64,000 nt of DNA, from the IMG/VR virus record IMGVR_UViG_3300028920_000059, positions 1 through 64,000 of that record. One strand, 5' to 3'. The DNA is from a virus. Shown here one piece after another: positions 1-64,000 of the stretch. Position 1 is the first letter of the stretch, and the number at the start of each line of letters is the position of its first letter. The position numbers were made by a program, and so were the translations under genes. A model generated the notes under the pieces. That model was not told where the DNA came from and did no database searches. It saw only the letters and a list, made by a program, of their open reading frames with translations.

Positions 1-1
1 C

Positions 2-1225
2 GTTGGCTACAGCTCTGCCCACGACGGACTCGTTCTGGGCATCTCCTCCAAGCCGATCTATCCATACAATGGCCTGACGTTCTGGGGCGGGTATTTTATC
101 GACTCCGGTAGCGCGAACGACTTGGCCCTCAAGCGCAACGGCTCGACCATCCTGACGCTGACGGCTACCGGCATTGAGGTGCTCAAGGATTCTAATGCCG
201 ACTGTTACTTCGGGCCGGTATGGTTAGGATCAACGCAGTATAGCGACCACGCATCGGGCGGCCACATCGACCATGCCGGGACATATCCCGCATGGCGCCA
301 AACCACCGCCGGCGCCACAGTCATCAACACCGCGCCGGGGCAATACTGCTATATTTCGTCCGGTGGTACTGCGGCGTTTGGTTTCGGCGGCAGCTATGTC
401 TATTTGTACCAGACTACCGAGTTCCGCGGTGGCAGCTTTTACCCGCAAACGTCGGGAAAGACACTCGGGCAAAATTCTTATCCCTGGAGCTACGGATATT
501 TTGAGTCCGTGCGTAAATGTGTAGAGATCGACACCAGTGCAGCCGCCGATTTGGCCCTCAAGCGCAACAACACGACCATCCTGACGCTTGAAGCTGCGGG
601 CATGTCCTCGCTCGACGACACTGACGCCACCTACATTTTCGGCCGCGTCAAGATGGGCCTCACACACTCGACGTATCCCGACTACGTCTCTTGGGCGCAT
701 TATGACTGCTTCCCGGTCATTGCCAGTCATGCGGTGCGGCAGTACAGCGACGGCACCACATTTATTGGCTCCGCCGCCGGTAAGCGTATCTGGTTCCGGG
801 TCGGCGGCACCGCGGTCATCGAAGCGCTGGAAACGGCCTATACGTCGCACCAGCATTTTCACCTTGTTTCGGGCAAGCATCTGCGCTGTGTTGACGCGAA
901 TGGTCAGCTCCTCGGCAACGCTATCACCGGAGCTACGTGGGATGCCTACATTCGTTATATCGACTATTGCACGCGGATCGATTCCAAGGCCGCGGCAGAT
1001 ATTGACCTACAATACAATAGCGTCACATCTGCCAGCGTCGTTAGCGCCGGACTGAACCTGGCCAGCGGCAAGGTGTTGCAAGTCAACGGGACGCAGGTGG
1101 TCGCCGCCCGCGTCATCGACGCCGACCTGGGCAACACACCCAACACGGGCGACACAGACACCGACGACATGATTCAGGCACTCGCCGACCTCGTCATTTC
1201 GCACGGCCTCGGGGCCGTGGCATAG
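2..1225 (+). CDS. Fibre-like repeat protein (5' end outside window)
   Basis: The reading frame is open from base 2, so the gene starts before the window; 407 residues are visible. A TTG at 122 could start a shorter product but is only an internal leucine here. The unit DLALKRNxxTILTL occurs near bases 121 and 550, with a decayed copy near 1000 (DIDLQYNSVT). Each copy precedes a glycine- and aromatic-rich stretch. The C-terminus (DTDDMIQALADLVISHGL) looks like a trimerising end. I infer a virion surface or fibre protein. Its place just before the connector genes is unusual for a receptor-binding protein, so a head fibre is also possible. Function is not recognised with certainty. Confidence 0.6.
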   Translation, partial: VGYSSAHDGLVLGISSKPIYPYNGLTFWGGYFIDSGSANDLALKRNGSTILTLTATGIEVLKDSNADCYFGPVWLGSTQYSDHASGGHIDHAGTYPAWRQTTAGATVINTAPGQYCYISSGGTAAFGFGGSYVYLYQTTEFRGGSFYPQTSGKTLGQNSYPWSYGYFESVRKCVEIDTSAAADLALKRNNTTILTLEAAGMSSLDDTDATYIFGRVKMGLTHSTYPDYVSWAHYDCFPVIASHAVRQYSDGTTFIGSAAGKRIWFRVGGTAVIEALETAYTSHQHFHLVSGKHLRCVDANGQLLGNAITGATWDAYIRYIDYCTRIDSKAAADIDLQYNSVTSASVVSAGLNLASGKVLQVNGTQVVAARVIDADLGNTPNTGDTDTDDMIQALADLVISHGLGAVA

Positions 1226-1233
1226 GAGCAACC

Positions 1234-1638
1234 ATGAGCATTCCTCAATTCACAGTAACCAAGGGCGCCAAGAGCGCCACGTTTCGCGTTCAAAACATCG
1301 ACTTCCGTTCCAACGGTGCTCGGGAAGTCCCCGTGGAAGGCGGAGAGGAAGGGGAGACGGAGATGGTGGAGGGTAACCCCCGTCTCATCCTCTATCCTGA
1401 GCTGGGAATCCTGGATCCAATGGGCACGGAGATGACTTGGAATGCTGACCAATCCAATTGGCCTAAGAAGGTCAAGGAAAGCATACGGACGTTCGATGGT
1501 GATGCTGTCGAAGCCGCCAAAGCCACTCTCGGATCGGCTCTGCAAGGCAAGACCATAGAGCAGGTCCTTGTCATGATCGCTGTGCAGTGTTTCGATACTG
1601 CCAACGGAACCTCATCCACCATCAACTGGGGAGACTAA
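1234..1638 (+). CDS. Hypothetical protein, 134 aa
   Basis: Starts at ATG 1234 after GGAGCAACC, nine bases after the fibre-like gene. It is soluble, mixed alpha/beta in composition, with a glutamate- and glycine-rich stretch near residue 40 and no membrane segment or recognised motif. It is cotranscribed with head/connector genes, so a minor virion or assembly role is possible. I do not recognise the family. Confidence 0.6.
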   Translation: MSIPQFTVTKGAKSATFRVQNIDFRSNGAREVPVEGGEEGETEMVEGNPRLILYPELGILDPMGTEMTWNADQSNWPKKVKESIRTFDGDAVEAAKATLGSALQGKTIEQVLVMIAVQCFDTANGTSSTINWGD

Positions 1639-1640
1639 CC

Positions 1641-2180
1641 ATGAACCAACCGGCTGAGGCTGACATGCCGGACCTGTCGCCGGGTGCTGTGCCTGACGAA
1701 CCTGCACAACCCGTCAAGGAGGAAGGGGTGGCTAAGCCGGCTCATTATGACCTCGTGCTGAGTCGTGATGCGCTGAGCCTCCTGCTGGTGGCCTTACGCC
1801 AGCCACCGTCCACCACTAAGGACTCAAAATCTTCGGGTCGGACGAATGAGTTCAAAGGACACGACTTGATTCGGGGTGGCGCTGTAGAGCGCAATCTGGA
1901 CGACATGCTCTTTGAAGATATGAGGCCCGTTCCTGAGAAGGCTATCCATGCGGAATGCCCAAAGTGCAAACACGAATTTGAATACCTGGAACCGAAGGAC
2001 GCCAGGGATTATCAAATTCAGGTGCGCAAGTGGGAACGACAGGAACATACTTTCACCGTGACGGAGGCCCAACGGCAGTTGTGCAAGGACTCTGTCCGTC
2101 GCCTCTACAAGTCCGGCAACCTGGGAATCTCCTTCGGCGCCGGCGAGTTAGTTCAGGCCCTTGGTCTGGCGGAGGACTAA
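1641..2180 (+). CDS. Hypothetical protein with a CPKC pair, 179 aa
   Basis: The frame is open from 1587, but ATG 1641, three bases after the previous stop, is the natural start. The N-terminal 35 residues are proline- and acid-rich. A single CPKC pair with a preceding histidine lies near residue 108 and may be half of a zinc site. The C-terminal half is predicted helical, ending in a hydrophobic stretch. No family recognised; neighbours suggest a virion or assembly role. Confidence 0.6.
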   Translation: MNQPAEADMPDLSPGAVPDEPAQPVKEEGVAKPAHYDLVLSRDALSLLLVALRQPPSTTKDSKSSGRTNEFKGHDLIRGGAVERNLDDMLFEDMRPVPEKAIHAECPKCKHEFEYLEPKDARDYQIQVRKWERQEHTFTVTEAQRQLCKDSVRRLYKSGNLGISFGAGELVQALGLAED

Positions 2181-2182
2181 TC

Positions 2183-2791
2183 ATGCGTTGGCTTCTACTC
2201 CCGCTCCTGTTCCTGGCCTTCGCCGGCTGCGCCCGCAAGCAACCCGCCGCGGATGCCATCGCCGGCGCCCAGGCCATTCTCCAGGAGATTGGCAGCTCCA
2301 CCGCCAGCCACGAAACCAAGCACCGCGTCCACCTCATGACCAAGGGGGTCATCTGGAACGTGGCTGCGGCGGTGTCTACCAAGCTGGAGGACCTACCCCC
2401 ACCGGCGATGGATCCAGCGGCCATCCAGGCCGATCCCATCAAGTACATGGAGGACGCCAAGGCAACCTATGAGGAGTCAACTTCTCCTTGGTGGGGACTT
2501 GCCATGCCGGTTCTTCTGATTCTTGGAGGCGTTGCCGCGGCCTACCTATCCTTCCAATTCCCCTGGCTTGGTCCGATACTGAGCCGGGTATTGGCGCATT
2601 TTAGCGTCCAGAAGGAGCACGCTACCGCCGTCAACGCCGCTCGGGATGCTATTGCTTTGGGCGAGGACCTGAAGCCACTCATCCGACCGGAGGAGGCCAA
2701 GCCCGCTCTCGACAAGGCGCGACTTCTCCAGGAGTTCAACGAAACAAGAAATTTCATCAATACCATTCGCAGCTCAAGGAGTACATCATGA
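2183..2791 (+). CDS. Predicted membrane lipoprotein, 202 aa
   Basis: Start is ATG 2183, two bases after the previous stop; upstream codons in the same frame belong to the previous gene. The N-terminus is a lipoprotein signal: MRWLL, a hydrophobic core and a FAGC lipobox with Cys near residue 15. A second hydrophobic segment (roughly residues 100-125) is followed by a charged helical tail. The stop overlaps the start of the next gene by four bases (ATGA). Together with the holin-like gene next door it may form part of a lysis set (spanin-like), but that is inferred from position and topology only. Confidence 0.6.
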   Translation: MRWLLLPLLFLAFAGCARKQPAADAIAGAQAILQEIGSSTASHETKHRVHLMTKGVIWNVAAAVSTKLEDLPPPAMDPAAIQADPIKYMEDAKATYEESTSPWWGLAMPVLLILGGVAAAYLSFQFPWLGPILSRVLAHFSVQKEHATAVNAARDAIALGEDLKPLIRPEEAKPALDKARLLQEFNETRNFINTIRSSRSTS

Positions 2792-3213
2792 GAATTATTC
2801 GGTTCATCGTATTCGCCCTCCTTCTCTCTCTTGCGCTTCCTACTCTGGCCATAGCCAGCGAAGGGGGCGATCCAGAAGTCGCGGGAGGCACGATCCTCAC
2901 GTCTCTGTGGACCTTCCTCAATAGCCCGCTGGGCATCACCATCGTCGTGGCTGTCCTGTCGTGGATCCTGGGCAAGCTGTTCACGGCCAAGCCGGCGTGG
3001 AAAACCTACGTGGTGAAGTACGGACCTCTGTTGATGCAGGCGGTGAAGTACGCTGAGAAGGAGATCAAGGATGACAACCCCAACAAGGGTCTCGCCCGGC
3101 TTGATTCCGCTCTGAAGTACGTGCTGCTGTTGAAGCCCAAGCTGGACAAGGCGGCGGTCACGGAAGCCCTCACAGCCGTCCACGCCGAAGCTGAACGGGA
3201 CGGAAACCTGTAG
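2788..3213 (+). CDS. Holin-like membrane protein, 141 aa
   Basis: An N-terminal signal-like segment (residues 1-23, ending AIAS) and one more membrane helix around residues 45-65 are followed by a lysine-rich helical tail containing KYGPLLMQAVKYAEKEI. That layout (membrane anchor, then a VKYAE helix) resembles the LLH-type phage holins (superfamily 6). The gene overlaps the lipoprotein gene by ATGA. Function as a holin is inferred; an anchored virion protein is the alternative. Confidence 0.5.
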   Translation: MRIIRFIVFALLLSLALPTLAIASEGGDPEVAGGTILTSLWTFLNSPLGITIVVAVLSWILGKLFTAKPAWKTYVVKYGPLLMQAVKYAEKEIKDDNPNKGLARLDSALKYVLLLKPKLDKAAVTEALTAVHAEAERDGNL

Positions 3214-3222
3214 GAGACAAAC

Positions 3223-3627
3223 ATGGCCCGCACCACAGCAGCCGAAGTGGCAGGGGTGGTGGAGGTTGACTCCTCCATCTCCTTGACCCCGTTCATCACT
3301 ATTGCCAACGAGTTGGTGACGGAGCTGTGCACGGACTCCGATTACTCAACGGCGCGTCTGGTGCTCATTGAAACATGGCTTGCGGCCCACTTCTATCAGA
3401 TGAGGGACCAAGCCGTAGCCAGCGAAAAGGCCGGTTCGGTATCGGTCAACTACCAGTATCGGATCGGCCTCCAGCTCGCCCAAACCAAGCATGGTCAAAC
3501 GGTTATGATGCTAGATACGGCTGGGAACCTCGCGGCGCTTTCCAAGCGGATTGAGGATGGAGAACAGGCGGGGGTGACCTTCAGCTGGATGGGAGAGGAC
3601 TACGATACCGAGGATGAAAGCGACTAG
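3223..3627 (+). CDS. Head-tail connector (gp6/DUF4054-like), 134 aa
   Basis: A small, mostly helical protein with SLTPFITIANELV near residue 22 and a conserved LIETWLAAHFYQMRD helix near residue 50. This is the pattern of HK97 gp6-like and DUF4054-like connector proteins, which form a ring below the portal. The C-terminus is acidic. It is followed by neck, tail-completion and tail-terminator genes in the usual siphovirus order. Start ATG 3223 follows GGAGACAAAC. Confidence 0.6.
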   Translation: MARTTAAEVAGVVEVDSSISLTPFITIANELVTELCTDSDYSTARLVLIETWLAAHFYQMRDQAVASEKAGSVSVNYQYRIGLQLAQTKHGQTVMMLDTAGNLAALSKRIEDGEQAGVTFSWMGEDYDTEDESD

Positions 3628-3639
3628 AAAGGCCAAGCC

Positions 3640-3951
3640 ATGCCACCAGATCAACCGCAAACTCTTCCTCGTTGTGCTGCTCTCCGTGAGAGCTGCCAGC
3701 GGGAAATTTTCAATAAAATGGACACGCAGCACAATGAAGTGATGGGGGCGATTGTGGATCTAGAGAAAAAGGTTGCTTACGATGCGGGTCGTGGAGATGC
3801 TTTGAAGCCTAATAGTAAACCACACACCCGAACGCATAAGGACGGACATTCTCTGCTTTTCCAGATCATTGTGGCGTGGTCTTTACCAATAGCCTTTCTT
3901 CTTATCTTGGGTATTATTGCATATCTCAGGATGCAGGGGTATTTGAAGTGA
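3640..3951 (+). CDS. Small single-pass membrane protein, 103 aa
   Basis: A hydrophilic N-terminal two thirds (possible short coiled coil around NEVMGAIVDLEKKV) leads to one membrane helix near the C-terminus (residues 76-97), ending in LRMQGYLK. This tail-anchored layout resembles XhlA-type phage proteins, but I do not recognise it firmly. The stop overlaps the GTG of the next gene (GTGA). Confidence 0.5.
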   Translation: MPPDQPQTLPRCAALRESCQREIFNKMDTQHNEVMGAIVDLEKKVAYDAGRGDALKPNSKPHTRTHKDGHSLLFQIIVAWSLPIAFLLILGIIAYLRMQGYLK

Positions 3952-4310
3952 GCGCAGCCACGGACAACCTTGGGTTAGCCACTCGGGCCATGAAGCAGAA
4001 GGCCATCTATTGGGGCCTGCTGGATGTGGACGAGTATGGAAAGCCCAATCCTGCCTCACCGGTAGAGATCAGTTGCCGGTGGGAGCAGGTGTCCGTGGAG
4101 TTTGTCGAACCTAATGGCGAACGGGCTTTGAGCCGGGCGCGGTTGATTGTGGACCGGGACCTGGAGGTGAAGGGCAAGCTCAAGCTGGGCGCCTACGACG
4201 AAAAGATCCAGGAGGACCCGGACCGCAATAATGACGTGTACGAGATCCGCCAATTCAACAAGACTCCCAACTTCCGCGGCACCAAATATATTCGGGAGGT
4301 GTTCCTCTAA
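3948..4310 (+). CDS. Neck / head-closure protein candidate, 120 aa
   Basis: The frame is open from 3876, but GTG 3948 forms a GTGA overlap with the previous stop and starts where the protein becomes distinct (VSAATDNLGLATRAMKQK). The protein is beta-rich and ends in RGTKYIREVFL. It lies between the connector and the gp10-like gene, where siphoviruses carry the head-closure (stopper) protein. The role rests on gene order and size; the family is not otherwise recognised. Confidence 0.5.
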   Translation: MSAATDNLGLATRAMKQKAIYWGLLDVDEYGKPNPASPVEISCRWEQVSVEFVEPNGERALSRARLIVDRDLEVKGKLKLGAYDEKIQEDPDRNNDVYEIRQFNKTPNFRGTKYIREVFL

Positions 4311-4669
4311 TGGTTGGCATGCTAAATGTCGTTGGTGTTGCAGGAGTTCGCCGGGCTATGCGGATGAGCGCCGGGACGCGAATTGCCGTAGAACGGGGAC
4401 TAAAGCGAGCCGGGTTGTTTGTCCAGCGGGAGTCCCAGAAGATTGTTCCTGTGGACACCGGCGCCCTCAAGAACAGCGCCGGGACCTCCAGCACGGGGTT
4501 CGGTTGGAACACAACCGTTGCGGTTTTCTACACTCAGTCGTATGCCATCTATGTCCACGAGCGGACGGAGCTACGTCACAAGCCGGGCAAGCGAGCCAAG
4601 TTCTTGGAAAGCGTAGTCCGTGAACAGCGTGCCCGCATCCTGGCCATCATCGCGGGGATTGGAAAATGA
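4310..4669 (+). CDS. HK97 gp10-like tail-completion protein, 119 aa
   Basis: Contains the family hallmarks IVPVDTGALKNS near residue 44, YAIYVHER near residue 80 and HKPGKRAKFLE near residue 90, followed by a helical C-terminus. HK97 gp10-like proteins act at the head-tail joining step. It overlaps its neighbours by one base (TAATG) and four bases. Length fits the family. Confidence 0.8.
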   Translation: MVGMLNVVGVAGVRRAMRMSAGTRIAVERGLKRAGLFVQRESQKIVPVDTGALKNSAGTSSTGFGWNTTVAVFYTQSYAIYVHERTELRHKPGKRAKFLESVVREQRARILAIIAGIGK

Positions 4670-5133
4670 ACACCTCCCCTGCCAAGGTACTCCGCGAATA
4701 CTTGCTCAAGGAAGGGCTGGTCGAGGAGAACGGCCCGAATACTGATTGGGCCAGCTATGTCGGCAGCCTGCCGGACAACGCCAACCCTGCAAGCAACGCC
4801 GCTCGCATCTCTGACAACATCGTCGCCGTCATGGATACCACCCCGGTCAAGGACGGACGGCTCATGTCGGGTGTCAATATCCTGCACTACGGACTGCAGG
4901 TATTGGTACGGGCAGTGAAGCGCAGCGACGGGTATCAGAAGTGCGAAGCCATAGCTGCAGCTCTTGAGGCTGTGGATGGTGCAACTCAGGTCGTAGGCAG
5001 GTACACCTATACCTTTCACAACATCAGCCAGGTCACCGGGACGGTGTCACTAGGACAAGAAGAAGAATCCACCAAACGCCGGGAACTGTTTTCCATCAAC
5101 TTCTTGGCGACTATCCAGGAGGAAGTAACATGA
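4666..5133 (+). CDS. Tail terminator protein, 155 aa
   Basis: Matches the phage minor capsid / tail-terminator pattern: an N-terminal helix, a central beta sheet (LHYGLQVLVRAVKRSDGY), a helix with a repeated alanine face (CEAIAAALEAV), then a YTFHNIS strand and a C-terminal strand. Such proteins cap the tail tube and set its end before head joining. ATGA overlaps on both sides show translational coupling with the gp10-like and tube genes. Confidence 0.7.
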   Translation: MNTSPAKVLREYLLKEGLVEENGPNTDWASYVGSLPDNANPASNAARISDNIVAVMDTTPVKDGRLMSGVNILHYGLQVLVRAVKRSDGYQKCEAIAAALEAVDGATQVVGRYTYTFHNISQVTGTVSLGQEEESTKRRELFSINFLATIQEEVT

Positions 5134-5552
5134 GCAGAATGGACGATGGCTTTAGCACGCTGATTGAGTTCGACGAGGATTCCAGTGTGCAGATGTGGGA
5201 GAAGGAGGTCACTCCCCCGGGCGTTTCCGGTGGCGGGGCCAACGAAACTTCCACCATGCAGAACACCACTTGGCGGACCAAGTCGCCGAAGGGTCTGATC
5301 GACCTTTCCGATGCGTCCGTCACGGTGGCGTACGACCCAGCGGTGTACGATGAGATCATCGCCATGGTCAATACGAACCAGCAAATCACCATCACCTTCC
5401 CGGACAGCTCCACGCTGGTCTTCTGGGGCTGGATCGATGAGTTCACGCCGAATGCGAACGTGGAAGGTGAGCAGCCGACCGCGGAACTCACCATCATCCC
5501 GTCCAACCAGAACGGGTCGGGGGTGGAGACGGCGCCGGTTTACGCTGCGTAG
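5130..5552 (+). CDS. Major tail tube protein, 140 aa
   Basis: A beta-rich protein with the typical tube-protein flow: an early extended loop (GVSGGGANETSTMQ), a central DLSDASVTVAYDPAVYD, then ITITFPDSSTLVFWGWIDEF and a C-terminal TAELTIIPS strand. It sits between terminator and chaperone genes, the standard position. The small size and absence of a sheath gene nearby indicate a siphovirus tail. Confidence 0.75.
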   Translation: MSRMDDGFSTLIEFDEDSSVQMWEKEVTPPGVSGGGANETSTMQNTTWRTKSPKGLIDLSDASVTVAYDPAVYDEIIAMVNTNQQITITFPDSSTLVFWGWIDEFTPNANVEGEQPTAELTIIPSNQNGSGVETAPVYAA

Positions 5553-5608
5553 GCGTAAGGTTCCGGTACTAGCGGCTGAACACCAAACAACTAGGGAAGG
5601 AGTATGAC

Positions 5609-5974
5609 ATGACGGAACCACTACGGCTGAGCCTGCAACTGAAGACACTGCCGGTCATCTTGGTCGGGGAAAATGGTGAGGAACGCAACTACACCATCAC
5701 CGAGCTCACGGGTCGTGAGCGCAATAAGTACCTGACCAAGATGACCAGCAGAGTCAAGGTCGATAAGCGGGGGAACATCGCTGGCTTCAAAACCTTCGAT
5801 GGCACGCAATCGGACCTGCTCCGTATGTGCCTGAAGGATGAAGCGGGTGAGCCAATGTCCGTTGAGGACATCGAGGAAATCCCCAGCGAGGCCCAGGAGC
5901 AACTCTTCAAGGCGGCGCAGGAGCTTTCCGGTCTGAATAAGGGTCTGGACGCGGACGCGGAAAAAAACGACTGA
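5609..5974 (+). CDS. Tail assembly chaperone G, 121 aa
   Basis: Small acidic protein between the tube and tape-measure genes, the position of gpG-type chaperones that coat the tape measure during tail assembly. It has a beta-rich start (LRLSLQLKTLPVILVGENG), a TGRERNKYLTKM helix and a helical end. The 3' end carries a phased A-AAA-AAC slip site (5962-5968) just before the TGA, which can shift ribosomes into the G-T extension. Start ATG 5609 follows GGGAAGGAG. Confidence 0.75.
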   Translation: MTEPLRLSLQLKTLPVILVGENGEERNYTITELTGRERNKYLTKMTSRVKVDKRGNIAGFKTFDGTQSDLLRMCLKDEAGEPMSVEDIEEIPSEAQEQLFKAAQELSGLNKGLDADAEKND

Positions 5975-6423
5975 GGGGTGAGGAGCTGCTATGGTATCGG
6001 GTAGCGTCTCACCTCGGCCGCACCGTCCAGGAGGCCCAAGACACCATCACGTCCACCGAGTTCCTCGATTGGATTTGGTACTTGGATTGGCTGGACACCG
6101 AAGCGTTCGACCGGAAGGACTATTACTTGGCGCAAATCGCGGCGAGCGTAGAGCGGACTTTTGCCAAGAAGGGCTCCCGTATTTCCATCGAAAAGAAGCT
6201 GCTCAAGTTCACCCACAGGAAACAGCGGTTGGAGCCTGCCGACGCTATACAGGTAAGCAAGAACCACTGGTTCGCTGTTACGGGGGTCAGCCGAAGCAAG
6301 ACAAAGCCCCAGGTTCGTCGCAAACCGCCACCCGTATCCCGCAAGGGGAAGAAGAAAAAGTCCCGGCGTGGGCCACCTGTGCACGCTACAGGGGCGAATA
6401 AGCGTAGAGGCGCGGAGGAGTAG
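5968..6423 (+). CDS. Tail chaperone T domain, made as G-T fusion by -1 frameshift
   Basis: This frame is -1 relative to the G gene and reads KKRLRGEELLWYRVASHL, then RTVQEAQDTITSTEFLDW and a ...LDWLDTEAFDRKDYYLAQIA stretch, the classic second tail-chaperone domain. No well-placed start precedes the conserved part: the first ATG (6082) lies inside the conserved sequence. The slip heptamer A-AAA-AAC at 5962-5968 is in the correct phase. The full G-T product (5609 to 6423 with the shift) would be about 271 residues. The C-terminal 50 residues are very lysine- and arginine-rich, unlike a typical T domain. Confidence 0.75.
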   Translation, partial: RLRGEELLWYRVASHLGRTVQEAQDTITSTEFLDWIWYLDWLDTEAFDRKDYYLAQIAASVERTFAKKGSRISIEKKLLKFTHRKQRLEPADAIQVSKNHWFAVTGVSRSKTKPQVRRKPPPVSRKGKKKKSRRGPPVHATGANKRRGAEE

Positions 6424-6425
6424 CC

Positions 6426-8486
6426 ATGTTTTCGGAAAGCCTGGGCCATTTGGTGGTCTATCTCAATGCGAACACCCTGCAGTACCGGGCGGCGCTGACG
6501 GCCGCCCAGCAGTTCACCGCCCAGGTTGCCACCCAGATCACGCTCCTGGGCCGGCGCATGTTTATGTCCCTCACTCTCCCCATCGCCCTCATTGGCGGTA
6601 TGGCCATCAAGGCCTTCGCTAAATTCGATGATGCCATGAACCAGTCCTTGGCGATCATGGGGAAGGTGCCGCCAAAAATTAGAGCGGAGATGGAACAAAC
6701 CGCAAAGGACATTGCGAGTAAATCGATCACTGCCCCGGAGAAACTGGCTGAAAGTTACTTCTTCCTGGCAAGTGCCGGCATGTCGGCCCAGCAATCCATG
6801 AAGGCCCTCCCGGTGGTGGAGAAATTTGCTGTGGCCGGCATGTTCGACATGCAAAATGCGGTGACCCTTCTCAACGACTCCATGTCGGCTCTTGGCATGA
6901 AAACCGAGGACGCTACTCAGAACATGATCCGTATGCGGGAGGTGGGCGATGTATTGGTGAAGGCCAATACCCTGGCGAATGCAACGGTGGAGCAGTTCGC
7001 TACCTCGCTGACCTCTAAGGCTGGCGCTGCGATGAAGGCATATAACATCAGCCTTCGTGAAGGCGTTGCGGTCCTGGCAGCCTACGCCGACAAGGGCATC
7101 AAGGCCGAGCTTGCCGGCAACATGATGGGCCGGATGCTGCGTCTGACCATCAAGGCAATCGTAGAGAACGAAAGTGCCTGGAAGAAGTTCAACATCCGTA
7201 CCCAAGACGCCGAAGGTAATCTCCCACCCCTTGCGGATCTTATTGAAGATATCACTGCGGCTTTGGAGGGTATGGGGGCAGTACAGAAGGCGGCGGCCCT
7301 TGAGATGTTGGGCTTCAAGGCTCGGTCGCAGCAAACTATCCTCCCCCTGCTCGGAGCATCCAACGCCATTCGGGATTACTACAAGGAGCTGGAAAAGGCC
7401 AACGGCATCACCAAGGAAGTCGCTGAGAAGCAACTTATGTCGTTCATTTCGCAGATGAAGATTCTGTGGAACAACATCAAGCTCATGGGGATTGAAATTG
7501 GTGCTGTCCTGGCCCCGGCCCTCGTTGAAATGGCGACTTACATCAAGGGACTTACCCAATGGTTCCGCGGCTTGAGTGATACCACCAAGGCTTGGATTGT
7601 CGGCGGCGCGATATTTGTCGCTATGATCGGTCTTGCCTTGTTGGTGGTTGGTTCGCTGGCCACTGCCATCTCCAGCTTGATCGGTCTCCTCGCCACGGTC
7701 GGCATTGTGGGTCTGGCGTTTGCCGCGGCCCTCGTAGTGGTTGCTACGGCAATTCTCTTTGTCGTTGACGCTTTTTCGGCCGGTGAGCTTGGGCTTATTG
7801 AGTTGGTACGGTCCTTCCGTCTCTTTGGAATAAAGGTCGGGACAATTATTGACATGGTGTCCTCCGACATTGTACGGACCTGGGATTGGATGTACTTCAG
7901 TATGCTGGAAGGCTTTGAAGTAGTCTACAAGGGGCTGCGTAAGGGCTTCCACGATATATATACAGAGGTTCTCAATCTTGTGCAGGGCGTTGCCAGTATT
8001 CTGGACAATGTACTCGGTACAGGTTTGGCGGTGAAGGTAGATAGCCTGATTGCCAATGAGGAAAAGGCATACGCTGCCAGCGTGGGGGATTCTATTGGTA
8101 AGCTCAAGGAGCTTCGCGAGGAGCGGAAGAAAAATGACAATTACTGGTCGGCGGCCCAGGCACAACTCATCAAGGACGACGTCAAGGAGAAAACCTTGGC
8201 GGAGGAAACAGCCGCCCAACGCAAGAAGGACATTGAGGGGCAAATCAACCTCATGAGGAAAAAGATGGAGCTGGCCAAAGCGGGGGGCATGGATTCCAGC
8301 GGCCTCGGACTCTCCACTACGTCGGAAAAGGAATTCAAGACCATGTCCCTGCGACGGTTCAGCTTGGCTTCCGTGGAATCCGGCTCCCACCAAACGCAAG
8401 AGGTCCGTGACGAAGGGGTCATTGCGAAGCTGGATGAACTCATCTCCAAAATGCACCCACTCGCTCAGAAAGCAATCCTGGGGTAA
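6426..8486 (+). CDS. Tail tape measure protein (TP901 type), 686 aa
   Basis: Residues about 60-330 match the TP901 tape-measure core: repeated helical blocks such as FAKFDDAMNQSLAIMGKV, APEKLAESYFFLASAGMS, LLNDSMSALGMKTEDA and ATVEQFATSLTSKAGAAM. Hydrophobic segments at roughly 390-455 could insert in the host membrane during DNA entry, and the rest is helical. At 686 residues it is short for a long-tailed phage and predicts a tail of roughly 100 nm (general rule of about 0.15 nm per residue). Start ATG 6426 follows GGAGGAG. Confidence 0.9.
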   Translation: MFSESLGHLVVYLNANTLQYRAALTAAQQFTAQVATQITLLGRRMFMSLTLPIALIGGMAIKAFAKFDDAMNQSLAIMGKVPPKIRAEMEQTAKDIASKSITAPEKLAESYFFLASAGMSAQQSMKALPVVEKFAVAGMFDMQNAVTLLNDSMSALGMKTEDATQNMIRMREVGDVLVKANTLANATVEQFATSLTSKAGAAMKAYNISLREGVAVLAAYADKGIKAELAGNMMGRMLRLTIKAIVENESAWKKFNIRTQDAEGNLPPLADLIEDITAALEGMGAVQKAAALEMLGFKARSQQTILPLLGASNAIRDYYKELEKANGITKEVAEKQLMSFISQMKILWNNIKLMGIEIGAVLAPALVEMATYIKGLTQWFRGLSDTTKAWIVGGAIFVAMIGLALLVVGSLATAISSLIGLLATVGIVGLAFAAALVVVATAILFVVDAFSAGELGLIELVRSFRLFGIKVGTIIDMVSSDIVRTWDWMYFSMLEGFEVVYKGLRKGFHDIYTEVLNLVQGVASILDNVLGTGLAVKVDSLIANEEKAYAASVGDSIGKLKELREERKKNDNYWSAAQAQLIKDDVKEKTLAEETAAQRKKDIEGQINLMRKKMELAKAGGMDSSGLGLSTTSEKEFKTMSLRRFSLASVESGSHQTQEVRDEGVIAKLDELISKMHPLAQKAILG

Positions 8487-8492
8487 AGCACC

Positions 8493-9329
8493 ATGGCTGA
8501 AAAAGCATATATCGACCACATAGAAGTTCTGGAAGCCTCCGAGCGCCATGGTGCACTTCGGCGGTTGGTACGGGCATGCTATGTGAACGGGATTGATACA
8601 ACCACTTGGGAGCTTCTCACTCAAGGTTTGGATAATGCTGAGGTACCTCAGTATGGAAGCTATCTCACCGACGCGGCGGTCAACGCTTCGGACCTCATGC
8701 TGGTGGAACGCAATCCCCGCATTCAAGACAAGAACTCCGTCATGGTGGAGTTGGTCTACGAAAACTTCATGGACCTGCCCGAGAATCTGGACAATCCCCG
8801 TGGCGGGTACATCGGTGGCGAGGTGCGTTGCAACCTGCAGCAGAAAACTTCCAACCTGGACATCAATGGCGACCAAATCACGGTCTCCCATCACTACCCT
8901 GAGGATGATCCGCAGTACCCAGACGAAACCAAAACCCAGGGTGGTGAGATCCAATACTTCGAACCGCAGCGGGCCATCCACATCCGTGGCATCAAGCAAA
9001 CCCAGACCCCGTGGCTCCTCGCTAATGCCATTATCGGTCGAGTCAATAATGCCACCTGGAGCGGCGAGGCGGCCCGGACTTGGTTGTGTACTGGGGTGCG
9101 CTGGAAGCTGGCATGGTTGGGACCGGGGGCCACTGGACTCCATAGGTATTTCCTCGACTTTGAATTTCAGTACGACGCCGATACCTGGGACCCAACGGTG
9201 GTATTCATAGACGATCGCACAGGTAAGCCCCCGCCGGATCTCGTTGAAGGGACGGGATACAAGACCATCACCAAAATGCCTTCGTGCAACTTTGACTCCG
9301 TTATCGGTGCACAACTGCAGGGGGCGTGA
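8493..9329 (+). CDS. Minor tail / virion protein, 278 aa
   Basis: The first gene after the tape measure, where distal-tail or hub proteins usually lie. Recognisable features are a long beta-rich middle and a block ATWSGEAARTWLCTGVRWKL near residue 190 that I associate with uncharacterised virion proteins. There is no clear distal-tail fold motif. The stop shares an A with the ATG of the next gene. The function is inferred from position. Confidence 0.6.
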   Translation: MAEKAYIDHIEVLEASERHGALRRLVRACYVNGIDTTTWELLTQGLDNAEVPQYGSYLTDAAVNASDLMLVERNPRIQDKNSVMVELVYENFMDLPENLDNPRGGYIGGEVRCNLQQKTSNLDINGDQITVSHHYPEDDPQYPDETKTQGGEIQYFEPQRAIHIRGIKQTQTPWLLANAIIGRVNNATWSGEAARTWLCTGVRWKLAWLGPGATGLHRYFLDFEFQYDADTWDPTVVFIDDRTGKPPPDLVEGTGYKTITKMPSCNFDSVIGAQLQGA

Positions 9330-9871
9330 TGGCTGAAGACTGGACCGCTACCAAGCAAGCCAACGGCCATTGGCTGTTCACGTGGGACATGGAAAGTTAC
9401 GCGGACAGTAACATCGCTTATGATATTTGGCTGGATGGTGAACTGGTAGATACGGTGATCGGCGTAGATGAGTGGGAGTGCATGCTGGATGGTTACGATG
9501 CCGCCCCACCGCCCGTTGAAATTCTGGAGGATGAAAGCGGGGTGTTCGCCGAAAACGAATTGTATCCTCCCTATGCCATTCTCCAATGGCGGGGCACCAC
9601 TGATGCCTCTGGCTATCAAGTGCAGCGGCTGGTCGGGGCGACTTGGCAGACCCGTGATACCATTACCGAACGGGCCAAGGGCTGGTATTACCACAAGACC
9701 CAAGCTATGGATGATGATACTCAGGAAACCTTCCGCGTGCGGGCCTTGGATGAGCGTGGCAACGCCGGCAGCCCCCTCTCCTTCATTTTCACCTTGGCGA
9801 GGAACCCCGCCCCACCTGACGTGACGCTGTCTGTGGATTCTGTAGGTGACGTGCAAGTGGAGGAAGCCTAA
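9329..9871 (+). CDS. Virion protein with fibronectin-III-like repeats, 180 aa
   Basis: ATG 9329 shares a base with the previous stop; a GTG three bases upstream is an alternative. Two stretches look like fibronectin type III folds: residues about 5-60 (WLFTWDMESYADSNIAYDIW) and about 75-165 (ILQWRGTTDASGYQVQRL to ETFRVRALDERGNAG). Such domains are common in phage tail and fibre proteins and often bind carbohydrate weakly. Followed directly by another virion gene (TAATG overlap). Confidence 0.6.
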   Translation: MAEDWTATKQANGHWLFTWDMESYADSNIAYDIWLDGELVDTVIGVDEWECMLDGYDAAPPPVEILEDESGVFAENELYPPYAILQWRGTTDASGYQVQRLVGATWQTRDTITERAKGWYYHKTQAMDDDTQETFRVRALDERGNAGSPLSFIFTLARNPAPPDVTLSVDSVGDVQVEEA

Positions 9872-10644
9872 TGGCCGAAGCGGATACCGGTTTGGATGCC
9901 CTAGAGATTCTGTTGTCGGGGGGCAATACCAGCGACCCCGCCAGCAACACCGACCCGGCTGAGTCGCTCGGCGGGTTGGTAACGGATACGCTGGTTCGAG
10001 GCATGCGGATTTTCTACGACGTGCCGGTCCAGGGCCTCATCATTGAGGACGCCACTCCAGAGAATGGAGAAGGCCAAGCCACCCTCACCATCAATGGGAA
10101 CAACGTCACATATACTCCACCTAACGGCGGCGCCGGGGCAGCTGTGGCTATCGCCGCGGGGGAACGCAAGCTCGTCCAAGGCCCGAACCCGCGCAAAGCC
10201 GTTCGTATCCAACGGGTGAGCGGTTTGGAGTTCGTGGGCGTAGCTACCTTTACCCTGCAGGACGCTCTTCAGGGTGTGTTGAGTATGGGTAACGTGACTA
10301 GCGCCGACCGGGTAGCTGGTGAAGTGTACTACCGAGCCATTTTCCTCCACGCCTCCTCCGCTGTCACTAGCGTCAAATGCTGGGTGACTACCGATGGCCA
10401 AGCCGCTTGGGCATTGGCTAAGGAGGAACCGGATTCGGTGGACACCATCCAGACCATCGCCGACGAAGAAACGGCCCCCAGTGGATTGAGTTGGGTCAAC
10501 GCCGCAAGTGAGGCCACGGCTTTGGATGTTGGCAATCTGGGGAGCGATGAACTCATGGGCGTTTGGATTCGTCGCACCTTCCCCGCCGCAGGAACCGTCG
10601 CCCAGAAGGAGCAAGTCAACTTCCACCTGAAGTTCGACGCATAG
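9871..10644 (+). CDS. Virion structural protein, 257 aa
   Basis: Alanine-, glycine- and threonine-rich, beta-structured protein with no cysteine-rich, membrane or catalytic motif. Residues 55-130 read as an Ig- or carbohydrate-binding-like beta domain, followed by a longer beta domain with VSGLEFVGVATFTLQDAL. Its place between the Fn3-like protein and the adhesin-like protein suggests a baseplate or fibre component. No specific family is recognised. Confidence 0.5.
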   Translation: MAEADTGLDALEILLSGGNTSDPASNTDPAESLGGLVTDTLVRGMRIFYDVPVQGLIIEDATPENGEGQATLTINGNNVTYTPPNGGAGAAVAIAAGERKLVQGPNPRKAVRIQRVSGLEFVGVATFTLQDALQGVLSMGNVTSADRVAGEVYYRAIFLHASSAVTSVKCWVTTDGQAAWALAKEEPDSVDTIQTIADEETAPSGLSWVNAASEATALDVGNLGSDELMGVWIRRTFPAAGTVAQKEQVNFHLKFDA

Positions 10645-10648
10645 TACC

Positions 10649-11842
10649 ATGGCCGTCAATCAACCACATCGACCGATGAAGCCCCTCTTCCGCAAGGGGG
10701 ATGTGCTGACTGCAGATGCTATCAACCAAATCATTGATGGTCGCTTACGCCAGATTCTTGGCGGCAAAGGAATCAAGGTAGCCTCCTTCGGTGATCGGGT
10801 GGTAGTTTCATTGACCGAAGAACTGTCGAAACGATATTTGCCTCAAGCGAATGAAGTTATTACCGACACCACCGAATTCGATGGAAACCTTTCAGCAGAC
10901 GACGACACGGTGCAAAAGGCATTGGAGACATTAGATGAATTGGTGGTCGATAGCGCCTCCGCTGGCGAGGATGAGGTGATTGTTGAAATCAGTGAGGGCG
11001 TTTCCGCAGGTATGGCCATCGGTGATATGGTTGTGGCTCGGTTGGATACGGGGGATTGGATAACCGCTACCCTCGCTACGACCAAAGTGGCATATCGCAA
11101 GGGTGTTTGCATCAACAAGCTGGATGATACTACGGCAGAAATACTCACCGCCGGCAGGTACACGTTCGCCACAAGCCAGGGTCTCTCGGCTTCTACTGTG
11201 TATGGAATCGACAGTAACAATGACGGTCAAGCGGGTTTGTATTTTTCACTGGGTGGCGGGGTAGACCCCACCTTCATCCCGTTCTTTGTGGTAGACGGGA
11301 CCGACACGCTTACCATCAGCATGGTGACCCACATCCCCGAGCAGATGGATGAGGAATTGGATGGGGATAAGTTGTATGATAGCGACTTTGGTTTGATCGA
11401 ATTGAAATTGAATCAAATCGGGGACACCATTATTTTCTTCAACATCTCCAGCACATATGATGATGGGACCTACAGTGATCTCAGCGATGGAGCTTGGGGA
11501 TTTTTCTACGTGACGAATTTCAATCAGGATAACGAAACGGCAGATTTGTATTTCTTCGGAATGGTGGCGGAAGAAAACGGCAGTGAAGCAGGACACCCAG
11601 ACCATCTCCACAGCCACTACCGAACTTCATTTCAAGTTATCCAAGACGGTCAAGCTGGAGTGGCTACTAAGGATTCGTTGACGGATAGTTACACTACAAT
11701 CAGCCACCCTTCCGTTCGAGGATTGACCATTCAGGCACAGGTTGCCACCAGCACGTACCAACCATCCATTTTCTTCACATTTACCACTGACGAAGACATC
11801 GGAGTATGTTACGTCCAGTTGGTGAGAATGACGGATATGTAA
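10649..11842 (+). CDS. Putative tail fibre / adhesin, 397 aa
   Basis: The N-terminal 60 residues (FRKGDVLTADAINQIIDG) resemble the attachment start of tail appendage proteins. They are followed by TEFDGNLSADDDTVQKALETLDEL, a motif common in phage fibres, then beta-rich domains and a C-terminal domain with a histidine-rich turn (HPDHLHSHY) around residue 315. The probable job is receptor binding. It lies directly before the Fn3-like protein and the glycan cassette, so it is a prime candidate substrate for glycosylation. Confidence 0.6.
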   Translation: MAVNQPHRPMKPLFRKGDVLTADAINQIIDGRLRQILGGKGIKVASFGDRVVVSLTEELSKRYLPQANEVITDTTEFDGNLSADDDTVQKALETLDELVVDSASAGEDEVIVEISEGVSAGMAIGDMVVARLDTGDWITATLATTKVAYRKGVCINKLDDTTAEILTAGRYTFATSQGLSASTVYGIDSNNDGQAGLYFSLGGGVDPTFIPFFVVDGTDTLTISMVTHIPEQMDEELDGDKLYDSDFGLIELKLNQIGDTIIFFNISSTYDDGTYSDLSDGAWGFFYVTNFNQDNETADLYFFGMVAEENGSEAGHPDHLHSHYRTSFQVIQDGQAGVATKDSLTDSYTTISHPSVRGLTIQAQVATSTYQPSIFFTFTTDEDIGVCYVQLVRMTDM

Positions 11843-11843
11843 A

Positions 11844-12500
11844 ATGGCTACCTATTACAAAACCTATCGCCAAGACTACCGTGTAGCCGACGATAGCCTC
11901 GCCAAATACGAACTGTATGCCGGCGAGGATGAAATGCCGGACTTCGACCACTCCCTTCAACCAGTCGCCACCAGCGCCACCCTCCCCTTCGACTGGACAC
12001 CCGATCTCCCTGATTCCGGTTCCACTACTCAGCTCTACCTTGTAGTGCGTCGTCGCAATAAGTACGATATGCTGTCGCACAACCGATATCCGACCATCAT
12101 TGAAATTGATGAGCTCGGAGACGAGGTATTGGGGCCGCTTACCAATCCTGAAATTGAAAACATAGCAGATGGAGCTACCGGGGCCATCATCGTCCATGCC
12201 CGTTATCCTTGGGGAATAGATCGGGATCCGGCAGACCAATGGGAAATCTACGTCAAGCAAGGAGTGGACCCGGACCCCGATGTGGATAATCCCACGGCCG
12301 TTGAAGCGTTCGGGCGGTTTGGAATCGACTACCGACTCCATAAGACCATCAGCGGCCTGACTCCTGGAGCCACCTACCATGTTCTCGTCGCCGTTATTCG
12401 GTCGGACGATTCCGACGGCGGTCGTGGGGAATCTGCGGTCTCCCAACACACTACCGCCGAGGCAGTGGACCTCGACCCAGATGATGCGGAGATTCTGTAA
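11844..12500 (+). CDS. Fn3-like virion protein, 218 aa
   Basis: Beta-rich protein with two domains of fibronectin type III character: an N-terminal one (residues about 15-95, with TTQLYLVVRRRNKYD) and a C-terminal one (about 105-205, with ISGLTPGATYHVLVAVIRS, the typical end of an Fn3 fold). Probably a tail tip or fibre component. It is the last clear virion gene before the glycosyltransferases, and its final base overlaps the ATG of the next gene (TAATG). Confidence 0.55.
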   Translation: MATYYKTYRQDYRVADDSLAKYELYAGEDEMPDFDHSLQPVATSATLPFDWTPDLPDSGSTTQLYLVVRRRNKYDMLSHNRYPTIIEIDELGDEVLGPLTNPEIENIADGATGAIIVHARYPWGIDRDPADQWEIYVKQGVDPDPDVDNPTAVEAFGRFGIDYRLHKTISGLTPGATYHVLVAVIRSDDSDGGRGESAVSQHTTAEAVDLDPDDAEIL

Positions 12501-13171
12501 TGGTGGAAATTCTCAAAGAAGCAAAGCACGACTCCGGCCACTCCGCCCGGCCGTTGGTCATTGCTTACTTCACCGTGGATACCCCCTACGAACACGAAGC
12601 GGAAACGCTCAAGGCCAGCTTGGAGAGCGTCGGATATAGCTACCATGTTTGTGGCATCCCGAACTTTGGGTCCTGGCAACGTAACACCCAGGCGAAGGCC
12701 TATTTCGTACAGCAGATGCTCCAGACCTATCCCGGCCGCCCGCTTCTTTACCTGGACGTTGACGCCATCATGGTGAAGGCACCGGAACTCTTAGATAACC
12801 TGGATGCCGACATCGCTGCAGCCCACTTCGCCAAGAAGCCCCGCGGACGCCCTATGGGTGAACTGCTGAGTGGGACGGTTTACTTTGGTAATACCGTGCA
12901 ATGCAATCGGGTCGTCCAGAAGTGGATCAACATCAACGAGCAATATCCCGAGACTCTTCCCAACGGACGGGCCGCTTGGGACCAGCGTACATTGGAGATT
13001 GCTATCAAGCGAATCTCTAGCGTCAAGTTCGTTGAGCTCCCCACCGAGTACACCTTCATCGTAGAACTTACCCAGCGCCATCATCCCAACCTGCAGCCCG
13101 TCATCCTCCACACCCGCGGCGCCAAGCGGTTTAAGCGTTTGGTCAACGGACAGAAGGGCTACGAAAAATGA
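12500..13171 (+). CDS. Glycosyltransferase, GT-A type, 223 aa
   Basis: A predicted nucleotide-sugar glycosyltransferase. The start PLVIAYFTVDTPYEHEAETL has the look of a Rossmann-like GT-A core, and LLYLDVDAIMV near residue 80 carries the metal-binding D-x-D motif. FGSWQRNTQAKAYFVQQML precedes it, as in families where a helix closes the sugar-nucleotide pocket. A conserved SGTVYFGNT loop and a C-terminal LHTRGAKRFK follow. Donor and acceptor are unknown. First gene of the glycan cassette, with ATGA coupling to the next gene. Confidence 0.65.
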   Translation: MVEILKEAKHDSGHSARPLVIAYFTVDTPYEHEAETLKASLESVGYSYHVCGIPNFGSWQRNTQAKAYFVQQMLQTYPGRPLLYLDVDAIMVKAPELLDNLDADIAAAHFAKKPRGRPMGELLSGTVYFGNTVQCNRVVQKWININEQYPETLPNGRAAWDQRTLEIAIKRISSVKFVELPTEYTFIVELTQRHHPNLQPVILHTRGAKRFKRLVNGQKGYEK

Positions 13172-13824
13172 GCTTGGACATTTGGGCGGTATGGCCAACC
13201 GTACACCCCGAGCTCAGTCGGGCCATGATAGCCTTGTGGCACAGCAAGGGCTACAAAGTCGCTTGCCTAGTCAACCCTCCTATAGTCAATGATGATATTC
13301 CCGAGGCCGATATGGTGATTGCCCAACACAAGTGGATGGGCTTTCCGATTGCCGCTAATATCCTGTGCTGCGAAACGCCTGGGGACATCGTCGTCGTTGT
13401 GGGGGACGACGTATATCCCGACCAATCCAAGGACGCCCAAGAAATTGGAGAAATCTTCGTGGAGCGGTTCCCCGATTTGTTCGGAGTCATGCAACCAACC
13501 GGGGATAAATATGGTTGTTGGGACAAGTGTGCTGTGTCCCCGTGGATTGGTCGCAAGTTCATCTTGGAGGCATACGACGGCGCCGGTCCCTACTGGCCGG
13601 AATACTACCATTACTTCAGCGACGAGGAACTCCAGGCGTATGCCACAAGCCAAGATGCCTTCCTACAGCGGGAGGATATCACCCAGTTCCATGACCACTG
13701 GCAGCGTCACGAAAAAAAGAAACGTCCCAAACACCTTCGAAAAGCGAAAAGGGAGTGGAGCCAAGACCGTTGGACATTCAAGTGCCGATCCAAGCGGGGG
13801 TTCCCATGTCAATCGAAGGTTTGA
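13168..13824 (+). CDS. Glycosyltransferase-like protein, 218 aa
   Basis: Begins LDIWAVWPTVHPELSRAMI, followed by a short hydrophobic strand and GDIVVVVGDDVYPDQSK, which places an acidic pair where GT-A enzymes bind the metal and nucleotide sugar. A tryptophan/tyrosine-rich segment (GPYWPEYYHYFSDEELQ) may form the acceptor side. The C-terminus is strongly basic. The class is an inference from the motif and from its position between clear glycosyltransferase and SPASM genes. Confidence 0.5.
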   Translation: MSLDIWAVWPTVHPELSRAMIALWHSKGYKVACLVNPPIVNDDIPEADMVIAQHKWMGFPIAANILCCETPGDIVVVVGDDVYPDQSKDAQEIGEIFVERFPDLFGVMQPTGDKYGCWDKCAVSPWIGRKFILEAYDGAGPYWPEYYHYFSDEELQAYATSQDAFLQREDITQFHDHWQRHEKKKRPKHLRKAKREWSQDRWTFKCRSKRGFPCQSKV

Positions 13825-14732
13825 ATTTATCCCTGTCTGCTCTGTGCCCGGCGTCGTGTGTATTCTGCCCGACCGAACGGGGAACTCGGGATGCTTGTTT
13901 CATGGAACCCTCCTTAGTTGTGAAGTTGGTAGAGGAGGCCAGTTCCCCAGACTTCCCGTGGAAGGTAAAGCAAGTGCAGACTGGGGAGAATGGTGAGGCC
14001 TCCTGTTCCCCATTCCTCTTGGATAACCTCCGCACCATTCGCAAGTACCTACCCAGGGCTAAAGTAAACCTTACCTCCAACTTGTATTCCCTGACTCAAC
14101 GCCAAGCCGAATCTATTATGAGAGAACGGCTGTTGGATAGCCTGCAGCTCAATATCGATGGCCACAATGCGGAGACATACGAGGCCCAGAAAGGGATAAG
14201 CTACAAACGGGTCATGGGGAATCTCCGGATGCTCCTGCACGAAAGGAAGACCCACCATCCGTCCTTCTCTGTGGGCATCAACGTACTAACCCTCCATGAT
14301 TACTGCGTCCGAGCCAAGAAACGCTTTGGCCAAACCCCTATGAACGCCCCTGAGGAAATTCCATTCTCTTCCCATGAGTTGGTTGAGAAAAGTCTGCGAA
14401 AGCAAAAGTGGATGACGGATGATATACACATCCGAAAGTCCCCTTCGTTTTTCTGGGCGGAACGTGGGATGGATGTGGACGCCGTCAACGACTGTTGTCC
14501 GCAGCTGCCCCGCATATTGAAGGAGGCATTCATCAGTCCTTCGGGGCTTTGGTATCCTTGTTGCTTGGATTCAAATCAGGACCAAGCCTATGGCAGCGTC
14601 AAGGAAAACACGCTCCAGGAAATACACGACTCCGAAGCCCGGCAGAAATTCATCCAGCGGTTACAGGCTGGGGAATTTGAGGAAATTGGGTACCCATGCA
14701 ACCGATCGGCTTTTTGTAAGGGGATGAAATGA
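13806..14732 (+). CDS. Radical SAM / SPASM domain protein, 308 aa
   Basis: CPASCVFC near residue 13 is the CxxxCxxC motif that binds the radical-SAM [4Fe-4S] cluster. VQTGENGEAS further on fits the SAM-binding beta strand region. The C-terminus has a cysteine set typical of SPASM auxiliary clusters: DCCPQLP, YPCCLDSNQ, then GYPCNRSAFCKG. SPASM enzymes mostly modify peptides or sugars, including sugar epimerisation and dehydrogenation. ATG 13806 begins just before the conserved start; the frame is open from 13755. It overlaps both neighbours. Confidence 0.8.
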   Translation: MSIEGLNLSLSALCPASCVFCPTERGTRDACFMEPSLVVKLVEEASSPDFPWKVKQVQTGENGEASCSPFLLDNLRTIRKYLPRAKVNLTSNLYSLTQRQAESIMRERLLDSLQLNIDGHNAETYEAQKGISYKRVMGNLRMLLHERKTHHPSFSVGINVLTLHDYCVRAKKRFGQTPMNAPEEIPFSSHELVEKSLRKQKWMTDDIHIRKSPSFFWAERGMDVDAVNDCCPQLPRILKEAFISPSGLWYPCCLDSNQDQAYGSVKENTLQEIHDSEARQKFIQRLQAGEFEEIGYPCNRSAFCKGMK

Positions 14733-15415
14733 CACTGGACACACCTGAGCAAATCGAACAGACCTGGGGTGGTCACCAGCCGGTACTCAAGGCTGTGCTG
14801 GAAGTGATCCGTCCGCGATCGGCCGTGGAGTGTGGCTGCGGAATGTTTTCTACACCCTACCTGCAGACCGTCCCCGCTCTCCATACGATAGAGCACGACC
14901 CACGCTGGGCCGCAAAATTTTGCCGGCTATACTCCCCTCCCCCGCACCACCAATGGACCATTCATCTTTTCAACGCCAAGAACTCCACTTGCATCAGGGA
15001 ACTCCCTCCCGGCGAGTACCAGACCATTTGCAAGTGGTATACCTCACTTGCTGCCAGACAGCCCCCGTTCGATTTCCTGTTCGTGGATACACTCTTGTCA
15101 TGTCGTGTCCCAGCCGCGGAGACGTTGGGTTGCAAGGCCCAATTGATTTTGATTCATGATCTGGAGCCACCGGGACCGGAGGTGTACGAATGGCCCCGCC
15201 TTCGTACCTTCCTCAAAGACTGGTGCCACTACATCCATCGCCCGATGGGACGCGTAAACAAGGTCCACCAAATCCCCTGGACGGGTCTGTATTCGCGCGA
15301 GCCGTTGAACTTGGATGCGCTCAACGATGTAGTGCGTCGGGAGTCGAAAGAATTATGGGGTTTGGACGTGGGCCTGGGGATGCTCCCTCAAGGGGAGGAT
15401 GGGTTGGATGGCTGA
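14729..15415 (+). CDS. Class I methyltransferase-like protein, 228 aa
   Basis: Motif I-like AVECGCGMFSTPYL near residue 35 and an acidic residue at the next strand end (LHTIEHDPRW) fit a SAM-binding Rossmann fold. FDFLFVDTL (near 115) is the usual motif IV position, and LILIHDLEPPG follows. The end of the protein is basic and aromatic. The substrate is unknown; sugar or glycan O-methylation is suggested by context. ATGA overlap with the SPASM gene. Confidence 0.55.
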   Translation: MTLDTPEQIEQTWGGHQPVLKAVLEVIRPRSAVECGCGMFSTPYLQTVPALHTIEHDPRWAAKFCRLYSPPPHHQWTIHLFNAKNSTCIRELPPGEYQTICKWYTSLAARQPPFDFLFVDTLLSCRVPAAETLGCKAQLILIHDLEPPGPEVYEWPRLRTFLKDWCHYIHRPMGRVNKVHQIPWTGLYSREPLNLDALNDVVRRESKELWGLDVGLGMLPQGEDGLDG

Positions 15416-16061
15416 GGACGTTATAGGACAGGATTACATTCGTCGGTTTTTTGGGGACCGGCAGGATGGTTACGTGATTGATGTAGGGGCACATGCCGGC
15501 ATCAAATACGGGTCCATGTCCTGGGAGCTAGTCCAAAGGGGATGGGGCGGATTATTGGTGGAACCACTTCCCAATGCCTTCGGGGAGCTGACCAAGAACT
15601 ACCAACACAGCCCCTCGGTGACTTGCGTCCAAGCCGCTTGCTCAGACACGGAGGGGGAAGCGACACTGTATCCACACAAGGGGGTATCTACCCTCAACGC
15701 GGATTGGGCAAAAGCCTGCGAGCAATGGTGGAAGCACATCAAGTACAAGCCTTCCATTCGTGTGCGCAAAGTCCGTTTGGATTCACTTCTTCGTCAAGTC
15801 AACGCCCCTACACACATCGACTTTCTCCAAGTGGATACAGAGGGCCACGACTTCCAGGTATTGAAGGGAATGGATTGGGGACGCCAGCCAGACTTGGTGT
15901 GTGTGGAGACACTGGACGTTGTCCATCCCGAACGCAAGCTCCCCAATGGAGTATGGGGTCCGGATCCTGAAATGAATCAATTCTTACAATCCCTGGGGTA
16001 CGCCTTGGAGTTATTGACTCCTGGGGGAAATGGTTTCTACGTGAGGAGAAAAAATGATTGA
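15408..16061 (+). CDS. FkbM-family methyltransferase, 217 aa
   Basis: Carries the FkbM pattern: YVIDVGAHAGIKYGSMS (SAM-binding loop), LLVEPLPNAFGELTKNY, CSDTEGEATLY and the hallmark IDFLQVDTEGHDFQVLKGMD. FkbM enzymes O-methylate sugars and polyketides and are common in surface-glycan clusters. An ATG at 15399 is possible, but AGGGGAGG touches it; ATG 15408 has correct spacing, so it is chosen. It overlaps the previous gene by 8 bases and the next by 8. Confidence 0.85.
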   Translation: MAEDVIGQDYIRRFFGDRQDGYVIDVGAHAGIKYGSMSWELVQRGWGGLLVEPLPNAFGELTKNYQHSPSVTCVQAACSDTEGEATLYPHKGVSTLNADWAKACEQWWKHIKYKPSIRVRKVRLDSLLRQVNAPTHIDFLQVDTEGHDFQVLKGMDWGRQPDLVCVETLDVVHPERKLPNGVWGPDPEMNQFLQSLGYALELLTPGGNGFYVRRKND

Positions 16062-16806
16062 TCTCATCGCCGGTTACGCCAGAGGGTATAACCGGGACCA
16101 AATCCGTCCCTTCCTCAAATCCCTCCGCGCTAATGGGTACCGCGAACGCATTCTGTTGTTCGCCGACGGTAGTGCCGCCGCGGAGGCGCGGAAGTGGGAC
16201 GTGGATCTCCGTCCCGTTCCTCGTACCCATATGAAGGTCCATTCGGCGCGGTTCCTTCCCTTGGAGGAAGCCATAAAGGAAATCGATGCGCAAGGGGTGA
16301 TGGTGGCGGACACCCGGGATATTATCTTCCAGCGTGACCCTTCGGTGGTCCTTCCGGATGAAGGTTTGAATGCCTTTGAGGAGGACCGAAGCCAAACCAT
16401 TGGCAGCTGCCCATACAACTCCGAGTGGATTCGCCTTGCCTACGGGGAGGGTACTTTAGAGGAGTTGTCCCACCTCCCCATTTCCTGCGTAGGCACCACT
16501 TGCGGAGATGCTGCATCCATGCGTGGATATCTCTCCATCCTTCGCGGTGCCGTGGAGAAAATTCAACCGCGTACCCACAAGCCCCAAGACCAAGCGGTGC
16601 ACAACTACCTCGTTCACAAGATGCTCCCTGCCAAGGTATGGAACAATGAGGAGGGGGAGATATACACCGTTGGGTATATCAAACGAGGCTCCGTCAAGAT
16701 CAAGGACGGAAAAATCATCAACCTTGTCGGCGCCACGCCGACCGTCATCCACCAATGGGATCGCCATGCTAACCTGAAGCGACTGGTATTGGAGAAGTGG
16801 GCATGA
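16054..16806 (+). CDS. Glycosyltransferase (ADTRDxxFQ type), 250 aa
   Basis: GVMVADTRDIIFQRDPSV around residue 75 is the DxRD signature of a GT-A-like family found in surface polysaccharide loci. The start LIAGYARGYNRDQIRPFLKS and the later DQAVHNYLVHKM (D-Q-A-x-H near residue 185) complete the usual core, and a C-terminal VIHQWDRH supplies another conserved His. Predicted to transfer a sugar from a nucleotide donor; the acceptor is unknown. ATGA overlap with the ParB-like gene. Confidence 0.7.
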   Translation: MIDLIAGYARGYNRDQIRPFLKSLRANGYRERILLFADGSAAAEARKWDVDLRPVPRTHMKVHSARFLPLEEAIKEIDAQGVMVADTRDIIFQRDPSVVLPDEGLNAFEEDRSQTIGSCPYNSEWIRLAYGEGTLEELSHLPISCVGTTCGDAASMRGYLSILRGAVEKIQPRTHKPQDQAVHNYLVHKMLPAKVWNNEEGEIYTVGYIKRGSVKIKDGKIINLVGATPTVIHQWDRHANLKRLVLEKWA

Positions 16807-17267
16807 GCGACAAGTGGGAAATGGTCATGTACCGAGGCAAAGAGGTCCATACCGGCCACTGGCCCAGGCACGAACCGAAAATCGGTCGCATGGTGTCCTT
16901 GCTGAATCAATATGGTTGGTGCTTCCCTCCCGTACCGGTGGTTGACCTGAACACCCATTACCAAGCGTTGGATGGCTCCCACCGCATAGCCGCTAGCAAG
17001 AGGGTCGGACGTGAACCGGAGATAGTTTGCGTCGATGCACGCCTCCACCCCAAGCAACCCATCCCATCCAGCTGGAAGGAAATACTCAATGAACCCCTGG
17101 CACGTGGCAGGACCATTCGGGGCTACGGGCTGAGGGGACACATAAGGGAAAAGCATATTGGGGTTGTACTGGATAAGAAACGGGAGATGCTGCGGGAGGA
17201 GTACGTCCTGTTTTTGTTTGAGCTAATGCTTCACCTTACTAGAAAAATCAAAATCCTGGAGACTTGA
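16803..17267 (+). CDS. ParB-like domain protein, 154 aa
   Basis: Residues about 35-80 have the ParB/Srx-type core: FPPVPVVDLNTHYQALDGSH, then RIAASKRVG, where DGxHR is the nucleotide- or phosphate-binding signature. There is no DNA-binding helix-turn-helix after it, unlike partition ParB. Such stand-alone domains can be nucleotide-dependent kinases or switches and are sometimes seen in sugar clusters. Start ATG 16803 overlaps the previous stop (ATGA). Role in the cassette is unknown. Confidence 0.6.
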   Translation: MSDKWEMVMYRGKEVHTGHWPRHEPKIGRMVSLLNQYGWCFPPVPVVDLNTHYQALDGSHRIAASKRVGREPEIVCVDARLHPKQPIPSSWKEILNEPLARGRTIRGYGLRGHIREKHIGVVLDKKREMLREEYVLFLFELMLHLTRKIKILET

Positions 17268-17270
17268 ACA

Positions 17271-17855
17271 ATGGACAAGGTTGAGAAGTATATGCACGAA
17301 GCTGACCGGTTTACCTCCCCCGAGGAGATTTACCAGTCCATCCCCGGAAGGGACATAAAGGCTTCCAGGAATCTTCAGGACCGGTGGGATGCATACCAGA
17401 TTCCTACACAGAGCTTGATGGGTTCTATCCTGGATATCGGCTGCAACATCGGGGGCTTCTCTGCTTACTGCCAACCCTTTTGCCGTCGTTACCTGGGGAT
17501 TGATGTTTTTGAGAAATCCATCCTGCTGGCTCGGGGGCTTTACCCATTTGCCAACTGTTCATTTGAGGCAATGTCCTTCAATGATTTAGAAGGCGAGGTG
17601 TTCGACACCATTTTCGCCCTCGCCGTTCGTCGCTATACCAAACTGGATTATTTCGATTTTATCAAGACCTGCTCGGAAAAAATTACTGAGGGTGGCTACC
17701 TCTTCTATGAATCCCACACCCGGGAGAAGTGGGGACCTCGGCCGAAGAAGGCATTCGAGTCGTTCTTCATCATCAACCGCGTCCTCACCATCCCAGGAAC
17801 CTCACACCCAGACTGCCCACATAATCGCTTCTTTGTAGAAATGAGGAAACGATGA
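17271..17855 (+). CDS. Class I SAM methyltransferase, 194 aa
   Basis: GSILDIGCNIGGFSAYC near residue 51 is a clear motif I of SAM-dependent methyltransferases. YLGIDVFEKSILLARGLY supplies the acidic residue that binds the ribose, and GEVFDTIFALAVRRYT matches motif IV. YLFYESHTREKWGP and the C-terminal FFVEMRKR end the fold. The substrate is unknown; the exostosin-like gene that follows (ATGA overlap) argues for a sugar or glycan. Confidence 0.75.
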   Translation: MDKVEKYMHEADRFTSPEEIYQSIPGRDIKASRNLQDRWDAYQIPTQSLMGSILDIGCNIGGFSAYCQPFCRRYLGIDVFEKSILLARGLYPFANCSFEAMSFNDLEGEVFDTIFALAVRRYTKLDYFDFIKTCSEKITEGGYLFYESHTREKWGPRPKKAFESFFIINRVLTIPGTSHPDCPHNRFFVEMRKR

Positions 17856-18619
17856 ACACCTTTATCAATAACAAACGGTTGGCGGGGCTTGCCGGGGTCA
17901 ACTTTGATTCCGAGGTCATCCAGCCAGGTCCCATCGTGTACTCCCGCACCCACCTTGTCCAATCGCAGTTTCCCAAGCTGGCGAAGATGGGTTCATGCAT
18001 CCTTATCACTAGCTTCAGCGATGCTAAGTGCACGACCAAAATGGCATCGCGCCTTCCCCCCAATGTGAGGAGATGGTTCAGCAATAACGTCGCCACCCGC
18101 AACGCCCGAGTGACAGCTGTCCCCATCGGCCTTCGTACTTCTTCGCAGGGGGAGCAGATATTGCGGGTCGTTATGGGTATGGGACGCCTCAAGGAACGCA
18201 ATCTGGTATATATGAATTTCTGGCGTCGGCTCCGGCGGACACCCAATCCTCGGAGAGGGATCTACGAAATGTTCATGTGCAAGAAGTGGGTCACATATGA
18301 GGGGGGCTTTGACCACGTTCCTATGGACCACTTTTACAAGATGACCGCCTCCCACCCCTATACGATTTCCCCTCCGGGCGCCGGCCCGGATTGCCATCGC
18401 CACTGGGAGGCGATGCTCCTGGGTACCATACCCATCGTCCTGCGCTCTAAGGCTACCGACATCCTAGAGGATATGCCGTGTCTACGAATAACGCATTGGG
18501 GCGAGATAACTGAACGGCTTCTCTTGAAGCAACTACCGAAGCTGAAGGCGCGGTTCGATACTCCCACGATGGACAAGTGCTGGTTCGAATACTGGCGTGA
18601 TATGATCTTGGAGGCGTGA
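17852..18619 (+). CDS. Exostosin-like glycosyltransferase, 255 aa
   Basis: The C-terminal half reads TISPPGAGPDCHRHWEAMLL then GTIPIVLRS and DMPCLRITHWGEIT, which is the GT47/exostosin-like donor-site pattern (P-x-G-x-G-x-D-x-x-R-x-x-E, then the G-x-I-P-V strand). Exostosin-like enzymes in eukaryotes build heparan sulfate and xyloglucan; bacterial and viral homologues are uncharacterised. The N-terminal half is basic and less conserved. It is placed directly before three sulfotransferases. Confidence 0.75.
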   Translation: MNTFINNKRLAGLAGVNFDSEVIQPGPIVYSRTHLVQSQFPKLAKMGSCILITSFSDAKCTTKMASRLPPNVRRWFSNNVATRNARVTAVPIGLRTSSQGEQILRVVMGMGRLKERNLVYMNFWRRLRRTPNPRRGIYEMFMCKKWVTYEGGFDHVPMDHFYKMTASHPYTISPPGAGPDCHRHWEAMLLGTIPIVLRSKATDILEDMPCLRITHWGEITERLLLKQLPKLKARFDTPTMDKCWFEYWRDMILEA

Positions 18620-19236
18620 TGCCCAGTATCGTAACATGCGGAATTCCACGTAGCGGGTCCACCCTCGTCTGGCAAATGGTACAGGAGGTCTCCTCACCTA
18701 TTTCTGTTCATAAGGTCCACCCTGCTAGTTGGGAGGTGGATCAGGAAGCATTGGTGTTCATCTCCATCCGTGACCCGCGTGATGTTATTTCCTCATTACT
18801 GCGCGTCAAATTGAGCCGCGAGGGACGTACCGGAGAACAGCCTACGGAGGAGGATTTGAAAAACGTCCTTCACCACTCTGAACAGAGTTGGTTGGGCTTG
18901 GCTGACTTGCGGGAAGTTTCTCAAAAAGTGGTTCTGCGTTATGAGCATTTCTATGATGACTACAACGTTATCTGGGATGCCATTTGGGCGATGCTTGGGA
19001 TTCGTCCCGCTGCGAACTCCCGGGAGCTCATCGAAAGCCAGTACAACCTTCTGGCCAATATCCAACGAGCGCAGGAGTTGAAGGATTTCAACGAGGTGGA
19101 TGAGGCCAACGTCCACGGCGACCACATAGCCCAACCCATCCCGGGTGGATGGCGCAAGGGAATCCCGGGGCACCTTCAAGACCAAGTGGCAAATCACGTT
19201 CGGGAAGTTTGTTGGGGGTGGGGCTATGCTAAATGA
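18619..19236 (+). CDS. Sulfotransferase 1, 205 aa
   Basis: GIPRSGSTLVWQM at residues 8-20 is the PAPS 5'-phosphosulfate loop (P-R-S-G-S-T). ISIRDPRDVISSLLR near residue 54 is the 3'-phosphate-binding region, and LRYEHFYDDYN near 110 is the following strand. These enzymes transfer sulfate from PAPS to hydroxyl or amino groups of sugars, lipids or proteins. Length is near the short end of the family. ATG 18619 shares a base with the previous stop. It appears paralogous to the next gene. Confidence 0.85.
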   Translation: MPSIVTCGIPRSGSTLVWQMVQEVSSPISVHKVHPASWEVDQEALVFISIRDPRDVISSLLRVKLSREGRTGEQPTEEDLKNVLHHSEQSWLGLADLREVSQKVVLRYEHFYDDYNVIWDAIWAMLGIRPAANSRELIESQYNLLANIQRAQELKDFNEVDEANVHGDHIAQPIPGGWRKGIPGHLQDQVANHVREVCWGWGYAK

Positions 19237-19864
19237 AGTCTTGGCTTGTGGCGTCCCCCGCAGTGGGTCCACCCTCGTCTGGCAGGTCCTGTGCCGGGCG
19301 CTCCCCTGCAAAGTGACTAAAGCCCACCCCGCTTCGTGGCAGCGTCGTGCTGTGGACTACATCGTAGGGTCTGTGCGACACCCATACGATGCTGCAGCCA
19401 GTGCCTTCCGTTGTAGAATCATCAACGACGACGGGGATGGTTCACAAGAAACGGTGAAGGGAACGCTGAAAGGCTTGAAGGCAGATTTGCGGATGCTGGC
19501 CAGTAACTACAAAATGATGAAGGAGTTGTCCCAATTTTTCACCGACCGGGTTACCGTATTGAAATACGAGAACTATTTTCATTCATTGGATCCTATCTTT
19601 GATATGGTTCAGGATAAATTTGGGATCAACGTTCCTCCAAAACGCCGAAGCAGTATTCGCCGTGAGTGCTCCTTCGAATCCAACCGACGCAAGGTGTTGA
19701 AACTCAACCCTGGCGACAAATGGGTCAACCGCATGGGGCTGTCCCACGTTGCGGTGGGCTACCCAGGCAGCTGGAAGGCCATCATGCCTGTCTGGGGTTA
19801 CGCTACGTTGAGAAAATGGGCTGAACCCATTTGCGAGGAGTGGGGCTATGCGTATTCAGAATAA
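19226..19864 (+). CDS. Sulfotransferase 2, 212 aa
   Basis: GVPRSGSTLVWQV at about residue 9 and VGSVRHPYDAAASAFR near 55 are the two PAPS-binding regions; VTVLKYENYF comes near 110. It shares order and wording with sulfotransferase 1, including a C-terminal EWGY, so a tandem duplication followed by divergence is likely. The frame is open from 19145, but ATG 19226 starts at the conserved region and overlaps the previous gene by 11 bases. Confidence 0.85.
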   Translation: MLNEVLACGVPRSGSTLVWQVLCRALPCKVTKAHPASWQRRAVDYIVGSVRHPYDAAASAFRCRIINDDGDGSQETVKGTLKGLKADLRMLASNYKMMKELSQFFTDRVTVLKYENYFHSLDPIFDMVQDKFGINVPPKRRSSIRRECSFESNRRKVLKLNPGDKWVNRMGLSHVAVGYPGSWKAIMPVWGYATLRKWAEPICEEWGYAYSE

Positions 19865-20468
19865 CCTTGGGTTTGTGTATATCTCCACGCCGAAGGCTTG
19901 CACACACACCATCTACAAAATCCTGGAGGAGCACTTTGCTGAAGGATTGCAAAAAGGAGGTTTCCACAGCCGTCGAATTCCCCGTAGGGCCAGAAACTAC
20001 TTTCGGTGGACCTGTGTACGCAACCCCTACTCCCGGGCGGTGAGTATTTGGTGGTCGGCTTGCCGTTGCCATTCGCCCGACCGGTATGGATGTATCAGCG
20101 GCTGCGGTTCCCAGAAGGACTTCAAGTTGTTTGCCGACTGGCTAGGAGCCTCCAAGCCTGGGCAGCATCGCAAGGAACCAGTGCTCATGAGTCAGTGCGA
20201 ATGGTTGAGTAGTGTCGAACCCATCCACGCCATTCACGTGGAGCACCTTGCCGATGAACTGCATGAGTTGGAGTTCTGGAAGCCGGGCATTACTATTCCC
20301 AAGCTCAATACCACTACCGAAAAAATCAAAGCCCAGTCAGAAGAGGAAGGAGAGAAAATTTCTCGTCCCTCGTGGCAGGAACTTTGCCAGGACCAAAATG
20401 TTCAGCAGGCTATCCAAGTTTGGGCCGGCCACGACTTTGACCGGTTTGGATATTCGAAGGATATATGA
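19848..20468 (+). CDS. Sulfotransferase 3 (Sulfotransfer_2-like), 206 aa
   Basis: The start NLGFVYISTPKACTHTIYK has the PSB-loop variant STPKxxxHT used by carbohydrate sulfotransferases of the chondroitin/HNK type and dermatan type. RWTCVRNPYSRAVSIWW near residue 53 is the 3'-phosphate-binding motif. HVEHLADELHELEF follows near 130. This differs from the PRSGST type of the two genes before it, so it is a separate acquisition rather than a third tandem copy. SD GAGGAG lies 8 bases before ATG 19848. Confidence 0.75.
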   Translation: MRIQNNLGFVYISTPKACTHTIYKILEEHFAEGLQKGGFHSRRIPRRARNYFRWTCVRNPYSRAVSIWWSACRCHSPDRYGCISGCGSQKDFKLFADWLGASKPGQHRKEPVLMSQCEWLSSVEPIHAIHVEHLADELHELEFWKPGITIPKLNTTTEKIKAQSEEEGEKISRPSWQELCQDQNVQQAIQVWAGHDFDRFGYSKDI

Positions 20469-21133
20469 TGGGCAGGAAAATTATAGCCATGAGCCTCTAT
20501 GGTAACGCCCCGCAGTACACTCTCGGGGCCGTAGCCAATGCTAAGCTCATGCCATTGGTCTACCCGGACTGGACGCTACGCATTTACTACAACACCCTCA
20601 AGGGCATTCCAGAAATAGCCCAGCTCAAGGAACTCGGTTGTGAACTCGTTCCACAACGCCCCTCCAGAGGACAGGCGGGGATGTTCTGGCGATTCCTGGC
20701 AGCTTGGGGAGCTAATACTGAGCGGGTAATTTTCAGAGACAGTGATAGCCGCATCAATCATAAGGAGGCAGCGGCGGTCCAGGCTTGGGAAGCCCTGGGC
20801 CACGATGCCCACTGCATGCACGACCACATGCACCACCGGTCGCATCCGCTGTTTGGTGGTATGTGGGGCGTCAAGTTTGGAGTACTGCCGCGGGAGCTTC
20901 GTCGTGAGGCGCTTCGACTTGGCCGCCAACGACAGCCTCGGGTTGCGGACATGCGTTGGCTGGCGCGGAAGGTGCTCCCGAAAATCAAGAAGTCCTTACT
21001 ACGCCACTCCAGTATTCCGGTACGGTGGCCTTCGGTTCCTTTCCCGGACCACGCACCGATGGAGGGATTCATCGGCCAGCAGTATGATGAATTCAATCAG
21101 CCAATCGATCCACTGAAATCGGCGGGGGTGTGA
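20465..21133 (+). CDS. Glycosyltransferase-like protein, 222 aa
   Basis: Begins IIAMSLYGNAPQYTLGAVAN and LVYPDWTLRIYYN, then RVIFRDSDSRINHKEAAAVQ near residue 85, a D-S-D-S-R acidic motif in the place of the GT-A D-x-D. HDAHCMHDHMHHRSHPLFGG is rich in histidine and may bind metal or substrate. Related proteins occur in capsule-type clusters. Two ATGs, 20465 and 20468, are possible. Its TGA stop lies in the left arm of the downstream terminator hairpin. Last cassette gene. Confidence 0.55.
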   Translation: MMGRKIIAMSLYGNAPQYTLGAVANAKLMPLVYPDWTLRIYYNTLKGIPEIAQLKELGCELVPQRPSRGQAGMFWRFLAAWGANTERVIFRDSDSRINHKEAAAVQAWEALGHDAHCMHDHMHHRSHPLFGGMWGVKFGVLPRELRREALRLGRQRQPRVADMRWLARKVLPKIKKSLLRHSSIPVRWPSVPFPDHAPMEGFIGQQYDEFNQPIDPLKSAGV

Positions 21134-21193
21134 GGGGCCTTCCCGAGTGTGTTCAGCCCCACCCGAAAAACCTCACATCCCCGCCTTTATTTT
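21121..21193. terminator. Convergent-gene hairpin terminator
   Basis: Arms 21121-21135 (GGCGGGGGTGTGAGG) and 21171-21185 (CCTCACATCCCCGCC) pair over 15 positions with one G-T wobble. A nested GGGGC/GCCCC pair (21134-21138 with 21156-21160) can form instead of the inner loop. TTTATTTT follows on the + strand. It lies between the last + gene and the first - gene, so it can stop transcription from both sides. Confidence 0.75.
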
Positions 21194-21444
21194 CAGTAAC
21201 CGGTCACCAGCGTAGCCAGCACCATCGCACCCAGTAGGAACAGGACGAACAATAGGGCCGACAACCACTGGGGGAGGGTCATCTTGAACCCAGGCTTTGG
21301 CTTCGGCGCCGGCGGATGGGCTTGGCACCAACGACGATGCTCCATGCTGTCCTCTGGGTCCCACTCAAGGGTCGCGCGGCCGGGGTCCATTTCCCCATTC
21401 TCCACCTTTTGCTTTTCGGTGCCGTGGACGTAGCGGATAGTCAT
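21193..21444 (-). CDS. Small C-terminal membrane protein, 83 aa
   Basis: A hydrophilic, proline-rich N-terminus (QAHPPAPKPKPGFK) precedes one membrane helix at about residues 57-79 (LSALLFVLFLLGAMVLATLV). The frame is open further upstream (to 21501), but ATG 21444 has AGAGAAG six bases before it and overlaps the stop of the 58-aa gene upstream by four bases. Function unknown; last gene of the - strand operon. Confidence 0.6.
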   Translation of the reverse strand: MTIRYVHGTEKQKVENGEMDPGRATLEWDPEDSMEHRRWCQAHPPAPKPKPGFKMTLPQWLSALLFVLFLLGAMVLATLVTGY

Positions 21445-21617
21445 AGGTACTTCTCTTTCATCCGTTGAATGGTAGTGGCTTGTTTCGTTGTAGGGGTCCA
21501 ATTTATATAAACGGCTTTGGTCAACAAACTATCTATGAAGTCCGCCTCCCAATCGGAAACAGACCTGTCCATGTTGTCCAAGTCATCCAGAATGGAAATA
21601 GCTTCGTCCCTCGTCAT
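21441..21617 (-). CDS. Small acidic phage protein, 58 aa
   Basis: Short gene between the SbcC C-half and the membrane protein, linked to both by ATGA overlaps (21614-21617 and 21441-21444). The product begins MTRDEAISILDDLDN, has WEADFIDSLL near residue 23 and ends QRMKEKYL. This W-x-x-x-F-I-x-S-L plus terminal KYL layout recurs in small phage proteins near replication genes, but no function is known to me. The double coupling makes it very likely real. Confidence 0.65.
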   Translation of the reverse strand: MTRDEAISILDDLDNMDRSVSDWEADFIDSLLTKAVYINWTPTTKQATTIQRMKEKYL

Positions 21618-22180
21618 AATTCCACCACCGTTCCTGTTTTGAGTTCGTTGATGTGGGTGACCATGATAAACTGCACGTCCATCTCGTCGGCGAGGGTTTC
21701 CAGTAGTTCACGGATCCTCTCGCGGTACTCCTCGCTCACGTACTTGAATGGTTCATCCATTATGAGAACACGACGCAAGGGTGGTTTATTGAGGATCAAG
21801 CACGAAAGCCGAAGCGCAAAGCTGGCTACGTCTACGACGCCACCTCCGCTTGCGGTCATGGGATCGACTTCGGTACCATCGCGCTCAAATGTTAGCCGAG
21901 CCTCCGTACGGTTGCGCTTGCGCTCAAAGTGGATATTGAAAGTGTACGGCTCGTCAAAGACGGCGCTTAGGCATCGACTCACGACGCCGGCGATTTGATC
22001 GTGCGCCTGCTGCTGAACTGCTTGAGCAACATGCTGAGCCAAGTCCTGCGCGGCTTTCGCATCCTCAATACGTTGTTCGTTGGCGGCTATATCAGACGCG
22101 ATGGATTTACAACGGGAGCGGGCGGCGTTGAATTCACCCAGCTTCCGATTTATCTTTATGCGTGCGTTAGCAAGATCCAT
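21614..22180 (-). CDS. SbcC/gp46-like ATPase, C-terminal half, 188 aa
   Basis: The product has a coiled-coil start (residues 1-65), then TASGGGVVDVASFALRLSCL near residue 110, the ABC signature region, LIMDEPFKYVS (Walker B with catalytic Glu) and VTHINEL (switch His). It has no Walker A and no CxxC. It is therefore the C-terminal lobe of an SbcC/Rad50-type ATPase whose N-terminal lobe is encoded separately at 24298-25317. The two should associate to form one composite ATP site. UXS lies directly upstream, with ATGA-type coupling on both sides. Confidence 0.8.
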   Translation of the reverse strand: MDLANARIKINRKLGEFNAARSRCKSIASDIAANEQRIEDAKAAQDLAQHVAQAVQQQAHDQIAGVVSRCLSAVFDEPYTFNIHFERKRNRTEARLTFERDGTEVDPMTASGGGVVDVASFALRLSCLILNKPPLRRVLIMDEPFKYVSEEYRERIRELLETLADEMDVQFIMVTHINELKTGTVVEL

Positions 22181-23169
22181 TAGTCATCCAATCCGGGAAG
22201 CTGTCCAAGCCGACCGTTGAGGAGTTGGCGGAAATAGTGGATTGTATAGTATAGACCCATATCCAAGTCGATCTCTGGCTTCCAGCCAATCTCCTCTCTA
22301 GCGCGGTCGATTACCGGCTTGCGCTTAGTAGGATCATCCTGGGGAAGCGGACAGTAGGTCACTTCAGACTTAGTTTTGGATATATGTTTTTTGACAGCCA
22401 CTACCAGTCCTTTCATCGTTGTCTCGACTGGGTTACCGAGATTGATTGGTCTATGGCAGTTTTCGGTATTCATCAACGCTTGGAGTCCGTAGATCAAGTC
22501 ATCGACATACATAAAGCAGCGAGTCTGTAGTCCGTTCCCGTAAATTGTAATATCCTCATTGCGGAGAATCTGGCAAATAAAATTGCTAACCACGCGTCCG
22601 TCATTCGGGTGCATGTATGGGCCGTAGGTATTGAAGATGCGTGCGATACGAATATCAACACCATACTCGCGGCTGTAGTCCATGAAGAGAGCCTCAGCGC
22701 AGCGCTTCCCCTCATCGTAGCAGGCACGAATCCCGTTCGGGTTAACTCGACCCCAATATGATTCGTGTTGCGGATGCACTTCGGGGTCGCCATAGACCTC
22801 TGAGGTACTGGCTTGGAGGATCCGCGCGCCTGTGCGTCGGGCAAGATCCAGAACGTTGATTGCTCCGTGAACGCACGTCTTGATCGTCTCGACCGGGTGG
22901 CGCTGGTAGTGGATCGGTGAAGCGGGACAGGCGAGATTATAGATTTGGTCAACCTCGATATGGATAGGCTGGGTAATGTCGTGTCGGATCACTTCCAGAC
23001 GTTCACGCCTCTTAGGTGTAACACCGTGCAGCGCATGACGCAGGTTGAACTTGGATCCCGTATAGAAGTTATCCAGGCAGATTACTTCGTGGTCGCAGAG
23101 AAGCAAGAAGCGACAGAGATGGGAGCCGATAAAGCCGGCGCCGCCGGTAACGAGAATGCGCTTGGTCAT
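22180..23169 (-). CDS. uxs: UDP-glucuronate decarboxylase (UDP-xylose synthase)
   Basis: [17 protein letters not shown] (residues 7-23) is the NAD-binding loop. [29 protein letters not shown], the [14 protein letters not shown] block with the Y-x-x-x-K catalytic pair, [20 protein letters not shown] and [11 protein letters not shown] are hallmark UXS segments. The enzyme oxidises and decarboxylates UDP-glucuronate to UDP-xylose. 329 residues is the normal soluble length. It sits inside the SbcCD operon between the two halves of SbcC, coupled by overlaps at both ends; its partner enzyme is the dehydrogenase at 51947. Confidence 0.9.
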
Positions 23170-23408
23170 AACAGGTCCTTATATTCTTCGGTGAACTTAG
23201 ACATAGCCTTATCGAATTTTTCCTTGGCCTTCGCTTCCTTTTTCTTCAGGTCCTCCAGGAGTTCCTCGGCGGAAGGAAGATTATCGACATCATACTCATC
23301 CTTGAGTCGTGCCAGCGCCTCCTCTAATCGACCCTGAGCGCGGTCGGCCTCTTGTTGTAGCTTGGCAGCTTTATTCTTGAGCTTGACCAGCTCGTTAGCA
23401 CGACTCAT
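23166..23408 (-). CDS. Coiled-coil protein, 80 aa
   Basis: Almost wholly charged heptads ([20 protein letters not shown] and [18 protein letters not shown]), broken by a short NLPSAEEL turn near residue 43, so it can fold as an antiparallel hairpin. It is coupled by ATGA to SbcD upstream and to UXS downstream. It may supply part of the coiled coil missing from the split SbcC, but this is inference. No catalytic motif. Confidence 0.65.
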
Positions 23409-24316
23409 GACATGGCCTCCAAAATCATCTGCCGCACTGCGGCGTTTGGTTTCTTCTCCTCCAGCGCCCGCTCTATAGCGGACTCAAAGTCAAGTCCGGT
23501 ATCCTGGAGCTTGACCAACTCCTCAAGGAAGTCTTTCAGCTCCATATCCTCATTGGCTTTCGGAGTAGAAGTCTCTTGAATAATATCGTCGGAGCAATCC
23601 AGATAGTGGACTTCAATAGTCCCGTCGCTCATGATGACCCCGACCTGCGGTTTGTAGTCGATCTCATCTGACTTGCGGCGCATAAGCGTTCCGCAGTTGA
23701 AGATTGTTTGCTCCGCGTTATATACGTGGAAGCCTTTGTGGTTATCCCCGATAATGATAACATCCCAGCCTTCCAAGCCCTTCATGTTGGTTAGCTTCGC
23801 TTCCTTCGGAGCGCCAGGATACTCGCACCCTTTGATCCAAGTATAGGCGTGAACGAGGGCGACATACGTTGTGGCAATGTGATGACGGGTGGGGGATACT
23901 AACGGGACTCCCCACGGGTAGCCAGATAGAAGGATGCCTCCCTTGGAGTTGACAACGTGAGCGTCCTTATCCCCGCTCAAATCACTAATAACTCCAGCTT
24001 CTACTAACGTCCAATACGCTGAGTCGGATATTAGATCAAGTCGATGGTTAGGAAGATCGTGTTGTCCAGGGATAGCAAAGACCTTTTTTGGAAAATGGGA
24101 AATAGCCCAGTTGATCAGACGCGGCGAAGAGAACCACCGGTCGAAGATGTCGCCAGCTATCAATACCGGCACGTCCAGCGTCTCTTGCAGCTCTCGGATA
24201 TAGCCTAGCGGTATATCCATTGCTTCAAGCCAATCCTCCTCACCAGCGCGGGCCAGTGGAGGTCGCAGCGAAAGGTGAAGGTCTGAGCAAGCGATAGCTA
24301 TAGGCTTTGGCCGCAT
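23405..24316 (-). CDS. SbcD/gp47-like nuclease subunit, 303 aa
   Basis: The calcineurin-like phosphoesterase motifs are all present: CSDLHLSLRPP, LIAGDIFDRW, AIPGQHDLPN (GNHD variant with Gln for Asn), ALVHAY and IIGDNHKGFHVY. SbcD/Mre11 nucleases trim and open DNA ends with the SbcC ATPase. ATG 24316 has GAGAGGAG about 8 bases upstream and overlaps the SbcC N-half by 19 bases; the frame is open upstream. The Q in the GNHD position is a noticeable change. Confidence 0.85.
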   Translation of the reverse strand: MRPKPIAIACSDLHLSLRPPLARAGEEDWLEAMDIPLGYIRELQETLDVPVLIAGDIFDRWFSSPRLINWAISHFPKKVFAIPGQHDLPNHRLDLISDSAYWTLVEAGVISDLSGDKDAHVVNSKGGILLSGYPWGVPLVSPTRHHIATTYVALVHAYTWIKGCEYPGAPKEAKLTNMKGLEGWDVIIIGDNHKGFHVYNAEQTIFNCGTLMRRKSDEIDYKPQVGVIMSDGTIEVHYLDCSDDIIQETSTPKANEDMELKDFLEELVKLQDTGLDFESAIERALEEKKPNAAVRQMILEAMS

Positions 24317-25317
24317 AGCGGGCACTCCTCTCCCATCTCGTCGTGGAATTTTTGATCGGCAGCTTTGGCTGCCTTTTTGAGATCCAGCCACTCAGTCGTT
24401 GCCGCTTTGACAGTCCCGATCAACTCTGCCAGCTCAACGCGATCTGCGTCAACCGCATGAATATTGAGTTGCAGGTCAACTAGCTTCTGGACATCATCCT
24501 CCGGGATCCACCGATTGGATGCAATCTCGTCCTGGCGCATTTGGTTGATTATTTTCTCCAACGCCTCCACCTGCTCGTGGATCCTCTCCCACTGGTCGCC
24601 CAGAGAGATAACCTTATGGGCCGCCTCCAGCGTCTCTCGCTGGTGCTCTTGTTGGTGGGTATGCTCGCCTAGGGTCTGGATCAGATCAGCGAGCACACGC
24701 GATTCCTCGGCGTGCTGGAGCCATTCGCCGTTGTAGACCTGGGCTAGGGACAGCTCCCCGTCGGCTTTGCGCGTCCACTTGAGCTTGGCTCGTTCCTCCT
24801 TCGCCTCCTCCAGCTGGCCGGAGAGGACCCGAGCCTCCGCCAGAGCATCACGATTGGTCTTGTCCAGCTTGGCTAGTGTTGAATCTATAATCTCAAGATC
24901 AACGATGCGGTTCAGCTGCCGACTGACTTCGCCTGCCGTTTCGGTAAACCAGAAGGGACTATCGTGCTGGCCTTGGAAGTTGATTTCATCCAGGTTGAGG
25001 AGCGTGGTGATATCCTCCGGTGGCTCGTTCCCGAAGGCTTTGTAAACCTCGTCGTCCAGGAAATAGTCATTTTTGGATTTGGAGCGCTGCCGAGTAATGC
25101 ACCGGCCATCGACCGATAGATTGACTTCGGCTTGCTTCCCGCCGTCGCGGATGAATTCTTGGCCAGCCGGACGGTTGGTTGCAAGCCAGCGAAGCGCACG
25201 AATGACTGCGGACTTTCCTCGGTCGGAGGCACCGACGATTGACGTCACGCCTGGGTCGAGATCCAGCGCCAGCTTCTGGTGGGCTTGGAAGTTCTTGATG
25301 GTTAGCTTAGTGAACAC
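24298..25317 (-). CDS. SbcC/gp46-like ATPase, N-terminal half with zinc hook
   Basis: GTG 25317 follows GGTAGGAGG at proper spacing and opens with VFTKLTIKNFQAHQKLALDL, the standard SbcC start. VGASDRGKSAVIRALRW (near 35) is Walker A, NFQGQHDSPFWF fits the Q-loop. Residues about 155-330 are coiled coil, and the gene ends at ECPLCGQSL, a zinc-hook CxxC nine residues from the stop. The protein (339 aa) therefore stops just at the hook; the returning coil and ATPase lobe are on the gene at 21614. Confidence 0.85.
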   Translation of the reverse strand: MFTKLTIKNFQAHQKLALDLDPGVTSIVGASDRGKSAVIRALRWLATNRPAGQEFIRDGGKQAEVNLSVDGRCITRQRSKSKNDYFLDDEVYKAFGNEPPEDITTLLNLDEINFQGQHDSPFWFTETAGEVSRQLNRIVDLEIIDSTLAKLDKTNRDALAEARVLSGQLEEAKEERAKLKWTRKADGELSLAQVYNGEWLQHAEESRVLADLIQTLGEHTHQQEHQRETLEAAHKVISLGDQWERIHEQVEALEKIINQMRQDEIASNRWIPEDDVQKLVDLQLNIHAVDADRVELAELIGTVKAATTEWLDLKKAAKAADQKFHDEMGEECPLCGQSL

Positions 25318-25795
25318 CGAGTTGCCTCCTACCGTATTCGGCGATACAGAGAGCATCGGCCAGACCGTCGTCATCCTTGGTGGAGCGGGCCGTGCGTTTG
25401 AGGCTGACATCGGGAAACAATCGTTTGGCCACCAGAATGGCTACATCCTTGGTCCCCTTGGGCATGTCCTTGCACATGACCCGCTTCCAAGTGGTGGGGT
25501 GAACGAGGGTGTAGGGCAGGTGGAGACCTACGCATATCCCTCGAAGCAGTCCCCAGCCGGCCCCAAAGTTGAAGGCCGAGGCAATTCCTTGGCCGGGCAT
25601 GGACTGGACTTTCTCGATATAGACATGTTGGATGGCGCTCCGCCGGTGCTCTAGGATTTGCCGCACGGTCACCTCGTCCACCGCTCGCTTGTTTTTGGTA
25701 ACACGGAGGACCGGAAGGGGACGAACGGTTACGCCCCGTCCCCGCCGGAAGGCGATGGCTCCCTTCATGCCAGGGTCAATTCCGATGATCATCAT
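25307..25795 (-). CDS. RuvC-like Holliday junction resolvase, 162 aa
   Basis: IIGIDPGMKGAIAF at the N-terminus carries the first catalytic Asp of RuvC folds. YIEKVQSMPGQGIASAFNFG near residue 62 is the Glu-containing second motif, and KDDDGLADALCIAEYGRR at the C-terminus holds the last Asp pair. Such phage enzymes cut branched DNA before packaging. AAGGAGG precedes adjacent ATGs at 25795 and 25792. The open frame further upstream runs into the pentamer array and is not coding. It overlaps the SbcC N-half by 11 bases. Confidence 0.85.
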   Translation of the reverse strand: MMIIGIDPGMKGAIAFRRGRGVTVRPLPVLRVTKNKRAVDEVTVRQILEHRRSAIQHVYIEKVQSMPGQGIASAFNFGAGWGLLRGICVGLHLPYTLVHPTTWKRVMCKDMPKGTKDVAILVAKRLFPDVSLKRTARSTKDDDGLADALCIAEYGRRQLGVH

Positions 25796-25812
25796 AAAGC
25801 CTCCTTGTGAAA

Positions 25813-26191
25813 AAACCGTACCAAACCACACCTGACCGAACCCTACCTTACCCAACCGTACCGAACCTGCCAAACCAAACCTAACCCTATCCAAGCCAAC
25901 CATACCGCACCTTACCTAACCCGACCTGCCAAACCAAACCGTACCTCACCACACCGTACCCGACCGTACCTAACCAAAGCTCACCATACCTGCCATACCT
26001 TACCAAACCTCACCCTACCCCACCATACCGGACCCAACTTCACCCCACCATACCTGCCATACCTTACCAAACCGAACCGCACCTTACCCTACCCTACCAC
26101 ACCGAACCTGCCAAACCCAACCGTACCTTACCGGACCCCACCGAACCGAACCGTACCTGCCAAACCCAACCAAACCACACCGCAGCCAAGT
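25813..26191. repeat. Degenerate pentamer array (NNACC on +, GGTNN on -)
   Basis: About 380 bases with no gene. On the + strand it is a run of NNACC pentamers, interrupted by TGCC tetramers at 25868, 25927, 25991, 26055, 26109 and 26158. The stretches between tetramers are 55, 60, 60, 50 and 45 bases, all exact multiples of five, and 50 bases from 25818 to the first. Of the 64 pentamers in these six blocks, 60 end in ACC (exceptions ctatc, caagc, aaagc, caact). The first two bases vary almost freely. The - strand, which is the transcribed sense, is thus G-rich. It separates the resolvase gene from 26192-26677. Confidence 0.95.
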
Positions 26192-26677
26192 CTACAGTTG
26201 ATCGATGACGTGCCAGACGGCGGCTAATTCTCTGAGGGCTGCGTATTTTGTACGACAGACTTTTAGTTCTGCTCGTGCCCGTTGGAGTACCTGCTTTCTC
26301 CGTTTCGGATCAGCTAGGGCTTCCTCCAGGCTTACCCATTCGTTTCGCGGAGCATCTTCGTCCTCCGTCTCTGTTTCCCGCACGACGGGGGTGTATACAC
26401 GAACAGGTGTATCCACCCCTTCAACTCGTACAACGATGGACCGAAGCATTTGGGCCGCTCGGATACGATAGTATTCCGTTGCCGCCTGCTCCTTATCCTT
26501 GATGTATATTTCGGGGTGGAGAGGACTGTTCTTTTTCTTGGCCTCCTGGACCAAGATGGCGGGCGTGACCCCTCCGCCGTTGGCTTTCCGTAGACGTTGG
26601 ATTTCTTTGTGGGCTACCTTGGCATCAATCCTGGATTGATAACCGGCCTTCCATTCTACCTTGATGGTTTTTGCCAT
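26192..26677 (-). CDS. Hypothetical charged helical protein, 161 aa
   Basis: ATG 26677 (MAKTIKVEWKAGYQSRIDAK) follows AAGGAGAAAAACC; the frame is open upstream to 26704. The product is lysine/arginine- and glutamate-rich and mainly helical, with an acidic insert (ETETEDEDAP) near residue 115. KANGGGVTPAILVQEAKKKN near residue 32 suggests a helix-turn DNA- or protein-binding part. It ends directly at the pentamer array. Not recognised. Confidence 0.6.
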   Translation of the reverse strand: MAKTIKVEWKAGYQSRIDAKVAHKEIQRLRKANGGGVTPAILVQEAKKKNSPLHPEIYIKDKEQAATEYYRIRAAQMLRSIVVRVEGVDTPVRVYTPVVRETETEDEDAPRNEWVSLEEALADPKRRKQVLQRARAELKVCRTKYAALRELAAVWHVIDQL

Positions 26678-26700
26678 GGTTTTTCTCCTTGGGAAAGACG

Positions 26701-27282
26701 TCAATTGGTTTTGACCTGGAACCTTCCGTAGTCGCCTCCCTTTTGAGGACGCATCTCCAGTAAGCCCACGCCGAAACCGGCTCGGTCCAACAGGTTCACG
26801 ATGTCGTCCGGGCGAAGATTTTCTGCATCGAACTCGATGCTAATGTCGCTCTCCCACCCGCTTGGAAATTCGGGACGGTATCGGAGATCCGTTCCTCCTT
26901 GGCCAACTCGGACGCAGTCCTCCCTCATCACCGGTTCACCACATCGCATGGGGATTGTGTTGTTCGCGTCGGAGCATAGGACGAAAAGGGATTTGCGAAC
27001 CAGTGTCTTTTCGATTCCGATATCCTTGTGGGCTGCGTTGATGAGGCTCTGTTTGATTGCTCCAGCGGGGATTCCGTATTGCCCGTCCTCTGTTCTATGA
27101 GTGGCCGCCTCGCACTCTTCTTCTGGGATACACACTTCACGAGTTTTGGTTTTCCTGCCCTCCTTTTTGTCTCGCATCTGCTTGCGAGCTTTCTCGGCCC
27201 AACTATGTTGGATCAAGGGAGAGGTCCCTTGGATTGTGACGCTGAGAACTTTGCGTTGGATTGGCTTTAGCTTGATGGCCAT
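26701..27282 (-). CDS. Conserved phage protein of unknown function, 193 aa
   Basis: The start SVTIQGTSPLIQHSWAEKA and the end FGVGLLEMRPQKGGDYGRF are patterns I associate with an uncharacterised phage family often found near recombination genes. The middle includes GIPAGAIKQSLINAAHKDIG, a helical block preceding a beta-rich half. No catalytic motif stands out. Good SD (AAGGAGCC) before ATG 27282. Confidence 0.65.
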   Translation of the reverse strand: MAIKLKPIQRKVLSVTIQGTSPLIQHSWAEKARKQMRDKKEGRKTKTREVCIPEEECEAATHRTEDGQYGIPAGAIKQSLINAAHKDIGIEKTLVRKSLFVLCSDANNTIPMRCGEPVMREDCVRVGQGGTDLRYRPEFPSGWESDISIEFDAENLRPDDIVNLLDRAGFGVGLLEMRPQKGGDYGRFQVKTN

Positions 27283-27346
27283 GATTGGCTCCTTTCTTGT
27301 GTCTAGGACACGCTCTTTTTATGATTACAATAACACCGACGAGATG

Positions 27347-27643
27347 TCATTGTGGTGATTGTTGTTCACGGGAACGCCTTTCCTCCAGCGCATTCAGGAC
27401 GGTGGATTTGTAGTGGTCCCATCCTTCCCAATACCCAGCGTTATAGGCGTCCATGAGAGCCTTTTCCAATCGACTGGGGCGGTATAATATGGACCACTCC
27501 CATAGACGGTGCGGCCAGCGAAACAGGAGGTGGAGTCCTAGGTAGGTACACACCGCTTCATCCCGGACTACGTTGAACCAGCATACACGCATGCCGGTAG
27601 GATATTTTTCGAGCGGCTTGACTGTGCGGAGTGGCCAGATCAT
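27347..27643 (-). CDS. Hypothetical protein, 98 aa
   Basis: ATG 27643 overlaps the stop of the previous gene by ATGA; an upstream in-frame ATG (27673) is less likely. The product is rich in tryptophan and arginine (RWPHRLWEWSILYRPSRL) and ends EERRSREQQSPQ. Not recognised. Some 60 bases downstream of it, before the next gene, hold a short palindrome GTGTCTAGGACAC (27299-27311). Confidence 0.55.
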   Translation of the reverse strand: MIWPLRTVKPLEKYPTGMRVCWFNVVRDEAVCTYLGLHLLFRWPHRLWEWSILYRPSRLEKALMDAYNAGYWEGWDHYKSTVLNALEERRSREQQSPQ

Positions 27644-27939
27644 TCCTTCAGCCCCCAGTTGTGGTGGTAACAATTCATAATTTCCAGATCGTCTGGTCCA
27701 GCGGGTAGGCCGGCAGGTAGCTTCCCGGGTTGGCCAATTGACTTCTTGGCTTTGATATACTCAAGAGGATGAACCTTCCCTTTGGCAATACCGGCCTCTA
27801 TTATATCGCGGATCGGACCGCTAAGTTGGTCAACAAGGGAAGTCGAGTATTCAGCCAGCTTCTCATGGATGAACTGATGGTAGTTCTTCCAGCGCTTGAT
27901 TTCAGTAATACTTGGATTGCGACTAATACGGTTACTCAT
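27640..27939 (-). CDS. Hypothetical protein, 99 aa
   Basis: Helical N-terminus (SITEIKRWKNYHQFIHEKL), a stretch IRDIIEAGIAKGKVHPLEYI, then a loop rich in proline and glycine (QPGKLPAGLPAGPDDLEI). It is coupled by ATGA to the exonuclease upstream and to the 98-aa protein downstream. Not recognised. Confidence 0.55.
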   Translation of the reverse strand: MSNRISRNPSITEIKRWKNYHQFIHEKLAEYSTSLVDQLSGPIRDIIEAGIAKGKVHPLEYIKAKKSIGQPGKLPAGLPAGPDDLEIMNCYHHNWGLKE

Positions 27940-28832
27940 TCTCCTCTCCTTCTCAGCTTCGGTCGCATTGTATTAAAGAAGGAGATCCACTCCCCACGGC
28001 GCGGTTTGCGTAAGTAACTTAGGAAGCCATAACGCTCACACATGGAGAAGAAGGCATCTGGGTTGTACTCGGGTTCCCTCAGTTCAAAGGTTTTGGTCTT
28101 GAGATGGGGAAGCGCCACCAGCTTTTCGTTGCGGCTGATAATCGTCTCACCGTCGTAGCTGGTAATGGCTTTGTAGGTTTTGTAGTGAGGAGGGAGCTGG
28201 CGAGTCAGGAACTTGATTGCTGTTTTTACTCCGACTCCGGGAACGCCCGGCACGTTATCGCCCGAGCATCCTGCAATGCATTTGACGTCACGCCAGAGAG
28301 CAGGTTCAATTCCCTTCGCTTCGATAAAGCTGTCGGAATCATAGCCCTTTCTTCTTGCGGGATCGTACCAGCGAACGTAGTCGCTGATGCACTGCCAGAG
28401 ATCGCCGTCGGCAGATACGATGATTCCTTTTTCCTTATTACTAGTCAGGATGTTGGCTGCCTCTGCGATCAGGTCGTCGGATTCCAATCCGGTTTGGCGA
28501 ATGACTTGAAAGCCGATAGCTGGGAGGATCGTTCGACGTAGCAGCTTGATTTGGTCGTACATTATGCCCAGCTGCTCTTTCTCCTCGTCGGTCATATCCT
28601 TCTTACGATCTCCCTTGTAGGACGGGAGGATCCGCTTACGATAGGACTGGCGCGAGTCGAAGAACAGTACGACCTTATTGGAGTTGATGTTGGGATCGGA
28701 GCAGATCGTACGAAGCTGTTCCCAGAATCCAAACAGGATGCCGGTATTGAAGTCATCGTAAGCCAGGTCCGCCGTAGCGTAGCGGGCGCGATGCGCGAGA
28801 AATGAAATGTCAATGAGGACCCAGGGCTTCAT
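27936..28832 (-). CDS. 5'-3' exonuclease / flap endonuclease, 298 aa
   Basis: WVLIDISFLAHRARY (first metal Asp), KVVLFFDSRQSYRKRILPSY (YKGDR follows), TGLESDDLIAEAA and IVSADGDLWQCI are the FEN/Pol I 5'-nuclease acidic motifs. AGCSGDNVPGVPGVGVKTAI is the helix-hairpin-helix DNA grip. Probable jobs are removal of RNA primers and recombination, as with T5 D15 or T4 RNase H. ATG 28832 has no clear SD, but AGCGATAAT, a -10-like box, lies only four bases before it. Confidence 0.9.
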   Translation of the reverse strand: MKPWVLIDISFLAHRARYATADLAYDDFNTGILFGFWEQLRTICSDPNINSNKVVLFFDSRQSYRKRILPSYKGDRKKDMTDEEKEQLGIMYDQIKLLRRTILPAIGFQVIRQTGLESDDLIAEAANILTSNKEKGIIVSADGDLWQCISDYVRWYDPARRKGYDSDSFIEAKGIEPALWRDVKCIAGCSGDNVPGVPGVGVKTAIKFLTRQLPPHYKTYKAITSYDGETIISRNEKLVALPHLKTKTFELREPEYNPDAFFSMCERYGFLSYLRKPRRGEWISFFNTMRPKLRRRGE

Positions 28833-28837
28833 ATCTA

Positions 28838-29098
28838 TTATCGCTTGTCAGTCGATAATCCACGTTGGCAACGTGGACACTTGCAGGGAGCACACCAGCG
28901 CAGCTTGTCCACGGCCTCGTTGATAAGACAGGCACTAAAGACATGACGTGCGGTATCCTCACGCTCGTGAGGCTCATATGCCCAACCGTATGCCGTCGTG
29001 ACAATAATGTAGCCATTCTCGTCGCCGGTGTAGTCATCGTCGCACCAGTTCTCAATTCTTTTCTTGAGATACTTGGGCATGTAACGGGGTATCGGCAT
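28838..29098 (-). CDS. Small cysteine-rich protein, 86 aa
   Basis: ATG 29098 follows AAGGAGATGCGTA and shares its A with the stop of the previous gene. The C-terminal WCAPCKCPRCQRG gives four cysteines suited to a zinc site. The rest is acidic and aromatic (YTGDENGYIIVTTAYGWAYE). Possible DNA- or protein-binding zinc protein; not recognised. Confidence 0.6.
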   Translation of the reverse strand: MPIPRYMPKYLKKRIENWCDDDYTGDENGYIIVTTAYGWAYEPHEREDTARHVFSACLINEAVDKLRWCAPCKCPRCQRGLSTDKR

Positions 29099-29370
29099 TA
29101 CGCATCTCCTTGTAGCTTGGCCAAGGCTGCACGGGCGAATCGTTCGCATTTAGCATAGCCAGGGCCGTCGGGGTCGGTGATCATTTCCAGCGCATGGACA
29201 ACGTCCGCGATGGCCTCGGGATTAAGACCGGCAAGAGCGTTGACGCAGGCGACGATGCGCGCAGAGTCCTTCGTTGACGTTGTCTGAGCTAGTGGCGACC
29301 CGCCTACGGTACTCCATATAGCGTGGCGGTTATCGTACCACGGCTCCGGTGTGTGCTGTGTCTCTGTCAT
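29098..29370 (-). CDS. Eaa-like small phage protein, 90 aa
   Basis: ATG 29370 follows ACACAAGGAGAACAG; the frame is open to 29604 but the upstream part is low-complexity and antisense to the DUF932 gene. The product has the frequent phage pattern TPEPWYDNRHAI, then SARIVACVNALAG and a helical C-terminus (ADVVHALEMI, FARAALAKL). This layout (HTPxPW, then the ARIVACVNAxAG block) is found in many phages; its role is unknown. Confidence 0.7.
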   Translation of the reverse strand: MTETQHTPEPWYDNRHAIWSTVGGSPLAQTTSTKDSARIVACVNALAGLNPEAIADVVHALEMITDPDGPGYAKCERFARAALAKLQGDA

Positions 29371-29443
29371 GGTCTGTTCTCCTTGTGTGGTGGTGGTTCT
29401 AAGCCCAGCCCCGGGTTCGCACCGGGGCACCCGCTTTGACGGA

Positions 29444-30178
29444 TTAGGCAGCCGCCAGCAGGTGGCGGAAGTCGTCCATTGCGCGGATCTGTTCGTGCGC
29501 GGGGGACTTCTGGAGTACGTGAGTGAAGGCATTGTACATGCCCCATCCGTTGCCGTGGTGCTCCCTGAACTCCGGGAAGGGTGACTCCCGGTACTCCTTG
29601 TCAACCTTGCCGACGCGGCTCCAGGGGAGCAGCCCCTTCCGGCCCGTCTCCATCAGGATGTGCTCGGCGGCCAGGTCTGACAGCGGCAGCTCCTTCATGG
29701 AGTTGATGATGCTCGTCACGCTGTCGGTTTTCTCCAGGTACGCTTCGATTCCTTCGCTGATGCTTTCGCGAAGATTGAAGTTGCACGTGTGGAGATGGCG
29801 CAGGGTCACGTCGCCACTCACCATGCCGTTGGAGCAGATAAATATCTTGGCCCCGACGGCGATCTTGAGCGCGAAGTTGCGCATGTTGCCGTGGTGGACG
29901 CCCAGGCTGAAGGTCGTGCCTTCGGGTGCCTCGCGGTTCGGAATCCTCAAGCTGAGGGATCCGGACAACACGTCCTGGGTCTTGCCGGCGACGTGCCACG
30001 TCTCGTCGGTGATCGTGACGTCACGTGTTTCCAGCTCGTTGACGATGGCCTCGGCCAGGTCGCTGTGCGGGATGCCCCGCCAGACGCGACCGGCGTTGGG
30101 CGGCCGGATCAGAGGGATGCTCCGTAGGGCTTCCCTTTCAATCTGGCCGGTGTTCTTCTGTTCTCTGAGGGTGATCAT
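29444..30178 (-). CDS. DUF932-family protein, 244 aa
   Basis: Contains the DUF932 pattern: IPHSDLAEAIVNELETRDVT, SLRIPNREAPEGTTFSLGVH and VGAKIFICSNGMVSGDVTL, followed by HHGNGWGMYNAFTHVL near the C-terminus. The family is common in plasmids and phages, with no proved function. Length (244) is typical of the shorter members. SD AAGGAGAG before ATG 30178. Confidence 0.75.
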   Translation of the reverse strand: MITLREQKNTGQIEREALRSIPLIRPPNAGRVWRGIPHSDLAEAIVNELETRDVTITDETWHVAGKTQDVLSGSLSLRIPNREAPEGTTFSLGVHHGNMRNFALKIAVGAKIFICSNGMVSGDVTLRHLHTCNFNLRESISEGIEAYLEKTDSVTSIINSMKELPLSDLAAEHILMETGRKGLLPWSRVGKVDKEYRESPFPEFREHHGNGWGMYNAFTHVLQKSPAHEQIRAMDDFRHLLAAA

Positions 30179-30239
30179 GATAGTCTCTCCTTGGTGGTAG
30201 GTGGTGGGCCGAGCCTGTGACCCTGGCTCGGCAGAAGGG

Positions 30240-30425
30240 TCAGGCGGTTCCGGGATCGACCTCCCGGCCCAGGAGTTTGGCCAGCGCGGGGGCCATTTCC
30301 TCGCGGTCTGCCTGCGAGAGTTCTTTCACCTCCTCGCTGAATTCCTTGAGGCCCTGGCCGGGCTTATTCCCGAAGTATTTCTTGCAGGCCAGCGCAAAGG
30401 GCAGGGGTTTCTCGATCTGTGACAT
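30240..30425 (-). CDS. Small helical phage protein, 61 aa
   Basis: ATG 30425 follows AGAAAGGAGC. MSQIEKPLPFALACKKYFGN, then GQGLKEFSEEVKELSQADRE is a pattern common to small uncharacterised phage proteins. The frame is open to 30560, but that part is not coding. Function unknown. Confidence 0.6.
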   Translation of the reverse strand: MSQIEKPLPFALACKKYFGNKPGQGLKEFSEEVKELSQADREEMAPALAKLLGREVDPGTA

Positions 30426-30449
30426 TGGTTGCTCCTTTCTGAGCGGGTG

Positions 30450-30512
30450 GTAGGTGTCTCTCACTGCCTCAGCCCGGTCATCCCATGACGGGAAGCCGGG
30501 CTGTGAGGCTAT
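30450..30512 (-). repeat. Intergenic stem-loop repeat, copy A
   Basis: Outer stem GCCTCAGCCCGG (30466-30477) with CCGGGCTGTGAGGC (30496-30509), with an extra TG on one arm. The inner part TCAT-CCC-ATGA can pair. Flank GGTAGGTGTCTCTCACT is shared with copies B and C. Lies between the 61-aa genes at 30523 and 30240. Confidence 0.8.
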
Positions 30513-30522
30513 GTGGAAGGGG

Positions 30523-30708
30523 TCAACAATCGGCCTGCCGGGCTTCCTTGCAGGCCACATTCTTGCAGGCGACGACGACCCGGCCCGGAAGGGCGCGGAC
30601 GATGTCGCGCACCTCAGCCTGCTCGTCGGGGGTCAGGGTGTCGCCCAACTTCTCGCAGACCAGCAAAGTTATCAGGCGGTCGGCCTTGGCGTTGTCGTAT
30701 CGGATCAT
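30523..30708 (-). CDS. Small protein, 61 aa
   Basis: ATG 30708 follows AGGAGAAAGGACATCCC. The product is helical (ADRLITLLVCEKLGDTLTPD, AEVRDIVRALPGRV) and ends with three cysteines (ACKNVACKEARQADC). No known family. It lies between two copies of the stem-loop repeat. Confidence 0.6.
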   Translation of the reverse strand: MIRYDNAKADRLITLLVCEKLGDTLTPDEQAEVRDIVRALPGRVVVACKNVACKEARQADC

Positions 30709-30737
30709 GGGATGTCCTTTCTCCTGGTGGTAGGTGG

Positions 30738-30797
30738 TAGGCGTCTCTCACTGCCTCAGCCCCGCAGCCTGTCAAGGCCCGGGGCTGTGAGGCTATG
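30738..30797 (-). repeat. Intergenic stem-loop repeat, copy B
   Basis: GCCTCAGCCCCG (30753-30764) pairs with CGGGGCTGTGAGGC (30780-30793), again with a TG bulge. Inner hairpin GCCT-GTCA-AGGC. Flank GGTAGGCGTCTCTCACT as in copy C. Between genes 30806 and 30523. Confidence 0.8.
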
Positions 30798-30805
30798 GGG
30801 CTGGG

Positions 30806-31051
30806 TTAGCGAGCAGGCCTAGCATCCGACAAGCGTAGTTCACGGTTGCAAATGTCGCAGGTGTACGGGTTGCCCTCGTCTATCACTATCTGGTAGACCT
30901 CCTCTGCCTCGCGTACTTCGCCCTCCTCGGTCCACGCGAACACGTCCTGACCCAATAAGCCTAATTCCTTGTGAACCTCCTCGTCGCTCATGCCTTGATG
31001 GCACGACCGGCAGATATCGTAGTAGGTCCCATCTTCGTCCTGGTAGCGCAT
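30806..31051 (-). CDS. Small zinc-ribbon-like protein, 81 aa
   Basis: ATG 31051 follows CCAGGAGAGACTACC. Two CxxC pairs, DICRSCHQG near residue 11 and TCDICNRELRL near residue 69, suggest one zinc site closing the protein on itself; between them lies an acidic region. Not recognised. Confidence 0.65.
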   Translation of the reverse strand: MRYQDEDGTYYDICRSCHQGMSDEEVHKELGLLGQDVFAWTEEGEVREAEEVYQIVIDEGNPYTCDICNRELRLSDARPAR

Positions 31052-31077
31052 GGTAGTCTCTCCTGGTGGTAGGTGGT

Positions 31078-31137
31078 AGGCGTCTCTCACTGCCTCAGCC
31101 CCGCACCGCTGGGAGCGGCCGGGGCTGTGAGGCTATG
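31078..31137 (-). repeat. Intergenic stem-loop repeat, copy C
   Basis: GCCTCAGCCCCG (31092-31103) pairs with CGGGGCTGTGAGGC (31120-31133), TG bulge as in the other copies. Inner hairpin CCGCT-GGG-AGCGG. It lies between genes 31146 and 30806. Confidence 0.8.
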
Positions 31138-31145
31138 TGGGGGGG

Positions 31146-31355
31146 TCAGGCGATGATGGACGCGACCGTCTCTCCGTCGATGGTCCCGGCAAGGATTCCA
31201 GCGCGGTGCTCCTCCTCGCTGCAGCACTGCCGGAGCAGCTCGTAAGCGGCATCGCGGATGGCGCCCTCGCGGTCAGCGGTCTCATACTCGCCGCTCTCGT
31301 CGATCGTGGACTGGCCGTCGGCGCTAATCCACTGGATGATATGGGTGTAGCTCAT
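31146..31355 (-). CDS. Small protein, 69 aa
   Basis: ATG 31355 follows ACAAGGAGAATACC. Sequence MSYTHIIQWISADGQSTID and EGAIRDAAYELLRQCC; acidic, mixed alpha/beta. Not recognised. The frame is open to 31490, but the extension overlaps the next gene and is proline/serine low complexity. Confidence 0.6.
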   Translation of the reverse strand: MSYTHIIQWISADGQSTIDESGEYETADREGAIRDAAYELLRQCCSEEEHRAGILAGTIDGETVASIIA

Positions 31356-31377
31356 GGTATTCTCCTTGTGGTAGGTG

Positions 31378-32274
31378 TTAGATGAGGGTGGCGTTGGTGG
31401 GGCGGGAACCAATGGCGAAGCCCCGCTCCTTGGGCTTGAGGGTGACGCGGGCCTTGAGGGTACGTCCCTTGATGGTGTCAAGAGTCTCATGGTCGCACAG
31501 GGAGTCGGGTAGGGTCATCCAGACCTTGTACCCGTCGCACTTGATCAAGGTCTTGTAAACGTCGCCGTAGAAGCTCTCCTTGAGCTTCACGGACAGGACC
31601 TCACCCTCAAGGTCCACGCGCCCGGCCGGGGCGTCAACGGCGGCGGCCTGTTCGGCCTCCCGCTTGGCGGCCCACTCGGCCCGGAGGGCGTCGGCGTTCT
31701 GGACCGTGTCCCACAGGCGCTGGGCGAAGGTGACCTGCTTCTCGGACAGGCTGCCGTACTTGACCAACTTCCAGTAGATGTCTATGAGGGTGACGGCCTT
31801 GTCCCACAGGCGGTCCTGCGGCTGGTCACCCCACCCGTTCGCCTTGATGTCCTGCGCCCACTCGGCAACGCCGGCTAGGCCGTAGTCCTCGTCCAACAGG
31901 ACCTTGGCTTTGGCGAGGCCCCGCATGCGCTCCCGGGCCTTCCCCGCCCGCTTCTGGAACCGGCGGAAGGAGGCGTCGTCCCAGCACTCAATTCTGCAGG
32001 CGCAGGTGGCGCCGAATTGGACCAGCTCGTTGGTGGGGAGGTGGATGAAGGTGGCGCCTTCGTTGTGGTGGGCACCACAGGCGTAGCACCGGCCCTTGGT
32101 GGCCTTTTTGGCGAACCCCCGGCCGGTGGCGTTGATGTGTTGGTTGACTAACTCACGGTGCTCTCGGTTGATCTCCATGGCACCCATATCAAATCCCCTG
32201 GGGGCAGTGTAGTACGCCAGGCAGCGGTAGTCGCTGGGGACGAGGTGAGTCTTGAGGTGGATGTTGATGGGCAT
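31378..32274 (-). CDS. Phage protein with zinc site and OB-like C-terminus
   Basis: ATG 32274 follows AAAGGAGTCCTACG. The 298-residue product has a cysteine set KGRCYACGAHHNEG (near residue 62) and GATCACRIEC (near 89), so a zinc-binding N-terminal domain is likely. The middle is helical. The C-terminus (EGEVLSVKLKESFYGDVYKT, TLKARVTLKPKERGFAIGSR) resembles an OB-like domain seen in uncharacterised phage proteins. May bind nucleic acid; this is inference. Confidence 0.65.
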   Translation of the reverse strand: MPINIHLKTHLVPSDYRCLAYYTAPRGFDMGAMEINREHRELVNQHINATGRGFAKKATKGRCYACGAHHNEGATFIHLPTNELVQFGATCACRIECWDDASFRRFQKRAGKARERMRGLAKAKVLLDEDYGLAGVAEWAQDIKANGWGDQPQDRLWDKAVTLIDIYWKLVKYGSLSEKQVTFAQRLWDTVQNADALRAEWAAKREAEQAAAVDAPAGRVDLEGEVLSVKLKESFYGDVYKTLIKCDGYKVWMTLPDSLCDHETLDTIKGRTLKARVTLKPKERGFAIGSRPTNATLI

Positions 32275-32300
32275 CGTAGGACTCCTTTTGGGTGTGGGGT

Positions 32301-32522
32301 TCAGAAGTTCGTGTAGGCTTCGAGGAAGGCGTTGATCGTCTGCCGACGCTTCGCCAACTTGCGACGGGCGTTGATGAATTCGCACTCATCGATTTCTTCG
32401 TCCAGCTCTACAACGATATCGCAGAGAGCATCAACGAAGATATTGGCGATGCGGGGATCCAGCTGGTCGTCATTGACTAGCAGCTTGATGAAGCGTCCGA
32501 AAGAGGCGGGAGGGTTGGTCAT
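32301..32522 (-). CDS. Small acidic protein, 73 aa
   Basis: First gene after promoter 32549-32576, with the leader AACAGGAGTCCTACC before ATG 32522. Helical and acidic in the middle (FVDALCDIVVELDEEIDECE), basic at the end (ARRKLAKRRQTI). Its place as the first gene after a regulated promoter suggests a regulatory role, but no DNA-binding motif is clear. Confidence 0.6.
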   Translation of the reverse strand: MTNPPASFGRFIKLLVNDDQLDPRIANIFVDALCDIVVELDEEIDECEFINARRKLAKRRQTINAFLEAYTNF

Positions 32523-32548
32523 GGTAGGACTCCTGTTGTGTTGGCTCC

Positions 32549-32576
32549 ACTATAACGACTTATAGTTTCGTGTAAA
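32549..32576 (-). promoter_or_regulatory. Sigma70-like promoter
   Basis: Read on the - strand: TTTACA (32576-32571), 16 bases, TATAGT (32554-32549). It drives the 32522-to-left genes. The 16-bp palindrome CTATAACGACTTATAG overlaps the -10. Confidence 0.6.
32550..32565. promoter_or_regulatory. Operator CTATAA-N4-TTATAG, site 1
   Basis: CTATAA CGAC TTATAG, perfect six-base arms. It overlaps the -10 of the promoter on the - strand. The same arms recur at 51875-51890, and nowhere else that I found in the intergenic regions. Confidence 0.6.
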
Positions 32577-32610
32577 GAATATAATTCTCTTACGTTGTAA
32601 GTGCTTTTGC

Positions 32611-32648
32611 CACAATTATATAAAAGAGGGCGAGAATTTCCCGACCTC
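32611..32648 (-). terminator. Putative terminator after the RecA-like gene
   Basis: Imperfect stem 32626-32648 (two mismatches, five-base loop), followed on the - strand by TTTTATATAATTG. It would end the RecA operon just before the next promoter. The mismatches lower confidence. Confidence 0.5.
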
Positions 32649-32683
32649 TAAATCCTGAGTACTAAGTTACTTATGCGCAGCAG

Positions 32684-33793
32684 CTAGTAGCGGCTCTTGC
32701 GCTCGGGCTGAGAGGCCTCCTCGATCTCTCGCCAGCACTTCCCGACGATGGATCGTAGCTCCTTCTCCCAGCTCTTGGCCTCGATGGCCTTGATCAACTT
32801 TTCGCGGGTCGCCTTGAAGTCAAACTCTCCGGCTTCAATCGTCTGCTTCTTTTTCTCCCACCAGCCCTCTTCCACCAGATAGTCAACGCAGGTACCGATG
32901 TCATCGATTCCGAACGCTGGATAAATGTCGATCTCCACCTCACGGAGCTTACCGGTGATGCGATTCTTCTTGATTTTGGCACCGACGTGAACGCCAACCT
33001 CACGCGTGCGGTTCTTCACCGTCTTGGTAATGTGGCCAGTGATTTTAGTCCATATCTCGGCGGTTGCATAGAAGCGAAGCGCATGGCCACCGGCGCGAGT
33101 CTTGCGCTCTCGTCCCATTCCCAAGTTGTCGCGGGTCTGCGACAGTACAATCAAGATGCTTCCAGTATCTCTGATCCCGTTGAGGACTCGGCGCATGCCT
33201 TCGCTATTGCGTTTGGCCTTGCCGTCGCCGTAGCTTCCGGCGTCATCGCCTTTCTTCCCTTCGCCACGACTGACCCGCTTGTGTGCGTCAAACTTATCTC
33301 CCTCATAATCGCTGGAGAGTCCGTCCATCGAGTCGAGGACGTAAATAAATGGCCGACCTTCTTTGATCGCGTCGTCCAGGTGGAAGTAGAACTCCTCAAC
33401 GGTAAAGCTGAAGGCGGGGTTGCCATCGTCGTCCTGCCCGGGGAATTCAAGGCGCTTGGCTACGGCTTTCCCGAACAGACGCTCAACGTCCATCAGGCAG
33501 CCGTCCTCAACATTATCGTAGATGAGCCGATAGTCCTTGAAGCGTCGGGAGATCATCGCCTCCGCGAAGCAGGTCATGCTGAGGAATGTTTTACCGGCCG
33601 CAGAGTCACCCACGAGAAAATAGTATTTGCCTTTGAGCAGACCACCGTGCGGATTATCGCTCAACGCAAGATTGAGCAGCGTGGATCCAGACGATAGAAG
33701 GTCCTTACGTGAGATCTTCTCTGGCTTGGCTGGCTTTTCTTCGGCCGCTTCGATGACTTCTTCGGCAGCCTTTTTGGTTTTCTTACCAGCCAT
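32684..33793 (-). CDS. RecA-like recombinase, 369 aa
   Basis: ATG 33793 (MAGKKTKKAAEE) is chosen over the open frame to 33844. YYFLVGDSAAGKTFLSMTCF is Walker A, FIYVLDSMDGLSSDYE is Walker B, and ILIVLSQTRDNLGMGR is the L1/Q region of the RecA/UvsX fold, followed by KTRAGGHALRFY. The C-terminus is a helical, charged extension. It lacks the RecA N-terminal domain, as many phage recombinases do. It catalyses strand pairing and acts with the SSB and UvsY-like proteins upstream. Confidence 0.85.
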   Translation of the reverse strand: MAGKKTKKAAEEVIEAAEEKPAKPEKISRKDLLSSGSTLLNLALSDNPHGGLLKGKYYFLVGDSAAGKTFLSMTCFAEAMISRRFKDYRLIYDNVEDGCLMDVERLFGKAVAKRLEFPGQDDDGNPAFSFTVEEFYFHLDDAIKEGRPFIYVLDSMDGLSSDYEGDKFDAHKRVSRGEGKKGDDAGSYGDGKAKRNSEGMRRVLNGIRDTGSILIVLSQTRDNLGMGRERKTRAGGHALRFYATAEIWTKITGHITKTVKNRTREVGVHVGAKIKKNRITGKLREVEIDIYPAFGIDDIGTCVDYLVEEGWWEKKKQTIEAGEFDFKATREKLIKAIEAKSWEKELRSIVGKCWREIEEASQPERKSRY

Positions 33794-34040
33794 TATTCGG
33801 TTCCTGTTTGTTGAGATCCAGCGTTGGAGCGAGGATTTGGTCAACAGCCGCTAGTAGGTGCATCACCGCTCCGCGGCAGAACAGCGGATGCCCTCGCAGT
33901 CCATATTCAATTCGGGCTTGCTGTTGGGGATTATTAGCCCGGAAGGCAGCGCACCAAACCAAGGCCATATCAGCTCGGGCCCCTGCTCGGCGCTCCAACT
34001 CCTGTAGCAGCTCTTTGCTTGGGATCGTAGTGAGGTCCAT
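33783..34040 (-). CDS. Hypothetical protein, 85 aa
   Basis: ATG 34040 follows TTCAGGAGCTAACG. Helical: ELLQELERRAGARADMALVW, QARIEYGLRGHPLF, then a hydrophobic AVMHLLAAVDQIL. It overlaps the recombinase gene by 11 bases, so they are coexpressed. Not recognised. Confidence 0.6.
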   Translation of the reverse strand: MDLTTIPSKELLQELERRAGARADMALVWCAAFRANNPQQQARIEYGLRGHPLFCRGAVMHLLAAVDQILAPTLDLNKQEPNNGW

Positions 34041-34230
34041 CGTTAGCTCCTGAAATAGTGCTGGATTCTGGCTTATTTCTGTTGCCGGTGGCCGACGCTC
34101 CGACGGGCGATTTACCGGTGCAGCCGTCGCTGCTGGGGATGCTATCTGTCCGCTTCTCCGATCACCGGGCGCCGGTTCCTTGCTATCCCGGGTCTTTCAG
34201 TGCGTTTCTGTTCCCTATCCCCTGAGGTTC
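34041..34230. other. Intergenic region, 190 bases, no gene seen
   Basis: Between the SSB stop (34231) and the 85-aa gene start. No ORF with a start fits on the - strand. It has a 5-bp hairpin ACCGG-CGC-CCGGT and several GC-rich patches, but I see no clear promoter, terminator or conserved structured RNA. Confidence 0.5.
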
Positions 34231-35559
34231 TTATCCAGACGCCTCCTCGCACTCATCCCAGTACGGGCAGTCGTCGCACTCGTCGTGCTCGTCGAGGTCC
34301 TTTCCGAACGTACCGTTGGCAGGGCACTTGGGCGTCTTGGGCTTGCTACCCTTCTTGGTGCTGCCCTTCTTGGTGCTACCCTTCTTGGTGCTACCCTTCT
34401 TGGTGCTGCCCTTCTTGGTGCTGCCCTTCTTGGTGCTGCCCTTTTTCTTCTTGGGCGGCTCGGGCTCCTGTTCATCGTCATCTTCGTCATCAGGGTCGGG
34501 GATTTGCTTTTTGCCCGTGCCGTTGCAGGGCTTGCACTTCTTGCCCTTGCTGCTTTTGCCCGTTCCCCCGCAGGCGATGCAGACGTTAGGATCGGGCTTC
34601 TCGTCGTCCTCGTCATCATCGTCATCATCGTCGTCCTCGTCATCATCGTCATCATCGTCGTCCTCGTCATCATCGTCGTCCTCGTCGTCCTCGTCGTCCT
34701 CGTCATCATCGTCGTCCTCGTCGTCCTCGTCATCATCGTCATCATCGTCGTTGTCGTCGTTGTCGTCGTTGTCGTCGTCCTCCGGCTCGGGATCCTTCTT
34801 CTCCTCTTCCTCTTCCTCGTCGTCGTCCTCGGGATCCTTCTCGTCCTCTTGCAGGAACATGACGTTGAGCTTGTTGTAGTCCATAACCTGCAGCGACTCC
34901 TCCAAGCAGACAACCTTTTCCAAGATATCGTCCTCGTCCAGCTCGTCACGCTTCTTGAAGTCGATCTTGGTGGCCTTGAGGAACTTTCTACCGTTGAAGG
35001 ATTCCTCGCTGAAGCGCACGCGAAGGGTTCGGCCCTCCTTATTGACATCGAAGAAGGCCAGGTGCTCCTCGTTATCGGGATCCTTCAGCTCATCCTCCAG
35101 AGTCGCAGCGAACTTACCGCGGCTCATCACGAAGAGACAGATGCGCTCATCGTTCTCGGGATCCAGTACGTTATAGGCAACGTACCGCTGGGCGCGTAGC
35201 TCTCGGGTAAGCTCCTCATTCTTGTCCGCATCTTCCTTGAAGAGGCGATTGCGCTCCTCGCAGATCGGGCACTTCTTGCCGATGCTCTGCGGACAGACGA
35301 CGCTATCGGAGTTGGCACCGATACCGTGGTGGACGGCGAACGGGAACTTGTACCAGAGGACTCCCTTCTCGATGTCGTCGGGGTGCGTCTTGGACTTCAC
35401 CTCATACGGCACGATATTGATAGAGAATCGACCGGCCTTTTCCGGTACCCACTGGCCAACCTCCTCGGGGAGATCAAACCAGCTACTACCTCCTCCCGAT
35501 CCTCGGGCGGCGTTATCCCGGACTTTTTCCCGGGAGGCTCGTTTACGCTTGCGACTCAT
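34231..35559 (-). CDS. Single-strand DNA-binding protein with acidic tract
   Basis: Residues 1-235 are a gp32-type SSB: SSWFDLPEEVGQWVPEKAGR, GVLWYKFPFAVHHGIG and a C-P/CPIC set (residues 89-100) suited to a zinc site. Residues 239-321 are almost only Asp and Glu. Then come CIACGGTGKSSKGKKCKPC (327-345, two DnaJ-like CxxCxGxG motifs), an acidic stretch, about seven tandem GSTKK units (373-405) and a C-terminal cysteine set (412, 428, 431, 436). Phage SSBs have a short acidic tail; this one has an enlarged tract and two added modules. ATG 35559 overlaps the small membrane-protein gene. Confidence 0.85.
   Translation of the reverse strand: MSRKRKRASREKVRDNAARGSGGGSSWFDLPEEVGQWVPEKAGRFSINIVPYEVKSKTHPDDIEKGVLWYKFPFAVHHGIGANSDSVVCPQSIGKKCPICEERNRLFKEDADKNEELTRELRAQRYVAYNVLDPENDERICLFVMSRGKFAATLEDELKDPDNEEHLAFFDVNKEGRTLRVRFSEESFNGRKFLKATKIDFKKRDELDEDDILEKVVCLEESLQVMDYNKLNVMFLQEDEKDPEDDDEEEEEEKKDPEPEDDDNDDNDDNDDDDDDDEDDEDDDDDEDDEDDEDDDDDEDDDDDDDDEDDDDDDDDEDDEKPDPNVCIACGGTGKSSKGKKCKPCNGTGKKQIPDPDDEDDDEQEPEPPKKKKGSTKKGSTKKGSTKKGSTKKGSTKKGSTKKGSKPKTPKCPANGTFGKDLDEHDECDDCPYWDECEEASG
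34348..34445 (-). repeat. 15-bp tandem repeats coding GSTKK units
   Basis: On the + strand the unit reads as variants of a 15-mer encoding KKGST backwards, about seven copies with mostly synonymous changes (gctacc versus gctgcc). It encodes the lysine-rich spacer between the DnaJ-like zinc motif and the C-terminal cysteine set. Copy number is likely to vary between isolates. Confidence 0.85.
34597..34845 (-). repeat. Asp/Glu codon microsatellite
   Basis: About 83 codons, nearly all GAC, GAT, GAG or GAA, encode the acidic tract of the SSB. Codon mixing (GAC and GAT alternate) argues for coding selection rather than a simple triplet expansion. Prone to slippage and assembly error. Confidence 0.8.
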
Positions 35560-35692
35560 CGTTGTCGCTCCTTTTCATGTTTTTGAGGGTTCGCATAATC
35601 CCGCGGGTGACAAACCTTGCTGTCACATAAAGCCACAGGGTTCCAACGATCCCCCCGGTGATGATTAGAATAACCAGGACGATAGGATTCAC
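35543..35692 (-). CDS. Small membrane protein, 49 aa
   Basis: Short gene between the UvsY-like and SSB genes. GTG 35692 overlaps the UvsY-like stop (GTGA), has GAGGAG seven bases before it, and the product begins MNPIVLVILIITGGIVGTLW, a clear membrane helix, followed by a basic tail (RGIMRTLKNMKRSD). It overlaps the SSB start by 17 bases. Real by coupling and RBS; function unknown. Confidence 0.65.
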   Translation of the reverse strand: MNPIVLVILIITGGIVGTLWLYVTARFVTRGIMRTLKNMKRSDNDESQA

Positions 35693-36198
35693 TTCCGTTC
35701 TCCTCGGCGTCTGGTTCGTTTTCTCTGAGATTGGTTGACGGACTTCTCAACGGCCTGCTGGTGTTTCTTCCACTCTCCTACCAGATCGCGTGGAACGGAC
35801 GGGCCTGCAAAGTACTGCTGGCCATGAAGCGTGATCAGCATTTCGATCATGCGCTTACGCTGTTCCATTGCGTTAACCGCGGCGTCTAGTAGCTTGGCGT
35901 TGGATCGGGCGTTGTAAAAATTGTCAAACGCCTCCTGGTACTTTTCGGTATCTTTGATTGCCGCCGTTACGGATCCTTCGGTTACTTTGGTGACTCCGAA
36001 GTCCGCTGGGCTACGTCGGCATTCATTCTCCAACTTGGCAACAGTGATGTCAAGCTTTAGCTTGGCTCTATCAACCTCGGCGTGTGCTTCAATCGCCCGC
36101 TCGGACCATTTGAAGTATAGCTCGGCCTGACGGACGCATTCAACATCCAGTTGACCGGGGTCAATAGTCTTGTCTTGCTGAAATTCGTTTTTGTCCAT
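35689..36198 (-). CDS. UvsY-like recombination mediator candidate, 169 aa
   Basis: ATG 36198 (a GTG lies directly before it) sits six bases after a GATAAT box. The protein reads ECVRQAELYFKWSERAIEAH, VDRAKLKLDITVAKLENEC, PADFGVTKVTEGSVTAAIKD, then NARSNAKLLDAAVNAMEQRK. This matches a phage family with the shape of T4 UvsY (helical, W-x-x-R, then a paired-helix core), which loads recombinase on SSB-coated DNA. It is next to SSB and RecA-like genes, which agrees. The C-terminus is strongly basic. Confidence 0.6.
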   Translation of the reverse strand: MDKNEFQQDKTIDPGQLDVECVRQAELYFKWSERAIEAHAEVDRAKLKLDITVAKLENECRRSPADFGVTKVTEGSVTAAIKDTEKYQEAFDNFYNARSNAKLLDAAVNAMEQRKRMIEMLITLHGQQYFAGPSVPRDLVGEWKKHQQAVEKSVNQSQRKRTRRRGERK

Positions 36199-36204
36199 CA
36201 CTAT

Positions 36205-36213
36205 ATTATCGCA
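36205..36213 (-). promoter_or_regulatory. Extended -10 box before the UvsY-like gene
   Basis: TGCGATAAT on the - strand: TG, one base, then GATAAT (36210-36205). With a usual start point seven bases after the box, transcription would begin at the A of the ATG (36198), giving a leaderless mRNA. No good -35 is visible. Confidence 0.4.
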
Positions 36214-36215
36214 GT

Positions 36216-37130
36216 TCAGTTAGTATAGATGGCTTCAAAGCACGCACGAATGAGACCGGCGGCTTTGCTATCGTAGAAGTTGTCCTCAAAGGCGCGAATG
36301 ATATTATACGCCTTTACGCTTTTCTTGTTGAGTAGTACCTGGCGTGCATAGCCAAGAACCGAATAGCGAATTTTCTCAGGATCACCCTTGAGGTTTTTCA
36401 AGATGCCTTGAATCTTGCGCCAGTCAGAGTTGTTGATGAGCGCCCGACACAATTCAATCGCCTCCTTCTCGTCGGCTGCCTTTTGTTGAATTGCGGCGAC
36501 CCGCTCCTCTGGCTTGAGATTGAGGGCTTTATCCAGCAAGACCATTGCGGTACGGGCAGACCCTTGAGCGTTTTCTACGATCTCGTCGCGGACTTCGCTG
36601 GTGATCTTCGCCTTCTCGCGTTTACACGTCTTATCTACTAACTTCTCCAGCTCCTCGTAGGTGAGTAGCCTGACGGGCATCTCGCAGCACCGCGTCAGTA
36701 TAGTCTTCAGTAGTTTCTGCGGATCCGTCGTGCAGAGTAAGAAGTAAACGTGAGGCGGAGTATCTTCCAGAATCTTGAGAGCTGCGTTCTGGCCATCGCG
36801 ACTGAGCTGATGAACCTCATCCAGTAGCCAGATACGAACCTTACCGCCGGTCGGTGCCAGGTGCATTAGTCGGCTGATCTCACGGATAGTGTCGATACCA
36901 CGGAAGTCGGAGCAGTTCAGCTCCTTGTAGTCCATGTCGTGGCAGTTGAGTTTGGTCCGAACGATACGTGCGAGTGTTGTCTTTCCACAACCAGAGGGGC
37001 CGTGGAAGAGGAGAGTATGCGGAAGCGTTTCCTTCTCCAGCATATTGGTCAGAGCCGCAACTGTCTGCTCTGCACCTAAGACGGCGCGAAGCGTGCGCGG
37101 GCGATGCTTCTTGTAAAGTTCATCCGGCAT
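36216..37130 (-). CDS. Clamp loader ATPase (DnaX/RFC-like), 304 aa
   Basis: ATG 37130 follows AAAAGGGAGAGTCCG; the frame is open upstream. ELYKKHRPRTLRAVLGAEQ is the usual DnaX/RFC start. LLFHGPSGCGKTTLARI is Walker A and IWLLDEVHQLSRDGQNALK-type sequence is Walker B plus sensor helix. LLCTTDPQKLLKTILTRC contains sensor 1 and the Arg finger region (TRC). There is only one clamp-loader gene in the window, so a homo-oligomer or a distant second subunit is expected. It would load the clamp at 41196. Confidence 0.85.
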   Translation of the reverse strand: MPDELYKKHRPRTLRAVLGAEQTVAALTNMLEKETLPHTLLFHGPSGCGKTTLARIVRTKLNCHDMDYKELNCSDFRGIDTIREISRLMHLAPTGGKVRIWLLDEVHQLSRDGQNAALKILEDTPPHVYFLLCTTDPQKLLKTILTRCCEMPVRLLTYEELEKLVDKTCKREKAKITSEVRDEIVENAQGSARTAMVLLDKALNLKPEERVAAIQQKAADEKEAIELCRALINNSDWRKIQGILKNLKGDPEKIRYSVLGYARQVLLNKKSVKAYNIIRAFEDNFYDSKAAGLIRACFEAIYTN

Positions 37131-38274
37131 CGGACTCTCCCTTTTCCTTCTTGCTAAGGAACATCTCATACTCATTCGACTCAGCGATAGGAACTACGCC
37201 GTCCCGAAGGATCGGCTTGTTCTTGAATTTATCGTAGTTGACTGAGTGGTGCCAACGACCGAAGCGCCAAGCAATCTTGACTACGTCCGGGTGTTGCTTC
37301 TGGAGGCTCTTGGCGAATTTCAACCGATAGTCTCCTTCCTCATAGACATTGTCGGTATTACCGCCCTTGATCCCACTCTTGCCGTCGCCCTTATGGGTCT
37401 GCGCTTTACTCATAAAGAGAGCGCGGAAGAGCAACGTGCAGTATCCCTTCTTGAGAAGCCGCAGGGAGAGATCGGTATCCTCATTGTACTTGCCACGCCA
37501 CTTGGTGTTGAGCGAGTTGTCCAAGAGGATGCATGAGTAGACTCGGTGGTTGAAGATGTAAGGAGCAACGGGCAGACGGTCGGTAATGAACGCACGATTA
37601 TGTGGACCGGCCATCACCACATTTTCGTAGCGGTCAACAAAATTCTCCATCGCTTGGAAGAAACCACCGCCGCGCACGATCAGCCGTCGATTGAAATTCG
37701 TGCGCCCGAAGTCCACGATGTTATCATCCATAATCCAGTGGCGCTTGAACTCTCGCTCACGCGACCAGTTCCAGATGAAGTTACGGGCTGGGATGGATCC
37801 CTTCCCGAGATCGTGGAAAGGCATTGCTACGACGCGATCCTCGCCGAGCTGTTCGATGTACTCGTCAGCTTCGGTCTCCTCAACGAAGAACTTGTGACTG
37901 ACACCCATGCCTGCCAGAACACGACCGGTGCTCTGATTCTTAGCTCGGCCCTTCGATGGGATGCAGACGGGATACTTGCTGTCCGTCGGTGGACCATCGT
38001 AGCAGTATACGCCCTGTTCGATGGCGGGCTGGTTCGGAAACCATGCGCTATTCTGCCGAAGAATCTTGCAGCCGGTCAACTCCTCAAACTTTCGCATGTC
38101 CTCACGAGTCACGAAGTTGAGCGTTACCTGGAACTGCGGCGAGACATCGCGCTGAATATATTCAGGCATGCCCCACCAGACCTTGCGCCATGATTCGGTA
38201 GACTTGATCAACGGAGCCGCTCGGCTCTCCCGAGCTGGACGGGTGATCTCCTTGAGGATTCGTTTCTTGCGCAT
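37120..38274 (-). CDS. TET-associated glycosyltransferase-like protein
   Basis: The N-terminal part (WWGMPEYIQRDVSPQFQVTL, VTREDMRKFEELTG, SAWFPNQP) is a common phage domain. The rest follows the TAGT pattern: YPVCIPSKGRAKNQSTGRVL, VEETEADEYIEQLG, GSIPARNFIWNW, HWIMDDNI (D-x-D-like metal site), YSCILLDNSL, GKYNEDTDLSLRLLKKG and IKGGNTDNVYEEGDY. Members are predicted to glycosylate oxidised pyrimidines in phage DNA, beside TET/JBP enzymes. No TET/JBP gene is in this window. Overlaps the clamp loader by 11 bases. Confidence 0.75.
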   Translation of the reverse strand: MRKKRILKEITRPARESRAAPLIKSTESWRKVWWGMPEYIQRDVSPQFQVTLNFVTREDMRKFEELTGCKILRQNSAWFPNQPAIEQGVYCYDGPPTDSKYPVCIPSKGRAKNQSTGRVLAGMGVSHKFFVEETEADEYIEQLGEDRVVAMPFHDLGKGSIPARNFIWNWSREREFKRHWIMDDNIVDFGRTNFNRRLIVRGGGFFQAMENFVDRYENVVMAGPHNRAFITDRLPVAPYIFNHRVYSCILLDNSLNTKWRGKYNEDTDLSLRLLKKGYCTLLFRALFMSKAQTHKGDGKSGIKGGNTDNVYEEGDYRLKFAKSLQKQHPDVVKIAWRFGRWHHSVNYDKFKNKPILRDGVVPIAESNEYEMFLSKKEKGESDAG

Positions 38275-38275
38275 G

Positions 38276-38593
38276 TCAACTCTCCGTCTCTTTTATATCG
38301 CTGGCTGGCTTCTCTTTCGCCCAGAGGAAGTTTGCTATTTCAACCAGCACTTCATTCTCCAGCAATCGTAGGTGGATACAGTTGCGTTGCTGCTTATTCG
38401 GGAAAGCATCTCCATAGATGATGTCGCCCAGAAGTCCAGGGTTGATTCTTGCACGACGCCCGAGCTTGACCATTCCGGAGCGCAGCAGTCTCTCTTGAAG
38501 CAGGTATTCTAGGAACTTGCCATAGATAGTTCGCTGAACGGGCTTCCCGCCAAAGCGTTTTCTGGATTTCTGGAAGTGGAAGTCAGCCGGCAA
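38276..38593 (-). CDS. Small HTH-like protein, 105 aa
   Basis: Basic N-terminus, then KLGRRARINPGLLGDIIYGD near residue 43, which resembles the helix-turn-helix of Cro/XRE-type regulators but is short. The C-terminal half has RLLENEVLVEIANFLW. Overlaps the polymerase gene by 11 bases. A regulator or DNA-binding accessory protein is possible. Confidence 0.5.
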   Translation of the reverse strand: MPADFHFQKSRKRFGGKPVQRTIYGKFLEYLLQERLLRSGMVKLGRRARINPGLLGDIIYGDAFPNKQQRNCIHLRLLENEVLVEIANFLWAKEKPASDIKETES

Positions 38594-39986
38594 TGGATTG
38601 TTCTTTCTTCTGATACCAGTTGCCGTCTACCGGAGTGACCTCCGCTTCGACCTCAAGTGGGACGTTGATCCACGACCATGCTTCCTTCAAGCGCCGGACC
38701 ATTACATCCTGGGCCATTCCTAAGAAGTCGTCCAGCTCCTCCATTGGGATGTCTCCGATTACGCTATCGTGAATCTGACCGACCAGTAGCGATTCCATCT
38801 TCTGCTTTTCGATCTCGTCTTGGATCCCGATCAGCGACTTGAGCAGACAGTGAAAGGCAGATCCCTGGACGGGATAGTTGATGATTTCGTTGCGCTTCAT
38901 CCACCCTTGGCAGATAAAGCCGGTAAGCGTTTTCATCCAACCGCGATCGTTGTACTCCCGGACCCACTTTTTCTTCCAACGGTCATAGATCGGGAAGCGT
39001 TTGGTCCAGAACTCCTTTTCAACCTGCTGGATGTGTCGCTCCATGGTTCCTTTACGTGGCTTCTCTCTCGGGTCGCAGTCGCCTCGCTCCCTGATTCCCT
39101 TAGAGCGCAGGTGCTCTTTGAGACTCGTCCCGTCTCTTAGCTGTAAGTCCAGCTGGTCGATAGCATCCCAGAGGCTCTTAGCGCAGTCGATATACCAGTC
39201 ACCGTAGAACTGGGGGAACACAAACATATTCTTACCGCAGTAGCGAATCTGCTTAGCTCGTTTATCGGACGGGACCATTTCATCTAGTGGTAGACGGAAG
39301 CACTCCATCGCCATATCGCGGTGCATGTCCTTAGTTTTATCTTCAAGATACTCTAGCATCGTTGGATCTTGGTGGTAGCAGGCGGCGATACAGACTTCAA
39401 TGCCACTATAGTCAAGCTCAACGAGACAACGACCTGGTCGTGCAATGAAGGCCTGACGAATTAGCTTGGCAATCTTAGGATCACGAATCGGGATGTTTTG
39501 GAAGTTCGGACTGTCCGAGCTAGAGCGATAGGTGCGCGCCATATTGAGATTGAAGCCTGGGTGAAGATACCCGTTGACAACCTCCCGCTCGATACCCTGC
39601 AGGTAGGTCGTGAGACTTTTCTTCATTTTCTTGAGCTGAAGATAGTCCTTCACGAACGGGTTGTCAATCTTGGCTAATGCTGTCTCGTCTGTCTTATATA
39701 TCTCGTGCTTAGTTTTCTCTCCGGTGTAGCCCATAACTTCAAATAATATGTGACCAAGCTGCTGGCCACTATCCACATTGGTCGCGCCTTTGTATTCCCG
39801 CTTCCATATCTTCAGTATCTCGGACGTTTCAAGCTTCTCGGTAGTTCGATTGATTCGCCGTCGAAGTCGTCGCTGCGCTTTGGCCAGATAGCTCGTGTCG
39901 ATCCGGATACCATTCGCTTCGATCTTGGCTAACGTGATCGACCCGTCGTGGAGTAGCTGGTAGGCTTCCTTAGAGTAGGGAATCAT
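38583..39986 (-). CDS. Family A DNA polymerase, polymerase domain only
   Basis: 467 residues covering only the Pol I palm/fingers/thumb: PGFNLNMARTYRSSSDSPNF and QNIPIRD (motif 1), LVELDYSGIEVCIAACYHQD (motif A), RAKQIRYCGKNMFVFPQFYG (motif B, with the K and YG), and VGQIHDSVIGD (motif C; HDS replaces the usual HDE). The 3'-5' exonuclease is on the next gene upstream (39983). The genes overlap by ATGA, so both parts are probably made together as a two-subunit polymerase. Confidence 0.9.
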   Translation of the reverse strand: MIPYSKEAYQLLHDGSITLAKIEANGIRIDTSYLAKAQRRLRRRINRTTEKLETSEILKIWKREYKGATNVDSGQQLGHILFEVMGYTGEKTKHEIYKTDETALAKIDNPFVKDYLQLKKMKKSLTTYLQGIEREVVNGYLHPGFNLNMARTYRSSSDSPNFQNIPIRDPKIAKLIRQAFIARPGRCLVELDYSGIEVCIAACYHQDPTMLEYLEDKTKDMHRDMAMECFRLPLDEMVPSDKRAKQIRYCGKNMFVFPQFYGDWYIDCAKSLWDAIDQLDLQLRDGTSLKEHLRSKGIRERGDCDPREKPRKGTMERHIQQVEKEFWTKRFPIYDRWKKKWVREYNDRGWMKTLTGFICQGWMKRNEIINYPVQGSAFHCLLKSLIGIQDEIEKQKMESLLVGQIHDSVIGDIPMEELDDFLGMAQDVMVRRLKEAWSWINVPLEVEAEVTPVDGNWYQKKEQSIAG

Positions 39987-41191
39987 CGGAGTGCTTCCAT
40001 CTGGCGCTGGGCTACGTGATACTCCAAGAGAGAATCAAGCCCGTTGTAAAGTAAGAGGTCCTCTTGGTTGATGTCGTTGATTCGATTGAGATTGTTCGCG
40101 CCTCTTTCACCTTCGCCTTTTAGGTATGATAATACGTGCGATGAATAGTCACTGATTCCAAGATATACGAACGCTTGGAACTTGATCGACGTGATACCGG
40201 AGCGATTATCAATGCAGTGTGCTGCCAGCATCGTATCCCAATGCCAGCCTACGACTCCGTGGCCAAGCTTAGCTCTCGTCCAGCGTTCCTCAAACTTGAG
40301 ATTGGATGCGATCTTGAGTAGCTTGGGCTTGCGAAGTATTTTGCTAACGAGACGCCGCACGCCCTTGGTAAATGGGATGGCGAAAGTGTCCTCCCCATCG
40401 AGGCAGAAACTGACCGATACGATCCGCTGTTCGACTCTCTCTGGTTTCAGGCCCGTCGTTTCGTAGTCCCAAGCCAATTGGCCTTCACACTTGAGGAGCT
40501 CCCGGAGACGCTTCTTGGCCTGCCCTTCTTGGGTGATAATCTCAACTTCTGATTGAAGATCAGCAAGCGTCGGCGCTGTTCGCGGGATCCCTTCCATGTG
40601 GAGACTGACGGCGCGGAGTAGCTGCTCCTTGAAGATCAACTCAAGCAGCTGATCGCCATCGGATCGAAGCACGTAGCTCGGGTGGAATACCGGGCAGACC
40701 CATGCGTTGTATTCATGACATGGGATCGTCCAGCCTACCCATTTGGAGATGGAGTCAACTCCCTTTTTCCAGAGCGGGGTGATGAGCGATTCCACAGCGG
40801 ACTTCCCGAGCGGAATGATCACTTCTGGTTGCAGTTCTTGGATAGCCTGGAGGAGAGCCGGTCGGCATGCCTTGATATACTTCGGGTCGATCTTGTTTTC
40901 GGGTGGTCGACAGGTAACGGCGTTGGTTATCCAGCAGTCATCTAAATCAACCCCGATGTCCTCCAAGAAGCCCCGAAGCAGCTGACCGGCCTTCCCGACA
41001 AATTGGGTGCCCTGTCGATCCTCCTGCTCACCTGGCGCTTCGCCAACGAAGAGGATCTTGCGCTTCCCTTTTCCGGATGGCTTCATCTTCGGACTGAAGC
41101 AGCCTTTCGATAGACCACACAGCCCACACTGGGATGACTTTGGCTCTGCTACGACTTTTCGATTCCAGGAGGAGGCGGGGAGGAGGCTCAT
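39983..41191 (-). CDS. Uracil-DNA glycosylase / 3'-5' exonuclease fusion
   Basis: Residues about 15-200 are a family 4 UDG: QCGLCGLSKGC (FeS Cys), ILFVGEAPGEQEDRQGTQF, WITNAVTCRPPENK, ACRPALLQAIQELQPEVIIP and CPVFHPSYVLRS. Residues about 225-400 are a DnaQ/Pol I-type exonuclease: LAWDYETTGLKPE (motif I), ASNLKFEERW (II), WDTMLAAHCIDN and LLYNGLDSLLEYHVAQ (III, with the D and following Y-like end). It proofreads for the polymerase encoded downstream. Joining UDG with proofreading implies removal or sensing of uracil at the fork. 402 residues. Confidence 0.85.
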   Translation of the reverse strand: MSLLPASSWNRKVVAEPKSSQCGLCGLSKGCFSPKMKPSGKGKRKILFVGEAPGEQEDRQGTQFVGKAGQLLRGFLEDIGVDLDDCWITNAVTCRPPENKIDPKYIKACRPALLQAIQELQPEVIIPLGKSAVESLITPLWKKGVDSISKWVGWTIPCHEYNAWVCPVFHPSYVLRSDGDQLLELIFKEQLLRAVSLHMEGIPRTAPTLADLQSEVEIITQEGQAKKRLRELLKCEGQLAWDYETTGLKPERVEQRIVSVSFCLDGEDTFAIPFTKGVRRLVSKILRKPKLLKIASNLKFEERWTRAKLGHGVVGWHWDTMLAAHCIDNRSGITSIKFQAFVYLGISDYSSHVLSYLKGEGERGANNLNRINDINQEDLLLYNGLDSLLEYHVAQRQMEALR

Positions 41192-41195
41192 TGAA

Positions 41196-42212
41196 TCAGG
41201 AACCCTTGTTCAGCGCGACTACGAACTGAATACCCTCCGCTTCCATCTTCATCTTTACCTCGGGAATAATGAGTACCGTCCTCGCACGCTGGAGTATCTC
41301 CGTCAGGAATACTGGCTGAACGTCGAAAATCATATCAGGCCCGTCGTATTTGATCTTGCGCGTCTCGCGGTACCAACCAACATCCTTGCGTGCCTCCATC
41401 ACGAACTGCCGATCTTCCAGCTGGACGCGGACATAGGGATCGTCCTGTGCGTCAATCATGATGGCAGTACGCGTGATGGTCTCATTGAGATTCGGCGGGA
41501 ATTTGACTTCCGTCGCGCCGTCCATCTCCAGCAGCTGATCCAGCTCGGTGTGGTATGGTTCGTAGGAGCAACGAACCGAGACGATCTGCTTGGCTCCGGT
41601 ACGGAAGTGGATCCACCCGTCCGAGATGGAGACACGCTTCATCTTGAGCTTACCAAGACGTAGCAGCGAGGCGCCGGGTACCAGAATCTCATCCTGGAAG
41701 CCCGTAGAGATTGAAGCGCGATAGAAGCGCCAGTTATCGCAGGCTTCCACGAGATCCGGAGAGACGTGGACCATTGTTGACAACTCCTCGTTGGCGTTCC
41801 GGCCGCAGGTTCTGGCCGCCTGCTGAAGATGACCAGAGACCTCCTCGGCCAGCTTGGACCACTTACCGGGCGCTGGAACTGCGTCGTAGGGCAGGTTGAT
41901 CTCTGCCTGTGCGGTAATACCGGCGCTCCGTCGCTTACCCTTGATTACCATCTCGGTATCGGTCGAGTTGACTTCCAGCTCATCGTCTGGCATACCCTCA
42001 ACTACTTTGATCAGCTCGTTAGCCAAGACGGCAAGAGTGATCGCTTCTGGTAGCGGCGATGGGGACCTGGTCATAATCTCATCGTTGAATGTGATGAGAT
42101 CGCTGCCGGCGAATATGATGCAGTTACTCTGCTCTAGTGTTTCGTAGCGGCTAGCGACTCCCAGGGACGCGAAGTAAAGGGCCTCAATGAACTTCTTACG
42201 GTTGACTTTCAT
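41196..42212 (-). CDS. Sliding clamp (DnaN-like), 338 aa
   Basis: Begins VNRKKFIEALYFASLGVASR and has the repeated pseudo-domain strands of beta clamps (CIIFAGSDLITFNDEIMTRS, GITAQAEINLPYDAVP, then VSVRCSYEPYHTELDQLLEM and VQLEDRQFVMEARKDVGWY). No enzyme motif. At 338 residues it is close to bacterial DnaN. It is preceded by a good SD (AGGAGATAGATCAG) and lies directly upstream of the UDG-exonuclease and polymerase genes. Confidence 0.75.
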   Translation of the reverse strand: MKVNRKKFIEALYFASLGVASRYETLEQSNCIIFAGSDLITFNDEIMTRSPSPLPEAITLAVLANELIKVVEGMPDDELEVNSTDTEMVIKGKRRSAGITAQAEINLPYDAVPAPGKWSKLAEEVSGHLQQAARTCGRNANEELSTMVHVSPDLVEACDNWRFYRASISTGFQDEILVPGASLLRLGKLKMKRVSISDGWIHFRTGAKQIVSVRCSYEPYHTELDQLLEMDGATEVKFPPNLNETITRTAIMIDAQDDPYVRVQLEDRQFVMEARKDVGWYRETRKIKYDGPDMIFDVQPVFLTEILQRARTVLIIPEVKMKMEAEGIQFVVALNKGS

Positions 42213-42258
42213 CTGATCTATCTCCTATCTATATTTCTCACTCGGCTCGGTATTGAAT

Positions 42259-42291
42259 AAAAATGGGAGACACTTACGTGCCTCCCATTTT
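42259..42291. terminator. Strong intrinsic terminator
   Basis: Arms AAAAATGGGAGACAC and GTGCCTCCCATTTT (42259-42291), one mismatch, four-base loop (TTAC). On the - strand it ends in TTTTTATT. It lies downstream of the 42313 gene and before the clamp gene start, so the clamp-polymerase operon needs its own promoter or read-through. Confidence 0.85.
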
Positions 42292-42312
42292 CGACTCGTG
42301 GGGGCTATACGG

Positions 42313-42843
42313 TCACTTTTCCAGGATGGTGATGGTCCCGTCTGAGTCAAGGCTCAGGACGTTGGCAGCCTGCAGGGCCTTCGCCGCGCGAGTAGCGTAG
42401 CGATAGCCGTTCTGTTTGCTGAACGGGCTTTCCCGTCCGCCGGCGGCGAGGTAGTTCTTGATAGCCAGCTTGCCGGCCTCCTTCAGATTCCTGGAGTGGA
42501 GGACGGCCTTGGCCCCAATCTCCATCCAGTTGGGTCGCTTGCCCTTCTCCTTGTCGCTGGTGGAGCCGCTGGATGGCTTGTCGTCGCTGCTCTTGGGCTT
42601 GGCCTTCTTGCCCTTCGGGGTCTCCTTGACAGCGCTTGTCGGCGATTCCTCGGCGTCCTGGGTGTCGAGCAGCTCCAGGTCTACCAGCAGCTGGGTCTCA
42701 TCAGAGTTGAGGGTGTCGGGGATACCGGTTTTGGGCAGGAAGCGCTGTAGCTTCTTGACGGCCCTCTCGGCGCTGATCTTGGTCGTATGGGGCGCGCCGA
42801 TCTTATCGAGGATCCCCAAGACGACTGAACGCTTGATGCTCAT
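42313..42843 (-). CDS. Two-domain putative DNA-binding protein, 176 aa
   Basis: The N-terminal 60 residues are helical (SIKRSVVLGILDKIGAPHTT, then TQLLVDLELLDTQ). A lysine-, serine- and proline-rich linker (residues 70-102) leads to a C-terminal helical domain (MEIGAKAVLHSRNLKEAGKL, GGRESPFSKQNGYRYATRAA) whose last helices look like a winged-helix scaffold. May be a nucleoid- or replication-associated protein. SD AAGGAGAG before ATG 42843. Confidence 0.55.
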   Translation of the reverse strand: MSIKRSVVLGILDKIGAPHTTKISAERAVKKLQRFLPKTGIPDTLNSDETQLLVDLELLDTQDAEESPTSAVKETPKGKKAKPKSSDDKPSSGSTSDKEKGKRPNWMEIGAKAVLHSRNLKEAGKLAIKNYLAAGGRESPFSKQNGYRYATRAAKALQAANVLSLDSDGTITILEK

Positions 42844-42877
42844 GGTTGACTCTCCTTGGTGAGTGGGTTTGTATTCT

Positions 42878-42886
42878 ATTATCGCA
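42878..42886 (-). promoter_or_regulatory. Extended -10 box before the 42313 gene
   Basis: TGCGATAAT on the - strand (GATAAT at 42883-42878), identical to the box before the UvsY-like gene. The start would be about 28 bases before the ATG, so this copy gives a normal leader with SD. Confidence 0.45.
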
Positions 42887-42905
42887 AGTCAAACATTATT
42901 ATGAC

Positions 42906-44315
42906 CTAGAGGGTCCCACAGTAGAAAGCGTGCCCGATAGCGAGGCATTGACCAACCCAGAGACACTGAAAGGTATTGAAAGGATTTTCTCGCAATACGA
43001 TCCAGTTCAATCGCATGACGTTATGAGTCTTTTCCTGAGGCGTTTGATTCAACCCAAGCATCCCAGTTACGTGGGCCAGCTTGCGTTTATCCTCGCTGAA
43101 GTTCTTGGCCGATTGCGTACGGAGATCATAACTAGCGGCATCAGCTTGGGTCGGTGCGATTACGAGACAGTGGCGCTCTTGGCTCAAACGCCGAAGCGCC
43201 TTCCACGTCTCGTTGACTTGGTCGCGGGTGGTATGCGACGGGTCTTCTGGGGCAAGGATATCTGCATAATCAATGATAATCACATCGGGGATAAATCCCT
43301 CCGACATCTCCCAACGATCCAGCACGCTCATGACTCCGCGCACGTTGATGGAACTATTTGCGTGGACGCTTACCTTTAGATATGACTTATCGGGATTGAG
43401 ACCGTAGCTGCGCTTCATCCTCTTGACTGCTCTGAGACATGCCTGCTCGGTAAGGTGATGTTTGAATAAGCGGGTACTATTCTCAACGCCGACTTCATCC
43501 TCATCCGTCGCTGGCTTGATGATTTTGATCGGTGCTCGTATCTCTCCGCACAGCTCCTTCTTGAATGGGCGTGATGCGAAGTACATTCCAAGACGCTGCA
43601 TGACTTGTAATTCGCTCAGGTCACCGACTTGGAAGAAAGCAACGCGGCGCCGATTTCGTAGTGCGCGGGCCACGAATTCAATGCACCAGAAGGTCTTGCC
43701 ACGCTTCTCTGGTCCTTGGATCCCGATCAGCGCATCGCGAACCAGCGCGTGGTTCAAGAAGCGCCCGGCGTCACCTGGGAATTCAATTAGTGGATCCGCC
43801 GCCTCGCTGAAGCATCGCTCCCACGCGCCTTCATCTCGGAGCGGGTCAATCCCTAGTGATGTCAACATCTCTACTGGACGATAGTTGAGGACGGCTTGTC
43901 GCGCTTCTTCAGCGCGGCCGACTTGGAGGGCTTGGTCTACCGTATCCTGTAGATGCTGAAGGCTCCGGCGCTCCAGGAAGCCGCGCAGTTGGTCCAAGAG
44001 ATATGGGATGTTGACTGGATCTTCATCTTCAAAGTCCTCCGAGAGGTCCTCTAAGAGGTCTTCAATCGCTTGAGCGTCTGGCGAGTCCTCGTGATCTTCC
44101 GCCCATGCGTAGAAGATGGATTCAATGTTTTGCTTCGGCGCCTTCTGGTATGTATTGAAGTATTCTAAGCACCAGGTAGCGATGAATCGGAAGTGGGAGG
44201 CTTGGATGAGGGAAATATCTAATACGGGAACGGCTTGACTCAAGAAGTCAGTCGATGATATAAGCGCCGCGAGTAGACGGCGCTCAACTTGGCTGTCTAT
44301 TCGCTGGCGTTTCAT
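42906..44315 (-). CDS. Replicative DNA helicase (DnaB-like), 469 aa
   Basis: An N-terminal helical domain (about 1-140) with DLLEDLSEDFEDEDPVNIPY, then ALIGIQGPEKRGKTFWCIEF (Walker A, GxxxxGKT), DVIIIDYADILAPEDPSH (Walker B) and LRRLSQERHCLVIAPTQADA, matching the DnaB Q/Arg region (TQ). The hallmark arginine-finger region lies in the following 60 residues. It unwinds the fork; the helicase-loader-like gene and primase are immediately upstream, with ATGA coupling to 44312. Confidence 0.8.
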   Translation of the reverse strand: MKRQRIDSQVERRLLAALISSTDFLSQAVPVLDISLIQASHFRFIATWCLEYFNTYQKAPKQNIESIFYAWAEDHEDSPDAQAIEDLLEDLSEDFEDEDPVNIPYLLDQLRGFLERRSLQHLQDTVDQALQVGRAEEARQAVLNYRPVEMLTSLGIDPLRDEGAWERCFSEAADPLIEFPGDAGRFLNHALVRDALIGIQGPEKRGKTFWCIEFVARALRNRRRVAFFQVGDLSELQVMQRLGMYFASRPFKKELCGEIRAPIKIIKPATDEDEVGVENSTRLFKHHLTEQACLRAVKRMKRSYGLNPDKSYLKVSVHANSSINVRGVMSVLDRWEMSEGFIPDVIIIDYADILAPEDPSHTTRDQVNETWKALRRLSQERHCLVIAPTQADAASYDLRTQSAKNFSEDKRKLAHVTGMLGLNQTPQEKTHNVMRLNWIVLRENPFNTFQCLWVGQCLAIGHAFYCGTL

Positions 44316-45109
44316 TCTTCAACAACTTCCTCGCTAATCAGTTTGCCGTCCTTATCAAAGTTCTTGACTCGGAAGCGGGTTCCATTCTGTTTATCGCCGT
44401 TCTTCGGCTTTGAGAGACGGAGCATCGCATCCTCAATGCGGATGAACTTCTGCCGAAAGGCGTTCCCGCTATATGCGACTGGTACGAAGTCATCATTAGA
44501 CCGAATGACGTCCCCCTTTCGGATATGGGCGCAGTACCATTTGAGAACTTTGCGGATCCGCGGAATTTCAACTCCGTCCCGAGTATGTAGTTTATGGAAT
44601 GATAAAGCCCACTGGCCTAGAGATGAACTATGGGAGACTTTTCGAACCTCGCTAATGGCCTCGTTGAGATGGGTTGCAAACTTTTTCCATCTCGGATGAC
44701 TTTTAGGATTCTTTCTACCCGGAGCCTCTGGCTCCGGGTTATTATTAATATCTTTATTAATATTAATAGGCACGTCATGGGTGACGTGTCTGCATAGACA
44801 TCCATGACGTGTCTGAATTCGGGACCATGTCGTTGCAAGAAGGCGCCGACGGCCTGTAAAGCCCGTTTGTTGAACTAGCTCCAGCTCCTTCAATTTGGCG
44901 ATCATTCGCTGGACCTGTCGATCTTCTACCCCAATGTATTTTCCAAGATAGCCGTTTGAAGCATAGCAGTCTTTTCCGCTAATATTGACCAGCGAGTCAA
45001 TCACCATCAATAGGATGGCTTCCTTGCAGGTGATCGTTTGCGCTTCGATCAATTCAAATATTTCCGGACGCATCCAACAGCCGCGGAAGTACGGATGCTG
45101 CTTTCCCAT
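44312..45109 (-). CDS. Replication initiator / helicase-loader-like protein
   Basis: ATG 45109 follows CTTGAGGAGTCC; a TTG at 45124 is a weaker choice. Residues about 15-85 are a winged helix (LIEAQTITCKEAILLMVIDS, VEDRQVQRMIAKLKELELVQ), as in DnaD/initiator-type proteins. A variable linker is followed by a C-terminal helical domain (SLGQWALSFHKLHTRDGVEI, VLKWYCAHIRK). It lies between the helicase and primase genes. Role inferred from fold and position; 265 residues. Confidence 0.6.
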   Translation of the reverse strand: MGKQHPYFRGCWMRPEIFELIEAQTITCKEAILLMVIDSLVNISGKDCYASNGYLGKYIGVEDRQVQRMIAKLKELELVQQTGFTGRRRLLATTWSRIQTRHGCLCRHVTHDVPININKDINNNPEPEAPGRKNPKSHPRWKKFATHLNEAISEVRKVSHSSSLGQWALSFHKLHTRDGVEIPRIRKVLKWYCAHIRKGDVIRSNDDFVPVAYSGNAFRQKFIRIEDAMLRLSKPKNGDKQNGTRFRVKNFDKDGKLISEEVVEE

Positions 45110-45110
45110 C

Positions 45111-46010
45111 TTAGGACTCCTCAAGAAGTTGTTTCATTATCGCGTCGGCCTCACGCTGGGGAAGGTCGCCGGGATCGGAGCCTAGTTCCGTGACCAGCTC
45201 TACGTTACCGTCATACATACTCAACCAGAAGGCGAGGCGCACGGCGCGCTTCTGCGCTTCTGGCTCGGGATCAAAGATGATGAAGCGGCGCCGATAGTCT
45301 TTCAAGATGACTGCTTGCTCACGCGTCCAGTCAATCCCGAGAGTAGCGACGGCGCCTGGGCCAAACTTCCAGACATCGGCTGGACCCTCTACTATAACGA
45401 CCGTATCAGTACAGTACTGGAGGCCATAGATGACTTCTCGTGGATCCGCACGGAGCTGGTCATTCGCAGGCATGCGATACTTCGGTTCAATATCTCGGAT
45501 CGTTCGGCCGCAGTAGGCCATTGTTTCACCATCAGCATTATTGATCGGGAAAACAATGCGCCAACTCCATGCGCGTCCGGAGAGATGAGCCGTTCCCTGA
45601 AGGTCCCACAGCTCCTCCAACTTCTCGGGATTGAATCCTCGACGCTGGAGATACCTCCGGTGGGCATTTTTCATTGGCCCAATGCCTGGTGGCGTCCAGA
45701 GCTTGCGCTTTCTTGGATTGATTTTAGGTTTAGGCGCTTCGATTGGGATGAAGTCCGTTTGGTACTTGCGGAACATCGCTTTGGCTATCTTCTCCGAATG
45801 AAGAAGCGCACGGAGTACTGAAAGAATCTTTATCGAACCACAACGCCAGCAGTTGAAGTAGCCCTTGCCGATATTGTAGCCGAGGTGCCAGCCACGGGTT
45901 CCATCCGTACAGAAGGGGCAGTGCGTCTGGATGTATCTACGCCCCTCGTACTGCCCCTCCTCTTTATGGGGGATCCCGTTATCCCGAACGAATGAGAGAA
46001 AGTCAAACAA
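45111..46010 (-). CDS. DNA primase (zinc finger plus TOPRIM), 299 aa
   Basis: HCPFCTDGTRGWHLGYN and FNCWRCGS near residues 30-57 form the zinc-ribbon. ITFPINNADGET-like sequence, TVVIVEGPADVWKFGPGAVA (TOPRIM Glu) and RRFIIFDPEPEAQKRA (acidic pair of motif V) identify a DnaG-type TOPRIM primase. TTG 46010 is the likely start since TTG-TTT-GAC follows the stop of the previous gene, but its SD is weak; a start inside the frame is not evident. The protein is shorter than bacterial DnaG (no C-terminal helicase-binding domain). Confidence 0.8.
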   Translation of the reverse strand: MFDFLSFVRDNGIPHKEEGQYEGRRYIQTHCPFCTDGTRGWHLGYNIGKGYFNCWRCGSIKILSVLRALLHSEKIAKAMFRKYQTDFIPIEAPKPKINPRKRKLWTPPGIGPMKNAHRRYLQRRGFNPEKLEELWDLQGTAHLSGRAWSWRIVFPINNADGETMAYCGRTIRDIEPKYRMPANDQLRADPREVIYGLQYCTDTVVIVEGPADVWKFGPGAVATLGIDWTREQAVILKDYRRRFIIFDPEPEAQKRAVRLAFWLSMYDGNVELVTELGSDPGDLPQREADAIMKQLLEES

Positions 46011-46182
46011 GGGTGGCTTCTACAAATTTTTCCATACTTTCCATGATGACATCTCGCATCGTGCGTTCGGACACGAAGCAAGCAAGCCTAAAATTATCTT
46101 TCAGCTCGGTTGGGATGTTCCAGATCAGGATGGACTTCACGTCCTTCTTGCTCTTTTGCTTATGCTGTTTCTTTGAAGCCAT
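46003..46182 (-). CDS. Ribbon-helix-helix-like small protein, 59 aa
   Basis: ATG 46182 follows ACAGGGGGAAACAAA. A lysine-rich N-terminus precedes VKSILIWNIPTELKDNFRLA and FVSERTMRDVIMESMEKFV, a beta strand followed by two helices as in Arc/ParG-type repressors. It could regulate the replication genes it sits among. It overlaps the SNF2 helicase (end 46160) and primase (start 46010). Confidence 0.6.
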   Translation of the reverse strand: MASKKQHKQKSKKDVKSILIWNIPTELKDNFRLACFVSERTMRDVIMESMEKFVEATLV

Positions 46183-47593
46183 TTTGTTTCCCCCTGTGTT
46201 TGAATAATTCAACGGGACAGAAGTCCCCATCCAGAACCTTCTGTCTTATATCGTAGTTGCTCTGAAGAAGGTCCAGAGTGCCTTCTTCAATCGTATCTTT
46301 GGCGATCATGTAGAACACGTTGACGATAGATGCATCTTGTCCGATTCTGAGCGCACGGTCCTCAGCTTGTTCGTGCTTGCTCCAGCGATACCATAGCTCA
46401 AGAAAGACGACAGTTGACGCCGCATCTTGAAGCCCATCAAGCCCTTCGCCCGATGCTTTGATCTGTCCAGCGAATACTCGACAGCTGGGATCATTCTGGA
46501 ATCGCTCGACCTCGGCTTGGCGATTGCGCGTTCCGCCGGCGATTGAGGCGCAGGTTGGGAATAGCTTTTTGATCTCGGCAAGAATCCGACGATGGATACA
46601 GAACACGATCAGCTTCTCACCGGTTGCAAGAAAGTCCTCGGCCCAGTTCTTGAATGACTTCAACTTCCCTTCGGCTGCGACTCGTTTGAGTGCACCCATC
46701 TTGGTGAGACCGATAGCTGCCGACGCACGTTTCGCTGCGTCTTGGCCTTGATTTTCTTCGACCCAGTCCAAGTAGTTGTTCTCTGCTCTACGATACTCTC
46801 GTTGGTTGGAGAGTCGGATGGGGAGGATCGTGCGAATCTTTGGCGGTAATTCCTTGGCTACTTCGGACTTCATTCTACGAATCATAAAGGGCTGGATGCG
46901 CTCGTGAAGTTCCTCAAGATTGTCGTGGCCAGAAAAGTCCCAGCCTCGGCCTCGAAATGCTTTCTTGGGATTGCAGTATTGTTGGACGTAGCGCCAGAAG
47001 GAGCTGAACTCCCGTGGCGCAACGATGTTGAGCGTCGTGAAGAACTCAACCGGAGCGGCATCGATAGGTGTTCCACTCGCCGCGATGACGTAGGGAATGC
47101 CTCGACAGAGTTGTTGGACAGCCATCGTCCTGAGCGCCGACCGTTCTTTGATACAATGGCACTCATCGATGATGACTAGCTGCGGCTGCCCGAGACGGAG
47201 ATGATCAACCCAAGGAAAGGCCTTTGGCTTGGCCCGTTTGGTCCGCTTGCCATTTGGCCAGAGCGCATGGGCGAGGATCGTGTAGTTGATAACGACGATA
47301 TGGCAGCCGACTTTATAGGGCTTCTGTCCCTCCGCGACACCGGCTTGTAGACCTGCGTGCGTCGACATCTGATTCTGCCAATGGTATTTCACCTGGGCAG
47401 GACAAACGACGACTACACGCTTTATCTCGGGGTGGATAGCCAGCCAGCCAATTGCCTCTAGGGTCTTACCCAGCCCCATATCGTCACCAAGCACGAACCG
47501 CCCGCCAGCCGCCTCAATAGCTCTCACGCCCTGAACCTGATAGCGTTTGGGCGTGGTATGAAGGACGGTTCGGAGTTGCGTTCCTACAGACAA
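46160..47593 (-). CDS. SNF2-family helicase, 477 aa
   Basis: FVLGDDMGLGKTLEAIGWLA (motif I), VVVVCPAQVKYHWQ (Ia), LVIIDECHCIKERSALRTMA (motif II, DECH), YVIAASGTPIDAAP (III), then motif V/VI in QIKASGEGLDGLQDAASTVV and ELWYRWSKHEQAEDRALRIG. No chromatin-reading domain is attached, as in phage members similar to SMARCAL1-type annealing helicases. Role in fork remodelling or R-loop removal is inferred. It is coupled to the sigma-like gene upstream. Confidence 0.85.
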   Translation of the reverse strand: MSVGTQLRTVLHTTPKRYQVQGVRAIEAAGGRFVLGDDMGLGKTLEAIGWLAIHPEIKRVVVVCPAQVKYHWQNQMSTHAGLQAGVAEGQKPYKVGCHIVVINYTILAHALWPNGKRTKRAKPKAFPWVDHLRLGQPQLVIIDECHCIKERSALRTMAVQQLCRGIPYVIAASGTPIDAAPVEFFTTLNIVAPREFSSFWRYVQQYCNPKKAFRGRGWDFSGHDNLEELHERIQPFMIRRMKSEVAKELPPKIRTILPIRLSNQREYRRAENNYLDWVEENQGQDAAKRASAAIGLTKMGALKRVAAEGKLKSFKNWAEDFLATGEKLIVFCIHRRILAEIKKLFPTCASIAGGTRNRQAEVERFQNDPSCRVFAGQIKASGEGLDGLQDAASTVVFLELWYRWSKHEQAEDRALRIGQDASIVNVFYMIAKDTIEEGTLDLLQSNYDIRQKVLDGDFCPVELFKHRGKQNGFKETA

Positions 47594-48141
47594 GCTTGGA
47601 TCTCACTGAATGCTGTATCTATCTTTTCAGGATGCCAGTCGGCTACATCGATGAGCCACTGGCGAAGGTTCTGTTGCTTGGTTTCGGCTGAGCGGCCTTG
47701 GCACGGGCAAATTTCAAGCCAGAGATCATCCGGCGCTTCCCGAATAATCTGCAGAAGCGCCGCGCACTCCTCGCTGACTTCTAAGAGGATTCGTTTGAAC
47801 CAGTTCTCTTTGACTTCGGCCTCCGGCGCGCAGTTATCGTCCGGACATTGTGATAGAACCTTCTCACGGGTTGACGAGATAGGAAGGGAGAGATCACGAT
47901 GGAACGGAATCTTGCCGCGCAGGTAGAGGGTCTTGAGACGCCAGATGATCTTGCACTTGATCCATGCTTCAAAGGACCCGCGCTCGGCGTTATAGCCGCT
48001 CCCCTCTTTGAGTAGAAGGAAAAGAGTTACCTGCGCATCTTCAAGAACATCTCGGAACGGTTGGCCAAGACGGATTGAGACGTAGCGTGACGCATCTGCG
48101 ATCACGGGTTGGAGGTCTTGGAATTGCTGGTCGATGGTCAT
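47584..48141 (-). CDS. Sigma-factor-like protein, 185 aa
   Basis: The N-terminal half follows sigma-70 region 2 logic: DVLEDAQVTLFLLLKEGSGY, AERGSFEAWIKCKIIWRLKT and LYLRGKIPFHRDLSLPISST, where the aromatic W/K/R series matches the promoter-melting helix. The C-terminal half has CxC (ICPCQGRSAETKQQNLRQWL) and lacks an obvious region 4. It may direct host RNA polymerase to phage promoters or be a decayed relative. Overlaps the SNF2 gene by 10 bases. Confidence 0.5.
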   Translation of the reverse strand: MTIDQQFQDLQPVIADASRYVSIRLGQPFRDVLEDAQVTLFLLLKEGSGYNAERGSFEAWIKCKIIWRLKTLYLRGKIPFHRDLSLPISSTREKVLSQCPDDNCAPEAEVKENWFKRILLEVSEECAALLQIIREAPDDLWLEICPCQGRSAETKQQNLRQWLIDVADWHPEKIDTAFSEIQACL

Positions 48142-48162
48142 GGTTGATCCTGGGGGAGGGGG

Positions 48163-48987
48163 TTATGGCTGCTTCTGCCAGATGGATGGTCTATCGTTCC
48201 AGATTTTGGTCTTGAGCTTGGCGTATCCTGCGTTGCGCATAACACGCCCGAAGGTACGGCCAGCTGCCTTATTAGGGATTGTGTCGGTAAGACCAAGGCC
48301 TCTGGTGAATAGATAGATGGGGAAGTGACCGATAGCGATACCGGTGAAGCTATTGATTGTGATGATGTACTCCGGCCTATTCTGTTCTATAATTTCAAGA
48401 ACGTGCCGGAACGGGTGCTGGAAGTGCTCAAAGTATTCGCTAGCGAAAACTACGTCAACCGGACCGAGGTTCTCCAATCCAGTAGCCATCTCAAATCCTG
48501 CCTCGTCTGCAATCTCATTAGCGATTCTATACTGCAGAGTGCCAGGCAGGTTGGTTCCGATAACGTGAGAATCTGGCAACAGCTCCTTCAGGAAAGCGGT
48601 GCTGTATCCAATTCCACAGCCAGCATCGACAACAATTTTGGCTTTATGGATAAGATCGATGACGCTTCGATTTATGAGGGCATTATCTTTATTCAATGCC
48701 TTGATGCTTTTGTTGCTGTAGAGTGCCCAGCAAGCCCACGCTTCGCAGACGTAGTACGGATCCGCATAGACAGAATAGTTTGGCTCCTCTCCAAGAAGTG
48801 AGTCATACCATTTACGCTCCAGCTTCTTGATTGGATGATAAGACGGTAACACCTCAGACGTTCGGATCGACCGGACGTATGAAGCGATTACTTCTTCAGC
48901 TTCGTTGAGGCTGATCGGGATGTCTGCTTGGAATTTTTCAATCAATTCCAACAGATTGTTGATTTTGGTTTTGTCCCGATAGCTCAC
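48163..48987 (-). CDS. Class I SAM methyltransferase, 274 aa
   Basis: KIVVDAGCGIGYSTAFLKEL near residue 118 is motif I. VIGTNLPGTLQYRIANEIAD supplies the acidic/ribose position and VDVVFASEYFEHFQHPFRHV is the motif IV block. GTG 48987 overlaps the stop of the small basic gene (GTGA). An N-terminal extension of 110 residues includes a helical, aromatic part. The substrate is unknown. It lies outside the glycan cassette, so DNA, RNA or protein is possible. Confidence 0.7.
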   Translation of the reverse strand: MSYRDKTKINNLLELIEKFQADIPISLNEAEEVIASYVRSIRTSEVLPSYHPIKKLERKWYDSLLGEEPNYSVYADPYYVCEAWACWALYSNKSIKALNKDNALINRSVIDLIHKAKIVVDAGCGIGYSTAFLKELLPDSHVIGTNLPGTLQYRIANEIADEAGFEMATGLENLGPVDVVFASEYFEHFQHPFRHVLEIIEQNRPEYIITINSFTGIAIGHFPIYLFTRGLGLTDTIPNKAAGRTFGRVMRNAGYAKLKTKIWNDRPSIWQKQP

Positions 48988-49160
48988 ACTGCGTACTTTT
49001 GATTGAAGGTATGGATCCTATTCTTGAGCCGGTCGCGGATCTTGCGCTCGGTTTTAGAGCACTTCTTGGGAATAGCCTCAAAGCGTTCCAGTAGGCGCAG
49101 AATCTTACGACGGGCCTTACAGGGAAGGGACTGGTAGCGTTTCGGGAGGGTCGTCTCCAT
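48984..49160 (-). CDS. Small basic protein, 58 aa
   Basis: ATG 49160 follows GGAGTCCTACC, an SD-containing leader shared with other genes, and the stop overlaps the methyltransferase GTG. The product starts METTLPKRYQSLPCKARRKI and is Lys/Arg-rich throughout (KKCSKTERKIRDRLKNRIHT). It probably binds nucleic acid. Not recognised. Confidence 0.65.
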   Translation of the reverse strand: METTLPKRYQSLPCKARRKILRLLERFEAIPKKCSKTERKIRDRLKNRIHTFNQKYAV

Positions 49161-49217
49161 GGTAGGACTCCTAAATCGAAGGAGGGGTAAAAGGTTATAG
49201 TCAGAGAAGTCTGTTGT

Positions 49218-49631
49218 CTAGAATTTTCCTAGCGCCTCCTTTAGCGCAGTATCAATCGCTTCGTGTCTCTCGGCGGGCGATTTCATTACCAAGATATTTC
49301 CGATCGACGCCTTGCGCTTTTCGGTATTGGCATAGATTCGGGCGCTAATTAGATGAGTCTGACTCTCGATCTGATCATCGAGTGTTTCCAGTGCAGCCAC
49401 CAGCGCGCCCACGTATGGATCTAGCGCGTTGGGTTTGCTCTTTTTATTATTGACTAAGAACCTACCGGCGAGAGACAGGTGACTGTAGAGCTGGTTGGCC
49501 TCGCCGGCGGCTGCGATGAGGTGCGACTTGAAGCGACCGCCTGGGGCGATGTCGATCAAACGACGTATCTCATCCTGGATCGACTCGCAGTCCTTCATCG
49601 CTTTGCCTAGTATATTAGGATTGAGAGTCAT
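49218..49631 (-). CDS. Hypothetical helical protein, 137 aa
   Basis: ATG 49631 follows AGAAAGGAAAAGC. Helical throughout: IQDEIRRLIDIAPGGRFKSH, ANQLYSHLSLAGRFLVNNKK, VGALVAALETLDDQIESQTH. It ends AIDTALKEALGKF. Coupled by ATGA to the basic protein upstream. Not recognised. Confidence 0.6.
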   Translation of the reverse strand: MTLNPNILGKAMKDCESIQDEIRRLIDIAPGGRFKSHLIAAAGEANQLYSHLSLAGRFLVNNKKSKPNALDPYVGALVAALETLDDQIESQTHLISARIYANTEKRKASIGNILVMKSPAERHEAIDTALKEALGKF

Positions 49632-49852
49632 GGTGCTTTTCCTTTCTTGTTGGCTTTTGCCTTGTCGTAGTCCTGGGTGTGCTCGACGTAGCGGCCGTCC
49701 GACGTGAAGTGGGCGGTTTCCATGGCCACGCGGTCGTTGCGCATGCGCTTCATCCGGCGCTTCCAGCCACGATGACGTGCGCTTTTGACTTTGTGGCGAC
49801 CTCGGACGGTGGACTGGCCGCGGCCGTTGGCGGACTGGTTCTTGGAGGGCAT
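49628..49852 (-). CDS. Small very basic protein, 74 aa
   Basis: SD GAAGGAGC before ATG 49852. GRGQSTVRGRHKVKSARHRG and WKRRMKRMRNDRV make a strongly basic core; the end is mixed (KANKKGKAP). Likely nucleic-acid binding. Overlaps the 137-aa gene by ATGA. Confidence 0.55.
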   Translation of the reverse strand: MPSKNQSANGRGQSTVRGRHKVKSARHRGWKRRMKRMRNDRVAMETAHFTSDGRYVEHTQDYDKAKANKKGKAP

Positions 49853-49865
49853 GTGAGCTCCTTCT

Positions 49866-50186
49866 TCAGGGATCGATGAGAGTCTTGAGCGTGGCGGGCA
49901 CCGGCTCCTTGAGCTTGGTATACAAGGCTTCGACGGCCTTGGCTACGACCAGAATCTGGTCCGTCGGCTTGCTCTTGTTGACCGGCACGAGGCCGACCAT
50001 CTTGCAGCACTCCCGGATGGAGAGTGTGGCGATGTCGCGTCCGAAGTGCTTCGAGGCTCTCACGCCGATGTCGACGTAGGTCAAGCCCGTCAGGTCCTTG
50101 CGGTTATCCTCGAGGAAGTGCGCGAGGTGATAGAAGTCCTCGTGGCTGAGTCGCCGGCGAGAGGGTTTGGTTTTCTTAGGGACCAT
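49866..50186 (-). CDS. Small helical protein, 106 aa
   Basis: SD CAAGGAG before ATG 50186. A basic start (KKTKPSRRRLSHEDFYHLAH), then LTYVDIGVRASKHFGRDIAT and LSIRECCKMVGLVP, a helix-turn-helix-like spacing, then helical DQILVVAKAVEALYTKLKEP. May be a DNA-binding regulator; inference only. Confidence 0.5.
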   Translation of the reverse strand: MVPKKTKPSRRRLSHEDFYHLAHFLEDNRKDLTGLTYVDIGVRASKHFGRDIATLSIRECCKMVGLVPVNKSKPTDQILVVAKAVEALYTKLKEPVPATLKTLIDP

Positions 50187-50208
50187 ATTTACTCCTTGAG
50201 CCTGATGG

Positions 50209-50658
50209 TTATGCGGATTCTTTACTCATCTCGATGAGGTGAGCCATGTAGAGGGGGTGGACGGGGACTTCGTTCTGCTCGGCGCCGACCGCGCAGCCCA
50301 GAGCGTACTCGGGGTCATAGCGATAGATGCCGCGGTGCTTCTTGCTCCGGGCGCTCATCACGTAGACGATGGCCGGGATCGGCGCGTGCCACATGTCTGA
50401 GATGACGTCCACCCACTGCTTGATGTAGTAGGTCGGCACGCCTTCGTAGAGATCCAGCGCGGCCAGGCACTCGGGGGTGATCTCCCATAGCACGCCGTGG
50501 ACGGCGTCTTCGGGATCCTCATCGATATCGGCATGGAGCCGTTCGCAGAGGGTCCAGCCAGGGAGACAGGCCGGTCCCAGATTCGTGGCCTTCGGGCAGC
50601 GCCAGCGCATCTGGTTGTTATTCATGTTGGAGCCGTAGGCGAAGTAAAGGGGGTTCAT
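50209..50658 (-). CDS. Gamma-glutamylcyclotransferase-like (AIG2) protein
   Basis: ATG 50658 overlaps the previous stop by ATGA. The start PLYFAYGSNMNNNQMRWRCP is the AIG2/GGCT signature (YGSNM). EDAVHGVLWEITPECLAALD holds the conserved glutamate region, and YYIKQWVDVISDMWHAPIPA follows. The family cleaves gamma-glutamyl amines with loss of 5-oxoproline. Next to it lies a predicted amidoligase (50947), a pairing predicted to run peptide-tag chemistry. 149 residues. Confidence 0.75.
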   Translation of the reverse strand: MNPLYFAYGSNMNNNQMRWRCPKATNLGPACLPGWTLCERLHADIDEDPEDAVHGVLWEITPECLAALDLYEGVPTYYIKQWVDVISDMWHAPIPAIVYVMSARSKKHRGIYRYDPEYALGCAVGAEQNEVPVHPLYMAHLIEMSKESA

Positions 50659-50924
50659 CAGAACTCCTCGGGCAGGTTGATTTCGATGTTGTCGGTCAGG
50701 CGATCCACGACAGCCATGAATCGCATCTCCTCCAGGTCGGGCCGGAGGATCGGGGACTTGAGGTAGGGCTTGGCCTTGGCGTCCAGCTCGGACGGGATCC
50801 AGACCTGGCCTTCTAGCTCGGTTTGGAAGGCCTCGGCGAGGGTCTCCAGGCGCTTCAGGCGCTGCTCTTGCAGCTCCTTCCACGCTTGGACGACCTCGGC
50901 GCCGGTGATGGGCTTGTTGCTCAT
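50658..50924 (-). CDS. Small acidic protein, 88 aa
   Basis: ATG 50924 follows CAGAAAGGAAACCC. Sequence begins MSNKPITGAEVVQAWKELQE, continues helical (RLKRLETLAEAFQTEL) and ends RLTDNIEINLPEEF. It sits between the amidoligase and cyclotransferase genes and may be a partner or substrate; the terminal NLPEEF is worth testing as a conjugation tag, since it is acidic at the end. Inference only. Confidence 0.55.
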   Translation of the reverse strand: MSNKPITGAEVVQAWKELQEQRLKRLETLAEAFQTELEGQVWIPSELDAKAKPYLKSPILRPDLEEMRFMAVVDRLTDNIEINLPEEF

Positions 50925-50946
50925 GGGGTGGGTTTCCTTTCTGCTC

Positions 50947-51798
50947 TCAGGCCGCCAGCTGCTTCTTGCGCTGCTTGACCCACTTGCGGATGTCCTTATA
51001 GATGGCCTTCATCTCGACCTGCTTCGCGGGGCTGCAGGCCATGATGGTCTGGTTGCCACCGAGGAGGTGGAAGGCCCAGAAGATGTTATGCCGGGCGTTG
51101 GTCGGCTTCCGGATGCTCTTCTTGCTGGAGGCCGCCCGCTCGACCAGCGCCTGAGTTAGACAGACCCAGCCGCAAATCTTATCGGCGTCGGTGGTCCCCC
51201 CGAAGTGCCGGATCTCGACTGTGCTGTGGCGCTGGAAGGCCGCCATGTTGACTTTGTAGTAGCGGCTGTTCAGGCCGAGCTGCGGGGTACGATGGTGGCG
51301 GCTGGTACGAAAGAGTTGGCCGGCGTCGATATGCTGCAGGGTGTTACAGTAATAGGCGTTGCTACGGCGCCGCGAGGGCGGTACCATCTCGTCCATCTCG
51401 GCTTCGTGGTTCTTGTAGAGGTTGACCACGTTACGCAGCTGCTTCACGCCGAAGTCGCTGGCGCCGTGGTGGACGTGGAGGCCGCAGCTCTTGTTTATCG
51501 TCGCCTGTACGATGGGGCCGTTGAGGATCGCGCAGACCTGGCGGATCTGCAGCAGGCCCTCTTCGCCGCTCAGGACGGGGCTAACCAGCTCAAAGCTGTG
51601 CCACCCGCGCCGGTAGTCGATGGAGCCATCGCTTACGATCTTCCAGTGGGGCCTGGTGGAGTGATTGTACCCTTCGACCTGGCAGGCGATGCCGGCTTCG
51701 TTGAGCAAACGAGAGACGTGCTCCTCGCTAACCTTGGAGTACATTTCGATTTCGATTCCGAAGGAGCGGGAGGTCAGAGGCTTGGTGAGGCTGATCAT
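50947..51798 (-). CDS. Amidoligase-like enzyme (COOH-NH2 ligase), 283 aa
   Basis: FGIEIEMYSKVSEEHVSRLL is the E-x-E start of the glutamine-synthetase-like ATP-binding fold. INKSCGLHVHHGASDFGVKQ (H-x-H-x-G) and FQRHSTVEIRHFGGTTDADK (E-x-R-x-F-x-G) are the other amidoligase signatures. The family is predicted to form amide bonds with ATP, often beside AIG2/GGCT-like cyclotransferases; that gene is next door. The leader GGAGTCCTACCG precedes ATG 51798. First gene of the leftward operon. Confidence 0.75.
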   Translation of the reverse strand: MISLTKPLTSRSFGIEIEMYSKVSEEHVSRLLNEAGIACQVEGYNHSTRPHWKIVSDGSIDYRRGWHSFELVSPVLSGEEGLLQIRQVCAILNGPIVQATINKSCGLHVHHGASDFGVKQLRNVVNLYKNHEAEMDEMVPPSRRRSNAYYCNTLQHIDAGQLFRTSRHHRTPQLGLNSRYYKVNMAAFQRHSTVEIRHFGGTTDADKICGWVCLTQALVERAASSKKSIRKPTNARHNIFWAFHLLGGNQTIMACSPAKQVEMKAIYKDIRKWVKQRKKQLAA

Positions 51799-51831
51799 CG
51801 GTAGGACTCCGTTTGTTGTTTCGATGGCTCA

Positions 51832-51859
51832 ATAGTAGCACTTATATGCGTGATGTAAA
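51832..51859 (-). promoter_or_regulatory. Sigma70-like promoter of the leftward operon
   Basis: Read on the - strand: TTTACA (51859-51854), 16 bases, TACTAT (51837-51832). The spacer contains TATAAGTGC, a half-site related to the CTATAA operator arms. Wording parallels the promoter at 32549. Confidence 0.6.
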
Positions 51860-51874
51860 TACTTTTTTCGACGA

Positions 51875-51890
51875 CTATAAGTGCTTATAG
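51875..51890. promoter_or_regulatory. Operator CTATAA-N4-TTATAG, site 2
   Basis: CTATAA GTGC TTATAG, arms identical to site 1 (32550-32565). Lies between the leftward promoter and the rightward UDP-glucose dehydrogenase gene. A related half-site GCACTTATA is at 51838-51846. Probably binds one dimeric regulator controlling both directions. Confidence 0.6.
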
Positions 51891-51946
51891 CAATACGGCT
51901 TATGAGACCCCCTCTTTTCAATCTCGCCGGAGGCACGATATAGAGT

Positions 51947-52969
51947 ATGCTTGACGTACCTACCATCGGGATCATCGGTTACGGCTTTGTCGGCAAGGCC
52001 ACCGCCCTTCTCTGGCAGCTCCCTTCTATATCTATCAACGATCCCAAGCTGCCCGGATCGTTCCCGCTACCCGAGATCGCGGAGTGCGATCTCATCTTTA
52101 TCTGCGTTCCGACGCCGATGAAGTTTGACGGCGGCCCACAGGATACTTCTATCATCCGGTCGACACTGCGCGATCTGGCCGAGGAGTTAGACAAGCAGCA
52201 CCACGAGGAGGCCATCGTCATAGTAAAGTCGACCGTACTGCCAGACGTTCTGCTAAATATCAAGCAAGACTTCCCGTGGCTTCGCCTAGTGATGTCGCCT
52301 GAGTTTCTTCGGGAGAAAACATGGCGCCACGATGCGATGGCGCCTCGTTTCCATATCTTTGGTGGCGAGTATCGGGACACGAAGCAGGTGGCGGACTGGT
52401 GTAATGACTTTAGTATCGCTCCTGGGATCCCGATATACCAGGTGAGCCTTACTGCCGCACCATTGGTCAAATATATGATCAACACGTTCTTGGCGATGAA
52501 AGTCATCTTCATGAACCAGTGGCGCTTGGTCTTTGATCGGTCGGGCGCTCCGGATTCGTGGGCGGATGTCGTGAAAGCATTTCATGCAGATGTCCGCGTC
52601 GGTAATTCGCACGGCGCCGTTCCTGGTCCTGATGGAATGATGGGCTACGGAGGCAAATGCTTCCCGAAGGATGTCGCTGCGATTATCCACTTCGCTGATC
52701 GGGTCCGCCGCCCATTCTCACTACTGGCTGAGATCCAGAGGATCAATCATGAGATCAGGCCCAAGCGTGACTGGCTCAAGATTGATGGCGCTACGAGCAA
52801 AGGTAAGATAGAGGACCTGGAGGATCCGCAGGAAAAGTGGGACTGCCTGGGCTGGTATATGGAGATAGGTAAGCCTTGGGCTATTTCGGGCGTCTGCTCT
52901 GCCAGGTGCCCAGCGCGATTTAAGTGCTGGAAGTTGAAGAAGGAACGGCTTGCGCAGGAGGAGGATTGA
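51947..52969 (+). CDS. ugd: UDP-glucose 6-dehydrogenase, 340 aa
   Basis: GIIGYGFVGKATAL is the Rossmann NAD-binding loop; IFICVPTPMKFDGGPQDTSI, VIVKSTVLPD, MSPEFLREKTWRHD and GPDGMMGYGGKCFPKDVAAI (catalytic Cys in GGKCFPKD near residue 233) are UGD hallmarks. It oxidises UDP-glucose twice to UDP-glucuronate. At 340 residues the C-terminal NAD-domain part is shortened compared with about 390-470 in bacteria, and ends in a cysteine-rich tail (GVCSARCPARFKCWK). It supplies UXS at 22180 on the opposite strand. GGAGG lies about 13 bases before ATG 51947. Confidence 0.85.
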   Translation: MLDVPTIGIIGYGFVGKATALLWQLPSISINDPKLPGSFPLPEIAECDLIFICVPTPMKFDGGPQDTSIIRSTLRDLAEELDKQHHEEAIVIVKSTVLPDVLLNIKQDFPWLRLVMSPEFLREKTWRHDAMAPRFHIFGGEYRDTKQVADWCNDFSIAPGIPIYQVSLTAAPLVKYMINTFLAMKVIFMNQWRLVFDRSGAPDSWADVVKAFHADVRVGNSHGAVPGPDGMMGYGGKCFPKDVAAIIHFADRVRRPFSLLAEIQRINHEIRPKRDWLKIDGATSKGKIEDLEDPQEKWDCLGWYMEIGKPWAISGVCSARCPARFKCWKLKKERLAQEED

Positions 52970-53064
52970 TGGATCATCTGCTGTGGCCGTTGCCCCTTCT
53001 GTTCGCTTTGATCTTGATGGCTATTGTATTCAACCGGCGCGACGACGATAAGGAGGATGAATGA
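52969..53064 (+). CDS. Tiny membrane protein, 31 aa
   Basis: ATG 52969 shares a base with the dehydrogenase stop. The product begins MDHLLWPLPLLFALILMAIV and ends in an acidic tail (RRDDDKEDE): one membrane helix with N-out/C-in charge. The stop overlaps the start of the next gene (ATGA), and AAGGAGGATGA within it serves that start. Could be a small holin, pinholin or leader peptide. Confidence 0.55.
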   Translation: MDHLLWPLPLLFALILMAIVFNRRDDDKEDE

Positions 53065-53504
53065 AAATCCTTGCCCTTCTCCTTCTACTTCTCCCTCTCG
53101 CAGCAGAAACTGAAGTGGTATGGGCGTATGTCACAGCTTACTGCCCGTGTCGAAAATGTTGTGGGAGGCACGCTAACGGTAAGACTGCCACAGGTAAGCG
53201 GATTATCCGTCCAAGGCGTATGGAGGATCATTGGGGAATTGCCGCTGACTTTCGTGCGCTGCCGGAAGGTACTCGCATTATCGTCCCGGGCTACAAGCCC
53301 TCACGCTACTTCCCAGCCGACCACGCTTGGCTGGTTGATGATACTGGTGGTGACATGAAAACAGCATGGCGTTGGCCGTGGACACATCCAACTCAACCTC
53401 GTCGGGAGCGGTTTATTCATATTGACGTCCGCTTCATCCACCACCGCAATGCAGTGAAGTGGGGTGAGAAGTGGTTGCGAGTGACGATAATACGCAGGGA
53501 ATGA
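53061..53504 (+). CDS. 3D-domain cell-wall protein, 147 aa
   Basis: Signal peptide (MKILALLLLLLPLAAE), then VTAYCPCRKCCGRHANGKTA, GIAADFRALPEGTRIIVPGY, LVDDTGGDMKTA and IDVRFIHHRNAVKWG. This is the 3D (DxxxGGD-type) double-psi beta-barrel found in MltA-type lytic transglycosylases. Exported, so it could cleave or bind host peptidoglycan at lysis or entry. The cysteines CPCRKCC may form disulfides in the periplasm. 147 residues, a stand-alone domain. Confidence 0.75.
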   Translation: MKILALLLLLLPLAAETEVVWAYVTAYCPCRKCCGRHANGKTATGKRIIRPRRMEDHWGIAADFRALPEGTRIIVPGYKPSRYFPADHAWLVDDTGGDMKTAWRWPWTHPTQPRRERFIHIDVRFIHHRNAVKWGEKWLRVTIIRRE

Positions 53505-53519
53505 AAGGATTGAATTGAC

Positions 53520-53882
53520 ATGAAAACCAAAACCATCCTATGCTGCTTGTTGCTTTTGTTCTCCGTTTCAATTCTGGCGGAGGAGAAAGCCCCCACCATC
53601 AAGGACAGGGAGGCTCTAGCTTTTGCCGCTCTCTTCCAAGTGCTGTGGGAACAGGGGACTGAGGAATGGCGCAGTAAGTATTTCCACCTGAAAAGATTTG
53701 TCGCTTTGAAGGAGCGGTATGATTTGGTCATCCGAAAAAAGGAGGGGGGTGGTGGGTTTCGGGATCTGGGTCCCACCGATCCTGAGACGATAATCAACAG
53801 CATCCGGGAAAAAATGAAAACTCATCAATCCGAAGTGTTGGAGATTCTGAATGCTGTTGCCCCGTCCGCTTCGGCGGAATAG
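53520..53882 (+). CDS. Secreted helical protein, 120 aa
   Basis: MKTKTILCCLLLLFSVSILA is a signal peptide with adjacent cysteines, followed by a mature helical protein (LAFAALFQVLWEQGTEEWRS, FHLKRFVALKERYDLVI) and a C-terminal tail PSASAE. Next to the 3D protein, so perhaps a lysis or spanin-type partner. The gene ends in a UUCG-type hairpin (see repeat). Confidence 0.6.
   Translation: MKTKTILCCLLLLFSVSILAEEKAPTIKDREALAFAALFQVLWEQGTEEWRSKYFHLKRFVALKERYDLVIRKKEGGGGFRDLGPTDPETIINSIREKMKTHQSEVLEILNAVAPSASAE
53860..53880 (+). repeat. UUCG hairpin, copy 1
   Basis: TCCGC-TTCG-GCGGA stem-loop near the 3' end of the 53520 gene, flanked by CCCCG and ATAGTTGGG. An almost identical copy lies at 54172-54195. 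UUCG loops are very stable in RNA, so a processing or stability element is likely. Confidence 0.5.
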
Positions 53883-53912
53883 TTGGGCGCGGACGCCCGA
53901 AAGGAACTAAAC

Positions 53913-54233
53913 GTGCAACTGAAAATAAGAATATCAAAAACGCGCTACATCGCACTAAACATTACAAAGACAATCCGCGTCACCATGGATGATGGAGAAG
54001 GCGGAGCCTGGGACAACATCGTGCATGTAGGCCGGTGTTTGGAAAAGAGCAAACCAAATATACGGGCATATCAAATGCATGTCCTGTGGTTTTGGCTTTC
54101 CTATTGGCGGACTGACTGCAAACCACTTGCGCACGGCTTGCATGAAATAGAGCCCAACCCCGAGCCAAGCGGCCCGTCCGCTTCGGCGGAATCGTTGGGT
54201 GAGGACGATCAAACACGGGGGGACGAGGCATGA
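53913..54233 (+). CDS. Hypothetical protein, 106 aa
   Basis: GTG 53913 follows AAAGGAACTAAAC; a TTG at 53883 is possible but lacks an SD. Mixed alpha/beta (VQLKIRISKTRYIALNITK, RAYQMHVLWFWLSYWRTDC) with an acidic, proline-rich tail containing PSASAE, the same coding words as in the preceding gene. Not recognised. Confidence 0.5.
   Translation: MQLKIRISKTRYIALNITKTIRVTMDDGEGGAWDNIVHVGRCLEKSKPNIRAYQMHVLWFWLSYWRTDCKPLAHGLHEIEPNPEPSGPSASAESLGEDDQTRGDEA
54172..54195 (+). repeat. UUCG hairpin, copy 2
   Basis: CGTCCGCTTCGGCGGAATCG, same stem as copy 1. Here it lies inside the coding region of the 53913 gene, near its end, so it is a duplicated 20-odd-base segment that gained coding sense. Confidence 0.5.
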
Positions 54234-54289
54234 GCGGCCACCTCACTTCATTAGTCGATATGCGCCTCCCTTCCGAAAAGGAGCAGACC

Positions 54290-54640
54290 ATGAACCGTCC
54301 TAAAGTCGTTTGCCTGTGTGGGTCAACCCGTTTCATTGACACCTTTCGGGAAGCCAACTGGACGGAAACCCTCAAGGGCAACATCGTGCTCTCCATCGGC
54401 TGTGATACCAAATCCAACGATGGGTTGAAGCTGACGATTGTGGATAAGACAGCTTTGGACATCCTCCACCTACGGAAGATTGACCTGGCTGATGAAATCC
54501 TGGTCATCAACGTAAACAATTACATCGGGGAGTCCACCTCCCGGGAAATTGAATATGCTCGCTCCCACGGAAAGCCGGTGCGGTATTGGTACCAGGGGAG
54601 GGAAGTAAGCGTGGAAGAGTTTTTTGGGGAGGAATCATGA
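54290..54640 (+). CDS. DUF4406 / nucleoside deoxyribosyltransferase-like
   Basis: ATG 54290 follows AAAAGGAGCAGACC; an alternative ATG at 54230 overlaps the previous stop. RPKVVCLCGSTRFIDTFREA and DLADEILVINVNNYIGESTS, then REIEYARSHGKPVRYW, match the DUF4406/YtoQ-type Rossmann fold related to nucleoside 2-deoxyribosyltransferases. A role in nucleotide metabolism is plausible. 116 residues. Confidence 0.65.
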   Translation: MNRPKVVCLCGSTRFIDTFREANWTETLKGNIVLSIGCDTKSNDGLKLTIVDKTALDILHLRKIDLADEILVINVNNYIGESTSREIEYARSHGKPVRYWYQGREVSVEEFFGEES

Positions 54641-54939
54641 GCTTACTCAATCGGGTATTTACCGACGCCGGCCGTGCTATGTGCAAGCAGGCGAACGATT
54701 CCCTGCAGGATCTCATCAACCAAGCAAAGAAGGTCAAGGCCTTCGGGCCGGAACCAAAGATCACCTGCGAGGAGATTGCCGGTCGCCCTGACCTGGGCGA
54801 AACCTATTTTATCAATGGACATCCCATACTTTGGTTCGGTCCTATCGAGATCGAACAAGTGCCCGGCCCCCACTATCAGATTCGCTATCGGGTATCACGC
54901 GAGGTGAAGCAGTTGGGGCTGGAGGAGGAGGGCCAGTAA
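54637..54939 (+). CDS. Hypothetical protein, 100 aa
   Basis: ATG 54637 overlaps the previous stop by ATGA and is preceded by TTGGGGAGGAATC. Helical start (MSLLNRVFTDAGRAMCKQAN), then beta-rich GETYFINGHPILWFGP and YQIRYRVSREVKQLGL. Not recognised. The frame is open upstream but that part is antisense-like. Confidence 0.55.
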   Translation: MSLLNRVFTDAGRAMCKQANDSLQDLINQAKKVKAFGPEPKITCEEIAGRPDLGETYFINGHPILWFGPIEIEQVPGPHYQIRYRVSREVKQLGLEEEGQ

Positions 54940-55547
54940 TGTTTTTTTGTGACGAGTGCGCTGAGAAAAACGGCTGGTCTAAGGGATTTGCCAAGTCCCA
55001 CGGGGCTTGTGAGGTTTGTGGCGCTATTGGTACGTGCAGCGACGTTCCTGCAAGTCATCTACCATCAGGAGAAAACCATGAACCTACTCCACCCCCTCCA
55101 GGAGTCCCCGACATGAAGCAGCCCGAAGACACCAGAGACCTGCTGAGGATGCTGTGGGACGACAACGCCCCGGCTTCGCTTTGCCACTTGGCCGCCTATT
55201 GCTATACTCATGGGCACGGCGTTGAATACGCGCTGTCCCGGTGTGGAGATGATGAGGCAGACTGGCTCCGCTCCCACGGCTACCTCCCCACCGAGGAGCC
55301 TGCCCGAGAGCCGAGGCCGGGGGATGTGTGGCTTGGTATCGACGGAATAGTGCGGTTCCTGATTTCCAAAATGGACGAGACTTGGTTTTATCTTTACGTG
55401 AAAACACCGTCGGAGATTCATCCCCAGCAGCTTTATGGAATTGGCGAATTAGATAGTGAACATCTTTGCACCTACTTCCTCCATACCTACGTCGGCCACA
55501 TAAACGACTTCCGCGCCGTGCTCCTGGCCGCAGCCCGAGGAGAATGA
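54939..55547 (+). CDS. Zinc-ribbon protein with long C-terminal part, 202 aa
   Basis: ATG 54939 shares bases with the previous stop. FFCDECAEKNGWSKGFAKSH, then ACEVCGAIGTCSDVPASHLP is a small zinc ribbon that I recall from many phages as a stand-alone protein of about 50 residues; here it continues through a proline-rich linker into a 135-residue domain (EDTRDLLRMLWDDNAPASLC, then WLGIDGIVRFLISKMDETWF). An ATG at 55113 could be a second gene start but has no SD, so a fusion is more likely. Confidence 0.6.
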   Translation: MFFCDECAEKNGWSKGFAKSHGACEVCGAIGTCSDVPASHLPSGENHEPTPPPPGVPDMKQPEDTRDLLRMLWDDNAPASLCHLAAYCYTHGHGVEYALSRCGDDEADWLRSHGYLPTEEPAREPRPGDVWLGIDGIVRFLISKMDETWFYLYVKTPSEIHPQQLYGIGELDSEHLCTYFLHTYVGHINDFRAVLLAAARGE

Positions 55548-55549
55548 CT

Positions 55550-55894
55550 ATGCCATTTTTTCGCAAGAAGCCTGTTACCGTTGAGGCCCATCAGTGGTAC
55601 ACGAACGGGGATCACCCAGAAGATAATAGCCGCCCAATCTCACCGGAGAACCCGTCGCTAAGCGAGGGTGAAGTGGTCCGGTACTTCCGTGACCCTAACG
55701 TGCCCCATATTAGGCCGTGCGAACATTGCGGGTATGTCATGGGCCACCACGGATGGATAGACACCCTGGAGGGTGGTCATATCGTCTGCCCTGGTGATAT
55801 AATTATTACTGGTGTGCGCGGAGAGCGGTACCCGTGCAAGCCTGACATCTTCGCGGAGACTTATGAGCCGATCGAGAAGGAGGGGGGTGAGTGA
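55550..55894 (+). CDS. Conserved phage protein (PGDxIITG family), 114 aa
   Basis: ATG 55550 follows CCGAGGAGAATGACT. FFRKKPVTVEAHQWYTNGDH, PGDIIITGVRGERYPCKPDI and FAETYEPIEKEG make a very common small phage family whose function is unknown. It has two CxxC-like residues (CEHCG near residue 60), so a zinc site is possible. It overlaps the next gene by one base. Confidence 0.75.
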   Translation: MPFFRKKPVTVEAHQWYTNGDHPEDNSRPISPENPSLSEGEVVRYFRDPNVPHIRPCEHCGYVMGHHGWIDTLEGGHIVCPGDIIITGVRGERYPCKPDIFAETYEPIEKEGGE

Positions 55895-56139
55895 TGGTAC
55901 TGCAACGGTACACCCCATACACCCGTGGCACCCAGATAGACTACGGATGCGGGGAATCGCCGGATGGCGCCTATGTCCGCTACTCAGACGTAGAGCCATT
56001 GATAGCGACATTGCGCGAGATAGCGACTGATAGGCAGTGCGATGAGGTTGACTTGCGCACTCACGCACGCACTGCTCTCGACGCTGCCGGAATCCCCCTG
56101 GAGGATAGTGGGATGGGAATTGAGGATAATAGCACATGA
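55894..56139 (+). CDS. Hypothetical protein, 81 aa
   Basis: ATG 55894 is preceded by a GTG three bases upstream and shares a base with the previous stop. Sequence MVLQRYTPYTRGTQIDYGCG, then VRYSDVEPLIATLREIATDR, an N-terminal beta hairpin and a helix. Similar short proteins occur near the PGDxIITG family in phages. Function unknown. Confidence 0.55.
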   Translation: MVLQRYTPYTRGTQIDYGCGESPDGAYVRYSDVEPLIATLREIATDRQCDEVDLRTHARTALDAAGIPLEDSGMGIEDNST

Positions 56140-56205
56140 ACGGCTAGAGTGTCTCGCCTGTAATGATGGAAACCTTACATTTACTTACCATGGAGAAAGA
56201 ATACG

Positions 56206-56430
56206 ATGTCCCAGGTAGAAGTAGGCAAGACATATCGGGAAGTGTGGCCGTTGGTCAACGGTAAACCTAATGTCCACAACAAACTCATCCACGTGCGAGG
56301 AAAGGTGGACGACCAGTACATCATACGTTGGTGGAGGCCATCCAAACAACGCTGGGAATATATTTGTGAACCCGATTGGCACGTGGAATCCCTTATCAAA
56401 AAAGGGACATGGATTCCCAAGTCCCCATAA
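56206..56430 (+). CDS. Hypothetical protein, 74 aa
   Basis: ATG 56206 follows ATGGAGAAAGAATACG. Beta-rich: VEVGKTYREVWPLVNGKPNV, HVRGKVDDQYIIRWWRPSKQ and RWEYICEPDW; it looks like an SH3-like barrel. The TAA overlaps the terminator-like hairpin downstream. Not recognised. Confidence 0.55.
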   Translation: MSQVEVGKTYREVWPLVNGKPNVHNKLIHVRGKVDDQYIIRWWRPSKQRWEYICEPDWHVESLIKKGTWIPKSP

Positions 56431-56444
56431 TTGGGGCCTTTCTT
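56420..56444 (+). terminator. Weak terminator before the packaging operon
   Basis: CCCC (56423-56426) pairs with GGGG (56433-56436), extended by AAG/CTT with one mismatch, and followed by CCTTTCTT. It includes the stop codon of the 74-aa gene. Weak stem. Confidence 0.4.
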
Positions 56445-56482
56445 AGCTCTCCCCCTAAATAGGAAGTAAAACCAACAATCTC

Positions 56483-56548
56483 TCGACAGCTTCAACCGCC
56501 CCACTATACTTAGCGAACATATAGTTCGCTAAATCAACAGAGGCGGTT
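56483..56548 (+). promoter_or_regulatory. Promoter and nested palindromes before terminase genes
   Basis: TCGACA (56483-56488), 16 bases, TATACT (56505-56510) form a sigma70-like promoter. The palindrome TTAGCGAAC-ATATA-GTTCGCTAA (56510-56532) begins at the last base of the -10, so it covers the start point. A second pair, AACCGCC (56494-56500) with GGCGGTT (56542-56548), encloses it. Likely an operator for late/packaging genes, or a processing site. Confidence 0.6.
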
Positions 56549-56550
56549 TT

Positions 56551-57105
56551 ATGACACGCAACTTAGAAGTCAGAAACAAGACTCAAGTAGCACGATACCA
56601 TCGCAAGGCCAAACTAGCGACAAGGCCACCAAGACCACGCCTCCGCAAGCGCCTCAGGCCTGTACGGCGCAAAACCACAGTCATCAATGCAATACCAGGA
56701 ACATACGGCAGTATAACAAAGCTGGCGCAGATACTGCATTGCACTACCGGAACGCTTGTTCATCAACTCAATCAACCAGGCTGGGAATTAGTCAAAGAAG
56801 CGATCCAAGAAGAGGCGCTGAGGGCCAAAGAACAATCCCTGGTCAACATCTACGACATCGCCTCCAACGCGGCCAACCCAGTCGTGCGCCTCAAAGCGAA
56901 TTGTTGGATCGTGGAAAAGACGATCCCAGGCTATGCGCCTACGACCAAGATGAAGGTTGAAGGAGATCCAGATTATCCGATTCGCCATGAGCATCTTCAT
57001 GTGGTGGCTCATCGTGATGTTTTGGATTGCCCTATCGAGGAGCGCAAGCGGGTACTGGCCGAGATGGAAGCTAGAGAGGTAGAGGAGGCGGTTGATGAGA
57101 GTTGA
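56551..57105 (+). CDS. terS: Terminase small subunit, 184 aa
   Basis: The N-terminal 45 residues are very basic (LATRPPRPRLRKRLRPVRRK). AIPGTYGSITKLAQILHCTT and GTLVHQLNQPGW form a helix-turn-helix as in small terminase subunits that recognise the packaging site; VKEAIQEEALRAKEQSLVNI and LKANCWIVEKTIPGY follow in an oligomerisation helix region. It precedes the large subunit. ATG 56551 lies in a GGCGGTTTT-ATG context with no clear SD. Confidence 0.7.
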   Translation: MTRNLEVRNKTQVARYHRKAKLATRPPRPRLRKRLRPVRRKTTVINAIPGTYGSITKLAQILHCTTGTLVHQLNQPGWELVKEAIQEEALRAKEQSLVNIYDIASNAANPVVRLKANCWIVEKTIPGYAPTTKMKVEGDPDYPIRHEHLHVVAHRDVLDCPIEERKRVLAEMEAREVEEAVDES

Positions 57106-57182
57106 GGCATATTGAGGCATAAAAATGCGATTTGATCGAGGATGTCAGGGGTTGATGGGGGATGGTCGGGGGGTGAGCGATA
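57106..57182 (+). other. G-rich gap between terminase genes
   Basis: A direct repeat TTGAGGCAT (57103-57111 and 57113-57121, one base apart) is followed by an A-rich start and a G-rich run with GGGG (57148), GGGGG (57157), GG and GGGGGG (57168), ending eight bases before ATG 57183. May form a G-quadruplex, or be part of a packaging (pac/cos) site. Function inferred from position only. Confidence 0.5.
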
Positions 57183-58679
57183 ATGCCTAATGTTGACGCA
57201 ACTGCCGAGGACCTGAAGTACGTGACTAAGGATGAGCTAGAGGCGTCTATCTGCCAGGACAGCTTCTATGAATTCGTCCAGCGCTTCTGGGATGTTGTCA
57301 TTCCCGAGAAGCCAATCTGGAATTGGCATATCGAAGTCATCTGCGATGAGATGCAAAAGGTTGCCGAGCGGGTGTTTGCAGGATTGCCTAAAGAGAATGA
57401 CCTGCTGATCAACGTCCCGCCTGGTAGTTCAAAGTCAACTGTGTGCTCTATCATGTTCCCGGCGTGGGTCTGGACGCGAGAACCATCCTTCAGCACGATC
57501 TGCGGTTCATACTCCTACACCCTCGCGGTTGAATTGAGTATGAAGTCACGCGATATTATCCAATCCGATAAATACCAGCGCCTCTGGCCAGACGTTCAAT
57601 TGCGCTTTGACGCCAATCGACTCGACCGGTTCCGCAATATTGACAAGGGGATGCGCTTCACTACTTCAACCGGTGGCACGGTGACGGGATTCCACGGACA
57701 CTTTCTCATCGTAGACGATCCGCTCAACCCGCAAGAGGCTGTGAGCGATGCCGAGTTGAAGAAGGCGAATGATTGGATCGGGCGCACGTTGTCAACTCGC
57801 AAAGTCGAGAAGTCAATCACGCCAACCATCCTCATCATGCAGCGCCTCCACGAGGATGACCCTTCCCAGAATATGCTGGATAAGGCCGAAGAAGGCAAGA
57901 CGACAGTTCGGCATATCAACCTTCCTGCTGAGTATAGCGAAGTCAACAAGAATGAAGTCAGGCCGCGCAGCTTACGCCGTCGCTATACCCCAGACCCCGA
58001 CAAAGAGGGATGGTTCTTGCTGGATCTACAACGGATGGATCGCAAGGTGCTTGAAGAGGCTGAGGCGCAGTTGCTTGAATATGGTTATGCGGGCCAATTC
58101 TTACAACGCCCCGTGCCTCTCGGCGGTGGTGATTTCGATGTTGACAAGATGTTGATTGGTGAACCGCCGGCATCCGATAATGACTGGGTTCGTAAAGTGC
58201 GCTATTGGGATAAAGCGGGTACCCATGCTGGTGGTTGCTTTACGGTTGGCGTGCTGATGGGACTTGATGTCAATAACTTCACGTGGGTGCTTGACGTTAT
58301 TCGCGTCCAGTTGAATAGCTGGGAGCGAGAGCAGTTGATGAAGCAGACGGCGCGCCTCGATGGGGTTGACGTGCGCATCGGTATTGAGCAAGAAGGCGGA
58401 TCCGGTGGCAAGGAGTCCGCAGAGAGCACGGTTCGCAATATGGTTGGGTTCAATGTTGAACCAGATCGCGTAACCGGATCCAAAGAGGAGCGCGCCCGTC
58501 CCTTCCATACCCAAGTCAACGGTGGGGGTGTTCGGTTAGCTCGGGCTGATTGGAACAAAAAGTACAAGGATGAATTACGGATGTTCCCTAATTCAAAATA
58601 TAAGGATCAAGTTGATGCTTCTTCTGGGGCGTTTTCTATGCTATCTTTGACTAACACGAAAAGAGTAGGAGTCTGGTAA
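57183..58679 (+). CDS. terL: Terminase large subunit, 498 aa
   Basis: LLINVPPGSSKSTVCSIMFP (Walker A near residue 79), FLIVDDPLNPQEAVSDAELK (Walker B near 174), and the C-terminal RNase H-like nuclease with KVRYWDKAGTHAGGCFTVGV, DGVDVRIGIEQEGGSGGKES and FHTQVNGGGVRLARADWNKK (motif acids). It powers DNA translocation into the procapsid and cuts the concatemer. 498 residues is normal. It overlaps the portal start by one base (TAATG). Confidence 0.95.
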   Translation: MPNVDATAEDLKYVTKDELEASICQDSFYEFVQRFWDVVIPEKPIWNWHIEVICDEMQKVAERVFAGLPKENDLLINVPPGSSKSTVCSIMFPAWVWTREPSFSTICGSYSYTLAVELSMKSRDIIQSDKYQRLWPDVQLRFDANRLDRFRNIDKGMRFTTSTGGTVTGFHGHFLIVDDPLNPQEAVSDAELKKANDWIGRTLSTRKVEKSITPTILIMQRLHEDDPSQNMLDKAEEGKTTVRHINLPAEYSEVNKNEVRPRSLRRRYTPDPDKEGWFLLDLQRMDRKVLEEAEAQLLEYGYAGQFLQRPVPLGGGDFDVDKMLIGEPPASDNDWVRKVRYWDKAGTHAGGCFTVGVLMGLDVNNFTWVLDVIRVQLNSWEREQLMKQTARLDGVDVRIGIEQEGGSGGKESAESTVRNMVGFNVEPDRVTGSKEERARPFHTQVNGGGVRLARADWNKKYKDELRMFPNSKYKDQVDASSGAFSMLSLTNTKRVGVW

Positions 58680-60232
58680 TGGCTAAGCGAGTAACCAAGG
58701 GTCAGGTTTTCCGCAATGCGTTGGAAAACACAAGCACTCTTACCCCTCTACAACGAGGGTACGTACGGGAAATGATGGCGTTGAACGCCTCCCTGATGCG
58801 TTCCACCCTCCTCAACAAGCTCATTGATGATCGCCGGGACATCGATCTGGAGTGCGGCTATCCTAAGGAGCTCACCACCTCGCAGTACAAACTGCTTTAC
58901 GATCGGGAGGGTATTGCCACTCGCGTCGTGTCCCTGTTCCCTGAGGAGTCGTGGGTAGTGGACCCAAAGGTGGTAGAGAACGAGGATACCGAGGAAAGCG
59001 CATTCGAAAAGGCGTTCAACGAGCTAGAGGAAAAGAAGCAGCTCTGGGCCTACTTGGCTAAGGCAGATGAAATTAGTGGCATCGGTTGCTACGGCATCCT
59101 CCTGCTGGGCCTTGATGATGGTAAGGACCTCAAGGAACCGGTGGATGGTGTACCCGAGAATGGTGAGCTTCCCACCGAGGGGAAGGCCACCGAGCATAAG
59201 CTCCTCTACCTACGGGCCTTCGATGAGTCCTTGGTCAATATCAAGGCCACCGAGAAAGACCCCACCAACCCCCGCTTCGGCTTCCCTACCATGTACAGCG
59301 TGAAATTTGAGTCAGTCACCAAGACGCGCACCGATACCGGAGAGATCACGCCAGCAAGCGGCCGGGAGCAACTGGTCCACTGGACGCGGATTATCCACCT
59401 CGCCGATAATCGCAAGGCAAGCGAGGTGTATGGCGTTCCTCGCATGCAGACCCTCTTCAACCGCCTCTACGATATTCGCAAGATCGCCGGTGGTTCTGGT
59501 GAGATGTTCTGGAAGGGCGGCTTCCCTGGCTATTCGTTTGAGATGGATCCCAACGCCAGGGCGCTCACTACTACCGAGAAGGAAACGCTGCAGGATGAAA
59601 CCGCTGCCTACGCCAACGGGCTGCAGCGGTACATCCGCCTCCAAGGCATCACCGTCAATACCTTGGAGCCACAGGTTGCGGATCCTACTGCGCACATTGA
59701 CGTCAACCTGAACCTTATCGCTATCGCCCTAGGCGTACCCAAGCGGGTGTTCATGGGATCGGAGCAAGCGAAGCTGGCCTCCAGCCAGGACTCCAAGAAC
59801 TGGAACAAGCGTGTTGCTCGGCGCCAAAACAAGTACCTCACCCCCTACGTTATCAAGCCCCTTATCGATAGGCTCATGGCTGCGGGTGTGCTTCCGTTGG
59901 TGGTGGAGTATGAAATCCAGTGGCCGGATCTGGACGCCCCGTCCGAGAAGGATAAGGCCGACGTGCTGGATGTGATGACTCAGGCGCTGGCCAAGTACGT
60001 GGGCGGCAACGTAGATATGCTGATCCCGCCCGAGCAGTACCTGGAGATGTTCGCCGGTCTCACCAAGGACCAGATCGAAACTATCATGGACGCCGCAGCA
60101 GAACGGGAGAAAGATCTGGAAGTTGATGAAGAGAAGCGCCGGGTGGAAGAGGCCGCACGCATCGAAGAGGAGAAGCGCCCAGCCAAGCAGCGGCGCCTTG
60201 AAGATCAACTCAAAGAGGATGAGAAAGAATGA
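58679..60232 (+). CDS. Portal protein (DUF1073 type), 517 aa
   Basis: DLECGYPKELTTSQYKLLYD, REGIATRVVSLFPEESWVVD and LAKADEISGIGCYGILLLGL are the DUF1073 portal pattern, with QLVHWTRIIHLADNRKASEV and YGVPRMQTLFNRLYDIRKI in the middle and MGSEQAKLASSQDSKNWNKR near 365. It ends in an acidic, lysine-rich helix (EEKRRVEEAARIEEEKRPAK) as in other portals. It forms the dodecameric DNA entry channel. 517 residues fits the family. Confidence 0.85.
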   Translation: MAKRVTKGQVFRNALENTSTLTPLQRGYVREMMALNASLMRSTLLNKLIDDRRDIDLECGYPKELTTSQYKLLYDREGIATRVVSLFPEESWVVDPKVVENEDTEESAFEKAFNELEEKKQLWAYLAKADEISGIGCYGILLLGLDDGKDLKEPVDGVPENGELPTEGKATEHKLLYLRAFDESLVNIKATEKDPTNPRFGFPTMYSVKFESVTKTRTDTGEITPASGREQLVHWTRIIHLADNRKASEVYGVPRMQTLFNRLYDIRKIAGGSGEMFWKGGFPGYSFEMDPNARALTTTEKETLQDETAAYANGLQRYIRLQGITVNTLEPQVADPTAHIDVNLNLIAIALGVPKRVFMGSEQAKLASSQDSKNWNKRVARRQNKYLTPYVIKPLIDRLMAAGVLPLVVEYEIQWPDLDAPSEKDKADVLDVMTQALAKYVGGNVDMLIPPEQYLEMFAGLTKDQIETIMDAAAEREKDLEVDEEKRRVEEAARIEEEKRPAKQRRLEDQLKEDEKE

Positions 60233-60498
60233 CCAGAATCAAGCACCTGGTCGTCGGTAAACGAGCCTACCCAACCAACGGTAGCTTCCCTGTTCGTGCG
60301 GGTGAATATGGGATCCACCCATTGAACGATCAGTGGTATGCGCGCACCCCGAACGGCTACTTAGGCTGTCTCTCCGAGCACGAAGTCATCGAGCACGAGG
60401 ATGGGACGATCACCGTCAACCCATCAATCTTGGTAGCTGACGAGAAGCGAACGCTCTGGCATGGGTATCTTGAAAAAGGCATCTGGAGGGAGTGTTGA
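60229..60498 (+). CDS. DUF6527-like small protein, 89 aa
   Basis: ATG 60229 overlaps the portal stop by ATGA. HEDGTITVNPSILVADEKRT, then LWHGYLEKGIWREC is the DUF6527 core (DGTIxxxPSI, WHGYLxxGxW). Stand-alone members occur in phages and in systems with ubiquitin-like or nucleotide-signalling proteins, without a known activity. Between portal and gpF-like genes it may be a virion-linked accessory. Confidence 0.65.
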   Translation: MTRIKHLVVGKRAYPTNGSFPVRAGEYGIHPLNDQWYARTPNGYLGCLSEHEVIEHEDGTITVNPSILVADEKRTLWHGYLEKGIWREC

Positions 60499-61562
60499 TG
60501 CTCGACCCCACGCGTACGACGACATTGCGCAAGCAGTATTCAGCAGATATGAAGCGCCGATTTGAAACCGTGCGTAGGGCAACGGTGCGGACAATATATG
60601 ATCTCGATGCTTTGGGCCTCGATGAATCCAAACCACCCGTATTCAATAACCTGATCACCAACGTCAACTTGCCAGAGAGACAAGCCTGGCGCTTTCAAAC
60701 GAATGCGCAAAAGCTGGATTCATTCAATAAGTGGTTCAGCTCCCAAGTTGATCAGGAAATCCTCACGACTAACGTCAAAGGTGATCCATGGACGGCCAAG
60801 TGGGTTGAATCCGCATACAAGAAGGGATCCATACGGGCATATACAGACGCTCACCCCGAGACACTAGCGCCTACGGGTGAATTCTATCTCGGATCGCGTG
60901 CCCAGTTCCTTGAGTCGGCGTTTGCCCGCCCAGAGCGAGTCAGCAAGCTCAAGTTCCTCTATACCCGCAGCTACGAGGACCTGAAAGGCATCACGAGCGC
61001 AATGGGCCAGCAGGTGAGCAGGGTGATGGCCAACGGTATAGCCCAAGGCCAAGGACCCGCCACCATTGCGCGAGAACTTAGCCAAACCATCGATGGAATT
61101 ACTCGGCAGCGCGCATTGGTCATGGCTCGGACGGAAATAATCGCAGCACACGCCGAGGGCCAACTCGACTCGTTCAAGGAGATGAACATCGAGAAGGTGG
61201 GCGTGATGGCCGAGTGGAGCACGGCTGCAGACGAGCGTGTATGCCCACTTTGCGATGAGCTAGATGGTACAGTCATGACGGTAGAAGAAGCGAGAGGGCT
61301 AATCCCTCGGCATCCTAACTGCCGTTGCGCGTGGATCCCCGCCAACGTTGGCGAGAAGCGAGAGCGGGAGCGCCGATTCTGGTCAAAGCGAGAGAAGCAG
61401 CAGCGTATCGACCGGTCGTTGAAGAAGGAGCTACCCAAGCGTACCCGTGCGGGTGACCGCGTGCCTCAGACTGTCAAAGAAGCCAAGAGCCGGTCCACTT
61501 GGGCTGGCAAGAATGTAGAACCCAAGCCACCCCCACTACCCAGTGAAAGGCATCTGTCATGA
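60498..61562 (+). CDS. Mu gpF-like head morphogenesis protein, 354 aa
   Basis: ATG 60498 has GGAGGG seven bases before it and shares a base with the previous stop; a GTG at 60492 is in frame. The C-terminal half is the gpF domain: MARTEIIAAHAEGQLDSFKE, then ADERVCPLCDELDGTVMTVE and IPRHPNCRCAWIPANVG, with the C-P-L-C and C-R-C residues that probably bind zinc. It is injected or joins the portal at the procapsid stage. Ends in a basic, glutamate-rich tail (REREKKxxR-type). Confidence 0.9.
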   Translation: MLDPTRTTTLRKQYSADMKRRFETVRRATVRTIYDLDALGLDESKPPVFNNLITNVNLPERQAWRFQTNAQKLDSFNKWFSSQVDQEILTTNVKGDPWTAKWVESAYKKGSIRAYTDAHPETLAPTGEFYLGSRAQFLESAFARPERVSKLKFLYTRSYEDLKGITSAMGQQVSRVMANGIAQGQGPATIARELSQTIDGITRQRALVMARTEIIAAHAEGQLDSFKEMNIEKVGVMAEWSTAADERVCPLCDELDGTVMTVEEARGLIPRHPNCRCAWIPANVGEKRERERRFWSKREKQQRIDRSLKKELPKRTRAGDRVPQTVKEAKSRSTWAGKNVEPKPPPLPSERHLS

Positions 61563-61951
61563 CCAAGAAGAAAGAGTCCCTATCCAGTACCCAGCGGCTT
61601 TCCCTGGAATCCACCAAGCGCAATTGGCTACTCCTGTGTCAGCAGTATGCGGCCATGGGACAACTCCTGGCTCTCATGGGCAAGGCTCTGTCGCATCCGT
61701 TGTTCAACAAATCGATGTGCCCCGAGGTGTTCAATCGCATCTTGGACCAGTACCAGGAAATCGGGGAGCAGATGAAGGTGACCGGCACCGACCTGGACAG
61801 CATTGGTGGCGAACCGGTGCACAACGACCTATCCCTCCCCAAGCCCAAGATCGCCCAACGCCCGACGGTGACGAAGGAAAAGGTTGACAAACCTAGCGAG
61901 GCCGATACACGCCCTCATTCCAAGCCCAAGGTGAAGAACACGGATGACTAA
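61559..61951 (+). CDS. Hypothetical protein, 130 aa
   Basis: ATG 61559 overlaps the gpF stop by ATGA. KESLSSTQRLSLESTKRNWL and LCQQYAAMGQLLALMGKALS give a helical N-terminus, followed by a lysine- and proline-rich disordered tail. Probably a head-assembly accessory. Not recognised. Confidence 0.55.
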   Translation: MTKKKESLSSTQRLSLESTKRNWLLLCQQYAAMGQLLALMGKALSHPLFNKSMCPEVFNRILDQYQEIGEQMKVTGTDLDSIGGEPVHNDLSLPKPKIAQRPTVTKEKVDKPSEADTRPHSKPKVKNTDD

Positions 61952-62144
61952 CCCAGAGCAACAGCAGCTGGAACACCGCAGGTGGGTTGATGCCCTCCTG
62001 GTGAGCGCACAGAATCGCGGTTGGTTCGGAACAATATCTATTGAGATCAAACGCGGTAAGATTGACCTAGTACGCCAGGAGCAAACGTTGAAGCCACCAG
62101 GTCATCCGGGGCACGCTACCGGGGCAGACAAACCTATTTCTTGA
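61944..62144 (+). CDS. Small protein, 66 aa
   Basis: Starts inside the end of the previous gene (overlap 8 bases). HRRWVDALLVSAQNRGWFGT, then ISIEIKRGKIDLVRQEQTL is a phage small-protein pattern (W-x-D-x-x-L-x-x-x-x-x-R-x-W-F-G-T). The C-terminal tail is polar. Not recognised as to function. Confidence 0.55.
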   Translation: MTNPEQQQLEHRRWVDALLVSAQNRGWFGTISIEIKRGKIDLVRQEQTLKPPGHPGHATGADKPIS

Positions 62145-62153
62145 ATTTCTATC

Positions 62154-62181
62154 TTTACAGAAATCACTTCACTAGTATAAA
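62154..62181 (+). promoter_or_regulatory. Sigma70-like promoter before the DUF2213 gene
   Basis: TTTACA (62154-62159), 16 bases, TATAAA (62176-62181). Same -35 and spacer length as the promoters at 32549 and 51832. A terminator lies only about 40 bases further on. Confidence 0.65.
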
Positions 62182-62223
62182 TACGGTTGTCAAAGAGGAT
62201 GTAGGACTCCACCGAGACAGGAA

Positions 62224-62264
62224 AAGGGGCCACTCCAACAAGGAGTGGTCCCTTTCTTTTTTTG
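62224..62264 (+). terminator. Strong intrinsic terminator with T-run
   Basis: GGGGCCACTCC (62227-62237) pairs with GGAGTGGTCCC (62242-62252), one G-T pair, five-base loop AACAA, then CTTTCTTTTTTT. Together with the promoter at 62154 it encloses a transcript of about 75 bases. The downstream gene starts only 13 bases after the T-run. Confidence 0.85.
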
Positions 62265-62276
62265 TAGGAGCAACGC

Positions 62277-63782
62277 TTGAACACTCGCCCATCCCCCAAG
62301 TTGGTGACCAACGAGACAGCAACCCTGGAATCGACCTTCCAGCGTCTGACGTTCAACCTCAAGGCCGAAAAAGCTTCCGTCCGCCACGACAACATGCAGG
62401 GGCGGGATTTTCTCGTGGTGCCGGCGGTCATGATGACCGAGGGTGTGCACCGCGGCAGCGCCGGCCCCCTCTACTACCCTGCCGAAGAGCTTGCCCGCTC
62501 CGCCGAGGTGTGGAACAGCAAGCCGGTCGTTGTGTACCACCCCGAGCGCAACGGCGCCCCCATCTCCGCCAACGACCCCGACATCCTCACCAAGTACAAG
62601 GTCGGTGAGCTGCTCAAGACCCGGTGGGAAGACAACAAACTGAAAACCGAGTGCTGGCTGGAGGAAAGCCGGATCCGGGACGTGGATGATCGGGTTCTCA
62701 ACGCCCTGGATGAAGGCACGATCATGGAAGTGTCCACCGGGCTTCTTGTCGATCAGGACACTACCAGCGGCGAGTGGAACGGTGAGGCCTACGACGGCAT
62801 CGCCCGCAACCACCGCCCCGACCACTTCGCCCTGCTCCCCGACAAGGAAGGCGCCTGCAGCGTCGCCGACGGAGCGGGCCTGCTGCGCAACGCCCTATCT
62901 ACCCTCAACGAGAACGGGCCTGAAGCCCGCTGGGCCGCCCATGCTGCTGTCCTGCTCAACGAACTCAGCCATAGTGAAATTTGGCAAAAGCTCAACGCCA
63001 AGATTTCTGACGAGGCTTGGGTGGAGCAGGTGTACGACGAGTTTTTCGTGTACCACCAGAATGACAAGCTTTGGTATCAGATGTACACCATCAAAGACGA
63101 CGACGAAATCACCCTCGATGGCGTCCGCCAGGAGGCTACTGAAGTCCGGTACTGGAAACTGCCGGACGGAACCATGGTGGGGAATACGGCCCCCGCCAAC
63201 CTCACCAACAATTCCGTGAAGGAGAATACCATGGACCGAGACGAAGTCATCGCCGGCATCATCGGCAACGACAAGCTCCCGTGGAGCGAGGAACAACGCG
63301 AGGTGCTCAACGGCATGACCGACGATCAGCTCAAGTTCCTGGCGGCCAACGGCGAGGAGCCCGAGACCCCGGAGCCCGAGACCCCGGAGCCGGAGCCGGA
63401 GCCCGAGACCCCGGCCGAGGAGAAGCCCACCGACAACCAGTCGGTCGAAGAGTTCATCGCCAACGCCCCCGAGGGCATCCGCGATATGCTCACCGCTGGC
63501 CTGACCGCGCACAATGCGGAGAAGAACGGGCTGGTGGGGAAGGTGCTGGCCAACAAGCGCAACACCTTCACCAAGGAGCAGCTCAACGAGAAGGGCCTGG
63601 ACGAGCTGAAGGCCCTCGCGGTCCTCGCTACCGACCCGGAGCCGGAGACCCCGGTCGGATCGCCGCGCAAGATCCTCAACTTCGCCGGGCAGGCTGAGCC
63701 GGCCAAGCCGGTGGTCAACGCCGGCGAGGAAGAGCCGCTGTCGACGCCCTGCGTCGTGAACCAGGAGACCGAAGACAAGTAA
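62277..63782 (+). CDS. DUF2213 head maturation protease/scaffold, 501 aa
   Basis: TTG 62277 follows TAGGAG at six bases. Residues about 30-240 match DUF2213: GRDFLVVPAVMMTEGVHRGS, LYYPAEELARSAEVWNSKPV, VVYHPERNGAPISANDPDIL, GTIMEVSTGLLVDQDTTSGE and NHRPDHFALLPDKEGACSVA, with serine and histidine candidates for a prohead protease. The remainder (about 330-500) is helical and acidic, with a PETPEPE repeat near 385, like a scaffold. Genes of this type precede the major capsid gene. Confidence 0.85.
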   Translation: MNTRPSPKLVTNETATLESTFQRLTFNLKAEKASVRHDNMQGRDFLVVPAVMMTEGVHRGSAGPLYYPAEELARSAEVWNSKPVVVYHPERNGAPISANDPDILTKYKVGELLKTRWEDNKLKTECWLEESRIRDVDDRVLNALDEGTIMEVSTGLLVDQDTTSGEWNGEAYDGIARNHRPDHFALLPDKEGACSVADGAGLLRNALSTLNENGPEARWAAHAAVLLNELSHSEIWQKLNAKISDEAWVEQVYDEFFVYHQNDKLWYQMYTIKDDDEITLDGVRQEATEVRYWKLPDGTMVGNTAPANLTNNSVKENTMDRDEVIAGIIGNDKLPWSEEQREVLNGMTDDQLKFLAANGEEPETPEPETPEPEPEPETPAEEKPTDNQSVEEFIANAPEGIRDMLTAGLTAHNAEKNGLVGKVLANKRNTFTKEQLNEKGLDELKALAVLATDPEPETPVGSPRKILNFAGQAEPAKPVVNAGEEEPLSTPCVVNQETEDK

Positions 63783-63894
63783 GCCCCACCCGTCCATACC
63801 GGACCATCAAGGGAGACCGTCGTCGTGGCGGCTCCCTTGAGGGGGCGAACAGACATACCAGGGGGCCGGTCCCCCGCAGTCAAGGAGTACAACC
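63783..63894 (+). other. Leader with two hairpins before the decoration gene
   Basis: TCAAGGGAG (63808-63816) pairs with CTCCCTTGA (63833-63841) and encloses CCG/CGG. A second hairpin GGGGG-(loop)-CCCCC lies at 63861-63875. No U-run follows, so they are not classical terminators; they could shield the 5' end of the capsid mRNA. Then AAGGAG before ATG 63895. Confidence 0.5.
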
Positions 63895-64000
63895 ATGAGC
63901 GACGAAAACCAAGTCCACCTTGTTGGTGACTTTCGGCGCGAGGAGGCGAGGGCCGCGAGCACCATCACCCCCGGCATGTTGATCGAAAAGACCAGTGCTG
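63895..64000 (+). CDS. Decoration-like protein, N-terminus only
   Basis: Runs off the right edge; 35 residues are visible. MSDENQVHLVGDFRREEARA, then ASTITPGMLIEKTS is the start of a small head-decoration-type protein that usually lies just before the major capsid gene. SD CAAGGAG at correct spacing. The major capsid gene itself should be just outside the window. Confidence 0.65.
   Translation, partial: MSDENQVHLVGDFRREEARAASTITPGMLIEKTSA

Follow-up and report, generated by a model that had tools for sequence, protein, structure and literature searches.

A GGCA-phased GGTNN array beside a predicted RAMP gene is very probably a phage VIPR guide-RNA cassette

VIPR (Viral Interference Programmable Repeat) was described in a 2026 bioRxiv preprint (PMC13142463), where Vipr is a small phage RAMP with guide RNAs termed vrRNAs. 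A vrRNA comprises 9–16 pentamers, each a GGY triplet plus two hypervariable bases (NN). Through these NN bases the guide pairs with double-stranded DNA, one target base being skipped between pairs and mostly coinciding with the wobble position of a codon, and the complex represses transcription, chiefly of rival phages and satellites (PMC13142463). Both the SUSP1 and the P. fulva systems were shown to express vrRNAs that Vipr binds; for SUSP1, in which GGY and NN are both needed, the one-base skip and repression were demonstrated as well. A structured 3' tail of the vrRNA is described for the SUSP1 clade, array architectures vary, and "staggered arrays with overlapping vrRNAs" are named in fig. 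S18 (PMC13142463). In KT454805 the SUSP1 vipr gene, which was assigned here from the preprint's description and homology, lies at 28474–29061 (minus strand) and is followed by a small gene and then by GGY arrays.

The window analysed here is the 64,000-nucleotide stretch at positions 1–64,000 of IMG/VR virus record IMGVR_UViG_3300028920_000059. It contains a locus that is very probably a phage VIPR guide-RNA (vrRNA) cassette with vipr and vap genes. Since VIPR was described in 2026, the locus adds another VIPR system and is a further member rather than a new kind. Its features, with the variable bases of each block read as a putative guide, are:

26701–27282, minus strand: vipr gene, 193 aa, predicted RAMP/Cas7 fold, phrog_4652 (function unknown in PHROG)
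26192–26704, minus strand: candidate vap (VIPR-accessory protein) gene, 170 aa from a TTG start, phrog_15946
26181–25813, minus strand: GGTNN array (putative vrRNA array), 69 pentamers in seven blocks with six GGCA tetramers between them
26162–26181, minus strand: block 0, leading partial block of 4 units, GT TT TG TT
26113–26157, minus strand: block 1, 9 units, AC TC TC GG CC AA AC TG TT
26059–26108, minus strand: block 2, 10 units, TC GT AG AG AA GC TC TT AA AT
25995–26054, minus strand: block 3, 12 units, AT GG GA TG CC AT GG AG GA TT AA AT
25931–25990, minus strand: block 4, 12 units, AT GA TT TA AC CG AC GT GA AC TT TT
25872–25926, minus strand: block 5, 11 units, CG TA AA GC AT TG TG AG TA TT TT
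25813–25867, minus strand: block 6, 11 units, TC AC TG AA AG TC CA GT TT AC TT
25307–25795, minus strand: RuvC-like Holliday junction resolvase gene, downstream of the array, phrog_1770

A parse of the minus strand reproduced the coordinates, strand, 5-nt period, free N positions and one-base shift at each GGCA given in the preliminary description of this DNA. The GGT triplet is exact in 65 of 69 pentamers, and in the six full blocks in 61 of 65 (60 of 64 in the earlier count). In order, the blocks hold 4, 9, 10, 12, 12, 11 and 11 units; all six tetramers read GGCA, at steps of 9, 10, 12, 12 and 11 units, with a closing block of 11. Entropies of 0.11, 0.31 and 0 bits at the first three positions of the unit, against 1.80 and 1.99 bits at the last two, indicate three fixed and two free positions. 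With full blocks of 9–12 units and positions 4–5 at 1.8–2.0 bits, the array thus consists of GGY/NN pentamers, hypervariable at NN, in the vrRNA range of 9–16. Autocorrelation, proposed earlier as a check, gave the expected peak at lag 5 and further maxima at 10, 15 and so on, which later move to 44, 49, 54 and 59 because the 4-nt GGCA units shorten the register by one. Neighbouring blocks share their last units before GGCA (TG TT twice, AA AT twice and TT TT twice). Positions 26182–26191 are merely a degenerate lead (ACTTGGCTGC) that follows the upstream gene's stop codon directly.

The array stands alone in this genome: the window contains no further chain of four or more GGY units, and the whole 85,788-bp virus record contains no second run of five GGTNN. 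No structured 3' tail was found between the window blocks, which GGCA alone separates. Because the tail is described for the SUSP1 clade and architectures vary, its absence argues against a SUSP1-like form and not against VIPR. In a folding test, none of 100 shuffles folded less well than the array RNA, weak folding being as expected for an open guide. Neither an Rfam scan nor a tRNA scan gave a match, and no direct-repeat/spacer pattern of the CRISPR type was found in the array; the earlier statement that it is neither CRISPR, iteron nor microsatellite was correct for the array pattern. A coding origin was rejected, since the lengths of the blocks do not divide by three and the N positions vary freely.

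The vipr product has no significant match in Pfam, NCBIfam or PADLOC, and neither NCBIfam nor PADLOC has a model for it or for the candidate vap product. Its AlphaFold2 model, built on a 29-sequence alignment, has a mean pLDDT of 93.6. Searched against the PDB with Foldseek, this model found class 1 CRISPR effector structures in 50 of the 50 matches listed, of the Csm, Cmr, type VII and gRAMP types (best E-value among the matches listed, 8.6e-7), on which grounds the product is predicted to be a Cas7-like RAMP. An invariant Gly/Arg motif lies near its C-terminus (G169, G173, R178, G186), and the 193-residue protein agrees, by its predicted fold, with the small single-RRM RAMP with a G-loop that is typical of VIPR. 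It is also homologous to an experimentally characterised Vipr: the window and SUSP1 proteins both fall in PHROG 4652 (E-values 2e-29 and 1e-96), and a family profile built here matches SUSP1 Vipr with an E-value of 4e-36 in a search of two sequences.

Between vipr and the array, overlapping the end of vipr, sits the candidate vap gene, with an in-frame ATG nine codons after its TTG start. Of 89 relatives, 79 have a homolog, which mostly adjoins vipr, so that the locus has a conserved gene in the place of an accessory vap. Its structure prediction is of low confidence and gave no significant fold match, and its product shows no similarity to SUSP1 vap1. The RuvC-like resolvase gene is probably a neighbour outside the VIPR system, since it was not found in related VIPR loci. 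No CRISPR families occur among the scanned neighbour genes, and cas genes were not found.

Three other regions of this tailed-phage genome deserve mention. A gene at 34231–35559 (minus strand) with a weak match to phrog_1192 (single-strand DNA binding protein) carries, in its C-terminal part, about 7 copies of a KKGST repeat together with a long Asp/Glu tract; the corresponding DNA repeats lie at 34344–34443 and 34600–34831. The DNA polymerase is encoded in two adjoining genes, 38583–39986 and 39983–41191 (minus strand), which match consecutive parts of phrog_17. Nucleotide-sugar epimerase and UDP-glucose dehydrogenase genes, at 22180–23169 (minus strand) and 51947–52969 (plus strand), are possible sugar-modification genes.

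A scan of viral contigs for seven consecutive GGTNN units returned more than a hundred stretches, simple microsatellites included. Dozens were degenerate arrays, several with a constant spacer that differed between loci (GGCA, GGCAGTT, GGCTAATG, or longer and AT-rich). When the ORFs near 48 good arrays, which had been found independently of the Vipr protein, were clustered, one family, vipr, occurred at 36 of the 48 and mostly adjoined the array. Conversely, a protein search of viral contigs with Vipr found 80 loci, 72 of which have arrays, and in all 72 at least one array (GGYNN) lies on the vipr strand. The related phages, then, do not have random sequence at this place, an outcome that the preliminary description had named as counting against it. 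In loci of the vipr clade 585 of 641 spacing tetramers read GGCA, and full blocks most often have 9–11 units; the triplet is frequently GGC, some relatives have GGCA every 1–6 units, and some loci carry arrays on both sides of vipr. Named relatives of the window Vipr include the Gordonia phages ODay, Ecliptus, Pipp and UmaThurman, 27 Mycobacterium phage records and cyanophage Cy-LDV1; the loci of ODay, Pipp, Quico and Cy-LDV1 have GGC/GGT-NN arrays with the GGCA tetramer. None of the ruvC-, sbcC- and sbcD-like genes, the 5'-3' exonuclease gene, the recA-like gene or two small ORFs that neighbour the array in the window was found in the loci of 89 relatives, and the vipr-vap-array module therefore seems to travel alone.

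Several of these loci are remarkable in themselves. L209 has a very large GGY/NN array (7346–8495; about 200 units with 25 tetramers), L183 about 4 kb of such arrays (10675–14652) and L074 about 25 blocks with the spacer GGCAGTT (3243–4392), i.e. these are phages with dozens of guides. Inside the VIPR array of L169 (7178–7680) the unit GGCAC GGCTA GGCA (or GGTA) recurs about ten times, as though a 14-nt piece had undergone slippage or expansion. The closely related contigs L014 and L126 are near-identical in their flanks and Vipr and differ in the guides between identical GGCTAATG spacers, that is, the guides were replaced and the scaffold was kept. Loci L100, L043, L050 and L061 form a Vipr clade separate from that of the window and share KKTDD and DPRSPRKS-like motifs.

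As vipr, vap and the array follow one another on one strand almost without gaps, they are probably transcribed together. Following the preprint's model (PMC13142463), the GGU triplets would hold Vipr, one subunit per five nucleotides, in the manner of Cas7 subunits on a crRNA, and the NN bases would be displayed for pairing with a gapped target, read NN, skip one, NN, skip one. The complex of Vipr and guide would then bind rival phages' double-stranded DNA where it matches the guide and prevent its transcription, and phages probably use VIPR to switch off the genes of their rivals. A block of about 9–12 units would correspond to one guide and GGCA to a boundary: being one base short, the tetramer cannot keep the 5-nt register, and it therefore probably marks where guides begin and end. 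Somewhat more tentatively, with the doubts on the whole slightly prevailing, GGCA may be regarded as the punctuation of this Vipr clade, the register break delimiting the guides in an unbroken, tail-less array. If so, guide maturation would be unlike that of the separate, tailed vrRNAs of SUSP1.

Candidate targets were sought by reading the window blocks as NN-skip-NN against viral contigs, with 16–18 fixed bases per block. Block 3, scanned at nine units, gave one match, which extends to ten units (2–11; 20 of 20 bases) and falls in viral contig L134/G001, within a 596-aa ORF whose wobble positions coincide with the skipped bases; the virus concerned has a weak Vipr homolog (E-value 5e-5) and GGY runs. 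Units 1–9 of block 5 matched 15 contigs. In eight of these the match falls, antisense, in one gene, at codons for YLHQMAFYR with the skipped base again at the wobble position, and the phages are diverse. The gene is annotated in three cases as exonuclease VIII / DUF3799 (PD-(D/E)XK nuclease), and six translated sequences are alike. The scan also matched a different gene, out of phase, in six closely related contigs, a clump attributable to chance. Against genome contigs block 5 had 8 matches, where a rough estimate of chance is about 7.5; three lie in a YL(H/Q)Q(M/I)A(F/L)YR motif, and a Rhodopirellula genome bin has a ten-unit match. At eight units, block 1 gave 8 matches, 5 of them in wobble phase, in mostly unrelated proteins. 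Of the five window guides for which nine units were scanned, those of blocks 2, 4 and 6 lacked an exact nine-unit target in viral contigs, and no block had a self-target above background in its own 85.8-kb record.

Guides of the relatives were read in the same manner. Translated as codons, a guide of L207 gives A-[HQ]-[DE]-[IM]-G-[HQ]-[FL]-V in the sense direction, and guides of L178, L172 and L185 give A-[HQ]-[DE]-[IM or L]-G-[HQ]-[FL]-V in antisense. All four are compatible with AHE(I/L)GH(F/L)V, an HExGH motif that is probably the zinc-binding motif of ImmA/IrrE-like proteases, enzymes that cleave phage repressors; judged from these codon readings, the four guides suggest that an ImmA-like repressor protease has been targeted repeatedly. 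A guide of L196 matches the conserved end of another phage's vipr in phase (19 of 20 bases) and a second vipr nearly as well.

In bulk, about 640 guides read with the one-base skip against 2.4 Mb of fetched loci had 16 sites with at most one mismatch, compared with 18 for unit-reversed controls, and among the fetched VIPR loci no skip length was in excess. This null result, which is not support, could be due to most targets lying in phages outside the sample. Comparing guides with their reverse complements yielded three exact 6-unit pairs against 1–5 in controls, so that the fuzzy cluster around L207 alone is of interest. The target calls (exonuclease VIII, HExGH and vipr) are suggestive matches of sequence. 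As they are single cases and no bulk excess was seen, the listed targets are hypotheses, the identity of the locus as a VIPR system being near certain.

Two other explanations would place the function of the array outside VIPR. As a DNA-level replication origin or recombination zone (R-loop, G-quadruplex or RecA loading), it would serve the resolvase, SbcCD and RecA-like genes; the non-template strand is indeed G-rich, ruvC-, sbcC- and sbcD-like genes adjoin, and GG runs every 5 nt could give two-layer quadruplexes. Such a zone leaves the two free positions, the fixed pyrimidine and the GGCA register breaks without reason. In relatives the triplet is often GGC, and in some loci arrays flank vipr on both sides. 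The array moves with vipr and not with its window neighbours: arrays were mostly seen with vipr, in unrelated gene neighbourhoods. For this reason the RecA-loading zone and the R-loop origin of the preliminary description are unsupported, and an origin or recombination zone is highly improbable. The same description's lattice for a DNA- or RNA-binding filament came close, as the predicted RAMP encoded nearby belongs to a type of protein that assembles in a row on its guide RNA. TRAP binds 11 triplets with two-base spacers in the trp leader, and the triplets with 2-nt spacers in groups of 9–12, situated in the ruvC leader, resemble its lattice. A regulatory RNA site for a ring-forming RNA-binding protein of that sort, controlling the downstream ruvC, is nevertheless the least credible of the alternatives: no TRAP-like gene is present among the annotated neighbours, the conserved protein nearby is predicted to be a RAMP and not a TRAP fold, relatives have 200-unit arrays (L209) or arrays upstream of vipr without ruvC, and hypervariable bases decoding to conserved protein motifs would be unexpected. 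Both were rejected on grounds of linkage.

Within VIPR, the guides might instead overlap or span GGCA rather than being confined to one per block. This reading is unlikely, though it deserves far more weight than the two preceding ones. It has a precedent in the preprint's naming of staggered arrays with overlapping vrRNAs (PMC13142463), and the GGCA interval of 1–6 units in some relatives is too short for a guide. On the other hand, full blocks peak at 9–11 units, which is the published guide length, and the best matches lie within one block, often from its first unit (block 5, units 1–9 or 1–10; L189, units 1–10; L196, the whole block). With one guide per block, the matches of block 5 and L189 pair at the first units and leave the last one to three unpaired; taken with the last units shared before GGCA, this suggests that a block may use its 3' end as a short tail.

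VIPR has been argued to predate CRISPR. The present locus and its 80 relatives constitute a well-sampled clade that includes cultured Mycobacterium and Gordonia phages, has a compact array form and readable guides, and permits direct tests of the two-in-five code and of the way in which a tail-less array is processed into guides. It also bears on which genes are chosen for silencing rivals, the candidates being an exonuclease motif here and a metalloprotease-like motif and vipr in the relatives.

Among known systems, TRAP sites share with the array triplets at steps of about 5 nt and groups near 11, and differ in protein fold, in triplet and in having no hypervariable code. Class 1 CRISPR-Cas (types III and VII, Cas7 backbone) has in common with the locus the predicted Cas7/RAMP fold and a guide array adjoining the effector gene; in contrast, the window locus has neither cas genes nor a repeat-spacer array, the VIPR guide is spread over two bases in five, and a single protein of about 190 aa is involved. 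The GGCA-phased, tail-less form may be the "staggered" array of the preprint (PMC13142463), possibly the same architecture of contiguous repeats without long spacers. The SUSP1 type II VIPR (PMC13142463; KT454805) differs in that each of its guides is an RNA of its own with a long structured 3' tail, whereas the window blocks abut with just GGCA, and in that the window candidate vap belongs to another family than the SUSP1 accessory protein. Both systems are phage-borne, have vipr in the same PHROG and the order vipr, vap, array, and carry GGY/NN pentamers in blocks of about 10.
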